DNA of 64,000 nucleotides from Marisediminitalea oceani (lineage in GTDB: Bacteria; Pseudomonadota; Gammaproteobacteria; Enterobacterales; Alteromonadaceae), in the NCBI RefSeq assembly GCF_003731635.1, contig NZ_RCUA01000020.1, positions 62,001 to 126,000 of the forward strand. The letters are read 5' to 3'. Positions 1-64,000 of this stretch are shown here, in pieces (position 1 is the first letter of the stretch; the number at the start of each line of letters is the position of its first letter). Under the pieces are notes generated by a model. The model was not told where the DNA came from and did not search any database. It saw only the letters and a program-made list of their open reading frames with translations. The position numbers were made by a program, and so were the translations under genes.

Positions 1-1827
1 CAGCTATTTGTACGTGCATTTGGAACCAATAATTTTCCTGACTGCTCCAATATGTGTCACGAAGCCAGTGGCCATGCCATGAAACAGTCGGTGGGCGTAG
101 GCAAAGGCACCGTGGTATTCGACGACTTTGCCAAAGCCGATGCGATATTTGTATTGGGCCAGAACCCGGGCACCAATCATCCTCGTATGCTTGAACCGTT
201 ACGGGAGGCCGTTGAACGAGGCGCTCAGGTGGTTTGCTTTAATCCGCTGAAAGAGCGCGGTCTGGAACGTTTTCAGCATCCGCAACATCCGCTGGAAATG
301 CTAACCAATGGCGATGCCCCCACTAACACAGCGTATTTCCGCCCGGCCTTAGGCGGCGATATGGCGGTCATGCGCGGGATTGCCAAATGCCTTTTGGAAT
401 GGGAAAGAGAAGCCCAGGCCAATAACCGTCCGGCGATATTTGATAACGATTTTATTGCCCGCCATACCAACGGCATTGATGATTATCTGGCTCTGGTTGA
501 TGCCACTTCCTGGCAAGACATTGTTGAACAGTCTGGGCTCAGCAAAGACGATATTTACCTGGCGGCCAGTATGTATTGCCGGGCTGACCGGGTGATTATG
601 TGCTGGGCTATGGGGATCACTCAGCATAAGCACTCGGTTGCTATCATCCAGGAAATTATTAACGTCCAACTCTTGCGCGGCAATGTGGGTAAACCGGGTG
701 CCGGCTTATCGCCGGTACGAGGCCACAGTAATGTGCAGGGCGACAGAACCATGGGTATTGATGAAAAGCCACCGCAATGGTTGCTCGATGCCCTGGAGGA
801 ACGCTTTAACTTTTCAGTCCCCCGTGAGCCAGGCCACAACGTGGTTCAGGCTATTCAGGCCATGGAACAGGGGCGCGCCAAAGTCTTTATTGGCATGGGC
901 GGCAACTTTGCTCAGGCCACCCCGGACACACCGCGTACTCATGCAGCGCTTAAGCAATGCGACCTTACGGTACACATCAGCACCAAACTCAATCGCTCAC
1001 ATTTAATTACTGGTAAGGCCGCACTTATTTTGCCTTGCCTGGGTCGCACCGAAGCGGATATTCAGGGCGGCCAGCCCCAGGGCGTGACGGTAGAAGATAC
1101 CTTTTCGATGGTACATATTTCCTACGGGCAACTGCCGCCGGGTTCAGCGCTGTTACGTTCAGAGCCAGCTATTGTGGCCGGTATGGCTAAAGCTGTGCTG
1201 GGCAATCACCCGGTAGACTGGGACGCGCTGATTAACGATTACAGCCGCATCCGCGAGTTGATTGCCGATACGATCCCCGGCTTTACCGGCTTTAACGAGA
1301 AGTTAACCCAACCGGGCGGATTTCACTTACCTAACCCGGCATCTGAGAGAACGTGGCGCACGGCCGACCAGAAAGCCGGGTTTGCTGCCAATCCATTACC
1401 CGGGCAGCTGCTCTCTGCACAATTACCTGCCGGAGAAACGCCGGATCTTATTTTGCAAACATTGCGCTCCCACGATCAGTACAACACCACGGTCTATGGC
1501 CTGGATGACCGCTATCGGGGCGTATTTGGCCAGCGCTATGTGGTGTTCGTTAATCCGAAGGACATTAACCGGCTGGGCTTTAGCGAAGGCAATAAGGTCG
1601 ACATGATTTCCCTGTGGCATGATGGCAGAGAACGTCGCGTGGAAGGTTTCACCCTGGTGGCTTACGATATTCCTCAGGGACAGGCCGCGGCTTATTTTCC
1701 GGAAGCCAACGGTCTGGTACCACTGGAGAGTTATGGCGATGAGTCATTCACGCCCACTTCCAAATACATTGCTATTAAACTGATAAAAGCACAGCCTGAT
1801 AACCGCATCCCGGTTTCTCAAAACTAG
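1..1827 (+). CDS. FdhF/YdeP-family molybdopterin oxidoreductase, 3' part
   Basis: The reading frame is open from base 1, so the N-terminus lies outside the window; 608 residues are visible. It belongs to the molybdopterin oxidoreductase superfamily, YdeP type. The visible part opens with GTNNFPDCSNMCHE, a sequence typical of the FdhF/YdeP group, followed by cofactor-binding stretches such as LGQNPGTNHPRM and RGHSNVQGDRTMG, and a C-terminal molydopterin-dinucleotide-binding domain (LRSHDQYNTTVYGLDDRYRG). No in-frame stop or selenocysteine codon is seen. YdeP proteins are about 760 residues, so roughly 150 are missing. Substrate is unknown; similarity to formate dehydrogenases does not prove formate use. 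The convergent neighbour fdhD, 21 bases away, encodes a sulfurtransferase that activates such enzymes, which supports a Mo-bisMGD enzyme. Confidence 0.88.
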   Translation, partial: QLFVRAFGTNNFPDCSNMCHEASGHAMKQSVGVGKGTVVFDDFAKADAIFVLGQNPGTNHPRMLEPLREAVERGAQVVCFNPLKERGLERFQHPQHPLEMLTNGDAPTNTAYFRPALGGDMAVMRGIAKCLLEWEREAQANNRPAIFDNDFIARHTNGIDDYLALVDATSWQDIVEQSGLSKDDIYLAASMYCRADRVIMCWAMGITQHKHSVAIIQEIINVQLLRGNVGKPGAGLSPVRGHSNVQGDRTMGIDEKPPQWLLDALEERFNFSVPREPGHNVVQAIQAMEQGRAKVFIGMGGNFAQATPDTPRTHAALKQCDLTVHISTKLNRSHLITGKAALILPCLGRTEADIQGGQPQGVTVEDTFSMVHISYGQLPPGSALLRSEPAIVAGMAKAVLGNHPVDWDALINDYSRIRELIADTIPGFTGFNEKLTQPGGFHLPNPASERTWRTADQKAGFAANPLPGQLLSAQLPAGETPDLILQTLRSHDQYNTTVYGLDDRYRGVFGQRYVVFVNPKDINRLGFSEGNKVDMISLWHDGRERRVEGFTLVAYDIPQGQAAAYFPEANGLVPLESYGDESFTPTSKYIAIKLIKAQPDNRIPVSQN

Positions 1828-1848
1828 CCTGCATTACCGGCTACTGAG

Positions 1849-2634
1849 CTAGCTATGGTACACCCTGGGGGCGCTGTGGTGGGGTAAGTGGATTAAGTTA
1901 AGCTGATACCGTTTAGCCCACTCCACAGCCATAGTCGTAGGGGCAGATAAGGTAACCAGGGTTGGCAGACCAACACGAATAGCCTTTTGCACCAACTCCA
2001 GCCCGCAACGACTGGTCAGCACCATAAAACCATTCGTTAAGGGGGTGTCGGATAAAGCCAGCGCACCTATCAGTTTGTCCATGGCATTGTGGCGGCCAAT
2101 ATCTTCACGGCACAATGTGATGCGACCCTCGTTAGTCACAAAAAATGCGGCATGCTGGGCGCCACCTGAATGCAGAGCCTGTTGATATTCACGGATACGA
2201 TGACGAAGGTTGGTAAAGGCACACACTTCAGGCAAGGGCGCATCCGGTAATTTGGAAAGTTCAGGTAACGCTGATTTCAGCGCATCTGTACCGCAGATAC
2301 CGCAGCCCGAACTGCCAGCCAGGCGGCGTTGATAAGACTTCAGTTGCCACTGGGCACGAGGACTAAGCTGCACATCAGCAACCCCCTGCTCGCCGTCAAA
2401 GGTCACATTGATGCTACGAAACTGGCCCGGCGAATCAATAACGCCCTGAGTCAGGCTAAATCCAACCACAAAATCCTTCACGTCATCGGGGCTAACCATC
2501 ATCACCGCATAACTAATGTCGTTATAGCTAATAGCCAGGGCACACTCGGTTGGCAGCGCACTCTCTTCTTCCAGTTGCTGTGCACTGACGGTCTGGTAGC
2601 GATACACTTCAGCGGTCTTTGCTCGGTCTGCCAT
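1849..2634 (-). CDS. fdhD: formate dehydrogenase accessory sulfurtransferase FdhD
   Basis: A 261-residue protein of the FdhD family, which passes sulfur from the cysteine desulfurase to the Mo-bisMGD cofactor of formate dehydrogenase-like enzymes. The CGICG motif, with cysteines at residues 111 and 114, is the family's sulfur-transfer signature; the LCREDIGRHNAMDKLIG and TSRCGLELVQKA blocks are also characteristic. Length matches the family. It lies tail to tail with the YdeP-type oxidoreductase, its probable client. The upstream side faces the CsrB-like RNA, whose terminator ends about 130 bases before this start codon on the same strand, so fdhD should have its own promoter in that gap. Confidence 0.95.
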   Translation of the reverse strand: MADRAKTAEVYRYQTVSAQQLEEESALPTECALAISYNDISYAVMMVSPDDVKDFVVGFSLTQGVIDSPGQFRSINVTFDGEQGVADVQLSPRAQWQLKSYQRRLAGSSGCGICGTDALKSALPELSKLPDAPLPEVCAFTNLRHRIREYQQALHSGGAQHAAFFVTNEGRITLCREDIGRHNAMDKLIGALALSDTPLTNGFMVLTSRCGLELVQKAIRVGLPTLVTLSAPTTMAVEWAKRYQLNLIHLPHHSAPRVYHS

Positions 2635-2762
2635 GGTCAGGATTCATATGGTTAGTTTTAACTGGGATGATAATATAACCAGGCAGGGTTAGACACAGGA
2701 TTTTATCTAATTTATGAGAGACGACGGCCTGTTATAAATACAGGGCGTTTTTCGGCAGGCAT

Positions 2763-2791
2763 AAAAAAACGATGACCGAAGTCATCGTTTT
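2763..2791 (-). terminator. intrinsic terminator of the CsrB-like RNA
   Basis: A 10-bp perfect stem (AAAACGATGA with TCATCGTTTT) closes a six-base loop containing CTTCGG on the minus strand and runs directly into a T tract (seven As on the plus strand at 2763-2769). It defines the 3' end of the GGA-rich RNA. Confidence 0.9.
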
Positions 2792-3125
2792 CTCTGAATT
2801 TTGAGTTTCCTTCTCAGCGATCCCTTGCGACTAAAATCTTCCCGATTAAAATCCGTATACGCCCCTTTCCTTCTTTTCTCACATCATCCTGCGTGAGCTG
2901 TTCTCCCTGAACAGGTCCCTTTCCATTATTCCTGTATAAGCTGTACATCCTGCTACAGCATTCTCCATCCCGGAGTTGTCCTTTTCGGCCTTCCCGACCG
3001 GTCCTTTATCCTTAAACAGAGTTCCTTACCCTGTCTTACTCATCCTGAGCAATCCCAAGTTCATCCGTGTGTCTTCCTGACTCGTCGTGTTTCCTTGTGA
3101 CACGTTCATAGTACGCTTATGACTG
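2763..3125 (-). ncRNA. csrB: candidate CsrB-family regulatory RNA
   Basis: This roughly 350-nucleotide stretch has no credible protein gene, but its minus strand carries about 23 or 24 GGA triplets, many as AGGA, AAGGA or CAGGATG, spaced along its whole length. It ends in a perfect intrinsic terminator. That is the architecture of CsrB/RsmZ RNAs, which sequester the CsrA/RsmA translational repressor through repeated GGA loops. A near-perfect GacA/UvrY-type box lies about 150-180 bases upstream, where BarA/UvrY-type systems activate these RNAs. The 5' end is uncertain (about 3100-3130): TTGACG at 3158-3163 could be a -35 element, or TACTAT near 3107-3112 a -10. The RNA call is inferred from composition and layout; no search against an RNA covariance model was possible. 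Confidence 0.82.
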
Positions 3126-3270
3126 AGGAACGCTAATCCACTCTGGGATATTTTCTCGTCAAAGTTGCCGATTAAGACTGACAAAAATAAATTTAATTAT
3201 TATTTTTCAATACCTTAAAAATTAAGCGACGTTTTTAGCACAGACAAGAATCTACAATATCTCACAGCTT

Positions 3271-3288
3271 TGTAAGATATTTCGTACA
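3271..3288. promoter_or_regulatory. GacA/UvrY-type activator box upstream of the CsrB-like RNA
   Basis: TGTAAGATATTTCGTACA matches the palindromic GacA consensus TGTAAG-N6-CTTACA at 11 of 12 defined positions. It sits about 150-180 bases upstream of the likely start of the GGA-rich RNA, a spacing usual for csrB/rsmZ genes. A weaker second half-match (TGTGAGATATTGTA on the minus strand, near 3252-3265) lies next to it. Function is inferred. Confidence 0.7.
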
Positions 3289-3496
3289 CAGATAGAGGGG
3301 AATTGTCTTATCCTTTTGGCTAAGTTCCAGGCATCGATCAACTGAGTGCACAGAGAAACAGTTGTAGAGCTTTACAATGAGGGAATAAAAGATTGCTTAT
3401 TCTGGCTCCAATTCGTTATAAGTATAGCCAAGTGTTGCGTTAGCGCCAGAACAGGTCACTATTACCAACAAGCATTTGTGAAAACGGACTTTATTA

Positions 3497-3916
3497 ATGA
3501 CTTCATCCAATCCCATCAACAAAAAAACATTAATGCACGCTGCCCTGGCCGCCCTCAGTGCGGGCTTGATACTCTGGATAGTGATACAAGAAGTAAATCT
3601 GTTGCTGATGCTGGGTGCTTTTAACCTGGTTTGGATAGTGAAGTGGTGCAAATCCATGCCAGACAGCACGGTAAAGGACCCGGTAAAGTATGTAACGTTT
3701 AACAATGGTCAAATTCAGTTTGGCTCAACTTCAATACCGGCCCACAAAGTTACGCGGGTGGCATTAGAAACCACGAATGAGCATTGCTATTTTTCCCTCC
3801 CCTATAATCCAACAACACCGGGAAATCCCCCGGGTTTTGTTTTTCCCGCTCGCAAAGCAGCGGAGTTTAAGCGCTATCTTCAGGCAGAGTTAGGTAATAT
3901 TCATTTTATCCATTAG
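3497..3916 (+). CDS. small membrane-anchored protein of unknown function
   Basis: A 139-residue protein I do not recognise. Residues 10-50 are strongly hydrophobic and probably form two closely spaced membrane helices (ALAALSAGLILWIVIQEV and LLLMLGAFNLVWIVKW). The rest is a soluble domain of about 85 residues with alternating short strands (YVTFNNGQIQFGS, TRVALETTNEHCYFSLPY) that resembles PH-like or bacterial PH2-type folds in pattern only. It stands alone, 260 bases upstream of the transcription start proposed for hupE and divergent from the CsrB-like RNA. A real gene is supported by the signal and domain layout rather than by any named family. Confidence 0.65.
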   Translation: MTSSNPINKKTLMHAALAALSAGLILWIVIQEVNLLLMLGAFNLVWIVKWCKSMPDSTVKDPVKYVTFNNGQIQFGSTSIPAHKVTRVALETTNEHCYFSLPYNPTTPGNPPGFVFPARKAAEFKRYLQAELGNIHFIH

Positions 3917-3988
3917 ACAGTTTGTCCATTAGAGAGCTGTACAGGTAATAAATAAGTAATAACAGCCCTTTACGCTACGCACAGGAAG

Positions 3989-4026
3989 TTGCCAATTACC
4001 AGCTAACTGGCAAGCAAGTTACCAGT
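3989..4026. promoter_or_regulatory. inverted-repeat cluster upstream of the hupE sigma-54 promoter
   Basis: Two overlapping dyads lie 87-124 bases before the sigma-54 promoter: TTGCCA (3989) with TGGCAA (4008), and ACTGG (4006) with CCAGT (4022). TTACCAG occurs twice, 23 bases apart. Enhancer-binding proteins of the NtrC class usually bind 80-200 bases upstream, so this is the natural place for a HupR site. That assignment is inference from position. Confidence 0.4.
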
Positions 4027-4112
4027 CACCCAGCTTCCCCCCGTTCAGTACAAAAACAACAAAACAGCTAAATTTCATAGACTTAAAATAATTTAATCGG
4101 TAAATTTTAGTT

Positions 4113-4128
4113 TGGCACCCGTTTTGCA
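4113..4128 (+). promoter_or_regulatory. sigma-54 promoter of hupE
   Basis: TGGCAC at 4113-4118 and TTGCA at 4124-4128 match the sigma-54 -24/-12 consensus TGGCAC-N5-TTGCA, with the invariant GG and GC exactly 10 bases apart. The predicted start is near 4139, about 97 bases before the hupE start codon. The match makes hupE a likely target of the NtrC-type activator HupR encoded at 8687-10162. Confidence 0.85.
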
Positions 4129-4235
4129 AATTCAGGAAATGCTAAAGCAGTAGCCATTACAATAAAGTTGTTGTTAGACATTTATACCAGCAACAACACA
4201 CTAATAACTGTTCGATTTCGCAGTAAGGTAAAAAC

Positions 4236-4817
4236 ATGACACGTACACAAAAAATAACCAGCGGCCTTCTACTTACACTTGCTACCACAGCACCGGCCTT
4301 TGCACATACTGGTCACGAAACGGTTCAGAATGCATTTTTGGCTGGTTTGTCACACCCTATGATGGGAATTGATCACCTTATTGCCATGGTAGCGATGGGC
4401 TACTGGGCGTCAGGTTTTGCAGGTAAACAATGCAAAGCCATGCTTGCCGCATTTTTTGCATTATTGATTGGTGGTTTCTCATTAGGCTTAGCAGGTTTCA
4501 GCTTTTCGTTTATGGAAACGGGCATCGTCCTGACATCTGTAATCACCGGCTTACTTATTGCCACACGTAAGAACGTAACTCAGGGCCTGGCGGTTAGCCT
4601 GGCTGCTTGTTTTGCAATGTTTCACGGTTTTGCCCATGGTCTCGAGACCGCCGGCTCCGTCCCTTATCTGTTTGCTTCAGGTTTCCTCGTTACCAGCGCC
4701 ACACTGGTAGCGGCGGGCTTTGCTGTGTCGAAACTGGTCTCGCGCAGCATCCCTTCTGCAAACAGAGTCATTGGGCTGGTAATTGCAATGATGGGAGTAT
4801 CGTTGTTTTCAATTTAG
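4236..4817 (+). CDS. hupE: HupE/UreJ-family nickel permease
   Basis: A 193-residue inner-membrane protein of the HupE/UreJ family, believed to bring Ni2+ into the cell for hydrogenase or urease. Residues 1-23 look like a signal peptide ending FAHT; the family motif HPMMGIDHLIAM follows near residues 40-51, and a second histidine motif FHGFAHGLE sits near 130. About six hydrophobic helices are visible. The histidine-rich motifs are the expected metal route. In rhizobia hupE is inside the hup operon; here it is a separate plus-strand gene next to the island, with its own sigma-54 promoter and intrinsic terminator. It probably supplies nickel for the HypA/HypB insertion step. Confidence 0.93.
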   Translation: MTRTQKITSGLLLTLATTAPAFAHTGHETVQNAFLAGLSHPMMGIDHLIAMVAMGYWASGFAGKQCKAMLAAFFALLIGGFSLGLAGFSFSFMETGIVLTSVITGLLIATRKNVTQGLAVSLAACFAMFHGFAHGLETAGSVPYLFASGFLVTSATLVAAGFAVSKLVSRSIPSANRVIGLVIAMMGVSLFSI

Positions 4818-4850
4818 GTGACCCACACCAACTATTGAATGCCATGGGCG

Positions 4851-4880
4851 GGAGCCGATCTTAGGGTCGGCTCCTTTTTT
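4851..4880 (+). terminator. intrinsic terminator after hupE
   Basis: GGAGCCGATC (4851-4860) pairs with GGTCGGCTCC (4865-4874) around a TTAG loop with one mismatch, followed by six Ts. It begins 33 bases after the hupE stop. Confidence 0.9.
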
Positions 4881-5022
4881 GCGTTATTAAAACCGATGGC
4901 TTCATTTGATGCAGCACTAACACACTAAAAGTCAGCACAACCTTCATTATCCCAATAGCACCTTCCCGGATTATTGCTGTAAGCTATTATGATTAATTAA
5001 TATGTAAGGCGTTCAGGGATGA

Positions 5023-5472
5023 GTGAGTCAGCCTTTTTCTATGAGCCTTTTCAAACCGTCTTTCGGTACTGATATGAAAACAGAAAAAGAAATTCTCGCT
5101 GAGTTTACAGCCCTTGTTTTTGAAAAGGGACAACCATCAGCCATGGATATTTTTGCTAAACAGAACCTGTTAAAAGGATCTTTATCTTCTGTAAGGCTGG
5201 CAGCTAACGACGCATTAGAACTGTCTGCTTTAATGCGCCAGGATCAACAGAACAAGTTGAATCTTAAAATGAAGGAGAGCGGTCTACCTTCTCTCACCAC
5301 GATGCATAATAAGGCATTCAGAGACTTTCTTAAGATCGCCAATCGGGGAATCATCAAAAAAGAACAAGAGTACCGGCTGGTGCGCTCTGTATCAGAAACA
5401 ACCATTTTAAGTTTGGAACAACAGTCCGTTGCTTATAAATTGTTGGAGAGCTACGAACAAACACACAGCTAA
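5023..5472 (+). CDS. conserved-looking protein of unknown function
   Basis: A 149-residue soluble, mostly helical, charged protein without a recognisable family. The start is uncertain: a GTG at 5023 is preceded by AGGGAT at a good distance, whereas the in-frame ATGs at 5041 and 5074 lack a ribosome site. The central part (KMKESGLPSLTTMHNKAFRDFLK) has no motif I can name. It converges on hypE, ending 18 bases from the hypE stop, and no clear terminator lies between them. It is not a known hydrogenase accessory factor; its place beside the island may be coincidental. Confidence 0.55.
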   Translation: MSQPFSMSLFKPSFGTDMKTEKEILAEFTALVFEKGQPSAMDIFAKQNLLKGSLSSVRLAANDALELSALMRQDQQNKLNLKMKESGLPSLTTMHNKAFRDFLKIANRGIIKKEQEYRLVRSVSETTILSLEQQSVAYKLLESYEQTHS

Positions 5473-5490
5473 CAAAAAATTATGTCAGCG

Positions 5491-6537
5491 CTAGCAAATC
5501 CGCGGCAGTTGCTCGCCCACCAGCATATCCAGGATGCGCTCTCCGCCAAAGTGAGTTTTCACCAGCACCCGGTTATAGTTCGATTCAATGACTTCACCAA
5601 TAATGGCTGAATCTTTCCCGGCCGGATGATTGCGCATCGCCGCAAGCACCGCCTCAGCTTTATCGGCCGGAACCGCTGCAACAAGTTTACCTTCATTTGC
5701 AAAGTACAGTGCATCGAGCCCCAGGATCTCGCAGACACCGCGCACGGTATCTCTTACCGGGATCTGTTCTTCCTGCAAACGAATACTGACGGCGGATGAC
5801 TCAGCGAATTCACATAAAACCGTAGCGACACCGCCCCGGGAGGCATCACGAATGGCGTGAACGTCCGGACACACTTTCAACATGGTTTGGACTAACTCAT
5901 TTAACGCCTGGCAGTCGGTTTCCAGCGTCACATCGAGCGCCAGATCACCACGGGCATTTAGTATTGCCGCGCCATGATCGCCTATCAGGCCATTCACAAT
6001 AATTTTGTCGCCTACCCGGCAGTTAGCCGCTGAAATATCAACGCCTTCAGGGATCACCCCAATGCCACTGGTATTGATAAAAATTTTATCGCCTTTGCCT
6101 TTAGGTACCACTTTGGTGTCGCCGGTGACGATAGTCACTCCGGCCTTATCAGCGGCGGCTTTCATTGAGGCAACCACGCGTCGCAGTAGCTCAACATCGA
6201 GCCCTTCCTCTAAAATCATACCGCAGGACAAATACTTTGGGATCGCGCCAGACACAGCAATATCATTTACCGTACCATTTACCGCCAGCGAGCCAATGTC
6301 GCCGCCTGGAAATTCTACGGGGTCGACCACGTAAGAATCGGTGGTAAACGCCAGTTGTGCGCCACTTTGCATTAGTTCAGCCAGTTCAAAACGAGCTTGA
6401 TCTTCCAGTTGCTCAAGGTCGGGGTTAGCGAAGGTCCCCACAAAAACATCTTCAATCAGATCGCGCATGGCTTTGCCGCCTGCGCCATGAGCCATGGTGA
6501 TGGTTTTGGCCCGCAGGGTCCGTTTAGGTTTATTCAT
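5491..6537 (-). CDS. hypE: hydrogenase maturation protein HypE
   Basis: HypE dehydrates a carbamoyl group on its own C-terminal cysteine to a thiocyanate, giving the CN- ligands of the [NiFe] site; it works with HypF and hands the ligand to HypC-HypD. The 348-residue protein ends in PRIC, the required terminal cysteine. The N-terminal MAHGAGGKAMRDLIEDVF and the VTGDTKVVPKGKGD and DASRGGVATVLCEFA blocks mark the PurM/AIR-synthase ATP-binding fold. The open frame extends 47 codons further upstream into hypD, but the ATG at 6537 begins the conserved part and leaves a 17-base gap after the hypD stop. It is the last gene of the hup-hyp run. Confidence 0.96.
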   Translation of the reverse strand: MNKPKRTLRAKTITMAHGAGGKAMRDLIEDVFVGTFANPDLEQLEDQARFELAELMQSGAQLAFTTDSYVVDPVEFPGGDIGSLAVNGTVNDIAVSGAIPKYLSCGMILEEGLDVELLRRVVASMKAAADKAGVTIVTGDTKVVPKGKGDKIFINTSGIGVIPEGVDISAANCRVGDKIIVNGLIGDHGAAILNARGDLALDVTLETDCQALNELVQTMLKVCPDVHAIRDASRGGVATVLCEFAESSAVSIRLQEEQIPVRDTVRGVCEILGLDALYFANEGKLVAAVPADKAEAVLAAMRNHPAGKDSAIIGEVIESNYNRVLVKTHFGGERILDMLVGEQLPRIC

Positions 6538-6554
6538 ACTGCTTACTCGGTTAG

Positions 6555-7682
6555 TTAAACGGCTTGTTTTACGTCGATTTTGCCGTAGCTGTAATAGGCT
6601 GAACAGGCGCCCTCGGTCGATACCATTAACGCGCCGATGGGCGTTTCGGGGTTGCACTGCTCGCCAAACAGTTTGCACTCCCAGGGTTTGAGCACGCCCT
6701 TAAGTACTTCGCCACACTGGCAGGCTTTAGGGTCGGCCACATGAGCTGGCTCTACGGCAAATAAGCGTTCAGCATCAAATCGTGCGTATTTTTCACGAAT
6801 ACGCACGCCGGAATGGTCAATAGAGCCCAGGCCCCGCCACTCAAAGAATTCGCGAAGCTCAAACACCTCACCAACAGCTTTCAGGGCGTTATTGTTACCC
6901 TGCTCTGGCACAATTCGTTTGTACTGATTTTCCACCAGCGCCTTGCCATCGCGGATTTGCTCTACCACCATCAGCATGGACTGCAGAATATCCAACGGCT
7001 CAAAACCGGCTATCACCAGCGGGCGTTTGTAATGACTGGCAATAAAATCATAAGGCGCTTTACCAATTACCATCGATACATGACCGGGCCCTAAAAAGCC
7101 ATCTATAACCATATCCGGAGAGTCCAGAATCGCCTTGATGGTAGGAATGATGGTGATGTGGTTGCAGAACAGCGAGAAGTTCGTAATGCCTTCTCTATCT
7201 GCCTGCAGTAGCGTTAACGCCGTGCTCGGCATGGTGGTTTCAAAACCCAGTCCGAAAAACACCACGTTTTTATGCGGATTTCTTCGGGCAATATCCAGTG
7301 CATCCATAGGGGAATAAACCATACGTACATCACAGCCATCAGAATTGGCCTGCTGCAGGCTTTTCTTCGAGCCTGGCACACGCATGGCATCACCAAAGGT
7401 CGTAAATATCACATCAGGCTGTTCAGCAATGGCAACGCAATCGTCTACTCTTCCCATCGGCAATACACAAACCGGGCAGCCAGGACCGTGCACCATTTCA
7501 ATCTTATCGGGTAATAACTCTTCCAGTCCGTAGCGAAAGATTGAGTGCGTATGACCTCCGCATACTTCCATTATTTGTAACGGGCGTTGGGCGGTCGTGG
7601 GGATTTCCTCTACCACGGCATGGATGCGCTCAAGCACGCGTCTGGCCATTTGGGGATCGCGAAACTCATCTACAAACTTCAT
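6555..7682 (-). CDS. hypD: hydrogenase maturation protein HypD
   Basis: HypD is the [4Fe-4S] protein that, with HypC, holds the iron while the CN and CO ligands are attached. The 375-residue length is normal. The motifs MEVCGGHTH, HGPGCPVCVLP, GLGFETT and GFLGPGHVSMVIG are all present, and the C-terminal cysteines CQCGEVLKG, WECKLFGEQC bind the cluster. The start codon overlaps the stop of the upstream SIS gene by one base (TAATG), implying translational coupling. Confidence 0.97.
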   Translation of the reverse strand: MKFVDEFRDPQMARRVLERIHAVVEEIPTTAQRPLQIMEVCGGHTHSIFRYGLEELLPDKIEMVHGPGCPVCVLPMGRVDDCVAIAEQPDVIFTTFGDAMRVPGSKKSLQQANSDGCDVRMVYSPMDALDIARRNPHKNVVFFGLGFETTMPSTALTLLQADREGITNFSLFCNHITIIPTIKAILDSPDMVIDGFLGPGHVSMVIGKAPYDFIASHYKRPLVIAGFEPLDILQSMLMVVEQIRDGKALVENQYKRIVPEQGNNNALKAVGEVFELREFFEWRGLGSIDHSGVRIREKYARFDAERLFAVEPAHVADPKACQCGEVLKGVLKPWECKLFGEQCNPETPIGALMVSTEGACSAYYSYGKIDVKQAV

Positions 7683-8386
7683 TATTTCTTCTCCTGAGAC
7701 AACCGGCTGTCAGCCAGCAGGCTGTGCACCAGATCCCATAAAATGTGATAACAGGCCAGGTGACACTCCTGAATGCGGTGAATACTGTCGCTGGGTACGG
7801 TAATACAAACATCGGTGAGCTGTTGTCGTTGCAGCTCACCACCGGTTCGGCCAGTAAAGGCAATCACGCTTAAATCCATGGCCCGGGCTTTTTTACAGGC
7901 TTCAATTAAGTTGGCTGAGTTGCCACTGGTGGAGAACACCACCAGCGTATCACCATAATTGGCCAGCGCGGATAACTGCCGGGTGATGACATGTTCGGTG
8001 CCCACATCATTACTCACTGCCGTCATCATCGCGGTATCCTGAGATAAGTTGATAGCTGGCAGCGCCTTGCGACCGGTAGTAACCGGGTGCATAAACTCTA
8101 CAGCCAGATGCGCAGCATCACAGGAAGAACCGCCATTGCCCGCGGTTAACAGTTTTCCCTGTTGTGCGTAAGTGGCTGCAATGCGTTTTGCGGCCGCAAG
8201 CAAGGCTTCACTGTGAAGGTCAAAAAAAGCCTGCTTCACGGCAATACTGTCACGCCCTTTAGCCTGAACAGAGGCTACCAGGGCGCTGGCTAACTCGTCG
8301 TTATCACTAGGTTTAACAGCCGGAGCCTGGCCGGTAAAGGGGTACAATGCCGACAGAACAGACTGGTTATCGGTAGACTCGCTCAT
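7682..8386 (-). CDS. SIS-domain protein, GmhA-like, within the hyp operon
   Basis: A 234-residue protein of the SIS (sugar isomerase) fold, closest in style to sedoheptulose-7-phosphate isomerase GmhA and DiaA. The phosphosugar-binding signature AGNGGSSCDAAHLAVEFMHP lies near residues 80-100, VVFSTSGNSANLIEAC near 145, and the HRIQECHLACYHILWDLV helix near the C-terminus. About 65 residues precede the SIS core, longer than usual for GmhA. It lies between hypC and hypD, 5 bases after hypC and sharing TAATG with hypD, so it is co-translated with maturation genes. A lipopolysaccharide role would be odd here; no established hydrogenase role is known to me. The ATG at 8386, after AGGGAT, is preferred over the adjacent GTG at 8389. 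Confidence 0.85.
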   Translation of the reverse strand: MSESTDNQSVLSALYPFTGQAPAVKPSDNDELASALVASVQAKGRDSIAVKQAFFDLHSEALLAAAKRIAATYAQQGKLLTAGNGGSSCDAAHLAVEFMHPVTTGRKALPAINLSQDTAMMTAVSNDVGTEHVITRQLSALANYGDTLVVFSTSGNSANLIEACKKARAMDLSVIAFTGRTGGELQRQQLTDVCITVPSDSIHRIQECHLACYHILWDLVHSLLADSRLSQEKK

Positions 8387-8391
8387 CACGA

Positions 8392-8673
8392 TTATCCCTG
8401 CGCACCCTGCTGCATGGCGTCGAGTTCTTCCTGTAACTCACCAATCTCAGCCAGAATTTCCAGCGTTCGCCGGGCCTCTTCCTCATCGATAATGCTCATG
8501 GCAAAGCCCACATGCACCAGCGCCCAGCTACCCACTAAAGATTGCAGGTTACCATCAGTAGGCACCACACAACTCAAATTAGCTTCGCGTTTAACACCGG
8601 AAACCTGAACAATGCCGGTTTGCATGGCCTCATCGCTTATTGCGACAATCTGGCCGGGGATCCCTAAACACAT
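8392..8673 (-). CDS. hypC: hydrogenase maturation chaperone HypC
   Basis: A 93-residue HypC/HybG/HupF-family chaperone. It starts MCLGIPGQIV, placing the essential cysteine at position 2 once the initiator methionine is removed; this cysteine coordinates the iron delivered with HypD and contacts the large-subunit precursor. The conserved GSWALVHVGFAMSIIDEEEA block follows. The open frame continues 18 codons upstream, but only the internal ATG at 8673 gives the invariant N-terminus. A second member, HupF, is encoded at 14700-15008, so the two may divide work between complexes or between normal and oxygen-stressed assembly, as in rhizobia. Confidence 0.95.
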   Translation of the reverse strand: MCLGIPGQIVAISDEAMQTGIVQVSGVKREANLSCVVPTDGNLQSLVGSWALVHVGFAMSIIDEEEARRTLEILAEIGELQEELDAMQQGAQG

Positions 8674-8686
8674 ACTGATATTCCCC

Positions 8687-10162
8687 TTAATGCTGTTTAC
8701 TGGTTTCTGAGTCGCCGGATTTCTCAAGCTCGTAGCGTTCCAACTTGGAGCGCAATCCTACCCGAGACAAACCCAGCTCCAGTGATGCGCTGCTTTTATT
8801 CCAGCGATGGCGGATCAACGTTTCGCGCAGAATGCGTTTTTCCAGCAGCTCGACCTTTTCTTTTAGCGTGCCTTCAAGGCCAGCAAACATATCAATGTCT
8901 TCATCCTCACCGCCAGGCGCCGCTCTCAGGACTCGCGGATTCAGCAGGTCGGCGGTCAGCCATTCGCCTTCACACATTACCAGCATGCGGCGCACCTCAT
9001 TTTGTAATTCACGCACGTTACCCGGCCAGCTGTAGCGTTTCATACAAGCGATGGCTTCTTCACTAAAGCCTTTTACCGGCTTGTCGAACTGATGCATGGC
9101 GGTTTGTAAAAAGCTGTTCGCCAGTACCGGAATATCTATCGTACGGCGAGACAATGCCGGCAGCTCCAGGGTGACTTCGGCTAAACGAAAATAAAGATCT
9201 TGTCGGAACCGGCCAGCGCGCACTTCCTCTTCAAGGTCCCGGTTTGTGGAAGCCACTACCCGCACATTAACTTTGCGGCGTTGTTGCTCGCCCAGGCGGC
9301 GAATTTCTCGCTCCTGCAGCACCCGCAACAACTTAACCTGAAATGCAGGGCTGATCTCACCAATCTCATCCAGAAAAATAGTGCCGCCGTCGGCCTGTTC
9401 GAACAGGCCCACATGGTCGGTGATCGCGCCGGTAAACGAGCCTTTTTTATGGCCAAACAATTCAGATGCCAGCAGTTCATCAGGCATGGCACCGCAGTTT
9501 TCTACCACAAACGGGCGGTCTGAACGCAAGCTGTTGTAATGCAGCGCCCGGGCAAAAAGCTCCTTACCCGCACCGGATGGGCCAGTGATCAGCACCGAGA
9601 CATCATAAGGCGCAATTTTGCTGACCTGGTCACAGACTTTATTCAGCGGGCTTTGCGCATGGCGTTTTATCTCTTCAAGCTGAAAGCTATTGCGCAGATG
9701 GGCTTTTTTCTCACTAACCTGCTGCTCGGCCTGCTCTTCGGTAAGACGCATCTCCATATTCAGCAGTGCATTCTCACTCTGTAAGGCGCACATCCGGCAC
9801 GCACTGCGGATAATCATTAACAGACTTTCCGGGTGCCAGGGTTTGGTGATGTACTGCAAAATACCTGCTTCGTTGAGGCCTTTGATAATGTCTTCTGAAT
9901 CGGTATAGCCAGACAAAATAAGGCGGGCGACCTGAGGCCAGCGATCCCGCACTTCGGTTAGCAATTCCACACCGGTACGATCCGGCATGCGCTGATCGCA
10001 CAGGATCACCTGCACGTCATGGCTTTCCAGTAATTCCAGCGCCAGGTCGGCGCTATTGGCAGTTAATACGTCAAACTCTTCATCCAGAGTTCGCTCAAGA
10101 GTTTCAAGCGAACGGACTTCATCATCAACGCATAACACAATAGGACGTTGAGATGTGGTCAT
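8687..10162 (-). CDS. hupR: NtrC-family response regulator HupR/HoxA
   Basis: The H2-responsive transcription activator of the hup system, 491 residues. Order: receiver domain with phosphoacceptor Asp56 and Lys107, AAA+ domain with Walker A GPSGAGK (194-200), sigma-54 contact loop GSFTGA (241-246, serine replacing the usual alanine of GAFTGA), Walker [12 protein letters not shown], and a Fis-type helix-turn-helix near residues 455-485. In Ralstonia HoxA and Rhodobacter HupR, the unphosphorylated form activates hydrogenase transcription and the kinase turns it off when H2 is absent. The kinase gene hupT is 15 kb away at the start of the island. Sigma-54 promoters at hupE and hupS fit this protein. 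Start overlaps the hypB stop (TAATG). Confidence 0.95.
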
Positions 10163-11088
10163 TATAAGATTGCCTTAAACTGCTCTACCTGTTGTTGCAA
10201 AAGATGAATACGCGATTCAATGATGGCTGCCCGCTTGGTGTTGATCCAATCAAGCCACTCCTGCATGCCTTCGCCGCTTTTGGCTGACAGCTGAATAATA
10301 CGGATTTCCGGATTGACCCGTTTAGCGTACTCAATGCATTTCTCGACATCAAAATCCAGGTACGGCAGCAGGTCAGTTTTATTCAGGATCATTAATTCTG
10401 ACGCATGAAACATATCCGGATACTTGAGCGGTTTATCTTCGCCTTCGGTGACCGAGAGAATCGACACTTTTGCCGCCTCGCCCAAATCAAACGAAGCCGG
10501 GCACACCAGGTTACCGACATTCTCGATAAACAGCACGCCACCGGTCATCCCGGAAAAGTTCTCCATGGCATGACCGACCATGTGCGCGTCGAGGTGACAA
10601 CCTTTGCCGGTATTGATCTGAATAGCCTGAACGCCGGTTTCGCGGATGCGGTCTGCGTCATTGGCCGTTTGTTGATCGCCTTCAATTACGCCTACAGTGT
10701 AACGGTCTTTAATGTGATTAATGGTTTCAGTCAGTAAGGTGGTTTTGCCTGATCCCGGGCTTGATACCAGGTTGAGCACAAACAACGACTGCTGTTCAAA
10801 GCGTACCCGGTTTTGCGCGGCATACTGGTTATTTTTACCCAGAATATCCTGCTCAATTTGCACCATTCGGCTTTGGCTGAGGCCTGCCACATGGGCATGA
10901 GCCGGACCTTTGCCGAAATGAATATTATCGCCATCACTTTCAATGCCGCTGTGATCATGCTGGTCTTCATGACTGTGAGCGTGTGAATGGTCGTGACTAT
11001 GAGTGTGATCATGGCTATGCCCGTGGGCGTGCCCCTCATGCCCTTCTATCTTAACTTCACCTTCTGAACAACCGCAAACCGTACACAT
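10162..11088 (-). CDS. hypB: hydrogenase nickel-incorporation GTPase HypB
   Basis: A 308-residue SIMIBI GTPase that drives Ni2+ transfer to the large subunit with HypA. The N-terminus MCTVCGC is the high-affinity nickel site seen in E. coli HypB. Residues 17-46 carry 14 histidines, mostly alternating with D, S, A or T, and three more follow at 57, 64 and 66: a nickel-storage region like that of rhizobial HypB. The P-loop VSSPGSGKT covers 108-116; [22 protein letters not shown] and [12 protein letters not shown] mark the remaining GTPase and metal-site motifs. It starts 2 bases after hypA and is coupled to hupR. Confidence 0.97.
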
Positions 11089-11090
11089 GT

Positions 11091-11432
11091 TTATGCCACC
11101 TCTAGTTCTTTTATTCTCATTTCTTCACCCTGCGTTATCTGTAAGTGATAACTGCCACAAACAGGGCAACTGTCATAGCGTTGCGTGACCGGGACGGTAT
11201 CCAGACACTGCAAACAGAAGGCTTTTCCCGGCATTTTTATAATGTGCAGGCTGGCGCCTTCGGCCAGACTTCCTCTTATTACAGCATCGAAACAAAACGT
11301 TAATGCGTCGGCTTCGATGGTGGCGAGCGGGCCAATTTCGACCCACACCGCTTTGACTTTTTCAAACGACTGGCTCACTGCCTGTTCTTCTAATACCTGC
11401 AGGATCCCTTCGGCAATAGACATCTCATGCAT
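11091..11432 (-). CDS. hypA: hydrogenase nickel metallochaperone HypA
   Basis: A 113-residue nickel chaperone that delivers Ni2+ to the hydrogenase large subunit together with HypB. It starts [10 protein letters not shown]; His2 and the N-terminal amine form the nickel site. The structural zinc site is formed by two CxxC pairs, CLQC and CPVC. Length and motifs are normal. The start overlaps the end of hupK by 8 bases. Confidence 0.96.
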
Positions 11433-12573
11433 GGACTAACTCCAACTGCCACGACACACAAGGGTCGAGAAGCTTTATCAGGGTTTCCGCCACCGGTGTT
11501 ACCTGCTCCCAGGGTAAATATAACCCTTCCAGCATGGTTTTGAGACTCCCCTGGGGATGAAAATTCCACTCAGTGGGAGCAATAATCTGGTACTTAGCCA
11601 CGTGATTTCGATTATCCAGCGCCACTTTATGTAGCAGCGTTCCTCTGGCCGTCTCGACTACCGAGCAGCCGCGCACGCCGGTGCCCTCTGTCTGGCTAAA
11701 CTGTTGCTGACGGATAATTGATCTGAACCTCATTGGCGCTGTAGTTATTTCACGGTAAAGCGAGCGCAGGCGACTTTCAATTAAAAATCCTCTGGCTTCA
11801 ATGTTTTGCCGTGCCCAACTGCCGGTTTCGGCCGGCACTCCGCTAATGGTAGGCTGGTGACAAAACTGCTCCGCCTCAGCAGCATTCAGGGCTGCCAATG
11901 TTGCCATCAGCTGTTGTGACTCACTTAAGTTTAACGTTTTTGCGGCCAGTCCTAACGGGTATTCACCGCAGGCTTTCAACAACTGACATACCCCGGCAGA
12001 CACCCCCATCGTTGCTAACGAGGCGCCTTCCCGCTTGGCGGGCAATAGCGGTTTAACAACTTCTTCCAGTTGCCGGGCCAATTGCTCAAGCGCAGGCCGA
12101 CACCACGCCTCTCCGGTTGTTGCCGAGGACAGGGTTAAACTCCAGTCAAGTTGCTTACGGCACTGATTAAACCAGTCCACCACATGGCTCATTCTGGATT
12201 TATGTTGTGGCGCCCAGTTGGTCACCCAGCTAAACACCTGCTCCCGCAAAGACTCAGCAAATAACAATGTATCCCGCGCTTGCTTTATGACCGACGTTTC
12301 GGTAATGCCCGCGGCGCTCTCTACGGCCCTTAGCGCGGCGATTAACTGCCCCATCCCGCAAATATAAAAGAGTGATGGCATCATCGCCAACACCCGATCA
12401 ACCGGCTTTTCCCTGAACAGGCGGGTAACGGCAAACGGGCGGGTATTGTTGATCTCAACGGCTTTGATGTGGTCACGGTTATAACAAACGGTAACCTTTA
12501 TGCCACCGGTAAGCGGATTCGCCGCTGTGTTATGTGCTTTACTTCCGGCCGCCAGTTCCGCAGCAATATTCAT
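11425..12573 (-). CDS. hupK: hydrogenase assembly protein HupK
   Basis: A 382-residue protein matching HupK (HoxV), which is distantly related to the large subunit and thought to act as a scaffold when the Fe(CN)2CO unit is built. The C-terminal part reads like a large subunit without its metal ligands: ETARGTLLHKVALDNRNHVAKYQIIAPTEWNFHP corresponds to the AARGALGHW...YQIIAPTSWNFSP block of HupV, and it ends [15 protein letters not shown], where the second cysteine of the DPCxxC motif is lost. It shares ATGA with hupJ and overlaps hypA by 8 bases. Identification rests on this relationship and its place after hupJ. Confidence 0.88.
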   Translation of the reverse strand: MNIAAELAAGSKAHNTAANPLTGGIKVTVCYNRDHIKAVEINNTRPFAVTRLFREKPVDRVLAMMPSLFYICGMGQLIAALRAVESAAGITETSVIKQARDTLLFAESLREQVFSWVTNWAPQHKSRMSHVVDWFNQCRKQLDWSLTLSSATTGEAWCRPALEQLARQLEEVVKPLLPAKREGASLATMGVSAGVCQLLKACGEYPLGLAAKTLNLSESQQLMATLAALNAAEAEQFCHQPTISGVPAETGSWARQNIEARGFLIESRLRSLYREITTAPMRFRSIIRQQQFSQTEGTGVRGCSVVETARGTLLHKVALDNRNHVAKYQIIAPTEWNFHPQGSLKTMLEGLYLPWEQVTPVAETLIKLLDPCVSWQLELVHA

Positions 12574-13142
12574 GGTCTGCTGTCCTCTCGCCGCGCAAAG
12601 CTGCCTGTCAGGAAGGCCCGGCGACTCACTTCTGGTGCCTCTTCATCGACCACTTGCTGTTCACTTTCTGCATCACAAGCCTGGGCCTCAAGCTCTACAG
12701 CCTGACGCATTTCGCTGTGAACCGTGTAGCTTTGATGACGTTCTGAAGGCGTAACGTTTTCGGCATCAAACAACGCTGCCAGTACTTCCTGCGCGGTTTC
12801 CATAGCTATGTTCTGTGATGAAAACTCAAACATCGGTGAAAACACCGAGCAAGTGGCAAAATCGCCACATTCCCCGGCATAAGCACGAATAAACTCGTAT
12901 TGGCCGGAGGGTAACTTCTGACGAAATTTAGCGCCAACCTGCTGAGCGTTATAATGAGACGTCTCGCCCGGGAGCAACACAATATTCATACACCAGGGCG
13001 TAACGATGATGCCCAGCCAATTGTCTTCCCATGACAAAAATTTCGTCGCATCCACTGCGAGCTTATTATTGTACACCGGCAGGCCTGCCATTTTGCGGGC
13101 GACCGATTCATAGAAAGCAACAACTGCTGTACCGTTTGACAC
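12570..13142 (-). CDS. hupJ: hydrogenase assembly chaperone HupJ
   Basis: A 190-residue protein matching the [NiFe]-hydrogenase assembly chaperone HybE/HupJ family, which in rhizobia helps maturation of the small subunit with HupG, HupH and HupI. Landmarks are the core around residues 37-60 (WEDNWLGIIVTPWCMNIVLLPG), a middle ECGDFATCSVFSPMFEF block, and a C-terminal SRRAFLTGS motif that resembles a twin-arginine signal placed at the wrong end; the same motif is seen in other HupJ proteins. An acidic linker separates the core from it. It begins 2 bases after hupI and overlaps hupK by 4 bases. Confidence 0.9.
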   Translation of the reverse strand: MSNGTAVVAFYESVARKMAGLPVYNNKLAVDATKFLSWEDNWLGIIVTPWCMNIVLLPGETSHYNAQQVGAKFRQKLPSGQYEFIRAYAGECGDFATCSVFSPMFEFSSQNIAMETAQEVLAALFDAENVTPSERHQSYTVHSEMRQAVELEAQACDAESEQQVVDEEAPEVSRRAFLTGSFARREDSRP

Positions 13143-13144
13143 TG

Positions 13145-13366
13145 TTAGTCCTCTATCACCATAAACTGATCGCGGTCACCATCGCATTCCGGACACCGCC
13201 AGTGGTCAGGCAGGTCGACAAACGCCGTGCCTGGTGGGATCTGCCAGACCTCATCACCTTCCGCCGGGTCGTAAACATACCAGCATATTTTGCATTCCAG
13301 TCTGGCCTGCTTATCAATCCGGCTGGCATCACCTAAATAACTGCCCTCAAAGCCCTGAAAACTCAT
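13145..13366 (-). CDS. hupI: rubredoxin HupI
   Basis: A 73-residue rubredoxin with the two iron-binding pairs CKICWYVYDP and CPECDGDRDQF, plus the conserved GTAFVDLPDHWRCPEC turn. HupI-type rubredoxins are extended at the N-terminus relative to classical ones, as here by about 20 residues. In rhizobia HupI is needed for small-subunit maturation under oxygen, probably as an electron donor. It sits between hupH (9-base gap) and hupJ (2-base gap). Confidence 0.95.
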   Translation of the reverse strand: MSFQGFEGSYLGDASRIDKQARLECKICWYVYDPAEGDEVWQIPPGTAFVDLPDHWRCPECDGDRDQFMVIED

Positions 13367-13375
13367 TCTGCCTTC

Positions 13376-14239
13376 CTATACCAACGCATCGCGAATTTCA
13401 GACAGTCGGACCGCTGAATCGGCCAGATCCTCAGGGGCTGCGCAAGCCACGGCAGGAATGGCCACAATTTCCAGGGTGTCCAGGATAAGTTGGTCGGTAC
13501 TGTTGTAATACTGCACGCGCCATAAGCCTTCCACCTGAGTCGAAGTGATCCGGCAGTTACCGTATCCGCGGGACAAAATGGTGACACTGCCGGTACCGGT
13601 GGTTTCGGTCAGGCTGTAGTGGTCTTCAGGCGAAAAAGGTAACAAGGACAGGTTTATTACATGCGAAGCCATCCCCGGGTCGCGCTGGTAGTCTGCAGAG
13701 GTATCCGCAATTTCTACCAGTACCGAAGGCGCATTCAACAGCCCTTCCGGCAGGCTGGCGATTCGGGCGGGTAAATCCACCTTAGTGGCAAATGCCTGGT
13801 CTTTCACACATTCGGGGATCTCTGCCACCTCAATAGCTTCGGCTGTCACGTTGCCCTGCTCGTCAAAGGTCCGCAAACGCCAGATACCGGCCATTACCGT
13901 TTCCTGAATTCTGACCGGCTTATCGCCATCAATCAGAACGCTCACCTCGCCCTCACCAAGGATTTGATTAAGCAGATTTAAATCGGCCTCAGGTAACTCG
14001 GTAAGCGTCATAATGCTGCTCTGACCGTTTTCGTTGATTTGCCCAAGCATAAGCTGGATATCGGCGAGGATACTCATGGCCTGGGGACAACGTTCCAGCT
14101 CACTTTCTTCCGGAAACGATGGCATATCATAAGTGTTCATTTCCGACGGCATCTTCATGTAATCAAGCACCATGTCACCTTCTGACTGACTGCCCGGCCC
14201 GATTGGGACATTAACGATGTTTATACTGTTATCACGCAT
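13376..14239 (-). CDS. hupH: hydrogenase expression/assembly protein HupH (HyaF-like)
   Basis: A 287-residue HupH/HyaF-family protein. Two similar halves are visible: LNQILGEGEVSVLIDGDK...IQETVMAGIWRLRTFDEQGN (about residues 88-130) and TETTGTGSVTILSRGYGNCRITSTQVEGLWRVQYYNSTDQ (about 213-252), the internal repeat typical of this family. It is thought to help protect or process the small subunit before it joins HupL. N-terminal IPIGPGSQ-like sequence (VNVPIGPGSQSEGD) is conserved in the family. Position between hupG and hupI is the standard order. Confidence 0.92.
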   Translation of the reverse strand: MRDNSINIVNVPIGPGSQSEGDMVLDYMKMPSEMNTYDMPSFPEESELERCPQAMSILADIQLMLGQINENGQSSIMTLTELPEADLNLLNQILGEGEVSVLIDGDKPVRIQETVMAGIWRLRTFDEQGNVTAEAIEVAEIPECVKDQAFATKVDLPARIASLPEGLLNAPSVLVEIADTSADYQRDPGMASHVINLSLLPFSPEDHYSLTETTGTGSVTILSRGYGNCRITSTQVEGLWRVQYYNSTDQLILDTLEIVAIPAVACAAPEDLADSAVRLSEIRDALV

Positions 14240-14248
14240 ACTATTCCC

Positions 14249-14680
14249 CTATTGCCCGCAACTTTTGCTAACCGGATTAAACACCACCGGTATACCGATA
14301 CCCGGATCCGGGCGGGGTTCTAAAGTCAGGATTCGATTGATTTCGTGTACATAATCATCCCAGTTCTGCACTTTGGTAATGGCGTCGAGATACTGGCCAT
14401 GCTTAAGAAATACCAGTGCCGGCCACGCCATAAAGTTATAACGGCCTCGACAGGCAGTTTGAATATCTTCAGATACCACCGCCGGGGTAAGCTGAGGAAA
14501 CTGTTTGATCAGTTCTGGCAGGATCACGGCTACGTCCAGGCTTTCCGGAAAGCGTTTGGGATCTTCGGTTAGAAACAACACGCTAAGCGGTGTTTGCTGG
14601 ATAAATGTCTCGAAATTATCATCGTCGAGAAGGGGGTAACCTAACTCGTCGATAAGACGATTGATCAGCGGTGAGTTCAT
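14249..14680 (-). CDS. hupG: hydrogenase chaperone HupG (HyaE-like)
   Basis: A 143-residue HyaE/HupG-family protein with a thioredoxin fold but no CxxC redox pair. Recognisable blocks are NFETFIQQTPLSVLFLTEDPKRFPES, PAVVSEDIQTACRGRYNFMAWPALVFLKHGQYL and DDYVHEINRIL. In E. coli HyaE binds the Tat signal of the hydrogenase small subunit and acts as a chaperone; rhizobial HupG has an oxygen-protective role with HupH. The proline in MAWPALVF is the cis-proline position of thioredoxins. Confidence 0.9.
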   Translation of the reverse strand: MNSPLINRLIDELGYPLLDDDNFETFIQQTPLSVLFLTEDPKRFPESLDVAVILPELIKQFPQLTPAVVSEDIQTACRGRYNFMAWPALVFLKHGQYLDAITKVQNWDDYVHEINRILTLEPRPDPGIGIPVVFNPVSKSCGQ

Positions 14681-14699
14681 AGTGTTCTCTTATCTTGTG

Positions 14700-15008
14700 T
14701 TATTTTAAAAGCGGTTTTAAATGGTCTGGCAATTGTGGCTCGCGTTCGACCAGATCCTTAAAGCAATCGTCGAGGTCGACACTTTGGCCGGACATCACCC
14801 GTTCAATTGCGCTGACGGCCTCTTCCACCTGTTGTGCCCGCGCTTCAGTCAGCACTTCCCGGGCAGCGTCTAAAAAGACTAACAACCAGTCACCAGGCAC
14901 TACATCGCCCACCAGCGAGGTATCAATCCAGCGCTGCTCTGCACCGCGCTGACAGTAAGCCTTGTGGCTGTCGGTCTGAATAACCTGAAATGGCACGCCA
15001 ATACACAT
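14700..15008 (-). CDS. hupF: HypC-family chaperone HupF
   Basis: A 102-residue HypC/HupF-family protein starting MCIGVPFQV with the invariant Cys2. It is longer at the C-terminus than HypC, as in rhizobial HupF, which binds and stabilises the large-subunit precursor HupL, mainly under oxygen. The conserved block VVPGDWLLVFLDAAREVL takes the place of the HypC motif GSWALVHVGFAM. It shares TAATG with hupD, so the protease that finishes HupL and the chaperone that holds it are translationally coupled. Confidence 0.93.
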   Translation of the reverse strand: MCIGVPFQVIQTDSHKAYCQRGAEQRWIDTSLVGDVVPGDWLLVFLDAAREVLTEARAQQVEEAVSAIERVMSGQSVDLDDCFKDLVEREPQLPDHLKPLLK

Positions 15009-15637
15009 TACTTAGTACTTTCCCCTGCTGCAGCACTACCGATAACCCGGCTATCACCGGTGCGGCACGCTGCCTGCTCATCCGGACGGCCCTGTTCATA
15101 GTCGCTCAGGTTTAACTGACCCGGAGCCAATGCCTGCGCCGTTCCCGCGTTTCGCTGCGCAGAAATACCAAACTGCGTCAGATAGTCGAGCGCGATGTCG
15201 ATAGCGGGTTGTACCTGCGCCTTTACTTCCTCGCGCAAACTGCCGCCAAAGTCTTCCAGTTCTACCGGCTGACACCCCACCAGCAATAAATCTGCCGGAT
15301 AGTTACCGGTAAACTCGGCCATGGCTAAGACTTCCTGAAAACCGGTCTGATGCAGGCTCATCTGTTTAGCACCCATAAATTTAGGCACTTCGTCGTTATA
15401 GATAGTTTTTAAGGTGCCTGGTGCCAGGCCGTAATCAATAGCGTCGAACACCACCAGCACATCGGCTTCCTGAACGTGCTGTACCAGATAAATGCCCTGG
15501 GTACCGCCATCCATGATCTTTACGTTTTCGCCAAATTGGTAATCCTGGTTCAGCGCCTCAACACAGCGCACGCCAAACCCCTCATCGGCCCATAAAACAT
15601 TGCCAATGCCTAAAATAAGTATTTGCTTTTCATTCAT
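15008..15637 (-). CDS. hupD: hydrogenase large-subunit maturation endopeptidase HupD
   Basis: An M52-family protease that removes the C-terminal tail of HupL after nickel insertion. Nickel-sensing ligands are seen as Glu in GNVLWADEGFGV, Asp in VFDAIDYG and His in MSLHQTGFQEVL. The core is normal but a tail of about 45 residues (from QRNAGTAQA to the end) is longer than in HybD. The start is ambiguous: the ATG at 15637 begins MNEKQILILGIGN, while an in-frame GTG lies at 15649; neither has a strong ribosome site. The roughly 200 bases upstream separate it from the HigA-like gene and must hold the promoter of this second half of the operon, unless read-through from hupC feeds it. Confidence 0.94.
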   Translation of the reverse strand: MNEKQILILGIGNVLWADEGFGVRCVEALNQDYQFGENVKIMDGGTQGIYLVQHVQEADVLVVFDAIDYGLAPGTLKTIYNDEVPKFMGAKQMSLHQTGFQEVLAMAEFTGNYPADLLLVGCQPVELEDFGGSLREEVKAQVQPAIDIALDYLTQFGISAQRNAGTAQALAPGQLNLSDYEQGRPDEQAACRTGDSRVIGSAAAGESTK

Positions 15638-15833
15638 TCGATTTTGCACGGTGGTAAAACTCAGATTCTCTGGCGCTAGCGCTAATTACATTTCATTTAC
15701 ATACATCAAGTTGCATGCCAACTTAGTAAAAAATCAGGAAGCGCCGTATGGCGGGGTGTCACGGGGGGCGTTACAAGTAACCACACTAAAAAGAAGGAAA
15801 TAAATATAACAAAACTATCCATCAAACGGAAAG

Positions 15834-16142
15834 TTACTTACCACCCCCTTTAGCGAATCGGCGGCTGGCATCGTACAGCTCCCAAAGCTGTTGTTTTTCC
15901 AGCCAAAACATGGGCGTTGTCTGAAAGTGTTGGGCCAGCCTGATAGCCGTATCAGCAGAGATTGCGCGTTGGCCTTTGATAATTTCGTGTACACGTCGGC
16001 GGGATATGTTCAACAGTCGGGCCAGCTCAGACTGGCTGATATTCAGCGGTTTAAGATAACAACGCTCGAGGAATATACCGGGATGTTCAGGCTTGCGACT
16101 ACTCAGGCAATGGCTGCTAACATTGAGGTTGAAGGCTGTCAT
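15834..16142 (-). CDS. orphan HigA-type XRE antitoxin
   Basis: A protein of about 102 residues of the HigA/VapI antitoxin family. RKPEHPGIFLERCYLKPLNISQSELARLLNISRRRVHEIIKGQRAISADTAIRLAQHFQTTPMFWL contains the HTH_3 helix-turn-helix and the HigA C-terminal PxFWL motif. No higB-like toxin frame is found in the 65 bases between it and hupC or downstream. The open frame can start at a TTG (16166), but the ATG at 16142 gives the usual length. It splits the hup operon between hupC and hupD. It may be a solitary regulator, the remnant of a toxin-antitoxin pair, or a cargo gene; autorepression of its own promoter could affect hupD expression. Confidence 0.82.
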   Translation of the reverse strand: MTAFNLNVSSHCLSSRKPEHPGIFLERCYLKPLNISQSELARLLNISRRRVHEIIKGQRAISADTAIRLAQHFQTTPMFWLEKQQLWELYDASRRFAKGGGK

Positions 16143-16174
16143 CCGGTTGCTCAGAAAAGTAATCAAAATAGGTT

Positions 16175-16219
16175 AAAGAAAAAAGGGACGCAGGCGGGGT
16201 CAACAATTGCCTGCATCCC
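16175..16219 (-). terminator. intrinsic terminator after hupC
   Basis: GGGACGCAGGC (16185-16195) pairs with GCCTGCATCCC (16209-16219), with one mismatch and a 13-base loop; on the minus strand it leads into a T-rich tract (16175-16184). It should end the hupSLC transcript before the HigA-like gene. Confidence 0.85.
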
Positions 16220-16230
16220 TCTGAGGAGCC

Positions 16231-16989
16231 TTAATCCGGCTTATCGTCCTTAAACATCCGCCAGCCGCTGATCATGGTGGAGATCAGGCTTTGGCGTGAC
16301 ATGATGTCTTCACGAATTGCCACATAGACATGGATCATAATAAAGGTGATCAGATACCACATGCCCAGGCGATGCCAGGTATGTACATCCTGACTCTGGC
16401 CAAACAGCGGGATCACCCAGCCAAATAACGTATCCTGCCAGCTGCCCTGCCCGGCACCTTCACTGTAAAGCGCAAAGCCGGTGAAGATCATAAAGATCAT
16501 GCCGAGGATAAAGAAAAAGAACATGCCCAGTTGCGCCAGCGGATTATGACCGATGTACTTCTTGGGCGTCTTTTCCATAAACAGATACCAGCGCACCTCG
16601 TGCCATACCTCTTTCCACCAGGCTTTGACGAAAAACTTCGGAAAGAACAGTTCACGGGAATGATGGTTACCCACCAGCGCCCAGTACAACCGGCCGATAA
16701 AGCCCACGGTTACCACGTAAGCCGCGGCAAAGTGGGCAAAACGAATGTAACCCATCAGGAAATTATCGCTGGCTTCACCCGGCAAGGTGGGTAAAGGCTG
16801 GCCGATAAAATACCCCGTCACGCACAGCGTGATGATGGAAAACACCGTTATCCAGTGCCATAAGCGCACTGGCGCCTCGTAAACATAGACCGCTGTTTGA
16901 CGGCGGGTGATAACCTTCTCGTCACCACTGTGATGGTTATCCGTAAGCTGACTTCTCTCAACAGCTTTGCTTTTCACTGACGTAGACAT
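16231..16989 (-). CDS. hupC: Ni/Fe-hydrogenase b-type cytochrome subunit HupC
   Basis: A 252-residue inner-membrane diheme cytochrome b that anchors HupSL and passes electrons from H2 to the quinone pool. Four or five membrane helices carry the heme histidines: VRLWHWITVFSIITLCVTGYF, IRFAHFAAAYVV, FFFFILGMIFMIFTGFALYS, and TWHRLGMWYLITFIMIHVYVAIRED. The family signature RLWHW and HRLGMWYL are intact. An N-terminal extension of about 30 hydrophilic residues precedes the first helix. It follows hupL by 35 bases and is the last gene before a terminator. Confidence 0.96.
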   Translation of the reverse strand: MSTSVKSKAVERSQLTDNHHSGDEKVITRRQTAVYVYEAPVRLWHWITVFSIITLCVTGYFIGQPLPTLPGEASDNFLMGYIRFAHFAAAYVVTVGFIGRLYWALVGNHHSRELFFPKFFVKAWWKEVWHEVRWYLFMEKTPKKYIGHNPLAQLGMFFFFILGMIFMIFTGFALYSEGAGQGSWQDTLFGWVIPLFGQSQDVHTWHRLGMWYLITFIMIHVYVAIREDIMSRQSLISTMISGWRMFKDDKPD

Positions 16990-17024
16990 AATTGAGTCTC
17001 CAGAGAGAGCACCTGGGTGCTCTC

Positions 17025-18833
17025 TTAACGAATTTTCACTTTAGTCAGTTCCTGACCATCTTCACTCATTACGTGTGTGGAACAGGCCAGACACGGGTCA
17101 AAGCTGTGTAAAGTTCGCAGGATTTCAACCGGCTCATCAGGGCGCTCCATGGGCGTATTGAGCAGTGATGCTTCAAACGCGCCGATATTGCCTTCTGAAT
17201 CACGTGGAGAACCATTCCAGGTAGTTGGTACCACCGCCTGGTAGTTTTCAATTTTACCGTCTTTAATCTTAATCCAGTGACCCAGTGCACCGCGCGGCGC
17301 TTCGTTGGTGCCAACACCTTTAGCCTCTTTAGGCCAGGTTTTCGGATCCCATTTTTCCACGTTGGCGGTAGAGGTATCACCGTTTTTAATGTTATTGACC
17401 AACTGATGCCAGTCATCCAGCATCGAGTCGACACACAGTTCAGAATCCAGCGCCCGCGCCAGGGTGCGGCCCAGGGTTGAAGGCAGGAATTGCTTTAAGC
17501 CCAGGTCCATGCCGGTAGCCTGATTAAACGCCGACAGTGAGCGGTCAACCTGCTCCTGAACGTACTCTTTGCCAGAAGCATACGCTACGATATAACGTGA
17601 TAGCGGGCCCACTTCCATGGCATGGCCTTTCCAGCGTGGTGATTTGATCCAGCTGTACTTAGCACTTTCATCAAGCTCTTTAATATTCGTTTTGGTGCCT
17701 TTAAAGTTTGGCCCCAGTTCAAATTTCGCTTCGGTTTCACCGTCCCAGGGGTGCAGGCCTTTAGCGCCGTTGGCATACTGATACCAGCTGTGATCCACGA
17801 ACTCCTGAATTTCATCCGGATTACGCACATCCACCGGGTGTATCTCGTCCCAGTTGCCATTAATAATCGCGCCAGCCGGGATGAGGTCGGTGGATTTATC
17901 GCCCGGTACCACTGTATGCGTGCCATAACTCAGCACGTTAGAAGCTGCCAGACCGCCGCCGTACAGCCAGTCTTTATAAAGCGTGGCAATGGCGATCACG
18001 TCCGGAATGTAAACGTTTTTAATGAAGGCTTCTGCTTCGCGAATACGCTCCAGCACAAAGTTAAGGCTGGTCATATTAACCGGTGCGCCCGATGAGCCTG
18101 TACCGTCGAGGTTAATCGCACATGGCACACCGCCAACCATAAAGTTAGGGTGTGGGTTCTTACCGCCGAAAATAGTGTGGATCTTAACGATCTCTTTTTG
18201 CATATCCAGCGCTTCAAGGTAGTGCGCCACCGCCATCAAATCCGCTTCAGGCGGCAGTTTATAAGCCGGGTTGCTCCAGTAGCCATTGGCAAATAACCCC
18301 AGCTGGCCGCTCTCGATAAACTTCTTGATACGGGTTTGTACGTCGCGGAAATAACCCGGACTGGATAATGGATGTGACGACGATATTTTCTGCTGTAGGG
18401 CAGAGGTAGCTTTCGGATCGGCTTTCAGCGCATTAACCGGGTTCACCCAGTCCAGCGCATGCAGATGATAAAAGTGCACCACGTGATCGTGGATATTCAG
18501 GGTCTTATCCATCAGATGACGAATAAGGTGCGCATTTAACGGAATGTCGATGCCCAGCGCATCTTCTACGGCGCGAACACTTGTGAGTGCGTGGCAACCG
18601 GTACATACCCCACAAATACGTTCAACAAATGCCCAGGCATCACGCGGGTCACGGCCTTTTAAAATCACTTCCAGCCCGCGCCACATGGTACCGGTAGATA
18701 CTGCATTGCGGATAATATTATTATCATCAACGTTTACTTCGCAGCGCATGTGACCTTCAATACGGGTCACCGGATCCACCACAATACGGCGGCCTGAGCT
18801 GTCGAGTAATTTAGAATTTAACGGCGTGTTCAT
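17025..18833 (-). CDS. hupL: uptake [NiFe]-hydrogenase large subunit HupL
   Basis: The catalytic subunit, 602 residues, oxidising H2 at the [NiFe] site. Ligand pairs are Cys74 and Cys77 in RICGVCTGC and Cys581 and Cys584 in DPCLACSTH. Fifteen residues follow His587 ([15 protein letters not shown]) and should be removed by HupD once nickel is in place. RIEGHMR near residue 24 and the [29 protein letters not shown] block are typical. Its start shares TAATG with hupS, coupling production of the two subunits. The sequence style is that of group 1d uptake enzymes with b-type cytochromes. Confidence 0.98.
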
Positions 18834-19909
18834 TATTCTTGTTCTCCCTTATGCTGCGCGCGTTTCACCGCACTAACGGCAGCATGGGCAGCAATCGCTG
18901 CACCTACACCGCCAGCAACGGCAGTGCCTACTTCATCAGCGTTCGATTCGATACCGAACTGGTTAATGTCAGTCAGACGGTCATAGAAGGAACCTTTGTC
19001 CCAGAACCCATCTTCTGAACAGCCGATACAACCGTGGCCTGCCTGGATTGGGAAGGACGTGCCTTCGTTCCAGCGAACGGTCGAACAGGCGTTATAAGTG
19101 GTTGGCCCTTTACACCCTACTTTGTACAGGCAATAGCCTTTACGTGCGCCCTCGTCATCCCACTGTTCAACAAACTGGCCTGCATCAAAGTGCGGACGGC
19201 GGTAACATTTATCGTGGATTCGCTGGCTGTAGAACATCTTCGGACGACCCTGACGGTCCAGTTCCGGTACTTTGCCGAAAGTCAGCATATAGGTGATTAC
19301 GCCGGTCATTACCTCTGCAATGGGCGGACAACCCGGTACTTTAATGATGGGTTTATCTTTAATCACTTTATGAATAGGAACCGCCTGAGTGGGGTTTGGA
19401 CGAGCGGCCTGAACGCAGCCCCATGAGGCACATGAGCCCCAGGCAATGATGGCCGCCGCGTCTTTAGCAGCGTGCTTAAGCTGGTCAAGGAATGGCTTAC
19501 CGCCAACAATACAGAACATGCCGTCTTCATTGAGCGGCGGATTACCTTCTACGGCAAGGATGTACTTACCCTTGTACTTCTGCATAGTCTCTTCAAGAAT
19601 CGCTTCGGCCTGATGGCCTGCTGACGCCATTAGCGTATCGTCGTAATCCAGTGAGATCATCGACAGTACAACGTCTTTCACCAAAGGGTGCGCAGAGCGA
19701 ATAAAGGATTCAGAACAACAGGTACATTCCAGTCCGTGCAGCCACAGCACAGGGGTACGTTCCTTGGTTTCCATGGCATTGGCAATACGCGGTGCAAACG
19801 CAGGGCCCAGGCCTAATGCAGCAGCCGTCAGGCTACAATACTTCAGGAAACTGCGACGGGTAATCCCCTGTCGCCGCATGACTTCGTAAAAGGTCTCTAA
19901 TTGGGACAT
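18833..19909 (-). CDS. hupS: oxygen-tolerant uptake [NiFe]-hydrogenase small subunit HupS
   Basis: The FeS subunit, 358 residues from the ATG at 19909, which follows a strong GGAGG site; the open frame runs 60 codons further but that part is not conserved. A Tat signal TRRSFLK (17-23) and cleavage near ANA45 send the folded dimer to the periplasm. The proximal cluster region reads ECTCCSES, with cysteines 62, 64 and 65, and [16 protein letters not shown] supplies the extra cysteine: the six-cysteine arrangement of oxygen-tolerant group 1d enzymes such as E. coli Hya and Ralstonia [13 protein letters not shown] and [10 protein letters not shown] carry further clusters. A Gly/Ala-rich C-terminal helix is the membrane anchor. 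Confidence 0.98.
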
Positions 19910-20059
19910 TCGGTCCTCCGGCAGTGATACCGCTGAAGTTACACTTACCTCAAATTTGCACGGCCAATGGTCTTGGTTTTTGTTCTGATGTAAGTTGCGT
20001 TCAGCTATTATTTTTCTAATGACACAGCGTGGTGTTTTGTTAGTACGCACAAGGCAGAA

Positions 20060-20076
20060 TGCAAACAACAGACCAA
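20060..20076 (-). promoter_or_regulatory. candidate sigma-54 promoter of hupSLC
   Basis: On the minus strand TTGGTCTGTTGTTTGCA has the GG and GC of a sigma-54 promoter exactly 10 bases apart, with TTTGCA a good -12 element and TTGG the -24 core; CAC after GG is not conserved. Start would be near 20048, about 140 bases before the hupS ATG. It is a weaker match than the hupE promoter, but its position is right for the HupR target. Confidence 0.6.
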
Positions 20077-20165
20077 CTACAAAAACCATTTATTTTCATT
20101 GAGTTAGAATAAATCGAGAGAGAGTTACCTGAAGTCTACTTACCACTAGGCAGGGAAAGCGGAAA

Positions 20166-20199
20166 GTCTGTTTACACTGTGTTAACGGTGTTTCCAGAC
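20166..20199. promoter_or_regulatory. imperfect dyad upstream of the hupS promoter
   Basis: GTCTG-N3-ACAC at 20166-20177 mirrors GTGT-N3-CAGAC at 20188-20199 around a 10-base centre containing GTTAAC. It lies about 120-150 bases upstream of the predicted hupS start, in the 342-base gap between hypF and hupS, where an enhancer-binding protein such as HupR would bind. The remainder of that gap holds no other gene. HupR binding is inferred from position only. Confidence 0.4.
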
Positions 20200-20251
20200 A
20201 GCAATGAATAGACGTATGGCAGAGCGAAAACTATGCCGGATAAATCTGATT

Positions 20252-22558
20252 TTATTGATTTTTTGCCAAAGCCACCAGGGCCTGACCAAAAGCAATCCCG
20301 CCGTCGTTCGCGGGCAGTTGCTGATGCGTGAGGACACTCAAGCCGCTGGCCTGCAACGTATCCTGCAGCGCCTCACCAAGCAGCAGATTCTGCATCACAC
20401 CACCGGATAACACTACGGTAGTAAAGTCGTAGGCCGCTTTTAACTTTAACGTCATCTCACTAAGCGCAATCACCAGCCCTTTATGGAAAGCCAATGCCAT
20501 AGCAGCTTTGCTCCGTCCCTGGCGTAAGTCCGTTAAAATCTGCTGCCACATCGCCTGGGGCACTATATGATTATCAATGATGTTGAGATGATAAGGTTCA
20601 ACCTCTTCCTGACAGGTCAGAGCCAGCGATTCCAGCCGGATTGCAGCCTGCCCCTCGTAGGTGATTTGTACAGGGGCGCAGCCAAGCGCCGTCGCAACGG
20701 CGTCAAACAGCCTGCCAGCAGAGCTACTCAGCGGGCAGTTTAACTGCATTGTCAGCATTTTTTCGAAGCTGTTGCACATGGGGTCGGCAAACTGTGGGCA
20801 GATATCGATCATTTCTGCCAGTTGCCCGGCACTGAAGCATTGTCGGAGCTGTGCATAAAGCGAACGCCAGGGGGATTTAATAGCCTGTGCGCCGCCAATC
20901 AATGATACCGGCAACAACGAGGCAACCCGCCGCATTTCGGCATAACTGCCATATAAAAACTCACCGCCCCACAGGGTCTCATCAGTGCCGAAACCGGTGC
21001 CATCCAGGCATATACCGAGCACCGCTTCGCCGGCCAGCGGATACTCATTGTCGCCCAGACAAGCAGCTATGTGTGCGTGGTGATGCTGTACCCGGGTGAG
21101 GTGATTGCCCTGCTCTTCAAGACTTACGCCATGCTTTGTGGAAAGATACTCCGGATGCATATCACATACGTAATGCTCAGCAGCATTATCGTAGAGTTCG
21201 CGATAGAGTTGCAGGGTTTGCAGGTATTCATCAAAGGTACTGGCATCGTGCAAATCGCCAAGGTGTTGGGTAATCACCGCCCGACGCTCCTTAACCAGAC
21301 ACAGGGTATTTTTTAACTGACCGCCCAGCGCAATTAGCGCCGGCGCGGCAGGGAAACCTGGCGGTAATGATAGACTGGTCGGCGCATAGCCACGCGCGCG
21401 ACGCAAGATCTGTGTACCATGTTTTCCCGCCACCACCACCGAATCATCCAGCCGATTGTGGATTGGCCGGTTGTGCAACAGCAACAGGTCGGCAATGCCA
21501 TATAATTGAGAGCGAGCCGCGTCATTAGTTATCGCCTGAGGTTCCCCGGAACGATTCCCACTGGTCATTACCAGTGGAAAGTCTATCTCTGCCAGGAGCA
21601 GATGATGTACCGGCGAATAGGGAAACATCACGCCGATTTTAGTATTGTCAGGTGCAACCGATGGCGCAATTGCCCGGAGTTGGTCAGTTTTTTCCTGCGT
21701 AGACAACAGCACAACTGGCGCGGCGGGATGCCCTAACAGCGCCTCGTCCTGCTCGTTAACTCTGGCAAACTGTCTGATTGCCTCAATATTCGCGGCCATT
21801 AATGCCAGCGCTTTATGGGAACGCTGCTTTCGTTCGCGCAATCGTTTCACTGCCTGTTCATTAGTGGCGTCACACGCTAAGTGAACGCCGCCAATCCCCT
21901 TTATCGCTACGATTAAACCATCCCGTAATGCTTCCCCCAGGGTATGAAAAGGCATCTCGCTAGCCACAAGCTCACCATCAGGTGTTTCCAGCCAGCAATA
22001 AGGGCCGCAGTCCGGGCAGGCATTCGGCTGGGCATGAAAGCGGCGATCGGCCGGGTTGTCATATTCCTGCTGACAAGCCGCACAAAGGGTAAATTCCGCC
22101 ATGGTGGTGGAGGCACGGTCGTAGGGAATTTGCCGGATAATACTCAGCCGCGGGCCGCAGTTGGTACAATTGATAAAGGGGTACTGGTAACGGCGATCGC
22201 CGGACTGCCAAAGCTCGGTAAGACAGTCTGGGCAGGTTGCGGCATCCGGTGCACAGCCGGTAGTAACGATACCCGACTGAGATACATCGATCTCAAAGGA
22301 TGAAAATAACGGTAAATCCAGCGGCTCATAATGCATTGCATCAATCCGGGCCAGTGGCGGTAACTGCTGCGACATCATCTCAGCAAACTCACTAGCCCGT
22401 TCTTCATTACAGTTAAGCTCAATGATAACGCCACCAGCGTCGTTATAGACCCGCCCGGTGAGCTTTAACTCTGTTGCCAAACGCCAGATAAACGGGCGAA
22501 AGCCCACGCCCTGAACAATCCCGTTAACGCGTAAACGCATTCCCTTGCTGTGTGGCAT
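20252..22558 (-). CDS. hypF: carbamoyltransferase HypF
   Basis: HypF makes the carbamoyl group from carbamoyl phosphate and ATP and places it on HypE, the first step of CN- ligand synthesis. All domains are visible in 768 residues: N-terminal acylphosphatase (VNGIVQGVGFRPFIWRLA), two zinc fingers (CPDCLTEL...CTNCGPRL and CAACQQEY...CPDCGP), a YrdC-like carbamoyl-AMP domain (about 205-385, KGIGGVHLACDAT, MTSGNRSGEPQ), and a Kae1-like domain (HHAHIAACLGDN, GICLDGTGFGTDETLWGGEFL, VLSGGVMQNLLLGE). It is coupled to hupV by TAATG and so belongs to the sensor operon, away from the other hyp genes. Confidence 0.97.
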   Translation of the reverse strand: MPHSKGMRLRVNGIVQGVGFRPFIWRLATELKLTGRVYNDAGGVIIELNCNEERASEFAEMMSQQLPPLARIDAMHYEPLDLPLFSSFEIDVSQSGIVTTGCAPDAATCPDCLTELWQSGDRRYQYPFINCTNCGPRLSIIRQIPYDRASTTMAEFTLCAACQQEYDNPADRRFHAQPNACPDCGPYCWLETPDGELVASEMPFHTLGEALRDGLIVAIKGIGGVHLACDATNEQAVKRLRERKQRSHKALALMAANIEAIRQFARVNEQDEALLGHPAAPVVLLSTQEKTDQLRAIAPSVAPDNTKIGVMFPYSPVHHLLLAEIDFPLVMTSGNRSGEPQAITNDAARSQLYGIADLLLLHNRPIHNRLDDSVVVAGKHGTQILRRARGYAPTSLSLPPGFPAAPALIALGGQLKNTLCLVKERRAVITQHLGDLHDASTFDEYLQTLQLYRELYDNAAEHYVCDMHPEYLSTKHGVSLEEQGNHLTRVQHHHAHIAACLGDNEYPLAGEAVLGICLDGTGFGTDETLWGGEFLYGSYAEMRRVASLLPVSLIGGAQAIKSPWRSLYAQLRQCFSAGQLAEMIDICPQFADPMCNSFEKMLTMQLNCPLSSSAGRLFDAVATALGCAPVQITYEGQAAIRLESLALTCQEEVEPYHLNIIDNHIVPQAMWQQILTDLRQGRSKAAMALAFHKGLVIALSEMTLKLKAAYDFTTVVLSGGVMQNLLLGEALQDTLQASGLSVLTHQQLPANDGGIAFGQALVALAKNQ

Positions 22559-24009
22559 TAATGCACCGTACAGGCCATACAGGGATCGAAAGAACGGACA
22601 ATATGTTGCACCGACACCGGTGTTTTTTCACCGTTCATCACCGGCGCGCCAACTACCGCCTGTTCCAGCGCACCGGGCTGTTCATTTTTATCGCGGGGCG
22701 AAAAATTCCAGCTGGTCGGGGCGATAATCTGATAATTACTGATCTTACCGTTTTTAACTTCCAGCCAGTGACCTAAAGCGCCTCGCGCCGCCTCAACCAA
22801 ACCAACCCCGGAGGCCTCGGCAGGCATTTCACCGTGATTACAAAAAGGCGCCCTGGGATCAATTTGTTTTATCCACTGCTCCATTTGCCCTACTACAATG
22901 GCTACTTCGAGGAGTCTGGCCACCACGCGGCTTAACACATTGCCACCATGGCGACTGATCATGTCACGCATCAGCGGGTGACCGTTAACCACCTGCCGCG
23001 CTAATGGCCCGACTTCCACTACTTCCTGACCTAAGCGAGGCGCCTTACACCAACTGTATCCCGCCTCATTGTCCAGTGTTGGCTGGGTAATCCCCTGCGC
23101 CGGCGGGTGCGGATGATCGCTGTCACTCATCCAACTATGGGAATGATCTTCAGCTATCCGGGAAATATCCAGCGGACTTGTCTGGCCATCTCTATAGCTG
23201 CCAGCAGCCCACATCGGCTCATCAAAAGCACCATAAGCGCCGAAACTGAGGAAATGATCCGTTGCCCTGCCAAGCTGGTGTAACTGTTGTACTTCAGCCA
23301 CATGCAAAAAACGGCGGAAATCAGAGCTGTGCCAGGGCTTTTGCTGATACCACTGCCACAACTCGGCTTCGCTTTTAAGCTGACTAATGGTGGTCAGGCT
23401 ATCGCCAAATAAAGTACTTTCCAGAAAACGCTTAAACCCGGCAACAATGGCCAGTAAACGCATGCGCTCTTTGGGCTCAATCGCTTTGGCTACCCCACCC
23501 GGCTGTAAACTCAGGGTGTGTGGCCACTTGCCGGCCATCAGTCCCATCAGGTGCAGAAAATCGGCGCGGGCTGGCAGCATCTGCGTTGCGGCAGAGCCTG
23601 CAGTGGCTTTAAACCGCCCCTGAATATCACCAAACCAGCTAGCGCCAGCGTATGTGTCGCGGGCAAAATCGGGCATAAAAAACAAATAAAAGTGCGTGAT
23701 CAGATCGGTAATGTTCTCACTTGCCAGCACTAAGTTGGTACACAGCTCGCCGTTTTTCGGCATACTCAGTCCCATAGCATCGGCTAACGCCCGGGCACTG
23801 GCCACCGACTGGGTAACCGAGCAAATACCACAGATCCGCGGCGTATAAACCAGCGCATCCATGGGTTTGTGGCCCAGTAAAATTCGTTCAAACCCACGAT
23901 ACAGCGGCGAGTTTACTTCAGCTCGCTGCACTTTATCTTCGCCGGTTTCCAGAGTGATTTCCAGGTCCCCTTCCACGCGATTAAAGGGGCCTGCGATAAT
24001 TCGGCTCAT
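22558..24009 (-). CDS. hupV: H2-sensing regulatory hydrogenase large subunit HupV/HoxC
   Basis: A 483-residue [NiFe] large subunit of the cytoplasmic regulatory (group 2b) type. Ligand motifs are TPRICGICSV near the N-terminus and DPCMACTVH at the very end; the stop follows His483 directly, so there is no C-terminal peptide to cleave, a hallmark of sensor hydrogenases. It should need the Hyp machinery but not HupD. The ATG at 24009 begins MSRIIAGPFNRVEGDLEI; an upstream GTG (24030) is less likely. It forms the H2 receptor with HupU and controls the kinase HupT. Confidence 0.96.
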   Translation of the reverse strand: MSRIIAGPFNRVEGDLEITLETGEDKVQRAEVNSPLYRGFERILLGHKPMDALVYTPRICGICSVTQSVASARALADAMGLSMPKNGELCTNLVLASENITDLITHFYLFFMPDFARDTYAGASWFGDIQGRFKATAGSAATQMLPARADFLHLMGLMAGKWPHTLSLQPGGVAKAIEPKERMRLLAIVAGFKRFLESTLFGDSLTTISQLKSEAELWQWYQQKPWHSSDFRRFLHVAEVQQLHQLGRATDHFLSFGAYGAFDEPMWAAGSYRDGQTSPLDISRIAEDHSHSWMSDSDHPHPPAQGITQPTLDNEAGYSWCKAPRLGQEVVEVGPLARQVVNGHPLMRDMISRHGGNVLSRVVARLLEVAIVVGQMEQWIKQIDPRAPFCNHGEMPAEASGVGLVEAARGALGHWLEVKNGKISNYQIIAPTSWNFSPRDKNEQPGALEQAVVGAPVMNGEKTPVSVQHIVRSFDPCMACTVH

Positions 24010-24041
24010 ACTGCTACTCTCTGACCGCACATACTGATGGT

Positions 24042-25037
24042 TCAGCCTTTGCGTTTATGAATGGTGGGCGGATAAATTAGCTGCTCAGCAATGGCATTCT
24101 TTTTTAACCGTTCAGGCGTGGCCGCTTTAGACAATTGCGCCAATGCTACAAACCAAGCTTTGGGCATATCGGTTGGCAAGCCAACCGGGATCCCGGCGAT
24201 TTTCGGCGTTTGGCAGAAACTGTGACCCGGCTCTTCAAACTCAGGCGCAGTACAGTTAATACACGGGTAGCCACCGTTGGTACAGGAGCCCTGACCATTC
24301 CAGGGCCGACTGTTACAGTCTGCATGCGCCTGGGTGCCTTTACACCCCATGTTTTCCATCATGCAACCGCGGTCGCCCATATCTACTGCACTGGCTTTAT
24401 ACTCATAGAATTCGTTCCGAGAACAGCCGTGATGCACCAGATGGTCCGCGTACATACGCGGACGACCAAACTTATCGAGTTGTTCATCATTGTGTTCACC
24501 CAACGCTATGCTCATCAGGGTTTCGGTTACCCAGTCAGGGTGCACCGGACAACCGGCGATATTTACCACCTGATCGCCACTTTGCGAAGTAAAATCCTTA
24601 CCCAACAGACCACCCGCCATTTCGCCGTCAAATTGCAGGCCCGTCGCATCGGTATCATTTGCTCCTGCTGCCGTAATGCCGCCATAGGCCGCGCAGCTAC
24701 CGACGGCAACAGTATAACGGGCAATGTCCGCCAGCGCTTTTACCCACTCAATCATGGGCTTGCCGGTACCGCCCATTATGTGAAACTTACCGGTGCCCAT
24801 CGGGCCGGTCATCATAGAGCCTTCGATACAAAGAATATCCAGTGTAATGTCACCGGCCAGGATCCCCTCCAGCATAGCAATACACTCATCACCGGTGGCT
24901 TCGCTTAACGACGGATGCCACAGCAGGTTGATGCCGGCATTTTCAAACAGGGTTAGTACATCGGGGGATTCGGCATTGAGTAACGACATGGAACAGCCGC
25001 CGCAACCACCGGATTGCAGCCATAACAGATTAAGCAT
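24042..25037 (-). CDS. hupU: H2-sensing regulatory hydrogenase small subunit HupU/HoxB
   Basis: A 331-residue FeS small subunit without a Tat signal, as expected for a cytoplasmic sensor. It begins MLNLLWLQSGGCGGCSMSLL, the proximal-cluster cysteine pair; further cluster ligands lie in GSCAAYGGI, GCPVHPDWV, HHGCSRNEFYEY, MGCKGTQAHADCN and YPCINCTAPEF. The open frame extends 33 codons upstream inside hupT, but the ATG at 25037 starts the conserved part, overlapping the end of hupT by 8 bases. The long C-terminal tail after FCQTPKIAG may contact HupT. Confidence 0.96.
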   Translation of the reverse strand: MLNLLWLQSGGCGGCSMSLLNAESPDVLTLFENAGINLLWHPSLSEATGDECIAMLEGILAGDITLDILCIEGSMMTGPMGTGKFHIMGGTGKPMIEWVKALADIARYTVAVGSCAAYGGITAAGANDTDATGLQFDGEMAGGLLGKDFTSQSGDQVVNIAGCPVHPDWVTETLMSIALGEHNDEQLDKFGRPRMYADHLVHHGCSRNEFYEYKASAVDMGDRGCMMENMGCKGTQAHADCNSRPWNGQGSCTNGGYPCINCTAPEFEEPGHSFCQTPKIAGIPVGLPTDMPKAWFVALAQLSKAATPERLKKNAIAEQLIYPPTIHKRKG

Positions 25038-26358
25038 CAGCGGACTCCCGGTTAGGTAAAAACAGGCTGGCGATTGCACCGCCATCGATATGGTTGTCGA
25101 TGGATAATTCGCCATTATGTTGCGAAACGATACCATAACTAATTGATAAACCTAAGCCTGTTCCCATTCCAACTGGTTTGGTTGTATAGAAAGGCTCGAA
25201 GATTTGCGGCGCATCATCGGGGCTGATCCCGGATCCGGTATCCCTTATGGTAAGTAGCACGCCGTCTTTATCTGCACTGGCATTGATGGTTAATCTGCGC
25301 GTCTCGGACGCAGCCATCGCATCTACCGCATTTTCAATCAGGTTAACCACGACCTGATGGATCTGCCCGGCATGGCCATAAGCTTCCAGTGGCCTTGGAA
25401 TATTGTCTTCTACCTCTACCGCGTAATCGCTCTCTTTCATTATCCAGTGTAAAGCGGTATGCACCACATGACTGAGGTCGAAAGACGCCTTCTCCGACAC
25501 TTGCGCAGAGGAGAACTGACGTAAATCATTGACGATTTCTTTTACCCTGTCTGCGCCTTCCATGGTGCCATCCACCAGCGAATTGAGATCCTTGATGGCT
25601 TTTTCCAGCCGCATATTTTCGCGCATCTCGCGCAGCGCGTCACGGCTTTCGCCATTGGCGACCGCATCAAAATAAGTGCTGAGTTTGTCGGTGTAGCGAC
25701 GTAACACGTGCATGTTGCCATACACAAAGCTAATCGGATTGTTCAGCTCGTGGGCTACCCCTGCCACCAGACGACCCAGAGAAGCCATTTTTTCTGACTG
25801 AATAAGCCGTTGCTGGGCGAGCTGTAATTCAGCATGGGCGATATTGAGCTCTTTATAGGCTCTCTGCAGCTCGCCAAGAGGCCGTCCTACCAGCACCATA
25901 CCTACAGACTTACCGCGATGATTTAAACGTGCCGTGCAATTTACCGATAACGGTACATTGCCCGACTTGCCCTGTAATTCCAGCTCATAATCACGCACAG
26001 GCTGAGCTCGCAGACGTTCGTAGAAACCCTGTACCTTGTCGTGCAACTCCGGGGCGATGAAGGTTAAAATAGAACGGCCAATCAGAGCCGATTCTGACTC
26101 TCCCACCAGCTCGGTTAAAGCCCGGTTAACCCCTTCAATAATACCGTCGTTATCACACACGACGAGCACATCGTTCATGGCACTTTGAATACTGTCAGAA
26201 AAGCTTTTGGCCTCTTCCAGCTCAACGTTTTTTTCTTCGACTTCAACCTGCGAGTGCACCAGATCCGCATAGGCTTCATCCATTTTCTGGATGACGCTAA
26301 CCCATGCATCTTCATTCTGAATGGCTTGTATCGGATCGAAATCTAGAGAGTCGGACAT
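25030..26358 (-). CDS. hupT: H2-sensing histidine kinase HupT/HoxJ
   Basis: A 442-residue soluble kinase. Order: short coiled coil (about 25-55), PAS domain (about 55-165), a second coiled coil, the H-box MASLGRLVAGVAHELNNP with His203, and the ATPase domain with NLIENAVDAMA, DTGSGISPDDAPQIFEPFYTTKP and GTGLGLSISYGI. No membrane segment is present. In HupT/HoxJ systems the sensor hydrogenase binds the PAS region; without H2 the kinase phosphorylates and silences HupR, and H2 binding to HupUV relieves this. It is the first gene of hupT-hupU-hupV-hypF. Confidence 0.94.
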   Translation of the reverse strand: MSDSLDFDPIQAIQNEDAWVSVIQKMDEAYADLVHSQVEVEEKNVELEEAKSFSDSIQSAMNDVLVVCDNDGIIEGVNRALTELVGESESALIGRSILTFIAPELHDKVQGFYERLRAQPVRDYELELQGKSGNVPLSVNCTARLNHRGKSVGMVLVGRPLGELQRAYKELNIAHAELQLAQQRLIQSEKMASLGRLVAGVAHELNNPISFVYGNMHVLRRYTDKLSTYFDAVANGESRDALREMRENMRLEKAIKDLNSLVDGTMEGADRVKEIVNDLRQFSSAQVSEKASFDLSHVVHTALHWIMKESDYAVEVEDNIPRPLEAYGHAGQIHQVVVNLIENAVDAMAASETRRLTINASADKDGVLLTIRDTGSGISPDDAPQIFEPFYTTKPVGMGTGLGLSISYGIVSQHNGELSIDNHIDGGAIASLFLPNRESADA

Positions 26359-26387
26359 ATCTGCAGCGTGTGATTATCTATACAGGC

Positions 26388-26415
26388 ACTATACCTGACG
26401 GGATTCGGCCCGCAA
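26388..26415 (-). promoter_or_regulatory. candidate sigma-70 promoter of hupTUV-hypF
   Basis: On the minus strand TTGCGG (26410-26415) and TATAGT (26388-26393) are separated by 16 bases, 30 bases upstream of the hupT start codon. A vegetative promoter would suit a sensor that must be present before H2 arrives, in contrast to the sigma-54 promoters of hupE and hupS. Confidence 0.5.
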
Positions 26416-26436
26416 GACTGACAAGGCATTTTCTCA

Positions 26437-26465
26437 TTAAAAGCAGGGCGAATTGCTCGCCCTGC
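26437..26465 (-). terminator. intrinsic terminator after the GNAT gene
   Basis: GCAGGGCGA (26443-26451) pairs perfectly with TCGCCCTGC (26457-26465) around a five-base loop; on the minus strand TTTTAAT follows. It isolates the GNAT gene from hupT. Confidence 0.8.
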
Positions 26466-26485
26466 ACGGCATTATCAGCGACCGA

Positions 26486-27124
26486 TTATGGTCTTGGACG
26501 GAACATAACCTGCCCGGTTTTATTAGCAATTTCCACCTGCGCGACCTTTTGGTAAAAGCCGTCGGAAAAGAAGGTTTCATATTTAGGCACGGTTACAAAT
26601 ACGCCTACCCCTTCTGAATCACGATGCTCAAGTAAGACACTGTCGATAGCCCGCATCAGCAGATGACCGAGACCGTGTGACTGATAGTCCGGATGCACCG
26701 CAATGAACGACAGCAGGTGATACTTTTCAGCTGGCATAGCAGAGCGAATTTTTTCCTCTTTCTCCAGCATTTGCCGGGTGCCGTAATAACCGGTGGTTAA
26801 TAACATCTTTAACCGCCAGTGCCAGTAACGACCAGCCCCTGCAGCATTGTCTGGCCCCGTAAGACAGGCAACAGACAATAACCGCCCTTCATCAAACAAG
26901 CCAATAATAGGTTGCTCTGCTTCCCAGAAGGCAGTGAGTTCTTCGCGTATAGCCGAACGTAACCGCGATTCGTAGCCTTCTTTTTCGCTCTGGAATATTT
27001 GTAAAAAAATTGGATCGTCGTGGTAGGCGTTGTAAATGATGGATGCCGCAACTTTCAGATCTTCCGCTGATAAGTATGCTGCTCTGATTTTATCCAGGTT
27101 TTGTTGGATTTCCGCTTGTACCAT
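26486..27124 (-). CDS. GNAT-family N-acetyltransferase
   Basis: A 212-residue acetyltransferase. The acetyl-CoA-binding motif LLSFIAVHPDYQSHGLGHLLMRAI (about 143-166) is clear, preceded by a helical region and a tryptophan-rich segment (AGRYWHWRLKMLL) common in the subgroup that includes fungal-type GNATs. Substrate unknown. The start at 27124 follows GGGAGA; the open frame runs 52 codons further but lacks conservation and crosses the likely promoter. It is monocistronic, with a terminator behind it. Confidence 0.85.
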   Translation of the reverse strand: MVQAEIQQNLDKIRAAYLSAEDLKVAASIIYNAYHDDPIFLQIFQSEKEGYESRLRSAIREELTAFWEAEQPIIGLFDEGRLLSVACLTGPDNAAGAGRYWHWRLKMLLTTGYYGTRQMLEKEEKIRSAMPAEKYHLLSFIAVHPDYQSHGLGHLLMRAIDSVLLEHRDSEGVGVFVTVPKYETFFSDGFYQKVAQVEIANKTGQVMFRPRP

Positions 27125-27432
27125 AGCCTGTCTCCCGTGTTGTGGTGATGCGTAAACGCCAGTTATTGCGACCCAGGCCGCCCTCTCACTCAACCGCTCA
27201 GCGCTGCCGCTGAACAACAGCAAACTGAAAACAACAAGATTGGTCTTAAGAGTTACGTAATAGACGCACAAAAAGTGCATCAGTTCCCCACTCTAGCCGA
27301 AAAAATAACACCATGTAAATATACTGTTAACAATATTTATACAATTGGATAAATTTAACGATGAGGATTGAGTGCAACAACCAGGCAGGTAGTGCAACCA
27401 CGCCATCATTAATGATGGCCGGCCAGACAGCA

Positions 27433-27467
27433 ACAAGCCCGATAAACGGGATGCTTATCGGGCTTGT
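27433..27467 (-). terminator. strong stem-loop after the DUF3192 lipoprotein gene
   Basis: ACAAGCCCGATAA (27433-27445) pairs perfectly over 13 bp with TTATCGGGCTTGT (27455-27467) around a nine-base loop. It starts 25 bases beyond the stop of the minus-strand gene. There is no T tract on either side, so it may act as an RNA-stabilising or factor-dependent end instead of a classical intrinsic terminator. Confidence 0.6.
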
Positions 27468-27491
27468 CAGTAAGTATGAATGATGGGCGGA

Positions 27492-27854
27492 TTAGATTTT
27501 ACGAACCGCTTCTTCACCCCAACCAATCAGGCGATTGTCTTTAAAGACCAGTGGCGTGCACTCGTCCTTAGTGGTGATGCCATCGTCCTCGGTACGCTGC
27601 GTGCGATAGTAAAGGATCCGATAAACATGATCGCCCTCGCCTACCATTTCGTTGAAGTCGGCAACACCCATCTTGCGGGTAACGTCTTCAAAGTGCGCAT
27701 TCACTTCCAGGTTGCTGATATGTTTGCGGTTATTATACTCGCGCTGCTCCCAGCTGGCCTGATAGTGTTCTCTGTCGTCATCACCCACGGAGATAATACA
27801 GCCAGACAATAACATTGGTGCTACCAGAGCAGTACAAAGCATTAATTTTTTCAT
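27492..27854 (-). CDS. DUF3192 lipoprotein
   Basis: A 120-residue small lipoprotein: signal peptide with lipobox LLSGC (Cys at 19), then a DUF3192 domain. The core ISNLEVNAHFEDVTRKMGVADF...HVYRILYYRTQRTEDDGITTKDECTPLVFKDNRLIGWGEEAV has the SmpA/BamE-like pattern of an N-terminal helix and sheet. Asp after the cysteine is absent (Ile-Ile), favouring outer-membrane sorting. A paralogue without lipobox is encoded at 32879-33253 in the opposite direction. Function of the family is not established. Confidence 0.88.
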   Translation of the reverse strand: MKKLMLCTALVAPMLLSGCIISVGDDDREHYQASWEQREYNNRKHISNLEVNAHFEDVTRKMGVADFNEMVGEGDHVYRILYYRTQRTEDDGITTKDECTPLVFKDNRLIGWGEEAVRKI

Positions 27855-28069
27855 AGTGGTTCCCTGTTGAAAAATAATAAGTCACTAATGAACTTCAGGT
27901 AATCAAGAATGAGGCCAATTATAACTCATTGAATTTTAAGGAAGTTAAAAAATAACCACTTGGCGACACTGCTAACTATCGGTATGATTAGCGAAATTTT
28001 CGTTGTTTTGACTAACCTGTTACAGGCCGAGCCAGCCATACGAGTCAGTCACCAGTTAAGAGTAATTTC

Positions 28070-28354
28070 ATGTCCTCTAAAGAAAACCATAAAGCCCTGG
28101 TCGAAATCTGCCATACACTGGCGGCCGAAGGCTTAACGCCGGGTGTAGGCTTATTACGTGGTAGAGCCCCTTTTAAGGTAAGTGTGCTGGATGCCATCGA
28201 GGCGATAAAGGTTTTTAACCAACAGCATGTGCAGGTCAAAGCTCAACCGAAAACACCGGGCGACAGGGAGCGTATCGCTGAGCTGGAAAAACGGGTTGAA
28301 CAGTTAGAGCAGGCTCTCGCAGTGATGGAGAGCCGGCTGGCAAAGCTAAGTTAA
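28070..28354 (+). CDS. small coiled-coil protein of unknown function
   Basis: A 94-residue protein. The first 55 residues (ENHKALVEICHTLAAEGLTPGVGLLRGRAPFKVSVLDAIEAIKVFNQ) resemble a small wing-less DNA-binding or KfrA-like N-terminal module, with the TPGVGLLRGRAPFKV turn; residues 60-94 form a leucine-heptad coiled coil (RERIAELEKRVEQLEQALAVMESRLAKL). It ends in a four-base tail-to-tail overlap with syd. A DNA-binding role is a guess from the pattern. Confidence 0.65.
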   Translation: MSSKENHKALVEICHTLAAEGLTPGVGLLRGRAPFKVSVLDAIEAIKVFNQQHVQVKAQPKTPGDRERIAELEKRVEQLEQALAVMESRLAKLS

Positions 28355-28899
28355 GCGGCTGGCGTCAGGCCATCAAGAAAGGTCGCCAGATCAGGTGCCA
28401 GGCATCGGGAGGGTAATTTACCTACCTGTTCCAGCACCACTTCGCCTGAGGCATTATCCACAGACAAAATAAAGTCGTCTTCATCGGTTAAACCAAAAAA
28501 TAATGTGGGCGGCTGTTTTAGTCGCTGCTTCATTAACAGATGGCCTATAAGGTTTTGTTGTAGCCGCTCGAAGTCCTCTTCACTGCACACCTGCAATAGT
28601 TCGCAGTTGCCCTGTTCAGCCTTAACCGGCAGATTAAAACTCCAGTAAGTGGTAAAGAACTTACAAAACTGCTCGTTCAGGGTGATGTGCAGCGCGTTTT
28701 CGATGTTGGCAAAAGTATATTCACCTTCCATCGGCACGGGCTGCCAGGCGCAGGGCTCTCCCTGGCTGGGGTTCCCAACATAACAGGGGGATGCTAATTC
28801 CGCTTCAAACTCAGTGGTCATCAGCGCGGGCTGAGATGCTGCCGCCTGTTGTAAATCGCGCATTAACTTATGCAATGATTGTTGAACTATATTCTCCAT
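28351..28899 (-). CDS. syd: SecY-interacting protein Syd
   Basis: A 182-residue Syd protein, a cytoplasmic protein that binds SecY and is thought to monitor the translocon. Recognisable blocks are YVGNPSQGEPCAWQPVPM, IENALHITLNEQFCKFFTTYWS, LQQNLIGHLLMKQRLKQPPTLFFGLTDEDDFILSVDNASGEVVLEQVGK. Length fits the family. It is divergent from queF, the usual neighbour in Alteromonadales and Vibrio genomes. Confidence 0.93.
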   Translation of the reverse strand: MENIVQQSLHKLMRDLQQAAASQPALMTTEFEAELASPCYVGNPSQGEPCAWQPVPMEGEYTFANIENALHITLNEQFCKFFTTYWSFNLPVKAEQGNCELLQVCSEEDFERLQQNLIGHLLMKQRLKQPPTLFFGLTDEDDFILSVDNASGEVVLEQVGKLPSRCLAPDLATFLDGLTPAA

Positions 28900-29022
28900 T
28901 GCTATTCCATATCAGGTATACTAAACCTCTATAGTAAAGAATTTATGGCACTTTAAACACCAGCTTGGCATATTGAATGCGCGTGCCATGATTAATCAGT
29001 GGTAAAAAAGTTACAGGACAGC

Positions 29023-29865
29023 ATGACAGTAAAGCACTCTTCGTCACCGTCTCTTCCCGCCAACCTGACACTGGGTCAAAAGGTTGACTACATTGAACAG
29101 TATACGCCTGAGCTGCTGCAAGGCGTGCCTCGCACACTAAGCCGTGAGCAAATTGGCGTTTCGCAGCCCCTGCCGTTCGGTGGCGTAGATATCTGGAACG
29201 GTTATGAGCTTTCGTGGCTTAACCCGAAAGGCAAACCGCAGGTCGCCATTTTACAATGCCGCGTGCCCATTGATTCGCAAAACCTTATCGAATCTAAGTC
29301 TTTCAAACTTTATCTGAACAGCTTCAACCAGTCGGTTTTTGGCAGTGCAGATGAAGTGGCCCGACACTTAACCAAAGATTTATCGGCCTGTGCCCAGGCG
29401 CCGGTTGAGGTGCAATTATTCAGCGCCGGTCAGTTTGGTGCCCTTCAGCTTGGTGAACTTGACGGCACCGTGATTGACGATCTGGACATTGAAATCAATG
29501 CCTACGAGCCTAGCCCGGAGCTGCTCACAACCGGCGACCAACAGGTTTCTGAAACCCTGGTGAGTCATTTGCTGAAGTCTAATTGCCTGATCACCAGCCA
29601 GCCTGACTGGGCCAGTGTGCAAATTCATTACGAGGGCGCGGCCATAGACCACGCGGGACTGCTGGCTTATCTCATCTCGTTTCGCCGGCATAATGAGTTT
29701 CACGAGCAGTGTATCGAGCGAATTTTTTGTGATTTAATGAATCGTTGCAAGCCGCACAAGCTAGCTGTCTATGCGCGCTACACCCGCAGAGGTGGATTAG
29801 ATATCAACCCGCTACGGGCGAATTTTGATTTCAATGTATCGAACAATCGGTTAGCCCGGCAGTAG
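29023..29865 (+). CDS. queF: NADPH-dependent 7-cyano-7-deazaguanine reductase QueF
   Basis: QueF reduces preQ0 to preQ1 in queuosine synthesis. The 280-residue length is that of the bimodular proteobacterial type. Motifs: ESKSFKLYLNSFNQ (QueF signature), SNCLITSQPDWASVQIHY with the catalytic cysteine and aspartate, and FHEQCIERIFCDL. The start chosen is the ATG at 29023 after AGGA; an in-frame GTG 24 bases upstream is possible. Together with tgt and queA at 45.9-48.2 kb, three steps of the pathway are in this window. Confidence 0.95.
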   Translation: MTVKHSSSPSLPANLTLGQKVDYIEQYTPELLQGVPRTLSREQIGVSQPLPFGGVDIWNGYELSWLNPKGKPQVAILQCRVPIDSQNLIESKSFKLYLNSFNQSVFGSADEVARHLTKDLSACAQAPVEVQLFSAGQFGALQLGELDGTVIDDLDIEINAYEPSPELLTTGDQQVSETLVSHLLKSNCLITSQPDWASVQIHYEGAAIDHAGLLAYLISFRRHNEFHEQCIERIFCDLMNRCKPHKLAVYARYTRRGGLDINPLRANFDFNVSNNRLARQ

Positions 29866-29908
29866 CATGCCGGCGGCTTTTTTGGCTAATAAGGAGCTTG
29901 CATAACAC

Positions 29909-31411
29909 ATGGAAGCGAAACAACTCCAATCGCTGCGTGCTCACAGCGAGCAACTCGCAGGATTTATAGTCCGGCTCACCAGTTACTATGAGGGGCTATC
30001 GGCAGAGATTGATAAAGAGTTACAGTCCCTGCGCGGTCATTTAAGTGGCAAGATTGATTTCACTCTGGCCACCCTATCCATGAATAAAGTCAGCCAGCTA
30101 ATTATGCTGGAGCCCTACTCAGTAAAAACCCTGACCCAGGCCTGGATACGCCAGTTGGAAGAAGATATCCAGGCATTTCAGCGTCTGGTGACTGAGCCGG
30201 CGGCCCGTAGCCAGGCAGCCAAAGCCAGTAGCGCTTTGAAAAAGCCCATTAAAGGGATCAGTGCCGTACTGCCGCTCTATCAAAAGGTATTGAAATGCTA
30301 TCAATCCGGCATGGGCAATGCTGAAGAGTCGGCGCCTGACAACCAACCGAATAATCGAACGGTACAACTTAAACAAAACCTCATCGATGAACTGGGTCAG
30401 CTGGTACAAACCTATATCCGGGTCAACCCGGAGGATGACTACATCGCTTCCCTGCAGGAAAGGCTTGGCCAGGGTCTGACCGAAGAAGAGCTACTCAACA
30501 GCTGCCTGATCCTGATCCGGGTAATGGTTCAGGAAACCCTCACCGAGGCCAATACGGCCGGTAAAATTATTCAGCGACTGAATAATGCGCTGGGTAATAT
30601 TAACGGTGATGTGCAATCCAGTATCTCAAAAAGTGCCGAGAGCTTTGAGGCGCGCCAGTCTCGCAACCAGGAATTGCGAAACGTGCTGGAAGACATGGAA
30701 GACGCACTGGAAGGCGAAAACAATATCGACGACTTAAAGCAGCAGGCGCAACACTATCTGGGTCAGATGGCTAACTCATTGAGTGCTGGTGAAGAAGCCG
30801 AGCGCCAGGAGCAGGAAGGCCTGATGTCACTGCTGGTGTCCATGCAGCAACAGCTCTCGTCACTGCAAAAGCAAACCGACTCATACCGTAAAAAGCTGGT
30901 TGAACAGCGCATAAACATGTACACCGACCCGCTCACCCGGGTGCCCAACCGCATGGCTTACAATGAACGGGCCTCAAAGGAGTGGGATCGCTGCCAGGCG
31001 CAGAACAAGCCACTGAGTATTGCAGTAGTCGACGTGGATCACTTTAAACGGATCAATGATAAGTACGGCCACGCCGCCGGTGATAAAACACTCCAGGCCA
31101 TAGCCCGCCACCTGAAAACCAACCTGACCAGCAGCGAGTTTATGGCACGTTGGGGCGGTGAAGAATTTATAATACTGTTGCCCGATCATGCCAGTGACAA
31201 ATTGTTAAATCGCCTGAATGAGTTGCGCGAGGGGCTGGCTAAGCTACCCTTTAAATTTAAACAAGAGCGCCTGACAGTCACAGCCTCCATCGGCGGTACC
31301 CAGTGCCGTACCGGTGAGAAGCTCGACGCCGCCTTCGAGCGGGCCGATAAAGGGCTATATAAAGCAAAATCCGATGGTCGGAATCAGGTGGTCATTCAGG
31401 ATAACGAATGA
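29909..31411 (+). CDS. diguanylate cyclase (GGDEF), soluble
   Basis: A 500-residue cytoplasmic protein with no membrane helix. Residues 1-335 are helical and include a long coiled coil (about 240-335); the C-terminal GGDEF domain starts at [14 protein letters not shown] and has the active site GGEEF (416-420), so it should make cyclic di-GMP. The RxxD inhibitory site expected five residues before it is absent (TSSEF), so product inhibition may be lost. Its stop overlaps the ppnN start by four bases (ATGA), suggesting coupled translation. The input signal is unknown. Confidence 0.92.
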
Positions 31412-32772
31412 AAAAAATTCAGCTAAACCCTGTAGGTTGGATGAGCCAACTCTCCCAACTTGAAGTCAGCAAGCTTGAAGACACCACAAACAGTAATCTG
31501 TATCAGCTCTTCCGTAACTGCTGCCTGGCAGTACTTAACAGCGGTGTGGATGAAGACAACTACGAAATGTTGTTTGCCCCGTACGAATCATTCGACATTC
31601 GGCTGATTAAACGGGAACGGGGCGTCAAACTCGAACTAATCAATCCGCCGGAAGTTGGCTTCGTCGACGAGCGATTAGTAAAAGGTGTTCACGAGCATCT
31701 GTTCTCAGTGTTACGCGACATGCTTTACATGGGCAACAAGTACGCCTTTGTACACGAGAACGCTCCTCTGGATGGTGGCAGCATTACCGATATGGTGTTC
31801 GATATGCTGCGTCATGCCAAAGTCATCGAACGCAACAACGAACTCAACACAATAGTATGCTGGGGTGGCCATTCCATTGGTCTTAAGGAATATAAATACA
31901 CCAAGGAAGTAGGCTATCAGCTGGGTCTGCGCGAAATGAACATCTGCACCGGCTGTGGACCAGGGGCCATGAAAGGCCCGATGAAAGGCGCCGCCATTGG
32001 CCACGCGAAACAACGCTATCGTGACGGCCGCTATATTGGCATCTCCGAGCCCAGCATTATTGCCGCCGAGCCGCCTAATGCCATCGTCAATGAGCTGGTG
32101 ATCATGCCTGACATTGAAAAACGTCTGGAAGCCTTCGTTCGCATAGCGCACGGCATTATTATCTTCCCTGGCGGCGTAGGCACCGCTGAGGAACTATTGT
32201 ATTTACTTGGTATTCTTATCCATGAGCGAAATGCCCAGCAGCCTTTCCCGGTAATATTAACCGGCCCGGCTGGCAGCGAGTCTTATTTTGAGGCTATCCA
32301 CGAGTTCGTGGGCGCTACGCTGGGGCCCAAAGCACAAAATCGCTATCAGATTATAGTGGACGATCCGGTGGAAGTTGCCCGGGTACTTGGCCAGGGCGTT
32401 AAAAAGGTTGAGCAGTTTAGACTGGCTATGGGAGATGCGTTCAGTTTTAACTGGTCAATGAAAATCGAAGATGACTTCCAGCAACCTTTTACCCCCACCC
32501 ATAAATCCATGGCGGCGCTAAATCTGCACCGGGAGCAACCGCTGTCTGATTTAGCAAATAACTTACGCAAAGCATTTTCGGGGATTGTGGCGGGTAACGT
32601 AAAAGCCGAAGGCATTCGCCAAATCCGCGATTTTGGCCCGTTTAATCTGTCTGGTGAAGCCGATTTAATGGCTCGTATCGACGCCTTGCTGAAATCCTTT
32701 GTGGCTCAACAACGCATGAAATTACCAGGCACGGAATACCGGCCCTGTTATAGCATTAACCGTGATTCATAA
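31408..32772 (+). CDS. ppnN: nucleotide 5'-monophosphate nucleosidase PpnN (YgdH)
   Basis: A 454-residue LOG-family enzyme that cleaves purine and pyrimidine 5'-monophosphates to base and ribose 5-phosphate; in E. coli it is stimulated by (p)ppGpp. The Rossmann-fold motifs [24 protein letters not shown] and [14 protein letters not shown] are intact, and the N- and C-terminal extensions that separate PpnN from short LOG proteins are present. It follows the diguanylate cyclase with a four-base overlap, bringing two second-messenger-linked activities together. Confidence 0.94.
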
Positions 32773-32878
32773 TCAGTAACATTCTTAAGGCTGACAGTGT
32801 GGCCTTAATTGGATAGACTACTATTGATTAAGGTCCGGCAGGGCCAGAATGAATTAACCAGTAAAACGACAAAGATAA

Positions 32879-33253
32879 ATGAACAGTAAAGCAATCCGAC
32901 TTATTTTGATCGGCGTAGCCTCTTACGCGGTCCTTGCTTTTTTACTCATCGCCTTTTATCCGGACAAGCCGGAGAATATGGACTGGCAGGACCGGGAAGA
33001 GTATAACAAAGTGCAGATTTCCAAACTGGAGCTGGGTATTACCCGCGCCGAAGTAATGGCTTTACTGGGCACGCCGGATATTACCGAAGCAAAAATGCAG
33101 GATAGCCGTGAGATCCAGGTAATGTTTTATCGTACCCAGCACGTTCGTGCCGACGGTATGACAACACAGGATGAATGCACGCCGCTTTTATTCGAAAACG
33201 AAGCCCTGATTGCCTGGGGTGACGGTGCTTATCAAACCTACCTGAGTAGTTAA
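32879..33253 (+). CDS. DUF3192 membrane-anchored protein
   Basis: A 124-residue protein with an N-terminal membrane helix (about residues 6-26) and a periplasmic DUF3192 domain. ISKLELGITRAEVMALLGTPDITEA...MFYRTQHVRADGMTTQDECTPLLFENEALIAWGDGAY aligns directly with the lipoprotein at 27492-27854. Unlike that paralogue it lacks a lipobox cysteine, so it stays in the inner membrane. GxxxxEVMALLG is the SmpA/BamE-like signature. Confidence 0.87.
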   Translation: MNSKAIRLILIGVASYAVLAFLLIAFYPDKPENMDWQDREEYNKVQISKLELGITRAEVMALLGTPDITEAKMQDSREIQVMFYRTQHVRADGMTTQDECTPLLFENEALIAWGDGAYQTYLSS

Positions 33254-33267
33254 TTAATTTGACGGCC

Positions 33268-34881
33268 ATGCTGGCAGCCTTGCAGGAACTGGTGCGAGAC
33301 AGCGAGGCGCTGCCGCCTTTGCCAGCCCGGGAAGCAGCACTTCTTTCCCGGTATCTTGATGTCAGCGCCCGCTGGCTCGATTTTGCACAAGCTCATCTTC
33401 CACTGCTAACGGTAATTGCCAGCCGCCCTTACAACTCCACTGAGCCGACAAAGCATTTATGGTTGCGCCATATCTCAGTATATTTATTGCTATGCTTACG
33501 CAATCGGGTGAATCATCACACCCAGCAGCAAGGCGTTGCGGCGCTGTTGTCCTATTATCAGTTAAAACAGCAGTCATTACTCAATAAACAGCGACTGAGC
33601 AGTACAATTAAACAACTCAGCCGTTTTGGCCAGCAATACTGGGCAGCACATGTTCTGCCGGCACGCAAACGACCGCCCCTCTACAGCGATTGTTTCGATA
33701 TTGCCTGGTTATGGCAGCGCTACCTGTTGCGGGCTACGGTCAGCGACTTTAACGATATTCTGGCAAAACTGGCGATGACACTCCCGGTCACCGGACAGCA
33801 GCTTCTGCATGCCCTTACAGACTATCCCGGGCTACTTCACGAAGGCTTAATAATAGCCTCCGGCCAGCATATCGGGCCGGTGATGAGTCAGCTAGAAGAT
33901 CAGGTGCTTATTTATTCAAACACTGAGGAACAGTTTTGCTGGCTGGCCAAAAATCAGGTTCGCCTGATGCACAAACAATCGCTTAGTGTCGAACACTGGT
34001 TCAGCCTGGTTAGCAAACTGGACGAACAACCGGAAGAAGGTGAAGTGATACGTTCGGGCGATCATGGCTGGGCACTCCCCGTTAGTTATCTGACATCACG
34101 CCCGCCGCTTAGCCTGCAAACACTGTTAAAAGCGCTTAATGATGCGGACATCGCGGTCGACAAAATAGTCGCGATGGTAGAAGTTGAGCCGGCTTTCAGT
34201 CATTTTCTGACCGATGCTGCATCAAAGGACAACCGCATGCAGTTACCGGTGCAGAATGTAAAGCAAAGTATTCTCACCTATGGCCTTGAAAGAGTCGGTC
34301 ATATGCTTGTGCAGTATGCCCTCTTTCAGCGTTTAACCCAGCACTGGTTTCCGTTACTCGACTGGTATTCACGGTTGGCTCAGACAGCTATTTTGCTCAG
34401 CAGCGAACTGGCTAATGGCAGTGGCCGGATAACGCCTCAATATGCCAGCCTGGTGACCACAGTCGCCCTGTCGCCGTTGTTTACGTCGGCACAGGAAAAA
34501 GGCAAAACCGCGGTAAACCACAACGACCAACGGCTATTTGATGTCACAACACTGCTGCAAAATAATGCACAACAAGGTAATAGTGCCACCCGACAACGCC
34601 TTATTTCCCTTGCCAGCGCCTGGGAGCAGGACAAAGGGCAGTCAAGGTTGATAGCCTGTTGTGGCCGGCTGCCACAGGATGTTCCCGGGCTATTACGCCT
34701 GCCCCATTGTATCAGTGGTTTGAGCCTGATCTGGGCCCGGCAATGGCTGCTCGGGCATAAGCCCTGTGCACAAACGACTGAGTTTATCCAACAAACCCAA
34801 CAGGCATTTCCTCAGCTGACTGCATTGCAATCGCAACTGCAGCCCAAGGTCAGTCACCTGCTCAATTGCCCGTTAACATAG
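33268..34881 (+). CDS. degenerate HDOD-like domain protein
   Basis: A 537-residue protein that I assign only tentatively. The segment SLQTLLKALNDADIAVDKIVAMVEVEPAFSHFLTDAASKDN...VQNVKQSILTYGLERVGHMLVQYALF (about 285-360) follows the HDOD pattern (two short helices, then V-x-x-A-I-x-x-L-G), but catalytic HD residues are not expected in this family and none are seen. The N-terminal half is helical and Gln/Leu-rich without a motif. HDOD proteins act in signalling in many gammaproteobacteria. It starts 14 bases after the DUF3192 gene; ATG at 33268 is preferred over the TTG at 33259. Confidence 0.7.
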   Translation: MLAALQELVRDSEALPPLPAREAALLSRYLDVSARWLDFAQAHLPLLTVIASRPYNSTEPTKHLWLRHISVYLLLCLRNRVNHHTQQQGVAALLSYYQLKQQSLLNKQRLSSTIKQLSRFGQQYWAAHVLPARKRPPLYSDCFDIAWLWQRYLLRATVSDFNDILAKLAMTLPVTGQQLLHALTDYPGLLHEGLIIASGQHIGPVMSQLEDQVLIYSNTEEQFCWLAKNQVRLMHKQSLSVEHWFSLVSKLDEQPEEGEVIRSGDHGWALPVSYLTSRPPLSLQTLLKALNDADIAVDKIVAMVEVEPAFSHFLTDAASKDNRMQLPVQNVKQSILTYGLERVGHMLVQYALFQRLTQHWFPLLDWYSRLAQTAILLSSELANGSGRITPQYASLVTTVALSPLFTSAQEKGKTAVNHNDQRLFDVTTLLQNNAQQGNSATRQRLISLASAWEQDKGQSRLIACCGRLPQDVPGLLRLPHCISGLSLIWARQWLLGHKPCAQTTEFIQQTQQAFPQLTALQSQLQPKVSHLLNCPLT

Positions 34882-35097
34882 CAGCAGTCATAGGGCCTTA
34901 ATAAACGCTGTTTATAAGCACTATGGCCTATTTAACTACTCATTTAGTCTTGCATCATATACACTTATGCCTGTGTAAAGACACCCTACAATTGATTACA
35001 AAAACGCCAGAGAAAAACCCTCTTGCGCAAAAATTACGCTACACTTATCAAAAAGCAAACGACCTAACGAATCAGTAAAAGTTATTAAGGATCTCTG

Positions 35098-36105
35098 ATG
35101 ACTCAACAACGCATTACTGTCATCCGCGGAGATGGTATCGGCCCGGATATTATTGATGCAGCAACGCAAATTTTAGATAAAGTAGGCTGTGACTTTGCCT
35201 ATGATTACGCTGATGCCGGCCTGATGGCGCTGGAAAATCATGGCGAGCTATTACCTCAGGAAACGCTGGATCTGATCGCCAAAAACAAGGTGACCCTGAA
35301 AGGCCCGCTGACTACCCCGGTTGGCGAAGGCTTTACCTCAATCAATGTAAGCCTGCGTAAGCAATTTCAGCTCTATGCAAACGTACGCCCGGTATTGTCT
35401 TTCAAAGGTACTAAGGCGCGTTACGAAGATATCGATATTATTACCGTGCGCGAAAATACTCAGGGCATGTACTCTGGTCTGGGTCAGGTAGTTTCTGAAG
35501 ACGGTACCGAAGCCGAAGCGCGTAGTAAAATCACCCGTGAAGGCGCGGAAAAAATCGTGACTTTCGCCTACGAATTAGCTCGTCGCGAAGGCCGCAAGAA
35601 AGTGACCGCTGTACATAAAGCGAATATCCTTAAATCGACTTCAGGCTTGTTCCTGAAAGTCGCTCGCGAAATTGGTGAGAAATACCCGGATATCGAGTCT
35701 ACTGAAATGATCGTAGACAACGCCTGTATGCAACTGGTAATGAATCCTCATCAGTTTGACGTAATTGTTACCACTAACCTGTTTGGTGACATTTTGTCAG
35801 ACCTGTGTGCCGGTCTGGTTGGCGGCCTGGGTATGGCGCCTGGCGCCAACATCGGCGGTGAATGTGCCATTTTTGAAGCGGTACATGGTTCAGCACCAGA
35901 CATCGCCGGCAAAAACCTGGCTAACCCTACCAGCGTCATTCTGGCTTCTGTACAGATGCTTGAGTACCTGGGCATGGCTGACAAAGCCGAGGCCATCCGT
36001 TCAGCCCTGAAAGATGTGATTGAAAGTGGCGATCGCACTACCCGCGATCTGGGTGGTCAGCACGGCACTACCGAATTCACTCAGGCAATGCTGGAACGTT
36101 TGTAA
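35098..36105 (+). CDS. isocitrate dehydrogenase, NAD-type family
   Basis: A 335-residue enzyme of the isocitrate/isopropylmalate dehydrogenase family. [21 protein letters not shown] (with the substrate-binding region), the catalytic Tyr and Lys in [17 protein letters not shown], the metal site [11 protein letters not shown]...[12 protein letters not shown] and the cofactor site [20 protein letters not shown] are present. Short length and the residues after [10 protein letters not shown] point to the NAD-dependent type instead of the 415-residue E. coli NADP enzyme. AAGGAT precedes the start. It is a single gene with a terminator; its substrate isocitrate is shared with the AceA at 60.6 kb. 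Confidence 0.92.
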
Positions 36106-36132
36106 GCTGCATTTCGCTTTCACTGAATAATA

Positions 36133-36158
36133 GCAAGTCTTCGGACTTGCTTTTTTTT
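36133..36158 (+). terminator. intrinsic terminator after isocitrate dehydrogenase
   Basis: GCAAGTC (36133-36139) pairs with GACTTGC (36144-36150) around TTCG, followed by eight Ts. It ends 10 bases before the inverted-repeat element. Confidence 0.93.
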
Positions 36159-36167
36159 GTCTGGATA

Positions 36168-36444
36168 ATACCAATCCGCATAGGAGTTTACCCTCTCAGA
36201 GTGAGTCAAAACGACTTAGATCACGACGCGTTCTCTGCGGCATAGTCATTCTATGTCCAGAGGGCGCAACACAGATGTAAGTCGTTTTGGCCACTCCCTT
36301 CGGGCAACTCCCTGAGGGTGAGCTGGCAGGCTTTCTGGCGTTGTTACGCTTGCTTGATTTGGAACCACCAAACCTGTGCAACCAAGCCTAGCCACAAAAC
36401 CTGCCAGTCTTGCTGAGAGGGTAAACCTCTATGCCGATTGGTAT
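36168..36444. mobile_element. 277-bp MITE-like inverted-repeat element
   Basis: The element begins ATACCAATC and ends GATTGGTAT; its 32-base terminal inverted repeats (36168-36199 and 36413-36444) match at 29 of 32 positions. Inside are two further hairpins: 36199-36218 with 36278-36296 (core AAAACGACTTA / TAAGTCGTTTT), and CTGGCAGG (36323) with CCTGCCAG (36400). It has no credible gene. The whole would fold as a three-way junction. No clear target duplication is visible. Non-autonomous elements with ATACCAAT-like ends are common in Alteromonadales; a match to one family is my inference, as no second copy is in this window. Confidence 0.8.
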
Positions 36445-36500
36445 AAAGTGAACTTTTTTTGTTGTTGTCTCGAATCAATGGGAGCAATAAGGAGAAAGTC

Positions 36501-36719
36501 ATGTCTCAGACAACGTCGAACAACAGCATCGCTAATATGGCAGCCGTGCAAACTGCCATTGCTAATCAGGACAGCGCCGAACTTAAGCAACTGCTTGACG
36601 GGCAAACACTCGATCCATTACAAAAAGCTTACCTGAAGGAACTGGCGGACATCGGCAGCGACAACCAGATCTCGCAAATTATCGATAATGCACCAGAAAA
36701 AGGTGACGCCATGACGTAG
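36501..36719 (+). CDS. small acidic protein of unknown function
   Basis: A 72-residue soluble protein (about pI 4 by eye) of mainly helical character: SIANMAAVQTAIANQDSAEL, LLDGQTLDPLQKAYLKELADIG, ISQIIDNAPEKGDAMT. AAGGAGAAAGTC gives a strong ribosome site at the ATG 36501. It lies directly downstream of the MITE-like element, so its promoter may lie in or be altered by that element. No family recognised. Confidence 0.7.
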   Translation: MSQTTSNNSIANMAAVQTAIANQDSAELKQLLDGQTLDPLQKAYLKELADIGSDNQISQIIDNAPEKGDAMT

Positions 36720-36763
36720 CTAATTGACGGCAGAGTGTGCAATGATGGGCGCCTGGTCATTTT

Positions 36764-37195
36764 ATGAGTAAAGTTATGTCAGACTCCCAATCACAACGTC
36801 GTCGTTTTCTGTTAACTGCGGGCGCTGCCGCCGGTGCTGCAGCGCTGGCACCGGTATCAGCCGTTTCGGCCGGCGAAGTAACTCTGCCAGCAATTCGCCA
36901 CAGCGTATTTTTCTGGTTAAAGAATCCAGGTAATCAGGCCGACCGGGAAGCCCTTATCGCGGGCCTTAAGACACTGGCTGGCATAGAAACGGTGAAAGGC
37001 ATACAGATAGGCGTACCGGCATCCACCGAGAAACGTGAAGTGGTCGACAATAGCTTTGACGTATCAGAAATGCTGTTATTTGATAATGTGGAAGGGCAAA
37101 ACAGCTACCAGTCGCACCCCGTCCACCTAAAGTTTGTGGAAGACTGCGAACACCTCTGGCGCAAAGTGGTCGTTTACGACTCCATTGCTGTGTAA
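36764..37195 (+). CDS. Tat-exported Dabb-family protein
   Basis: A 143-residue protein with a twin-arginine signal ([28 protein letters not shown]) and a single stress-responsive alpha/beta-barrel (Dabb) domain: [46 protein letters not shown] and a C-terminal [19 protein letters not shown]. Dabb domains usually dimerise; their ligand is mostly unknown, and export by Tat suggests the fold is made with a cofactor inside the cell. Start could also be the ATG at 36779. It is co-directional with the small acidic gene 44 bases upstream. Confidence 0.85.
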
Positions 37196-37267
37196 GTAAG
37201 CTGTTCGGGCTACGCTGAATGCCAATTTAATCAGGTAGCCTGGCTTAAAACCACCATTAACAGCCGG

Positions 37268-38584
37268 TTACGTGCTTTTCGGACTGATATCCAAAGGCAG
37301 GGTAAAGGCAAATTCCACGCCCTTCTGTGATGCCGACTTGAACGCTAAATCGCCTTTGAGTTTATTGGTTGCCAGCGCTTTAACGATGGACAACCCTAAT
37401 CCGCTTCCGCCCGCTTCTCTGCGAGTGGTAAAGTAGGGCTCAAAGACAGATTGCTGATCTTTTTCCGGTATGCCATTGCCATTATCACGATAAATTAACT
37501 TCAAGGCTCCGCTATGAGAGTCTATTTCGCTGTGTAAGGCGATCTGCTTATTTTCGATGCCGGTAAAAGCATGGTTAATCGAATTAAACACCAGGTTAGT
37601 GATAATTTGCGATAACGCACCAGGGAAAGACCACATCACACAATGGGGTATTTTTCCGACTATAAGTTCGATGCCGTAACGTCTGAGTTCCGGCAGAATA
37701 CTGTTAGTCGTGCTGTTAAGCACGGGCTCCAGTTCAAACCGGATGGCCTGGTCGGCGCCCTGGTTCACGGCATTGGCTTTAAAGTCCCCAATGAGCTTCA
37801 CTGCTCTTTCCAGATTAAAGGCCAGCAAGTCCGCCACGTCTTGTGACTCCTCCACAAAATGACGAAAAAAAGACTCAGTAAGCTTGCCTGAAGAGAAATG
37901 CTTGTTGAGTTCGTTCAGTGACTCATTTAAATGGGACACCCCGGTAATAGCTACCCCAAGTGGGCTGTTGATTTCATGAGTAACACTGGCCACCAGCCTG
38001 CCAAGGCTCATCAACCGTTCTTCTTCAGCAAGGGCTTCATAGGTTTTAGTTTGCGGCAGGGGCGCCGTTGCAAAAGTTTCCACTGAAAATAAAGGCGACT
38101 CGGTAATTCGGCATATGGTGGGTAGCAAGCTTTCTACCATCTGGCTGATGACCTTCAGTTCATTGCCTTCGGGCTCCTCACCGCCTAACTCAAACACTCC
38201 CATATAATCTTCGCCACAACCACACAACCAATGGTGTATCCAGGGCACGGATAAGGTTTCTCTGTCGGCTAACAAAGCATGGCTATGGCCGGCAGCGCTG
38301 CTGAATACCTGCATGTTATGAACGGTGGATAAATGCTCAATATACTGTTTGGTTGCTGCCGTTGGCGACCGCCATGGGTATTCCCGCGAAGGGTTACTCC
38401 GCCCTAGCACGATGGGCACCCAATCGGCACTGTGAGTGGAGAGCACCCATAAGGTACACATAAACTCTTCGGGTAGCCGCTGTTGCAGGCCATCAACAGC
38501 ATATTGCAACAGCGTAGTACTTTCTGTGTGACTACGGATGAGTCCAGCCCATTCATACGTCCAGTCCAAGCGTTCTGTACTCAT
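37268..38584 (-). CDS. soluble histidine kinase
   Basis: A 438-residue cytoplasmic kinase. Residues 1-165 form an input domain of GAF-like appearance (SHTESTTLLQYAVDGLQQRLPEEF...MGVFELGGEEPEGNELKVISQMVESLLPTICRIT). The H-box EERLMSLGRLVASVTHEINSPLG has His203; the ATPase part shows NLVFNSINHAF, DNGNGIPEKDQQSVFEPYFTTRREAGGSGLGLSIVKALA. It is the last gene of a three-gene signalling operon: 12 bases separate it from the HD-GYP regulator. No membrane segment, so it senses something inside the cell or a partner protein. Confidence 0.9.
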   Translation of the reverse strand: MSTERLDWTYEWAGLIRSHTESTTLLQYAVDGLQQRLPEEFMCTLWVLSTHSADWVPIVLGRSNPSREYPWRSPTAATKQYIEHLSTVHNMQVFSSAAGHSHALLADRETLSVPWIHHWLCGCGEDYMGVFELGGEEPEGNELKVISQMVESLLPTICRITESPLFSVETFATAPLPQTKTYEALAEEERLMSLGRLVASVTHEINSPLGVAITGVSHLNESLNELNKHFSSGKLTESFFRHFVEESQDVADLLAFNLERAVKLIGDFKANAVNQGADQAIRFELEPVLNSTTNSILPELRRYGIELIVGKIPHCVMWSFPGALSQIITNLVFNSINHAFTGIENKQIALHSEIDSHSGALKLIYRDNGNGIPEKDQQSVFEPYFTTRREAGGSGLGLSIVKALATNKLKGDLAFKSASQKGVEFAFTLPLDISPKST

Positions 38585-38596
38585 TGAAGCCCTTCC

Positions 38597-40141
38597 CTAG
38601 TCCGGATAGCGATTACGGATTTCCCAGAAGTCCTCGAAGTTATCAAGCAGTAAATCAACCAGTCTTGGGTCAAAATGCTCGCCCTTTTCCTTCAGTAGCT
38701 CTTCACGAATGGTTTCTTTAGCCCATGGCTCCTTATAACAACGTTTGGAGCCAAGTGCGTCAAACACATCCGCCAATGCAGCAACACGCCCGGCAATCGG
38801 AATATCCGAGCCTTTTAAACCCAGCGGATAGCCCTTGCCATTCCAGCGCTCATGATGGGTCATACAAATCATGGCCGCGACTTTGAGAATGGGCTTGGTC
38901 GATTTTCTGAGGATATCGTGACCCACTGCAGCATGGGTTTTCATGGTTTCCCATTCTTCTAAATCCAGCTTGCCGGGTTTGTGCAGAATGCGATCAGGAA
39001 TGGCCACTTTGCCAAAATCATGTAACGGTGCAGCCCGCTTAATCACCAGGCATTCCTCTTCTGGTAAACCATATAACTGGGCCAGGCGATAACTCACCAG
39101 CGATACCCGTTTTACGTGGGCCCCGGTTTCCTTACTGCGCATCTCAACCGCATCTCCGAGCAGATAGACCAGCTCGCGCTGGGTATCCAGTATTTCCTCG
39201 CCCTTGAGTAAACTTGCGTAGGTCAGCGCAACATTAAAGCAATAGATATCGAGTAATTCCTGCTGCGCATCGGTTAGCTTGCCGTTGGTGTCAACATACA
39301 GCAGTGACTGGTAACCACTTTCGGTTTCGGTATAAAACACATAGCCTTCCTCGCTATACAGCGACCGGCCTTCTTGCAGGGCTTTGTCGAATAAGCGCTG
39401 CACCGACTCCGGCAACCCTTCAGAGTCATCTTCGGCTATAACGTCGGCCATTGAGCCGGTGGCAGCCAGGATCCGTCGCTGACCATTAAACCCTTGCTCA
39501 GAAAAAGTCGTGCAATACACAGCGCTGGAATCTAGTTGCAACAGGTTCATGATCTCTTTAAGCACCGCTGTTGCAAACTCGCTCATGGAATTCGGCTTAA
39601 GCATTTTACTGGTACTTTCTATTACCTGGCGTAATCCTTTGCGATGGCTATCAATAGTCTGAATATCCCGGAAAGAGCGCAAGCCGCTGTACATCAGGGT
39701 TTTAAGTTTCTGGCTGGTTAACTCAGTTTTCTCTTTGTAGTCATTGATGTCGTAACGCTCAATCACTTCATGCTCCGGGGCCTGTCCAGGCTGCCCGGTT
39801 CGCAGCACTAAGCGAACCAGATGGTTGCCCAGCTCATTACGAACCTTATGTACCAGGTCCAGCCCGGCATGATCAGTTTCCATCACTACATCTACCAGTG
39901 CCAGCGCTATGTCTTCATTGTCGGCGAAGATCTGCAGGGCTTCCCGGGCTGAGTAGGCATGTAAAAAACGGATCCGCTTGCCATCAAAACGAAAACGTTT
40001 GAGGGTTAAATCGGTAACCTTATGCACTTCGACTTCGTCGTCAATGATCAACACGGTATAACCGTACTCCGCATCCGCCGGATCAGTTGGTACTTTTTCG
40101 GCCGATGATGTTTGCGATGCAAAAAGTGGGTTGGATATCAC
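38597..40141 (-). CDS. response regulator with DUF3369 and HD-GYP phosphodiesterase
   Basis: A 514-residue output protein. Receiver domain about 28-150 with phosphoacceptor Asp84 (ALALVDVVMETDHAG), DUF3369 about 175-330, and a complete HD-GYP domain about 325-500: KETGAHVKRV, LHDFGKVAIPD (HD and K), THAAVGHDIL, MTHHERWNGKGYPLGLKG (HHE and GYP), ALADVFDALGSKR. It should hydrolyse cyclic di-GMP when phosphorylated by one or both flanking kinases. It is opposite in effect to the cyclase at 29.9 kb. Confidence 0.94.
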   Translation of the reverse strand: MISNPLFASQTSSAEKVPTDPADAEYGYTVLIIDDEVEVHKVTDLTLKRFRFDGKRIRFLHAYSAREALQIFADNEDIALALVDVVMETDHAGLDLVHKVRNELGNHLVRLVLRTGQPGQAPEHEVIERYDINDYKEKTELTSQKLKTLMYSGLRSFRDIQTIDSHRKGLRQVIESTSKMLKPNSMSEFATAVLKEIMNLLQLDSSAVYCTTFSEQGFNGQRRILAATGSMADVIAEDDSEGLPESVQRLFDKALQEGRSLYSEEGYVFYTETESGYQSLLYVDTNGKLTDAQQELLDIYCFNVALTYASLLKGEEILDTQRELVYLLGDAVEMRSKETGAHVKRVSLVSYRLAQLYGLPEEECLVIKRAAPLHDFGKVAIPDRILHKPGKLDLEEWETMKTHAAVGHDILRKSTKPILKVAAMICMTHHERWNGKGYPLGLKGSDIPIAGRVAALADVFDALGSKRCYKEPWAKETIREELLKEKGEHFDPRLVDLLLDNFEDFWEIRNRYPD

Positions 40142-40151
40142 TGTTGACCTC

Positions 40152-41813
40152 TCACTTATTCAAGTCATGTAATTCAAAGGTCAACGCCAGACCTTCATCA
40201 ACAAATATATTTAAGTCGCTGTTCAATTTACCTTTAACCAGGTTGTAAACCACGCTCAACCCCAGGCCGGCGTTGCCGGCCCCACGGCAGGTGGTAAAAA
40301 ACGGATCAACAATGCGTTCCAGCAAGGCTTTTTCTACGCCGGTGCCATTGTCTTTAAACAGCAGTAGATGGGTATTATTATTTCCCTGAGTGTAGGGAAA
40401 GATAATGCTTATCTCACAGTGCTTTTGCTCGGGCTTAAAAGCATGGCTTACCGCATTGCTGGCGAGATAATTGAGAATGTCCAAAATGACATCCGGATAA
40501 GTGTAAACCATCGCACTCTTATCAATATTAGCGTTTATCTTTACCAGAGAGCCCGGGTATTCATTGTAAAAACGAACAATAAACGAATCGACCAGATCGG
40601 CCACAACCACGGTTTCAAGAGTCAGGTTGGCATCGGAGCTGATTACATCGACTTTTTTAAACCGCGCAACCAGAGCCGATGCTTTATGCATATTGTTCAG
40701 TGACAAGCTGACCATTTCATCCCCGGTCTCCATAAACTCTTTAAAACGCTCAGCATCAAGACAGCCTTTATCGTAATCATTGCGCAAGTCTCCCATCATC
40801 TCCTGTAAGTGGGACATGCTGGTGATACCTATACCCAAAGGCGTATTCACTTCGTGAGCAACACCGGCAACAATACCACCCATTGCCGATAGCTTTTCAT
40901 TTTCCACCAGCCGCTGCTGGGCAAACTGAAGATCTTCGAATGCCGTTTGCTTTTCGCGATTGGCCAACCTCAATCGCTGTGCCTGTACCACCAGATACAC
41001 AACCAGCAAACTTAAAGTAAATGCCGCAATCGGGATAATCGAATAGGCGGCTTTGTGATGGAACAGGTTGTTCTGATAAGTCGACACCAACCACTGACGA
41101 TTAAAAAAATTCAGGGTAGCGACAAAGTCACCACTAGTGACATCTTCGGCACCGCTTATCACCTGATTGTGCTTGCTGAAAACCAGGCTGGGTAAACCTG
41201 ATTCACGCTCAAACAAGGAGTAGCCATTATTTATCTGGTTATTCAGCGTTTGCTCAAGAGTGAAACCAGCATCTATCAATATGCCCACAAAGCCCTGTTT
41301 TTCGGCCACACGTTGTATAACAAACGTGTAATAATGGTCATTGCTTTTAAGTTTAAATATAGGTGAGGCAACAGCCCTGCGAGTATCCGAAAGACGCTTA
41401 TACAGTTTATTAATGTCGGCTTTTTCGAGCAGATCGTAAGAGCTCAGCCCGGCCACAGAACTTGCTCCATGCCAATAGGTTTGCGATAACGACTGCTCTG
41501 TTTGATTATCAGGTTCTGCCAGGTAGGCCATGGCAACAATATTACCAAACTGACTCATCACCAGGTTGGTGTAACCGGCAAACTCATGAGCTTCTACCAT
41601 CTCAGAAGAACGAAAAAGCTGTGCCAGCGAGCGCAGCGCATATGCGTTGTAATCAAGCTCCCTGCTTAATGTATCGATAAATTCCTGCATTGGGGCTTCG
41701 AAGCTGACTACCTGATCCTGTTTCAATAACGTTTGGCTAACTAAGGTACCCATTATGGTAATCACTACTACGAAAATTCCCCCCAGCAAAAACGTGGTGA
41801 GCTGACTGGGCAT
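40152..41813 (-). CDS. membrane histidine kinase with periplasmic CHASE-like sensor
   Basis: A 553-residue kinase. Two membrane helices (about 6-28 and 257-278) enclose a periplasmic domain of about 225 residues in which LSDTRRAVASPIFKLKSNDHYYTFVIQRVAEKQGFVGILI resembles CHASE domains. A coiled coil leads to EKLSAMGGIVAGVAHEVNTPLG with His320, then an ATPase domain with NYLASNAVSHAF, DNGTGVEKALLERIVDPFFTTCRG, NAGLGLSVVYNLV. It is the first gene of the signalling operon, 10 bases before the HD-GYP regulator. Confidence 0.92.
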   Translation of the reverse strand: MPSQLTTFLLGGIFVVVITIMGTLVSQTLLKQDQVVSFEAPMQEFIDTLSRELDYNAYALRSLAQLFRSSEMVEAHEFAGYTNLVMSQFGNIVAMAYLAEPDNQTEQSLSQTYWHGASSVAGLSSYDLLEKADINKLYKRLSDTRRAVASPIFKLKSNDHYYTFVIQRVAEKQGFVGILIDAGFTLEQTLNNQINNGYSLFERESGLPSLVFSKHNQVISGAEDVTSGDFVATLNFFNRQWLVSTYQNNLFHHKAAYSIIPIAAFTLSLLVVYLVVQAQRLRLANREKQTAFEDLQFAQQRLVENEKLSAMGGIVAGVAHEVNTPLGIGITSMSHLQEMMGDLRNDYDKGCLDAERFKEFMETGDEMVSLSLNNMHKASALVARFKKVDVISSDANLTLETVVVADLVDSFIVRFYNEYPGSLVKINANIDKSAMVYTYPDVILDILNYLASNAVSHAFKPEQKHCEISIIFPYTQGNNNTHLLLFKDNGTGVEKALLERIVDPFFTTCRGAGNAGLGLSVVYNLVKGKLNSDLNIFVDEGLALTFELHDLNK

Positions 41814-42241
41814 TGATGATTTCCTGGATTTTTAATAACTATAGTTTAGGAATGTAAAGAGAGGTAATTTGACCGGGTGAAGAAACTCCATAACCAAGGC
41901 TCTGCGAAGCTGTTAAGACCAGAAAACTTAAACACTCAGGCGTTGGCTGTTATTGTTTAAACCTTACCTCCTCGCAAAGATACAACCTTAACCATTGATT
42001 TAAATAGAATTTCAACGAAACTTCGAAATACGAAAGCACATTTTATCAATATTAAGTTTGAGAGTTATCAATTTTTGGCAACAGTGAAAGGAGAAAGATA
42101 CATCTTTAGTATAATTTTTTAATTTACTCTTATCTGCACAACATTGTTATCCGCTGAAGCTTGATAAAGCCGCCTCAGACTAACCAAAACTGGCCATTTT
42201 CTGTACTGCCGCTCTTTACAAGAGATAAGTAGAGTAAAGGG

Positions 42242-42254
42242 GATGATTATCATC
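42242..42254. promoter_or_regulatory. 13-bp palindrome in the comEA upstream region
   Basis: GATGATTATCATC is a perfect odd-centred palindrome 24 bases before the comEA-like start codon. It resembles part of a Fur box but matches too few positions for that call. The rest of the 465-base gap 41814-42278 is AT-rich and holds the divergent promoters; I see no gene in it. Confidence 0.35.
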
Positions 42255-42278
42255 ATTCACAACCTTTAGGAGCTACAC

Positions 42279-42593
42279 ATGAAATTATCTACTGTTCGAA
42301 TCTGTATGATCGTGCTGGCGTTGTTTGCTGGCTTTAATAGTGCCACTGCTGAATCATTAAAAATGACTGACGAAGTCAGCCAGGTGGCAACCACTGAAAC
42401 TTTGCTAAACCTGAATACCGCCTCACTGGAGCAACTGATGACGTTACCGGGAATTGGCAAAAGCAAAGCGGCTGCCATTATTAGTTACCGGGAATCCCAG
42501 GGCCCATTCAGCTCGGTGGATGAGCTGACCCGGGTAAAAGGTATCGGAGTTAAGATGCTGGCAAAGCTTACCGGCAGTATTGAAGTTCGCTAA
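42279..42593 (+). CDS. ComEA-like helix-hairpin-helix protein
   Basis: A 104-residue exported protein: signal peptide (about 1-24, ending NSATA) then a short linker and a ComEA helix-hairpin-helix domain, LLNLNTASLEQLMTLPGIGKSKAAAIISYRESQGPFSSVDELTRVKGIGVKMLAKL. Both LPGIG and VKGIG hairpins that touch the DNA backbone are intact. Proteins of this size bind incoming DNA in the periplasm of naturally competent gammaproteobacteria. AGGAGCT precedes the start. It is a single gene closed by a bidirectional terminator shared with secF. Confidence 0.92.
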   Translation: MKLSTVRICMIVLALFAGFNSATAESLKMTDEVSQVATTETLLNLNTASLEQLMTLPGIGKSKAAAIISYRESQGPFSSVDELTRVKGIGVKMLAKLTGSIEVR

Positions 42594-42639
42594 CGTTGAA
42601 AAGAGCTAGCTGTATCAGGAATGGCAGGCTGGCAACAAA

Positions 42640-42666
42640 AAAGCCGCGGTTATTCTCCGCGGCTTT
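42640..42666. terminator. bidirectional intrinsic terminator
   Basis: AAAGCCGCGG (42640-42649) pairs perfectly with CCGCGGCTTT (42657-42666) around a seven-base loop. As are upstream and Ts downstream, so it serves both the comEA-like gene and the converging secF. Confidence 0.85.
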
Positions 42667-42695
42667 CACTTGAGCATAAATTGACTGAATGCAAC

Positions 42696-43637
42696 CTATG
42701 GCATCGCGTCCAAATCTTCGCCTTCTTTTTCGACCTGTGGCGGCATTAGATCTTCTTTACTGATCCCCAACGCCAATGCCACAGAACTGGCAATATAGAT
42801 AGAAGAATAGGTACCTACTACCACACCAAATAACAACGCTGTAGCAAAACCATGGATAAGCGCACCGCCTTTAAAGAACAGCGCCAGCAATACCAACACA
42901 GTAGTTAATGAGGTAATGATGGTTCGGTTAAGCGTTTGGGTCAGTGAAATATTGATAATTTCCACTGGCTCACCCTTGCGGATCTTGCGAAAGTTTTCAC
43001 GGATCCGGTCTGATACCACGATGGTATCGTTAAGCGAGTAACCAATAACTGCCAGAACCGCAGCCAGTACCGTCAGGTCGAATTCCAGTTGCAAAAACGA
43101 GAACAGACCGAGAGTCAGCAGCACATCGTGTATCAGTGCCGATACTGAGCCCAGCGCAAAACGCCATTCAAATCGTGCTGCTACGTAAATCAGAATACAG
43201 ATAAGCGCTACCAGCATCGCCAGACCGCCCTGCTCTGTAAGCTCCTCACCCACGTTTGGCCCAACAAACTCAATACGGCGTTTTTCCACACTGCTATCAG
43301 CCTGTTGCAGGATATCAATTACCTGATCACCAATGGTTACGGCTTTTACACCTTCACGAGGCGCAATTCGGATAAGCACATCAGTACTACTACCAAAATT
43401 CTGCACTACGGCATCGGGGAAGTCGTTAGCCGCCAGAGACGAACGAATCTCGCCCAGATCTGCGGCTTGCTCATAACCGACTTCAATCAGGGTACCGCCG
43501 GTAAAATCCAGCCCCCAGTTCAGGCTGTTAGTTGCCAGCGAGAATATCGAAGCGAGGATTAGCACCGTTGACAATATCATTGCGGGTACCCGCAATTTCA
43601 TAAAGTTAACGGTTTCGGATAATTTTAATAATTGCAT
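42696..43637 (-). CDS. secF: protein translocase subunit SecF
   Basis: A 313-residue inner-membrane protein of six helices with a small periplasmic domain. [15 protein letters not shown] near the first helix and IDVL-like P1 head, then [37 protein letters not shown], the RND-type [26 protein letters not shown], and [24 protein letters not shown]. Together with SecD and YajC it uses the proton gradient to assist late export through SecYEG. It follows secD by 11 bases. Confidence 0.97.
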   Translation of the reverse strand: [313 protein letters not shown]

Positions 43638-43648
43638 GTCAGACGCTC

Positions 43649-45490
43649 CTATATCGCCAGTTTGCTAACACGGCGACCACCCCAAATGGCATTTACAATC
43701 ACCCGGGTAACCAGAATCGCGGTAAACATAGAAGTGGCGATACCAATCATCAGCGTGATCGAGAAGCCTTTTATCGGTCCAGTACCAACGGCAAACAGAA
43801 TCAAACCAGCGATAAAGGTGGTAATATTAGCATCAAGAATGGTAGAGAAAGCACTGTCATAGCCCTGATGAATTGCCTGTTGCGGACTACGCCCGTCACG
43901 AATCTCTTCGCGAATACGCTCAAAGATCAGCACGTTGGCATCAACCGCCATACCCACCGTCAGAACAATACCCGCCATACCAGGCAGAGTAAGCGTTGCC
44001 CCCGGGATCATCGACATTATGCCCACAATCATAACCAGGTTCAGGCCCAGCGCGATGTCGGCCACAATACCAAAAGCTTTGTAGTACACCAGCATGAACA
44101 CCATTACCAGCGCCAGACCCCAGATAATAGCCTGCATCCCTAAATCGATATTTTCCTGACCCAGGCTTGGGCCAACAGTACGTTCTTCCACAATCTGAAT
44201 AGGCGCAATAAGAGCACCAGCGCGGAGTAATAAGCTTAAATCGCGGGCTTCTTTGGGTGAATCAAGACCGGTGATCTGGAAGTTACTGGCAAACTGACCA
44301 CGGATAGTCGCTACATTGATAACTTCTTCGTGACGTTCAAAAATCAGCTTATCGTTTGCATCACGTTCGCCGGTAGCCTTATATTCAATAAATACGGTGG
44401 CCATCGGTTTACCCACATTTTCGCGGGTATTGCGCGACATTTTATTACCACCTTCACTGTCAAGCGATATGCTGACCTGCGGCAAACCGTATTCATCAAC
44501 GCCACTGTTGGCATCAATAATGTGGTTACCAGTTACTACTACACGCTTGTCCAGCAGCACAGGACGTTCACCTTCATACAGCAGTTGTGAACCCGGCGGC
44601 ACGCGCCCTGCTACGGCGTCACGAACATCATTGTCCTGATCGACCATTCGGAATTCCAGCGTGGCCGTTGCGTTCAGAATTTCTTTTGCCTGAGCGGTAT
44701 CCTGTATACCAGGCAGTTGCACTACAATGCGCTCTGCGCCTTGTTTTTGCACCACAGGTTCGGCAACACCCAGTTGATTCACACGGTTACGTATGATGGT
44801 GATATTCTGCTTAACCGCATAGTCTCTAATCTCGGCAAGCTTTTGCTCAGAGAAGCGGGCCCGCAGCACTAAATCATCCATTTCCTGATAAGTCAGGTCA
44901 CGATTACGGTTTTCGAGGAAAAACTCGGCTTTATCAAGGGTTTCCTCATCGCGGAACTGAATGTCGATGTATCCGTCGCGAACGTTTACCGAGCGATAAC
45001 GCAGTTTTTCTTCACGTAATGCAGTACGAAAATCGCTTTCGGCATCTTCCAGTGATTTGCCAATGGCTTCGTTCATGTCAACTTCCATCAGGAAGTGCAC
45101 ACCGCCCCGTAAATCCAGGCCCAGCTTCATGGGCGTGCCACCGAGGCCTTCCAGCCACTCCGGCGTATCAGGTGCCAGGTTCATGGCAACTACATAGTCA
45201 GTGCCCAGTTCACGATCAAGAAAATCACGCGCTTTTAACTGGCTGTCGGAATCCGGCAGACGAATCAGCAACTGCTCGTTTTCAAACTCTACCGATTTAA
45301 TCGGAATGTTTTGCTCAGCAAGCGCGGAAGTGATTCGAGATTCGAGTGCTGCGGTGACGGTGGCGTTGCGTGAACCGGAGATTTGCACGGCATTATCTTC
45401 ACCGTACAAATTTGGCAACGCATACAGGCCGCACATCAGTACCATAAACAGTACGACCAGCACCTTAAAAAATGAGTTTTGGTTTAACAC
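43649..45490 (-). CDS. secD: protein translocase subunit SecD
   Basis: A 613-residue RND-family inner-membrane protein. After one N-terminal helix comes a large periplasmic domain with [15 protein letters not shown] and the [27 protein letters not shown]1 region, then five more helices with [30 protein letters not shown], the SecD signature containing the proton-relay aspartates. Length matches E. coli SecD. Second gene of yajC-secD-secF, 53 bases after yajC. Confidence 0.98.
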
Positions 45491-45543
45491 AAAAATTCCC
45501 TACGACGGGCTGCGGAGATTACCGAGCCCGTTTTAGCTGGTTA

Positions 45544-45882
45544 CTAGATAGACTTCATTGTGCCTTTTGGCAGCACGGCACTCACGGCAGATTTTTGTAC
45601 CACGATGTTGGTCTGATCGTTCAGCGCAACTTCAATAAAATCCTTTTCGTCAGACACTTTGGTTACTTTACCAACCATGCCGCCCTGGGTCAGGATCTCA
45701 TCACCTTTGGCCAGTGATGATACCAGCGCTTTATGCTCTTTAACCCGCTTTGCCTGTGGGCGATACAGCAGGAAATAGAAAATCAGGCCAAACACGCCCA
45801 GCATGATCAGCATTTCTAAACCGCCGCCCTGGCCACCGCCACCAGCTGTTTGTGCGTGTGCTTCGGAAATAAATAAACTCAT
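45544..45882 (-). CDS. yajC: preprotein translocase subunit YajC
   Basis: A 112-residue single-span membrane protein that associates with SecDF. The helix MLIMLGVFGLIFYFLLYRPQAKRVKEHK is followed by the conserved LAKGDEILTQGGMVGKVTKV SH3-like domain. It is 21 bases after tgt, in the widely conserved order queA-tgt-yajC-secD-secF. Confidence 0.97.
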   Translation of the reverse strand: MSLFISEAHAQTAGGGGQGGGLEMLIMLGVFGLIFYFLLYRPQAKRVKEHKALVSSLAKGDEILTQGGMVGKVTKVSDEKDFIEVALNDQTNIVVQKSAVSAVLPKGTMKSI

Positions 45883-45903
45883 AATGTTCCCCGTTATAAA
45901 TTG

Positions 45904-47037
<1,134 letters not shown>

Positions 47038-47110
47038 TCAAGAGGGCTATTGGCGCGCCCCTTTGTCGATACTCAATTGAGGGCGGATTATACCAGCAAT
47101 ACAACAGAGA

Positions 47111-48157
47111 TCATGTGTTAATGCTTTTTTCAATAAACATGCTGTCGCCGTAGCTATAAAAGCGGTATTCCTGTTCAATGGCTTCGGCATAAGCTTTAAG
47201 CACATTGTCGCGCCCGGCAAAAGCACTGATCAGCATGATCAGCGTTGATTCGGGCAGATGAAAGTTAGTGAACATGGCATCCACTACCTTAAATTCGAAA
47301 CCGGGATAGATAAAGATGTCCGTGTCGGCCTGGAACGGCTCAATCACTGCAGTTTGATCGGCATGCAGTGCCGCAGATTCCAGCGAACGCACTGATGTGG
47401 TCCCTACCGCGATAACACGCTTACCAGCGGCTTTGGTAGCTCGCACTGCGTCCACCACACTTTGCGGCACAATGGCATATTCACTGTGCATCTTGTGCTC
47501 AAGCACATTGTCGACCCGCACCGGCTGAAAAGTCCCAGCGCCTACATGTAAGGTAACGTAAGCCAGATTAACCTGCTTTTCTGCCAGTGCGGTTAAGATG
47601 GTCTCATCAAAATGCAGTCCTGCCGTGGGTGCTGCTACGGCACCGGGCGCCTGATTATAAACCGTTTGATAACGTTCTTTGTCGCTGTCTTCATCGGCTC
47701 TGTCTATATACGGTGGTAATGGCATATGGCCATAGGCCTCAAGCTGCTCAAGCACCGTACTTTCGCCGTCAAAACACAGTTCAAACAATGCGTCCTGCCT
47801 ACCGGTTACGGTCACTTCAACCGCCCCTTCCAGCAGTAATTTGGTGCCGGGCTTGGGTGCTTTGCTGGCGCGCACATGGGCCAGGGCGTTGTGCTCATCC
47901 AAAATGCGCTCAACCAATACTTCCACTTTGCCGCCCGAGGCCTTCTGCCCCAGAAGGCGCGCTGGTATAACCCGGGTATTATTAAATACCAGTAAATCTC
48001 CCGGCTCCACCAAATCCAGCATATCCCGGAACTGTTTATGATCGACTTGACCCGTTTTGCCATCGAGGTGTAACAAACGGCTGGCGGTTCGTTCAGCGGT
48101 AGGATGTTTAGCAATCAGGTGCTCAGGCAGTGTAAAACTAAAATCTGATAATTTCAT
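47111..48157 (-). CDS. queA: S-adenosylmethionine:tRNA ribosyltransferase-isomerase QueA
   Basis: A 348-residue enzyme that transfers and rearranges the ribosyl part of SAM onto preQ1-tRNA to give epoxyqueuosine. The start [29 protein letters not shown] is the classical QueA N-terminus at 48157; the open frame extends 37 codons upstream without conservation. [40 protein letters not shown] and [18 protein letters not shown] are all typical. First gene of the queA-tgt-yajC-secDF group. Confidence 0.97.
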
Positions 48158-48632
48158 GCAGCTCAAATGTTGTATCAAATTGCTTTTAGAACGCGCGGAA
48201 TACCAGCTTGAAAGGGGTTTCCGGCGATATAAAAGGTTTTCTGTCAAAAATTGGCGGGAGTGTAACACATTTCGCCTAAAAAAGGCCGTGTCATCGTTAC
48301 AATTTCACCGTCTGCAGCGGTCTTTCTGAGTTCATGAAGCGGGGGGAATTCAGCGCCAGCTCAGCTTAAGCTAAAGGCCTGATTTTATTTGGGTTAGCAA
48401 GCTACTCGCCAACATTCAATCGAGGCTCGCTCGCTACTTTTACAATCCTCTTGCAACGTTTTACAACGTTTTTGCAGTTCTTCCACCTTGCAATCCTGCA
48501 ATTCCCTTACCAACTATAGGTATTTATATCTATACCAATGAATACCGGATAATACACAGTTTTTCTTTTATTATTCTGGAATAAGACTATTATTTAATCA
48601 AAGCGATGATGTTCTCCCATCTTCCTTATTCG

Positions 48633-48660
48633 ACCCAGTCACTTTGGCTGGGTTTTGTTT
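48633..48660 (+). terminator. intrinsic terminator with no upstream plus-strand gene
   Basis: ACCCAG (48633-48638) pairs with CTGGGT (48648-48653) around a nine-base loop and is followed by TTTTGTTT. The 543-base gap 48158-48700 has no coding frame on the plus strand to which it could belong. The region before it is AT-rich with a possible -10 (GATAAT near 48549) and a pyrimidine-rich stretch; an unannotated small RNA of about 100 bases is one explanation. Alternatively it closes the minus-strand DUF6471 transcript, though the T tract is on the wrong side for that. Confidence 0.55.
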
Positions 48661-48700
48661 ATGTACCGCACAATCCATGTATCTTCTACCTTGTAGCAAT

Positions 48701-48961
48701 TTAATCGCCGTCACCAGCGGCCATGATCTCGGCCATCATTTCTGCCGATAACGGTCGGGCTTTAAGTACATAAAGAATTTGCAGCAACAAATCAGCGCCT
48801 AAAATGCCTTTATTCACCTTATTGCGTAGATTATCAGCTGTTTGCGAAACTCCTATTTCTGCCAGTTTGTCACTCAACCCCTGATATTTCACACCGCGCA
48901 ACGACATTTCCGAACGAATAATCCGCTGTACCACCATCCGCCATTGATTCTGACCTTTCAA
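48701..48961 (-). CDS. DUF6471 family protein
   Basis: An 86-residue small protein of the DUF6471 type: WRMVVQRIIRSEMSLRGVKYQGLSDKLAEIGVSQTADNLRNKVNKGILGADLLLQILYVLKAR. The pattern is that of a compact helix-turn-helix (GLSDKLAEIGVSQTADNLRNKV), so it is probably a DNA-binding regulator. It starts with TTG at 48961, preceded by AAGGGG at seven bases, an unusual start. It is divergent from the yjf operon (272 bases away) and could regulate it; that is inference. Confidence 0.8.
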   Translation of the reverse strand: MKGQNQWRMVVQRIIRSEMSLRGVKYQGLSDKLAEIGVSQTADNLRNKVNKGILGADLLLQILYVLKARPLSAEMMAEIMAAGDGD

Positions 48962-49136
48962 AACAACCCCTTTTGTGAATTATATTTTACATTGACACAC
49001 TTTTTTACACATATAGACATAATTATTATTGACTATTGCCACCTTAATTGTCTACACTTTTCCTCGTTCCGGCAGATACGCTAAAAAAATTCAGTCGGAA
49101 CGGGCAATGAGAACAACACAGACTATCGGTTTAGTC

Positions 49137-49179
49137 ACACTTTGTTGCACTAATTAACGTAAAGTCGTTGCAACAGTGT
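49137..49179. promoter_or_regulatory. stem-loop in the yjfI upstream region
   Basis: ACACT-TT-GTTGCA (49137-49149) mirrors TGCAAC-AGTGT (49169-49179), an 11-bp stem with a two-base bulge, 55-100 bases before the yjfI start. A second inverted pair, CGTTCCG with CGGAACG, lies just upstream (about 49063-49102). They may be operators for the DUF6471 regulator or leader hairpins. No sigma-54 (PspF-type) promoter is seen in this gap. Confidence 0.35.
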
Positions 49180-49233
49180 AGTAAATCTGACTAGAGTTAA
49201 CGGCATTTAGCTGATTCGGTAAGGAGATATAGT

Positions 49234-49623
49234 ATGGAATGGGATCTTGAAAAACTTGAGGCCCTGTTTAAAGACATGGATGACCTGGTCGTCACCCGCG
49301 AGAAAGAGTGTTTACTGATTGCAAATCAGGACGGGCTGGATGCCTGGCTGGCAATCAGCGGTGAACAAATCATTGTTGAGAGTTTACTGTTTAATGCATC
49401 GCAGGTTGCCGACAAAGCCGCTCTGGACCACGATATTCTGTCAACTCACATGCTTTTCCCACTCACAACGGTGGCCATATCCAACGTTAATGGAGAGGAA
49501 TACTACACGGCATTTGGTGCGCTGAGCGCGCAGTCAAAAGCAGAGAGTATTCAAATTGAAGTGACTACGTTATTCCAGAACGTGGCAGCTTTCCTTGACG
49601 CTTATGAGTCACATTTGAAGTAA
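49234..49623 (+). CDS. yjfI: YjfI family protein (DUF2170)
   Basis: A 129-residue cytoplasmic protein of the DUF2170/YjfI family. MEWDLEKLEALFKDMDDLVVTREKECLLIANQDGLDAWLAISGEQIIVESLLF and HMLFPLTTVAISNVNGEEYYTAFGALSAQSKAESIQIEVTTLFQNV show the family pattern. AAGGAG lies ahead of the start. In E. coli yjfI opens the yjfIJKLMC cluster; here it opens the same gene series 15 bases before the PspA-like gene. Function not established. Confidence 0.9.
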   Translation: MEWDLEKLEALFKDMDDLVVTREKECLLIANQDGLDAWLAISGEQIIVESLLFNASQVADKAALDHDILSTHMLFPLTTVAISNVNGEEYYTAFGALSAQSKAESIQIEVTTLFQNVAAFLDAYESHLK

Positions 49624-49638
49624 TTTAAGGAGAAATTT

Positions 49639-50319
49639 ATGTCTGTTTGGAAAAAACTGATCACAGCAGTGAAAGGTGGAGCCAACGAAGCGGCCCAGTC
49701 AGTGGTAGATAGTCAGGCAATCAGAATTCTTGAACAGGAAATTCGGGAAGCAAAAGAAGAGTTGCGCAAATCTGATCATGCCCGTACCCAAATTCTGGCT
49801 AAGTGCAAATTGTCACAGCAAAAAGTTGATGGATTTAACCAGTCGATTGCGGAGTATGAAGCCCATGCCCGTAAAGCTATCGACACCGACCGTGAACTGG
49901 CGCTTGATTGCGCGCAAAAGGTTAGCGAACTGAAAGCTGAACGCGACCAGGAACAGCAATACCTCGACCAGTTCAATGCGTCAGAGAAGCAATTAGCTAA
50001 AAATATTCAGCAGGCTAAAGCCAACCTGCGTCGCCTGGAGCAACAGGTTGACATGGTAAAAGCAACTGAAAGCGTGCAAAAGGCTCAGGTTGCGGTTTCC
50101 TCCCGTCATATGGGCGCAAATAGCAAAATGAAGACGGCGACTGAGTCACTGTCGCGGATTCAGGAAAAGCAAAAAATGCGCACCGCGGAGCTGGAAGCAG
50201 CGGAAGAACTGGCTTCATCTGAATCGTCAGACGATTTAGAAAAGCGTCTGGCTGCGGCAGGCATCAAAGGCGGCCAGAGTTCGGCCGACGATGAGCTGGC
50301 GCGCATTTTAGGCAAGTAA
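49639..50319 (+). CDS. yjfJ: PspA/IM30-family membrane-stress protein YjfJ
   Basis: A 226-residue PspA/IM30 (ESCRT-III-like) protein: an amphipathic N-terminal helix SVWKKLITAVKGGANEAAQSVVDSQAIRILEQEIREAKEEL followed by a coiled-coil hairpin to about residue 195 and a short acidic tail ending ADDELARILGK. Such proteins polymerise on damaged inner membrane. It is the YjfJ subgroup, not PspA of the pspABC operon. It is separated from the K+ channel gene by a possible terminator/attenuator. Confidence 0.93.
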   Translation: MSVWKKLITAVKGGANEAAQSVVDSQAIRILEQEIREAKEELRKSDHARTQILAKCKLSQQKVDGFNQSIAEYEAHARKAIDTDRELALDCAQKVSELKAERDQEQQYLDQFNASEKQLAKNIQQAKANLRRLEQQVDMVKATESVQKAQVAVSSRHMGANSKMKTATESLSRIQEKQKMRTAELEAAEELASSESSDDLEKRLAAAGIKGGQSSADDELARILGK

Positions 50320-50328
50320 ATAAAATCA

Positions 50329-50387
50329 AGCGGTTAAGTCTCGGGCTTGCTCTCTGGCAGGTACTTGGACTAACCGCTATTTTTTTG
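50329..50387 (+). terminator. possible attenuator between yjfJ and the channel gene
   Basis: AGCGGTTA (50329-50336) pairs with TAACCGCT (50371-50378), followed at once by a run of Ts to 50387; the 34-base loop can form its own helix. It starts 10 bases after the yjfJ stop and ends only 6 bases before the next gene, so it may lower expression of the downstream genes relative to the PspA-like protein. Confidence 0.65.
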
Positions 50388-50392
50388 CGAAG

Positions 50393-51487
50393 ATGGCAGA
50401 CAACTCAACAACAGGGATAGTCAGTGGCGCCAATATGTGGATAAAAATCCGACGCGTAATGCTTAACTATTTTGCCGAATCACGATGGTATACCATCGTT
50501 CTGGCGACGCTGTTTTATGCATTGTCGTCCTGGTTGTTACTTTATGCATTCGACGAGCAGGCACTGACCGAAAGCGTTGACTTCATCTATTGGCTGGCAG
50601 TTACCGGCTCAACAGTTGGCTACGGTGATTTATCGCCGCAAACCCCGGCTGGCAAGCTTATTGTGGCCTTATATGTTATCCCGCTTGGGTTAAGTATCTT
50701 TGCGATGATTGTAGGCCGGGTTGCCGCATTTGTGGGAAATCAATGGAGAAAAGGTATTATGGGGTTATCCAGTCTCGATGTAAGCAACCATATTCTGGTC
50801 ATTGGCTGGAATGAACGACGCACGTTACTACTACTCAAACTACTCCTGCAGGAACGTCAGTCCCTGGCTGAAAAGCCCGACATCGTGCTTTGTGTGAGAG
50901 CCGACATTACCAACCCCATGCCCGGTAAAATAGAATTCGTGCAGGTGGAATCGTTTAATAAAGATGAAGACATGGACAAAGCCTGTATCAGCGCGGCCTC
51001 CACCATTCTTATTGATAATCCCGAAGACGACTTAACCATGACCACCGCGCTGTATTGTGCACAAAAGAATCCGTCGGCCCATCAGGTTGCTTATTTTAAT
51101 GATGAAAGTCTGGTAAGGCTGCTGCAGATGCACTGTCCACAGGTAGAATGCACACCCAGCGTTGCTGTTGAAATGCTCGCCAAAGCCGCTTTCGACCCTG
51201 GCTCCAGTGCGCTGCACCACGATTTGTTGAGCGTGGATGACGATGGTCAGGCGCAATTTTCTCTGACTATCCCCCACTCGGTTGAGCCGGTGAGCTACCA
51301 AACCTTATTTATGGCGTTTAAACGTCAGTATGATGCCACCTTAATAGGCTGTGCTGGCGCTGAACGTGGCCAATCCATTACGCTCAACCCTGCACTTAAT
51401 ACGGTTATTTCGCCGCAGGATAAACTTTATTATATCGCCAAAGCCCGCATTACCGATATTAACTGGAATGCGCTCACGGAGCAGTGA
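50393..51487 (+). CDS. two-helix K+ channel with RCK-like domain
   Basis: A 364-residue potassium channel. Two membrane helices (about 32-53 and 87-112) flank the pore loop with selectivity filter TVGYGD (74-79). A cytoplasmic Rossmann/TrkA-N-like domain begins SSLDVSNHILVIGWNERRTLLLLKLLLQE (about 122-150) and continues past ILIDNPEDDLTMTTALYCAQKNP. The glycine pattern VIGWNERR differs from the usual GxGxxG, so nucleotide binding is uncertain. It is placed inside the yjf series, between the PspA-like protein and YjfK, hinting at coupling of membrane damage and K+ flux. A later start at 50435 (MWIKIRRVML) is possible. Confidence 0.92.
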   Translation: MADNSTTGIVSGANMWIKIRRVMLNYFAESRWYTIVLATLFYALSSWLLLYAFDEQALTESVDFIYWLAVTGSTVGYGDLSPQTPAGKLIVALYVIPLGLSIFAMIVGRVAAFVGNQWRKGIMGLSSLDVSNHILVIGWNERRTLLLLKLLLQERQSLAEKPDIVLCVRADITNPMPGKIEFVQVESFNKDEDMDKACISAASTILIDNPEDDLTMTTALYCAQKNPSAHQVAYFNDESLVRLLQMHCPQVECTPSVAVEMLAKAAFDPGSSALHHDLLSVDDDGQAQFSLTIPHSVEPVSYQTLFMAFKRQYDATLIGCAGAERGQSITLNPALNTVISPQDKLYYIAKARITDINWNALTEQ

Positions 51488-51488
51488 T

Positions 51489-52133
51489 ATGTTCAAAAAA
51501 TGGTTTAAATCAGATGCGCCCAAAAAGCCTGCCGCACCGGAGGTGATGGGTCTGTACTTAGGCGGCTCCTTTGAACTGGATGCGCTTAAGCTCAAATTAC
51601 TCACGCCACAGTTGTGTATTGAAGGCGCAGCCAGCAAGCATCTTATTCAGGCAGTAGGCCAGGCAGAGCTGGACAGCGGCGGCACCCTGTTACGCTTTTA
51701 CACCGACGACGATGCCTTTCTGCAGGTAGTGCTTGACGGTGGCATGAGCGAAAACCATATTACCGATGTAAAGCTCTGGTATTTCTACTCCACCACCACT
51801 ATCGGCAACCAGGCGCAATGGCAACAATGTCTGAACAAAGAGATTTCCCGCCCAACCTATGACCTGGAAGGCCACAGTTTTTCACGTGTTTGGGATGCTG
51901 TGGGTGAAGAATCACCACCGGTTGCCGTTACCGAAAAAACCTGGGAAGAAGACGGCGATGTGAGTGAAACCGACCAGTTTATGATGCTTTACGAGCGCGA
52001 AATTGATAACGACCGAACCGAGTCTTTGCTGGTTGCCGGCGAAGAGAAAATTGTCGGCGCAAATGCCGATCGCTGTCTGGTGATCAGTACCGGTTTTGAC
52101 ATTCAACCCTCAGATATTCGCATTAACGGCTAA
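51489..52133 (+). CDS. yjfK: YjfK family protein (DUF2491)
   Basis: A 214-residue soluble protein matching YjfK/DUF2491: VMGLYLGGSFELDALKLKLLTPQLCIEGAASKHLIQAVGQAELD, LRFYTDDDAFLQVVLDGGMSENHITDVKLWYFYSTTTIGNQAQW and FSRVWDAVGEESPPVAVTEKTWEEDG. The start at 51489 begins one base after the channel's stop codon; the frame is open further upstream only inside the channel gene. Function not established; family members occur with YjfJ-type PspA proteins. Confidence 0.88.
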   Translation: MFKKWFKSDAPKKPAAPEVMGLYLGGSFELDALKLKLLTPQLCIEGAASKHLIQAVGQAELDSGGTLLRFYTDDDAFLQVVLDGGMSENHITDVKLWYFYSTTTIGNQAQWQQCLNKEISRPTYDLEGHSFSRVWDAVGEESPPVAVTEKTWEEDGDVSETDQFMMLYEREIDNDRTESLLVAGEEKIVGANADRCLVISTGFDIQPSDIRING

Positions 52134-52148
52134 CAATAAGGAAAACGC

Positions 52149-52565
52149 ATGGAAATTATTACTCAGTCGATGGCCGGACTTTTAAACTTCGCCCTGTATT
52201 TTGCGATCTCTATTATTTACCTGTTCATTTTTAAGGTGGTGTACGCCATGGTTACGCCGCACGACGAATGGAAACTGGTTAAACAGGAAAAGAACGTAGC
52301 CGCGGCAATTGGTTTTGGTGGCGCCATGGTTGGCTTCAGTCTGGCTCTGGCAAGCGCCGCGTCAAACTCTCTGGGGCTGATCGATTTTACCCTGTGGGGC
52401 ATTGTCGCGGTAATCGCTCAGAGCCTGGCTTTTGCCCTGTTGCGGTTTAGTTTTATGCCGAAGATTGCCGAGCGCATAAATAACAATGAAATTTCTGCCG
52501 GTGTTATGCTTGCTGCCATGTCGATTGCCGTGGGTATTCTGAATGCCGCTTGCATGACTTATTAG
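52149..52565 (+). CDS. yjfL: YjfL family membrane protein (DUF350)
   Basis: A 138-residue four-helix inner-membrane protein of the DUF350/YjfL family: LLNFALYFAISIIYLFIFKVVYAMV, NVAAAIGFGGAMVGFSLALASAASNS, IDFTLWGIVAVIAQSLAFALLRF and GVMLAAMSIAVGILNAACMTY. The internal TPHDEWKLVKQEKNVAAAIGFGGAMVGF block is the family signature. It follows yjfK by 15 bases and precedes yjfM by 10. Confidence 0.93.
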   Translation: MEIITQSMAGLLNFALYFAISIIYLFIFKVVYAMVTPHDEWKLVKQEKNVAAAIGFGGAMVGFSLALASAASNSLGLIDFTLWGIVAVIAQSLAFALLRFSFMPKIAERINNNEISAGVMLAAMSIAVGILNAACMTY

Positions 52566-52575
52566 GAGTTTTGCG

Positions 52576-53196
52576 ATGAGCCATTCACAAAAACGTTCTA
52601 AAAGTATTCATCTGCATCAGTTACGCAAAGCTTTTGCATTAAAACCGCTGGCTGTGGGTGTAGCCGGAATTATGCTGACCGCCTGTGGTGGCAGCCGTGA
52701 ACAGTCAAACATTTACGTATCGCCGGAAGATTGCCAGCAGGATAACCCGGAAGCGACCGGCCAGTGCCTGGCGGCATACGAGTCTGCGCTTGAGGAGCAT
52801 AATCGCACCGCACCTAAATTCGATACGCAAAATGATTGTGAATACGAATTTGGTAATGACCGCTGTCAGTATGTACAAACATCATCAGGCAGCTTTTTTA
52901 TGCCCTTTATGGCCGGTTATATGGTAAGTCAGCTGCTGCAGCCGCGACCATACTATTCGCAACCCCTATATACCTCCTTCTCGCCTTATTCACCGTTCCG
53001 CTCCCGCTGGGTTACCTCAAACGGCTATGTGTTTGACGGTGATATCAGAAGACGCTCTTATAATGCCCCGTCATCGGTATTTGAGAAAAAACCAACCGTA
53101 AATCGCACCATTAAACGCGGTGGGTTCGGTAGCAGCGTGCGGGCAAAATCGAGCTGGGGCAGCTCAGGAAGTAAGTCTAAGGGCTGGGGCGGCTAG
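52576..53196 (+). CDS. yjfM: YjfM family lipoprotein (DUF1190)
   Basis: A 206-residue DUF1190 protein. The N-terminus is basic for 24 residues, then a short hydrophobic segment ends in a lipobox-like LTACGG (Cys37), suggesting an envelope lipoprotein. The domain contains paired cysteines ([47 protein letters not shown]), probably disulfide-bonded outside the cytoplasm. The C-terminal 50 residues are Arg, Ser and Gly-rich and disordered. It is one base from the next gene, the YjfC ligase. Confidence 0.88.
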
Positions 53197-53197
53197 C

Positions 53198-54364
53198 ATG
53201 TTCAGAATGGCCAGTCAGCCGCGTCACAACTGGCAACAGTTAGCGGCTGAATATGGTTTTCATTTTCACACCATGTACGGCGAACCCTACTGGGATGAAA
53301 GTGCTTACTATCAGTTTACCCTGCGTCAAATCGAGCAGGACATTGAAGATCCCAGTGCCGAATTACACCAGATGTGTTTGCACGTGGTGGATAAGGTGGT
53401 TAATTCTGAGGCATTGCTCACCCAGTGCCAGATCCCCCAACCTCACTGGGATCTTATCGCCTCAAGCTGGCGTGAAAAGCAACCTTCTCTTTATTCGCGA
53501 CTGGATCTGGTTTACGACGGTAAATCTCCCGCCAAGCTGTTAGAAAACAATGCCGATACCCCCACTTCCCTGTACGAAACCGGTTTCTGGCAATGGCTAT
53601 GGCTGGAGAACCTGGTGGATGCCGGCCAGATTGCCCGCCACGCCGACCAGTTTAACTCCTTACAGGAGAAGCTCGTTTACCGGTTTGAGCAATTAAGACA
53701 GCAATACAATTATCAGCGTATTCACTTTAGTTGCTGTGAAGATTCGGTAGAAGATCGCGGCACCGTGCAATACCTGCAGGATTGTGCCAGTGCAGCGGGT
53801 ATAGACGCACCGTTTTTGTTTGTTGAAGACATAGGCCTTAGCGACACGGGCTACTTTACCGATTTGGACGACAACGCTATTACCCATTGTTTCAAACTGT
53901 ACCCCTGGGAGTTTATGCTCCGGGAAGAGTTTGGCGATGCCCTGGAAGCAGCTGATGTAGGCTGGCTTGAACCGCCGTGGAAGTCGGTGTTATCCAATAA
54001 GGCGTTGCTGCCGCTGTTGTGGCAGGAGTTTCCCAATCACCCTAACCTGTTACCGGCATTTTTTGAGCAGGATAAGCATCGGGCCACCGGCGGCAAGTGG
54101 ATTAAAAAGCCGTTATTTTCCCGTGAAGGGGCTAATATCTCGCTGCTTAACGACGATGATTCACCAACTACCCTATCGGATGGGCCATACGGTGAAGAGG
54201 GGTTTATTCTGCAACAGTACCATCCCCTGCCCCGCTACGGCGATCAATACGTATTGATTGGCAGTTGGCTGGTAGACGATTTGCCGGCTGGCATTTCCAT
54301 TCGGGAAGACCGTTCACTGATTACCCAGGACTTATCGCGCTATTTGCCGCACATTATTTTATGA
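53198..54364 (+). CDS. yjfC: YjfC-type glutathionylspermidine synthase family ATP-grasp
   Basis: A 388-residue ligase of the GSP-synthase family (ATP-grasp), without the amidase half of E. coli Gss. [96 protein letters not shown] and [14 protein letters not shown] with the ATP-binding basic and acidic residues are intact. The acceptor is unknown; in the related Gss it is spermidine ligated to glutathione. The start 53198 gives [21 protein letters not shown]. Its stop overlaps the rhomboid gene start (ATGA). Confidence 0.92.
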
Positions 54365-54912
54365 GACAATTTACCTTATCCCAGCAACTCAGAATTTTAG
54401 GCGTATTGGCCCTCGGCCTGCTAGGCACCGAGTTTATTAATTTATTGCTGTCTAACTGGTTAAATCAATTCGGTATCCGGCCGCGCGTTCCTAGCAACCT
54501 GCCGGGTATTTTTCTGGCCCCCTGGCTACACGCCAACCTCACACACTTTGCCAGTAACTTTTTACCTTTATTACTGTTTATGTGGCTGAGTATGCAATGG
54601 GGCAAGCTGACCTTTCTGAAGTCAACGCTGTTAATTTGGCTTGGCGCCGGCCTGTTGGTGTGGTTATTTGGTCGTAATGCTATGCACATTGGTGCCAGCG
54701 GCATTGTTTATGGTTACCTTGGCTTTCTCATCCTCGGCGGCTTTTATAGCAAAAAATTACATTTATTAATTATTTCGGTAGTGATAGCCGTGCTATATGG
54801 CGGTATGATATTCGGCGTACTGCCCTTACAGCGATTTGTTTCTTTTGAATACCACCTGTTTGGTTTCATTATGGGCTTACTAAGTGCTCACCTGTGGGCG
54901 AAATCCTCTTAA
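54361..54912 (+). CDS. rhomboid-family intramembrane serine protease
   Basis: A 183-residue protease with about six membrane helices. The catalytic pair is Ser113 in GASG (111-114) and His165 in [11 protein letters not shown]; the [17 protein letters not shown] loop carries the conserved His-Asn of rhomboids. It is compact, without extra domains. The start at 54361 overlaps the yjfC stop by four bases, so it is the last gene translated with the yjf series. Substrate unknown, perhaps a protein of the same operon. Confidence 0.9.
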
Positions 54913-54956
54913 TATCAGGGCTTGTAGCCTGCTATTGTAAGTAAAGAAGTTATCTT

Positions 54957-55664
54957 ATGTCAGACAGCACACAGTCAACCGCTAAGCCTCAGAATCAGGG
55001 GTTTCTGCCTAATCTGGCATTTAACATTGTCATCCCGGTCGTCCTCATGAGCTATGCCAGTTCGGAAGAGTATTTAGGTCCGGCCTGGAGTATTGTGGCA
55101 GCATTGAGCTTTCCGCTGGGCTATGGCTTATGGGATTTAAAGCAAAGCGGCAAGGTTAATGGCTTTTCTGTGCTCGGCATTGTCAGTGTGCTACTGACCG
55201 GCGGGATCAGTTTATTAAAGTTACCGGCGGAATATATTGCTATAAAAGAAGCAGCTATACCAGCTCTCATAGGCATAGCTGTGCTAGTAACCCAGGCAAC
55301 AGAAAAACCGCTGGTAAAGATGCTTATTCTTAACGATCAGATCATTAACTGGCCGAAATTGAACGAAGTGCTCGATCAGCAGAATAAACAACCGCTGTTT
55401 AAGGAAAAAATCAGGCACTGCTCTTACATTGTTGCCGGTTCGTTTTTCTTATCCTCTACGCTTAACTACATTCTTGCCAAGGTAATTCTGGTGAGCGAAC
55501 CGGGTACCACTGCCTATACAGAGGAGTTAGGGCGGATGACTGCATTGAGCTACCCGGTCATTGTTATCCCCTCTATGGTGTTGCTGATTGCTGCATTGTG
55601 GTATCTGTTCAGCCAGATTGGCAAAATTACCGGTGAGGATATCGAGAGCTTTATTAATCAGTAG
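54957..55664 (+). CDS. multi-span membrane protein, VC0807-like
   Basis: A 235-residue membrane protein with about six helices (FNIVIPVVLMSYASSE, GPAWSIVAALSFPLGYGLWDLKQSG, FSVLGIVSVLLTGGISLLKLP, AAIPALIGIAVLVTQ, AGSFFLSSTLNYILAKVIL, YPVIVIPSMVLLIAALWYLF). The pattern NLAFNIVIPVVL and the LKQSGKVNGFSVLGI block recall the VC0807 family. No catalytic motif seen. Preceded by a gap of 44 bases after the rhomboid gene, so it may be cotranscribed. Confidence 0.72.
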   Translation: MSDSTQSTAKPQNQGFLPNLAFNIVIPVVLMSYASSEEYLGPAWSIVAALSFPLGYGLWDLKQSGKVNGFSVLGIVSVLLTGGISLLKLPAEYIAIKEAAIPALIGIAVLVTQATEKPLVKMLILNDQIINWPKLNEVLDQQNKQPLFKEKIRHCSYIVAGSFFLSSTLNYILAKVILVSEPGTTAYTEELGRMTALSYPVIVIPSMVLLIAALWYLFSQIGKITGEDIESFINQ

Positions 55665-55759
55665 TGAAAGGATAAAGGTGCGAATCATTACCATTAAGGC
55701 AAAGTGTCACAACTCCACCCCGCGCTGAATTACTGCTCGATAGCTTGCTTCAGCATCGG

Positions 55760-56416
55760 TTAATAAACCCGCTTTATTGTCACTATGGCTACAGGCCCCT
55801 GCCAGTCATACATCGCCTTACTCAAATCGGCCTCACCATGGATCCCGGCAGACGGGAAAATATAGCCTTCACCCAAATCCGTATCGGAAAATGCTTCACC
55901 GGAGCAGGTCGGCCCCGGAATAAATGCACATTCTTCCGAGTTAGTTTCGGTACCGGCGTCGTACGCCATGGCCAGATAGGTTGTTCGTGCCCGCATGCCT
56001 GAAGGAAGGTCAATAGCCTGAGCCGCATCGATATTATCGTTGGTGGGTAATAACATGGATACCAGACTCAGTTTATTTTTACCACCACGGGCGTCAATGG
56101 AAACTGTCACCGACTCGCCAGGGCCTAACAAACCTTCTGAGCTAACCGTTTGAAAAACCCCATTCGATGCATCCAGCTCAGCCTGCAACCCGGCAGTGTC
56201 TCCACCTTCCGCTACTCGCCCCAACGCTTCTGAAGCTGGCGCTCCCAACTCAAATAAGCTCACCCGTTTGTTATGCGTAGCCAATAAGAATGGTGTAAAA
56301 CTAATTCCAGAAGTGACATTCTGAATAGTCACCTCATAGGTTTTTGCAGCGGCCATAGCCGGTGCGGTAAAAGCCAGTACTGCAGGTACCATCAATGAAA
56401 ACACTATTTTTTTCAT
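55760..56416 (-). CDS. exported spondin-domain protein
   Basis: A 218-residue periplasmic or secreted protein: signal peptide (1-22, ending AMA) then a bacterial Spondin_N-like beta-sandwich: YEVTIQNVTSGISFTPFLLATHNKRVSLFELGAPASEALGRVAEGGDTAGLQAEL, VTVSIDARGGKNKLSLVSMLLPTNDNIDAA. Two cysteines (CAFIPGPTC) may bridge. Proteins of this family are found in marine gammaproteobacteria and their role is unknown. It is a lone minus-strand gene with a 336-base upstream gap. Confidence 0.88.
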   Translation of the reverse strand: MKKIVFSLMVPAVLAFTAPAMAAAKTYEVTIQNVTSGISFTPFLLATHNKRVSLFELGAPASEALGRVAEGGDTAGLQAELDASNGVFQTVSSEGLLGPGESVTVSIDARGGKNKLSLVSMLLPTNDNIDAAQAIDLPSGMRARTTYLAMAYDAGTETNSEECAFIPGPTCSGEAFSDTDLGEGYIFPSAGIHGEADLSKAMYDWQGPVAIVTIKRVY

Positions 56417-56649
56417 TTTCTTTTTCTCCGTAAAAGTCAGTAAATAGGAGGTTTAGCATGAAACCGCATCGACTCCTCCCCCTCGGAGGAAAAGACTAGA
56501 AGTTTTGTTTCACACCGAAATCACGGAATTATCACGAAATGATCACGGTTGAATAGTCATCACCTGAGCTCTGGATATCACTGCGAACCGTTTTCTCCGA
56601 CATTTTCAGAGTCGACATAAAAAGCGAAAAAACTAACGAAAATAGTAAC

Positions 56650-56686
56650 TTGACACCTGGTGTCGTATTGGTAACGTAAGCGTTAC
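56650..56686 (+). promoter_or_regulatory. promoter with two palindromic operator candidates
   Basis: TTGACA (56650-56655) is a strong -35 element; GACACCTGGTGTC (56652-56664) is a perfect 13-base palindrome overlapping it, and GTAACG-TAAG-CGTTAC (56671-56686) is a second perfect dyad lying on the -10 region (TAACGT at a 16-base spacing). They sit 67-103 bases before the XRE regulator gene, as expected for autorepression. The rest of the gap 56417-56752 shows no gene. Confidence 0.5.
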
Positions 56687-56752
56687 GGGTGTATAACGTC
56701 AGGAAAAGGGGCAACTCCTGTTAGCTTTAAATCGAGCCAACGGAGACCCTCA

Positions 56753-57292
56753 ATGCAATTGAAAATTAACGCAAATAAACTTAAACAGCTCAGAGAAAGC
56801 CGCTGCTGGTCTCAGCAACAGCTTGCTGATATGTCGGGGTTAAGTTTAAGAACCGTTCAGAGAATTGAAGCAAAATCAGTGGCGTCACAGGAGAGTGTAA
56901 AATGCCTTGGCGCCGTGTTTGATATCGCAATTTCCGAGCTGTTTGCTGACGATGTGTTAACTGACAATCCGGCACCTGATTCTTCGCAACCCGACAAGGA
57001 AGCACTCTCTGCTTCCTCGTCGATTGAAAATGACCACAATAAATCCCTGCAAACTGAACAAGGCAAGCTGGAAATCAGAAAGTTACATATCGCGTTCTGG
57101 ATTGTACTCGCCAGTCACCTGTTCGGTTTTTACGGTATTTTTAGCGCCTTTGGCGAACAACGCATAGATGAATCCACATTTCAGCTGTTGAAAAATACGG
57201 TTTCCATTGCGCTGGTCATTTCCGCTATCGTTTATTTCTTTAAGCATAATCGCCTGAAGAAAAAATACGGGCTTGGCTCATCTTTACTTTAA
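56753..57292 (+). CDS. XRE-family regulator with membrane domain
   Basis: A 179-residue membrane-bound regulator. Residues 1-60 form an XRE helix-turn-helix (LKQLRESRCWSQQQLADMSGLSLRTVQRIEAKSVASQESVKCLGAVFD), followed by a disordered acidic linker (about 65-105) and two membrane helices (about 113-133 and 146-164). It probably binds the palindromes upstream of its own gene; the next gene encodes a small membrane protein that may be its partner, 59 bases downstream. Confidence 0.87.
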   Translation: MQLKINANKLKQLRESRCWSQQQLADMSGLSLRTVQRIEAKSVASQESVKCLGAVFDIAISELFADDVLTDNPAPDSSQPDKEALSASSSIENDHNKSLQTEQGKLEIRKLHIAFWIVLASHLFGFYGIFSAFGEQRIDESTFQLLKNTVSIALVISAIVYFFKHNRLKKKYGLGSSLL

Positions 57293-57351
57293 ACCACCAT
57301 TAACAGGCAGACTGCCGAATTGCTGCGCGCTTTGCCGTAGAAGGAAGAAAG

Positions 57352-57798
57352 ATGAACACTCAACCACTTAGCGTAAAATCGTTAGTTATCGCATTCTTGA
57401 TGTATGTTGTTACCACAGTCATTCTGGCTGTGGTGCTGTCGGTATTTTGGCAATCCGGTATTGATACCTCCGCCTACTCGCAGCAGCAATTAATCGACAT
57501 GGCAGCGCAGTCAAAGCTGTTGACGGTCGGCTCAATGGTTATTGGCAGTACGATGGCGGTAATTTGCGCCTATTTTATTACCCGACGCACCGGTAGTGAC
57601 AGTTATAAGCATGCTAAGTATTTTGCCGGAATACTAACCCTGTATGGCATCTTAGGCATTTTCCTGCATCCCGAACACCACGTCATTCAACAGGCTGCCA
57701 AACTACTCGCACCTCTACCTTTGTGCTTACTCGGCGCCTGGTTTGCAATAGCAAAAACGAATAACAAACACGATAAAATCTCGCACGAAGCGTGCTAA
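57352..57798 (+). CDS. small four-helix membrane protein of unknown function
   Basis: A 148-residue protein with four predicted membrane helices (SLVIAFLMYVVTTVILAVVLSVF, LTVGSMVIGSTMAVICAYFI, YFAGILTLYGILGIFL, LLAPLPLCLLGAWFAIAK). GAAGGAAGAAAG precedes the ATG. No family motif recognised. It follows the XRE-membrane regulator in the same direction and probably shares its promoter, ending at a terminator 8 bases after the stop. Confidence 0.75.
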   Translation: MNTQPLSVKSLVIAFLMYVVTTVILAVVLSVFWQSGIDTSAYSQQQLIDMAAQSKLLTVGSMVIGSTMAVICAYFITRRTGSDSYKHAKYFAGILTLYGILGIFLHPEHHVIQQAAKLLAPLPLCLLGAWFAIAKTNNKHDKISHEAC

Positions 57799-57805
57799 TA
57801 AAGAA

Positions 57806-57835
57806 AAATGACGAACAGGTTCCTGTTCGTCATTT
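57806..57835. terminator. bidirectional intrinsic terminator
   Basis: A perfect 14-bp stem, AAATGACGAACAGG (57806-57819) with CCTGTTCGTCATTT (57822-57835), has a two-base loop as drawn (four unpaired bases in practice) and flanking A/T tracts. It separates the small membrane protein gene from the converging alkaline phosphatase gene. Confidence 0.9.
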
Positions 57836-57874
57836 ATTAAAGGCTCTAAGATTTGCCGCTGAAATAGCTATGGA

Positions 57875-59293
57875 TTACTCACAGCGCCAGTCGGTTTCAA
57901 AATCGCACTGGCTTTTTTCTTCTTTAGGAGCCGGTGTGGTTTCTGTTTTCACCACTGGAGCGCTCTCAGGTAACAAACCGAATAACTTTTTGGCGATATC
58001 GGTATTGTCGTACTGCCCGTAAAACTGATTGCTACCAGCTCCGAATGCAAATACTTCCACATCTACCCCAGTATGACCGGAGGTGGTCCAGCCGGTATTT
58101 GAGCGGATATCGAGTAGGGTCTTGATACCAGCGAATCGCGCTTTAAGGTCGTCCTGTTTTGCCAGTTCTACTACCTGCTGTGATTCTTTTTCGTTTAGCT
58201 CAAAGCCCAGTGCGTCACTAACATACGTTACGGGTGAATCCACCTCGGTTATATTCTGGGCGATGGTTTCCGGCGACTGTTTTAGGTTTTGCAACCACTC
58301 AGGTGCCCAGCGATATTCACCACGCGCACCAATAGTTAATCCACCTGTACTGTGATCTGCAGTGAGAACCACCAGCGTATCCGGGTGCTCTTTCACATAG
58401 CTAACCAGATACTCCAGCGCAAGATTCAGGTCGTGCATTTCAGCCATTGCTGCGGCAATATCATTAGAGTGGCCAGCCCAATCTACCTGACTGGCTTCCA
58501 CCAGCAGAAAGAAGCCCTTATCGTTTTCTAAATGCTTGATCGCATGCTCAGTAAGATAAGCCAGACGATTTTTGCGTAGATCATCAAGAGCCCAGGGCAG
58601 GCCTACTTCGGCAAAGAGTCCCAGCACATTTTCGCCGGCAGGCAGCGTGGCAAGTTTGTTGTAAGTATCCACATAAGCATAGCCCGCATCGATAAATTCG
58701 GCGGTAACATTGCGATCTTCTCGCTCAAAATAGCGGGTGCCGCCGCCCAGCATCACATCAGCAACAAACTGACCATTGATTCGATCTTCAAAGAAGCTGT
58801 CAGCCAGTTCATTATAATTCTGGCGGCTTTCATTATGCGCAACATAAGAGGCTGGCGTGGCGTGAACAATTTGCGATGTTACGGCTACACCAGTGCGCAT
58901 CCCTAATTGTTTTGCCCGTTGCAGAATAGACGTTACTGGCTTTTTGTTTTTATCAACGCCAATGGCACCGTTATAACTTTTGACACCCGAGGCAAGCGCT
59001 GTTGCAGAAGCGGCCGAATCGGTTACAAAACCAGAAACCTGATCAGGATAAGTACTGGCATTACCCACAAAAATATCGTCCAGCACAACACCTTCCACCT
59101 CTGGCGTGTCGGGATTGTCACGGAAATTGCGATAAGCAGTGGTATAGGCTGGCCCCATGCCGTCTGACACAATCATAATGATATTTTTTGGCGTTGAGGG
59201 AATTTGTTTCTGAGTAGAAGCGGTATCGGCAGTATTCACGCAAGCCGACAACGCAAACGTTGCGGCCACTGCCACAAGCAATTTCTGTCGCAC
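57875..59293 (-). CDS. phoA: alkaline phosphatase, lipoprotein type
   Basis: A 472-residue phosphomonoesterase. A signal peptide with lipobox LSAC (Cys18) anchors it to the envelope, unlike soluble E. coli PhoA. The catalytic serine Ser93 is in VTDSAASATALASG; zinc and magnesium ligands lie in MIVSDGMGPAYTTAY, VEASQVDWAGHSND, VVLTADHSTGG and TTSGHTGVDVEVFAFG. The tail after LLPESAPVV is disordered and ends with CDFETDWRCE. No convincing Pho box was found upstream. It stands alone on the minus strand. Confidence 0.95.
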   Translation of the reverse strand: MRQKLLVAVAATFALSACVNTADTASTQKQIPSTPKNIIMIVSDGMGPAYTTAYRNFRDNPDTPEVEGVVLDDIFVGNASTYPDQVSGFVTDSAASATALASGVKSYNGAIGVDKNKKPVTSILQRAKQLGMRTGVAVTSQIVHATPASYVAHNESRQNYNELADSFFEDRINGQFVADVMLGGGTRYFEREDRNVTAEFIDAGYAYVDTYNKLATLPAGENVLGLFAEVGLPWALDDLRKNRLAYLTEHAIKHLENDKGFFLLVEASQVDWAGHSNDIAAAMAEMHDLNLALEYLVSYVKEHPDTLVVLTADHSTGGLTIGARGEYRWAPEWLQNLKQSPETIAQNITEVDSPVTYVSDALGFELNEKESQQVVELAKQDDLKARFAGIKTLLDIRSNTGWTTSGHTGVDVEVFAFGAGSNQFYGQYDNTDIAKKLFGLLPESAPVVKTETTPAPKEEKSQCDFETDWRCE

Positions 59294-59449
59294 GATAGGT
59301 TCCTTTTTGTAATCTTAATATATCGCAGTGTATCGCTGCTATCTTACATCCGCATGAAAAACCGATAAGATGTTAAAACAACAGGATAATCATATCTTAT
59401 GCAGAGTATACCGTTATCCGTTCCGGATGCCCATGCACCGGCCAACCGT

Positions 59450-60397
59450 TTACAGCAACTCCCGCATACGTTGCTGAACCACGTCGACCAGCATGTCTGG
59501 CTGAAATTTAGAAATAAAACGGTTACACCCTACTTTTTCAACCATGGCCTGATTAAAGCTGCCGCTGAGCGACGTGTTCAGCGCAATGAATAAGTCTGCC
59601 ATGCGCGGATCGGCGCGGACTTCCGCTGTTAACCGATAGCCATCCATCTCCGGCATTTCGGCATCGGTAAACATCATTAAAATCTCATCGGTAACGGTTT
59701 TACCTAAATCAGCCCATTCTTTCAGCAATCCCAGAGCTTCAGCCCCATTGTGGCATTCAAGAATGTGCAACCCGAGTTGCTCAAGGGTATCGCGGATTTG
59801 CTTTCGGGCCGTTGAAGAGTCGTCCACGATCAATACTTTTCGCCCTTTCAGGTGCTCGACAACGGCCTGATCGAGGATTTCTTCAGAGATAGACACATCA
59901 TATTCAATGATTTCGGCCAGCACTTTTTCCACATCGATAATCTCGACTAACTCTCGTTTACCCTGAATATCAATCTGAGTGATGGCGGTAAGAAAGTTTG
60001 TCTTACCGATGGATTTGGGCGGCGGCTGGATATCTTCCCAGGATGTATTAACGATACTGACGACATCACCAATCATAAAGCCCTGCACTGAGCGGTTGTA
60101 TTCGGTGATGATAACATTGCGATCCGTGTTCCCATTCTCAGTGCTCACAGGGCGCATTCTAATAGCCTGCCGTAAGTCTATTACGGGGATCGTCAGCCCG
60201 CGGTAAATCGTTACACCCCGCAGATTACCATGGGTTCCCGGCATCATATTCATCTTCGGCACCGTGATGACTTCCTTAACCTTAAACACGTTGATAGCGT
60301 AGGTATGACGGGTTCCTAACCTGAACAACAATAACTCCAGGCGGTTTTCACCTACCAGCTTAGTTCGCTGATCAACTGACGAAAGTATTTCACTCAT
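59450..60397 (-). CDS. cheV: chemotaxis coupling-response protein CheV
   Basis: A 315-residue fusion of an N-terminal CheW-like domain (about 20-165, LLLFRLGTRHTYAINVFKVKEVI...IYRGLTIPVIDLRQAI) and a C-terminal receiver (about 188-310) with acidic pocket VLIVDDSSTARKQI, phosphoacceptor Asp in MMFTDAEMPEMDGYR and Lys in RFISKFQPDML. CheV couples chemoreceptors to CheA and may act as a phosphate sink. It is isolated from other che genes here and divergent from aceA. Confidence 0.95.
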   Translation of the reverse strand: MSEILSSVDQRTKLVGENRLELLLFRLGTRHTYAINVFKVKEVITVPKMNMMPGTHGNLRGVTIYRGLTIPVIDLRQAIRMRPVSTENGNTDRNVIITEYNRSVQGFMIGDVVSIVNTSWEDIQPPPKSIGKTNFLTAITQIDIQGKRELVEIIDVEKVLAEIIEYDVSISEEILDQAVVEHLKGRKVLIVDDSSTARKQIRDTLEQLGLHILECHNGAEALGLLKEWADLGKTVTDEILMMFTDAEMPEMDGYRLTAEVRADPRMADLFIALNTSLSGSFNQAMVEKVGCNRFISKFQPDMLVDVVQQRMRELL

Positions 60398-60642
60398 GAT
60401 AAATGGCCTAACGAATATCCTTTCTTAATAATAGATTTTTTTTACTCACTTTGCGCGGAAAATCCTTAGTAATCACACTGTTCAGATTTTGCACATCAAA
60501 CATTCACAGGGATTATTACGATAATGAGGATTATATATTTCTGTTATTGAGCTCACCGCTCTAGGATGAAATGGAAGTCGATGACAACCCAAGGGTGTTA
60601 TCAGCAAAAGATTCATTCTATTTTCGGGAAGGAGAGACAGTC

Positions 60643-62235
60643 ATGTCAGAATACCAAAATGCAATCGATCAGGTTGCCACGCTTAAGAGTCAATATAACG
60701 GTACTTGGGATGCCATCAGTCCAGATTTTGCTGCACGTATGGTTGTTCAAAACCGCTTCAAAACCGGTTTAGACGTTGCTAAGTATACGGCAAAAATTAT
60801 GCGTCAGGACATGGCCGAGTACGATGCAGACTGTACTCAATACACGCAATCTTTAGGTTGCTGGCACGGGTTTGTTGGTCAGCAAAAAATGCTGTCTGTG
60901 AAGAAACATCAGGGCACTACCAGTAAGAGCTATCTTTATCTGTCTGGCTGGATGGTTGCCGCACTGCGTTCTGAGTTCGGTCCTCTGCCGGATCAGTCAA
61001 TGCACGAGAAAACCTCAGTTGCATCATTAATCGAAGAACTGTACACCTTCCTGCGTCAGGCTGACGCACGTGAACTGGGTGACCTGTTCAAGCAGTTAGA
61101 TACTGCTAAAGCAAATGGTGGCGACGTAGCTGCTATCCAGGCGCAAATCGACAACTACGAAACACACGTTGTGCCAATCATTGCCGACATCGACGCCGGT
61201 TTCGGTAACGAAGAAGCCACTTACCTGCTGGCTAAAAAGATGATTGAAGCGGGTGCGTGCTGTATCCAAATCGAAAACCAGGTATCTGATGCCAAGCAGT
61301 GTGGTCACCAGGACGGTAAAGTAACTGTTCCTCATGAAGACTTCCTGGCGAAAATCAACGCGGTTCGTTATGCCTTTTTAGAGCTGGGTGTAGACGATGG
61401 TGTTATCGTTGCTCGTACCGACTCTTTAGGTGCTGGCCTGACGCAGAAGATCCCGGTATCTACCAGCGAAGGTGACCTGGCTTCTCAGTACAACGCGTTC
61501 CTGCAAACTACCCCGGTTAACTCGGTAGCAGACCTGAACGAAGGTGACCTGGTACTGAAGCAAAACGGCGAACTGGTTAAGCCTGAGCGTCTGCCTAACG
61601 GCCTGTTCCGCTTCAAGCCTGACACTGGCGTAGCGCGTTGTGTACTGGACTGTATCACCAGCCTGCAAAACGGTGCAGACCTGCTGTGGATTGAAACTGA
61701 AAAACCACACGTTGGTCAAATCGGTAACATGGTTAACCAAATCCGCGAAGTTATCCCGAATGCGAAGCTGGTTTACAACAACTCGCCTTCATTCAACTGG
61801 ACACTGAGCTTCCGTCAACAGGTATTTGATGCATGGACTGAAGAAGGTAAAGACGTATCTGCCTACGACCGAAATAACCTGATGTCTGCAGAATATGATG
61901 AAAGTGAACTGGCCGCCGAAGCAGATGCGAAAATCCAAAGCTTCCAGGCTGACGGTGCTCGTGAAGCCGGTATCTTCCACCACCTTATCACACTGCCGAC
62001 TTACCACACTGCTGCGCTGTCTACTGACAACCTGGCAAAAGGTTACTTCGGTGAAGAAGGTATGCTGGCTTACGTTAAAGGCGTACAGCGTCAGGAAATC
62101 CGTCAGGGGCTGGCGTGCGTTAAGCACCAGGCAATGGCCGGTTCTGACTTAGGTGATACTCACAAAGAATACTTCTCTGGTGAGCAGGCACTGAAAGCGA
62201 GTGGTAAAGACAACACCATGAACCAGTTCGACTAA
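60643..62235 (+). CDS. aceA: isocitrate lyase AceA, long form
   Basis: Isocitrate lyase, 530 codons, the first step of the glyoxylate shunt. The long form (about 530 residues) common in Pseudomonas and Alteromonadales is distinct from the 434-residue E. coli enzyme. The signature appears as KQCGHQ with catalytic Cys220, variant of K-K/R-C-G-H; DIDAGFGNEEATYLLAKKMIEAGACCIQIENQ and NNSPSFNWT complete the active site. The start at 60643 follows GGAAGGAG; the open frame is longer but not conserved. It precedes a LysR gene and malate synthase G, so the whole shunt is clustered. Confidence 0.96.
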   Translation: MSEYQNAIDQVATLKSQYNGTWDAISPDFAARMVVQNRFKTGLDVAKYTAKIMRQDMAEYDADCTQYTQSLGCWHGFVGQQKMLSVKKHQGTTSKSYLYLSGWMVAALRSEFGPLPDQSMHEKTSVASLIEELYTFLRQADARELGDLFKQLDTAKANGGDVAAIQAQIDNYETHVVPIIADIDAGFGNEEATYLLAKKMIEAGACCIQIENQVSDAKQCGHQDGKVTVPHEDFLAKINAVRYAFLELGVDDGVIVARTDSLGAGLTQKIPVSTSEGDLASQYNAFLQTTPVNSVADLNEGDLVLKQNGELVKPERLPNGLFRFKPDTGVARCVLDCITSLQNGADLLWIETEKPHVGQIGNMVNQIREVIPNAKLVYNNSPSFNWTLSFRQQVFDAWTEEGKDVSAYDRNNLMSAEYDESELAAEADAKIQSFQADGAREAGIFHHLITLPTYHTAALSTDNLAKGYFGEEGMLAYVKGVQRQEIRQGLACVKHQAMAGSDLGDTHKEYFSGEQALKASGKDNTMNQFD

Positions 62236-62273
62236 TTCGACTCATTCCCAACTGAAACAAGTCGATTCGTGTT

Positions 62274-62298
62274 AAGCCTCCTTCGGGAGGCTTTTTTT
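62274..62298 (+). terminator. intrinsic terminator after aceA
   Basis: AAGCCTCC (62274-62281) pairs with GGAGGCTT (62286-62293) around TTCG, followed by Ts to 62298. The remaining bases up to 62533 are AT-rich and hold the LysR promoter; no gene is seen. Confidence 0.92.
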
Positions 62299-62533
62299 AT
62301 GCCCGTGTGAACTGAAATATTGGTGGTTCTATCGGTTTTATTCACCATAATTATTTATTTTCAACCATTCACAAAACACATCCACTCATCCAAAAAACCA
62401 CATTCAACAATAATTTCAGTTAGTTAACCAAGAAACAACAATAAAGCACTACGACCAAAGGCCTATCTGACAAGCACTCAGACTATGAGTATAATAGCGG
62501 CGTTTAATAAAACTAATACAGGCTATTACAGTT

Positions 62534-63472
62534 ATGAATATTGCAAAGGTTGATTTGAATTTATTGGTGTATCTGGATGTCCTTTTGCGAGAAGGCAGTG
62601 TTACCCGCGCCGCAAATCAGCTCAGCATTACCCAGCCGGCAATGAGTAATGGTCTGAAACGCCTGCGTGATTTATTTAAGGATCCGCTGTTGGTACGCAC
62701 CAGTGACGGCATGACGCCCACCAAGCGAGCGCTGGAACTGCAACCGGTGATCCGCGATGTGCTTAGCAAACTCGAAAGCTCAATCCAGCCGGAAACCGAT
62801 TTTAACCCAGCCACCAGTGCACGAACTTTTCGCATCATGACCAGTGACTATGCCGAATCGACGCTGCTACTGGAACTTCTTGGCAGGCTGGCCGACTGCG
62901 CACCTAATATTACGCTGGATTTAATTACCCCCAGCGACGTGACCTTCCACGATGTGGAACAGGGCAAAGTGGATATGGCCATAAACCGCTTTGACGAATT
63001 GCCGCTGTCATTCCACCAGAAAGTGATTTGGTACGATAACTTCGCCTGTGTAATGAATAAAAAGCACCCGCTCGCCAGTCATTATGATTTAGAAACCTAT
63101 CTGAAAGCGCAGCATATCTGGGTCAGCAAAACCGGCTTTGGTGTGGGCGTCGGTATCGACCCCAATGAAGTACAAAAACTTGGCTGGGTTGACGCGGAGC
63201 TCACCAAACTGGGCAAACAACGTGATATCCGGGTATTTACCCGTCACTATCACGCCGCCCTGCAAATTGCTAAACGCCAGAGCCTGATTGCGACACTGCC
63301 CAGCAAAGCCGCCAAGATATTTACTGATGATCCGGATATTGTACTGCGCGAGCCACCGTTTGATATTCCGCCCATTGCGCTCAAAATGGCCTGGAGTGCC
63401 CTACTTCATCATGATGCCGGGCATATCTGGCTGCGTCGCCTGATTGGTGATGTGGCGGCCGAAATGCAATAG
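62534..63472 (+). CDS. LysR-family transcriptional regulator
   Basis: A 312-residue LysR-type regulator. The helix-turn-helix is DVLLREGSVTRAANQLSITQPAMSNGLKRLRDLFKDPLLVRTSDGMTPTKRA (about 18-68); the ligand-binding domain follows from FRIMTSDYAE (about 98). The NodD/NahR-like RLRDLFKDPLLVR motif is clear. It lies between aceA and glcB and is a natural candidate for control of the glyoxylate shunt; the inducer is unknown. Confidence 0.92.
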   Translation: MNIAKVDLNLLVYLDVLLREGSVTRAANQLSITQPAMSNGLKRLRDLFKDPLLVRTSDGMTPTKRALELQPVIRDVLSKLESSIQPETDFNPATSARTFRIMTSDYAESTLLLELLGRLADCAPNITLDLITPSDVTFHDVEQGKVDMAINRFDELPLSFHQKVIWYDNFACVMNKKHPLASHYDLETYLKAQHIWVSKTGFGVGVGIDPNEVQKLGWVDAELTKLGKQRDIRVFTRHYHAALQIAKRQSLIATLPSKAAKIFTDDPDIVLREPPFDIPPIALKMAWSALLHHDAGHIWLRRLIGDVAAEMQ

Positions 63473-63641
63473 CTCACCTGATACCCTATTTAAGCAGTTT
63501 ACCGGCGCAATGCCGGTAGACCCTGCTCAGTCAGCCCACCAGTTATTCACACCATTTATGGCAACAATAAAAACCATAAACTAAAAATTTACCTCGCATC
63601 CCTCTAGACTGGGGGCTACTAACCGTAGACAGGGGACTTCT

Positions 63642-64000
63642 ATGCAGGATTATATTCAGCGCGGCCGAATGCAGGTTGCGACGATTTTAGACAAGTTTAT
63701 CAATGAGCAAGCATTACCTGGCTCCGGCGTTGAGGAAACTGGCTTCTGGCAGGGCTTCGAGGCCATTCTGGCTGAGTTTGTCGGGCAGAACAAAGCTTTG
63801 CTGAACACACGTGACGAGCTGCAAGCCAAAATTGATGATTATCATAAAGCGGGCAATTCACCTACCGGCGCGCAGTACAAAATGTTTTTACAGGAAATTG
63901 GCTATTTACAGCCAGAGCCTGAAGACTTCTCCATTGAAACCGATAACGTGGACGCCGAAATGGCTACCATGGCTGGTCCGCAGTTAGTGGTTCCCATTAA
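63642..64000 (+). CDS. glcB: malate synthase G, 5' part
   Basis: The first 119 codons of malate synthase G (whole enzyme about 725 residues), cut by the window end. MQDYIQRGRMQVATILDKFINEQALPGSGVEETGFWQGFEAILAEFVGQNKALL and FLQEIGYLQPEPEDFSIETDNVDAEMATMAGPQLVVPI match the N-terminal domain of GlcB, including the conserved AGPQLVVP. It condenses glyoxylate and acetyl-CoA, the second step after AceA. Promoter region lies in the 169-base gap after the LysR gene. Confidence 0.95.
   Translation, partial: MQDYIQRGRMQVATILDKFINEQALPGSGVEETGFWQGFEAILAEFVGQNKALLNTRDELQAKIDDYHKAGNSPTGAQYKMFLQEIGYLQPEPEDFSIETDNVDAEMATMAGPQLVVPI

Follow-up and report, generated by a model that had tools for sequence, protein, structure and literature searches.

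A probable csrB gene, one of three copies in the genome, beside hydrogenase genes in Marisediminitalea oceani

We examined a 64,000-nucleotide stretch (the window; positions 62001-126000 of contig C13) of the 4.99-Mb genome of Marisediminitalea oceani (G000), and we are confident that copy c1 on its minus strand is a csrB gene, encoding a UvrY-controlled, CsrA-sequestering RNA, and one of three duplicates. The direct basis for this assignment is the sequence, a covarying structure, a UvrY box and its spacing, synteny, copy number, and a genome that also encodes csrA and uvrY. Transcription of c1, its dependence on UvrY and IHF, and its binding and sequestration of CsrA would follow by analogy with known systems. 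An earlier note, made from the letters of the window, had proposed a CsrB-type RNA with a UvrY site here, and compensatory base changes, the fixed position of the box, synteny with Escherichia coli csrB and the presence of csrA and uvrY strongly support that proposal. The features to which the text refers are as follows, in window coordinates except for the last two.

2763..3101, minus: CsrB-type RNA, copy c1; 339 nt, 23 GGA motifs, putative 5' end
2763..2794, minus: intrinsic terminator with a UUCG loop; 14-bp stem and T run in the minimum-energy fold
2763..2924, minus: conserved 3' domain, the basis of model R1, with hairpins whose stems covary; from alignment, covariation and model
3108..3113, minus: putative -10 element TACTAT; from conservation
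3114..3270, minus: AT-rich spacer from box to promoter, possible IHF region; from AT content and, for IHF, analogy with E. coli
3271..3288, minus: UvrY/GacA box, 11/12 match to TGTAAGN6CTTACA
1849..2634, minus: FdhD, the next gene downstream of the RNA
4236..26358: hydrogenase cargo, apparently inserted and outside the RNA gene; HupE, hyp genes, two [NiFe] hydrogenases, PAS histidine kinase, sigma-54 response regulator
28360..29865: syd (28360-28899, minus) and queF (28999-29865, plus), upstream flank of the ancestral csrB locus
29909..32772, plus: GGDEF gene (29909-31411) and ppnN (31408-32772), same syd-queF flank
C13:45710-46120: copy 2 (c2), from the RNA copy measurement
C13:48800-49214: copy 3 (c3), from the RNA copy measurement

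GGA motifs and covariance-model matches

Read from 3101 to 2763 on the minus strand, c1 carries 23 GGA motifs in 339 nt, which agrees with the two dozen or so over about 350 bases reported in the earlier note. Stretches of the same length on both strands (n = 12,734) hold a mean of 3.6 motifs (sd 2.1), the best of them elsewhere reaching 12, and none of 2000 mononucleotide shuffles of c1 contained at least 23. Dinucleotide shuffles did so in 3 of 2000 cases and already averaged 15.7, so the count is partly due to the G/A-rich composition of the RNA. The motifs are predicted to be exposed, with a mean unpaired probability of 0.79 in c1, 0.76 in c2 and 0.72 in c3, each higher than in all 100 shuffles of the same copy; the c1 shuffles averaged 0.57 and none of the 100 was as high as 0.79.

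The Rfam covariance search that the earlier note had suggested returned a CsrB match, with a score that stays below the curated cut-off. In a permissive search, RF00018 (CsrB) aligned end to end with 3101-2759 at 49.7 bits (E = 2.6e-12) against a gathering cut-off of 71 bits, and Rfam at gathering thresholds gave no match in the whole window. Three RF00018 matches were found in the whole genome (49.7, 46.5 and 42.5 bits), all under 71 and all within 20 kb of one contig. When 60 relatives were searched with stricter filters than this genome, 24 matched and nine exceeded the cut-off, none of the nine in the genus; no genome of the genus passes, though Csr RNAs are described as the most highly expressed genes in an Alteromonas transcriptome (PMC5864184). 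In our view the cut-off characterizes the model and not the RNA family, and because the score falls below it, the case for csrB rests on comparison. A covariance model of the 3' domain built from 27 genus sequences (R1) finds the same three places in the genome and no fourth, scoring c1 at 174.8 bits, c2 at 89.4 and c3 at 53.8. R1 matches under 40 bits, mostly short, were taken as chance, as were two permissive Rfam matches far under their cut-offs, to PhrS (25.3 bits, cut-off 37) and to the Sarbecovirus 5'UTR (19.5 bits, cut-off 150).

A UvrY box at a fixed distance

The box upstream of c1, TGTACGAAATATCTTACA, matches 11 of the 12 defined bases of the consensus UvrY/GacA box, TGTAAGN6CTTACA (PMC3171408). 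It is centred near -178, and its first base lies 187 nt from the putative 5' end, so that of the earlier description the 11/12 match stands and the distance of 150-180 bases needs correction. Such matches are rare by chance: among 3000 random 260-nt stretches of the window, 10/12 was reached in 0.9% and 11/12 in 0.3%, and across the 88 kb examined only three sites reached 11/12, one upstream of each RNA copy. The genome as a whole has 18 sites that miss the box consensus by one base at most, compared with six for a reversed control pattern, and the sole perfect box lies upstream of copy 3. At the other near-perfect boxes with loci (12 of 15), the densest GGA stretch holds nine motifs per 200 nt, compared with 17-19 at the RNA copies.

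The spacing is nearly invariant. The best box anywhere within 260 nt lies 185-189 nt upstream in 40 of the 42 copies measured in the genus. In the copy measurement a start counted only if a box scoring 9/12 or better lay 180-195 nt upstream, and the three regions that failed (G012 and G015, with the box at 175 nt, and G026, with a variant 5' end) were read by eye; a scan free of any box requirement put the box at 186-189 nt in 23/23 copies with a motif-defined 5' end. The shift in G012 (L195) and G015 (L149) brings the box about one helical turn nearer the RNA, as if helical phase were kept.

Conservation also places the probable 5' end of c1 and its -10 element, which reads TACTAT in 20/42 copies and takes other TA...T forms in the remainder. 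The spacers between box and promoter average 72% AT over the 42 copies, compared with 51% in the window. In E. coli, the UvrY site TGTGAGAGATCTCTTACA has its published centre at -183/-182, and full csrB expression requires IHF (PMC4682653). Our scan of E. coli recovered TGTGAGAGATCTCTTACA as an 11/12 box 191 nt upstream of csrB, whose RNA has 22 GGA in 369 nt, figures close to those of c1 (23 in 339 nt, box at 187 nt).

A covarying 3' domain and terminator

Compensatory changes, with both sides of a pair altered, occur in 24 of 39 pairs compared with 12.6 in shuffles, a count that covers the 3' domain of the 27 c1-type copies. In the same sequences 97.6% of cells pair, compared with 87.3% in column shuffles and 41-47% with slid partners, although the consensus structure is favoured over its slid versions because it was derived from the counted alignment. 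The c2-type alignment of seven full RNAs shows both-side changes in 17 of 78 pairs. Folding z-scores are -2.75 for c1, -4.98 and -4.55 for most of c2 and of c3 (slices that begin after about the first 33-35 bases), and -3.79 for a 628-nt relative.

The terminator stem of c1 covaries as helix 8 of this alignment, and the perfect intrinsic terminator claimed from the sequence is present in the fold, with a 14-bp stem, a UUCG loop and a T run. A simple scan of the minus strand for terminators and sigma-70 promoters listed neither at c1; we think that it overlooks the terminator because the T run is drawn into base pairing within the stem.

The Csr circuit

Both partners of such an RNA are encoded in the genome. 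There is a single csrA, above its profile cut-off and beside alaS, which answers the suggestion that the gene be sought, and uvrY lies beside uvrC (318.8 bits, cut-off 280). The best BarA-like hybrid kinase (C86:135843-137741) scores 597.8 bits against a cut-off of 890, and the BarA sensor domain PF09984 has no match in this genome; the input to UvrY may not be the one known from E. coli. In the mechanism we propose, phosphorylated UvrY would bind the box about 187 bp upstream of c1, IHF would, probably and by analogy with E. coli, bend the AT-rich spacer, and together they would switch on the csrB promoter. The untranslated RNA would then expose its two dozen or so GGA sites in hairpin loops and linkers and bind CsrA dimers, drawing CsrA off its mRNAs.

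Length and copy number across the genus

The DNA of c1 matches 35 of 60 genomes, comprising 35 of the 36 in the genus (its own included) and none of 24 outside; the one genus genome without a DNA match, G031, has the RNA beside truC, where synteny located it. The RNA is thus found in 36/36 genus genomes. Over 42 measured copies, length ranges from 332 to 835 nt and GGA count from 20 to 53, and all 42 agree at eight of their first ten bases. Length and GGA count correlate at 0.97 over 41 copies, at 6.9 GGA per 100 nt (sd 0.5). The largest RNA, on the minus strand of L176 (G009), has 835 nt, 53 GGA, one box, one terminator and no internal T run longer than three. A plus-strand GGA cluster in G026 was dropped from consideration, having 14 GGA, no 5' motif and a best box of 8/12.

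The earlier note had taken c1 for the CsrA-sequestering RNA of this organism and had recommended a search for further copies. That search found c2 and c3, so c1 is not the sole sponge RNA. The three copies hold 75 GGA in total, compared with 29-53 in single-copy genomes. In a midpoint-rooted tree of 41 copies, the root of which sets the apparent direction of change, the c1 class and the c2/c3 class of G000, G002, G016, G023 and G034 join (support 92/82), and the c2 class sits on a long branch (0.66). The simplest history would start with a duplication at the ancestral csrB locus in the common ancestor of this Alteromonas clade; G000 and, independently, G002 would then have undergone another duplication, and genes inserted between the copies would account for their present separation. 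Between copies 2 and 3, a sulfatase-like frame (L005:8547-10765; C13:46547-48765) consists of two overlapping ORFs in different frames and is perhaps a broken gene inserted between two csrB copies.

Alternatively, c1 may be a decaying or silent duplicate, leaving c2 and c3 as the working sponges. It does stand next to inserted genes rather than at the ancestral flank, and at 339 nt it is short compared with the 439-835 nt of single-copy relatives. Yet its box, -10 element, terminator and exposed GGA motifs are all intact, and by the R1 scores given above it is nearer to the genus-wide RNA than either c2 or c3. Furthermore, the c1 of G034 is 99% identical to it, and c1-type copies are kept in G002, G016 and, as two contig-end pieces left out of the 42 measured copies, G023. 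We consider a decaying or silent c1 very improbable and favour a working csrB gene.

Relation to published Csr RNAs

Our findings bear on abundant RNAs already described in Alteromonas. Aln1a-c of A. macleodii Te101 are reported as CsrB/C analogues that yield most of the primary reads and as three sRNAs within a 404-bp intergenic region, and the Te101 locus tags place csrA about 128 genes after Aln1 (PMC5864184). AltRN1 of strain AltDE1 is reported as one 424-nt transcript at 1066159-1066582, expressed like ribosomal genes and matching no RNA database (PMC4223743). Aln1 is a CsrA-sponge RNA of the same genus, and its distance to csrA fits the locus described here: RNA and csrA are 148-173 kb apart in five single-contig genomes, and in a sixth, G001, the distance fits (about 163 kb) only if the contig is circular. 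The position of AltRN1 fits as well. As a marker test, we inspected the regions of three complete genomes that should hold RNase P and SRP RNA. In G024, RNase P lies about 183 kb before and SRP RNA about 180 kb after the RNA, compared with 174 and 173 kb in AltDE1; in the stretches covered, G019 showed SRP RNA only, 168 kb from the RNA, and G013 neither. Because the distance to csrA and the order of RNase P, RNA and SRP RNA are alike, the RNA described here is very probably Aln1/AltRN1 of the published transcriptomes, a match of gene positions that lends support rather than proof. Aln1 and AltRN1 as described differ from what we see in relatives, where a single long RNA gene has just one box and a single terminator.

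Multiple Csr RNAs are also known outside the genus. In Shewanella oneidensis, CsrB1 and CsrB2 (420 and 421 bp) are in tandem with a transposase gene between them, and both have UvrY boxes upstream and depend on UvrY (PMC3171408); the insert there is a single gene, whereas here it is tens of kilobases. Pseudoalteromonas fuliginea resembles the present genome in having three Csr sRNAs, Pf1, Pf2 and Pf3, with 25, 21 and 9 GGA, and that report gives no significant match of Pf1 and Pf2 outside Pseudoalteromonas (PMC11882849). Among the matches listed in a search of open-access titles and abstract openings, nothing concerned Alteromonas csrB synteny or length range.

Elastic length and the triplication in one clade are, as far as that search extends, new here. 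We offer tentatively, at somewhat less than even odds, a broader reading in which csrB is elastic in Alteromonas: the 5' leader, 3' domain and box distance would be fixed, while the middle varies at constant site density, so that the RNAs reach 835 nt and 53 GGA and rank with the largest known CsrA sponges. In one clade a lone long sponge would have given way to two or three short, diverged copies, perhaps responsive to different signals, and Aln1a-c would represent a single long CsrB that is processed or has internal starts. The counts compared for size are the 22 GGA of E. coli, the 420-421 bp of Shewanella and the 25 GGA of Pf1. To our knowledge, an RNA of 835 nt with 53 GGA also stands close to the top of the size range of known sponges beyond those counts. 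With ends, box, copies and orthology fixed, Csr control in a common marine copiotroph can be tested directly, and the genus provides a natural series of sponges, from 20 to 53 sites, in which to study the effect of sponge size.

The ancestral locus and the hydrogenase genes

In E. coli K-12 the gene order is yqcA-truC-yqcC-csrB-syd-queF-ppnN. Of 22 Alteromonas loci compared, 18 have DUF3301 and DUF3549 genes downstream of the RNA, together with truC and a yqcA-type flavodoxin gene, and 17 have yqcC; the upstream side has a GNAT gene in 14, a DUF3192 gene in 13, syd in 11 and queF in 11, some of the 22 loci being incomplete or carrying insertions. The RNA, yqcC, truC and yqcA are co-oriented, the same relative orientation as in E. 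coli, and the kind of 5' start, GTC...GGA, is shared with E. coli CsrB (RF00018). The differences are the DUF3301 and DUF3549 genes between RNA and yqcC, the three copies here, the score under the Rfam cut-off and the wide length variation in the genus. By synteny the genus locus is orthologous to E. coli csrB, a relationship that is new here as far as the literature search extends. In this genome the downstream flank (the yqcC-truC-yqcA side) adjoins copy 2; judged by gene order, copy 2 holds the exact ancestral place and c1 is a displaced co-orthologue.

The upstream flank, in turn, lies far from c1. The GNAT gene (26486) is 23.4 kb from copy 1 (3101), compared with 292 bp in G019; in G010, G029 and G027 the distance is 2.5, 3.6 and 4.1 kb. 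The hydrogenase genes thus appear to be cargo of a roughly 23-kb insertion at the csrB locus, between syd and c1, and c1 would adjoin the hydrogenase island because the island was inserted there. On the other side of c1, the FdhD protein is 94-97% identical to six records from Alteromonas or related bacteria (95% to Alteromonas alba), among the 80 listed of 165 confirmed loci, which places the host in the Alteromonas lineage.

Adjacency had been read as a hint that c1 controls nearby genes, and c1 might accordingly act locally on the hydrogenase and formate dehydrogenase genes that adjoin it in this genome; fdhD and an FdhF-type gene adjoin c1 in G034 and G002 too. However, the other loci, 18 of 22, lack these genes beside the RNA, ancestral neighbours remain on both sides of the inserted genes, and known CsrB RNAs act in trans. 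The hydrogenase genes were apparently inserted at the csrB locus and the diguanylate cyclase gene (29909-31411) is part of its ancestral syd-queF flank, so a position near c1 does not count as evidence for regulation. We reject a local link to either and regard local action as very unlikely, preferring a csrB RNA that acts on CsrA. Least likely of all, to the point of being negligible, is a chance or coding G/A-rich stretch devoid of RNA function: dinucleotide shuffles do average 15.7 GGA, but compensatory changes and the shuffle comparison of GGA count lead us to reject a chance purine-rich stretch, the fixed box spacing, terminator and genus-wide conservation speak against it, and the ORF list holds no ORF of at least 60 aa overlapping 2763-3101.

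The island has features of its own. Its two [NiFe] hydrogenases lie within 8687-26358, the second at 22558-25136 and adjoined by the PAS histidine kinase (25030-26358), and the sigma-54 response regulator is at 8687-10162. The second hydrogenase, kinase and regulator together resemble an H2-sensing regulatory hydrogenase set of the HoxBC/HoxJ/HoxA kind. Beyond the island, tblastn shows two DUF3192-type genes, at 27507-27875 and 32903-33232, one of them syntenic and the second a more distant copy near ppnN.
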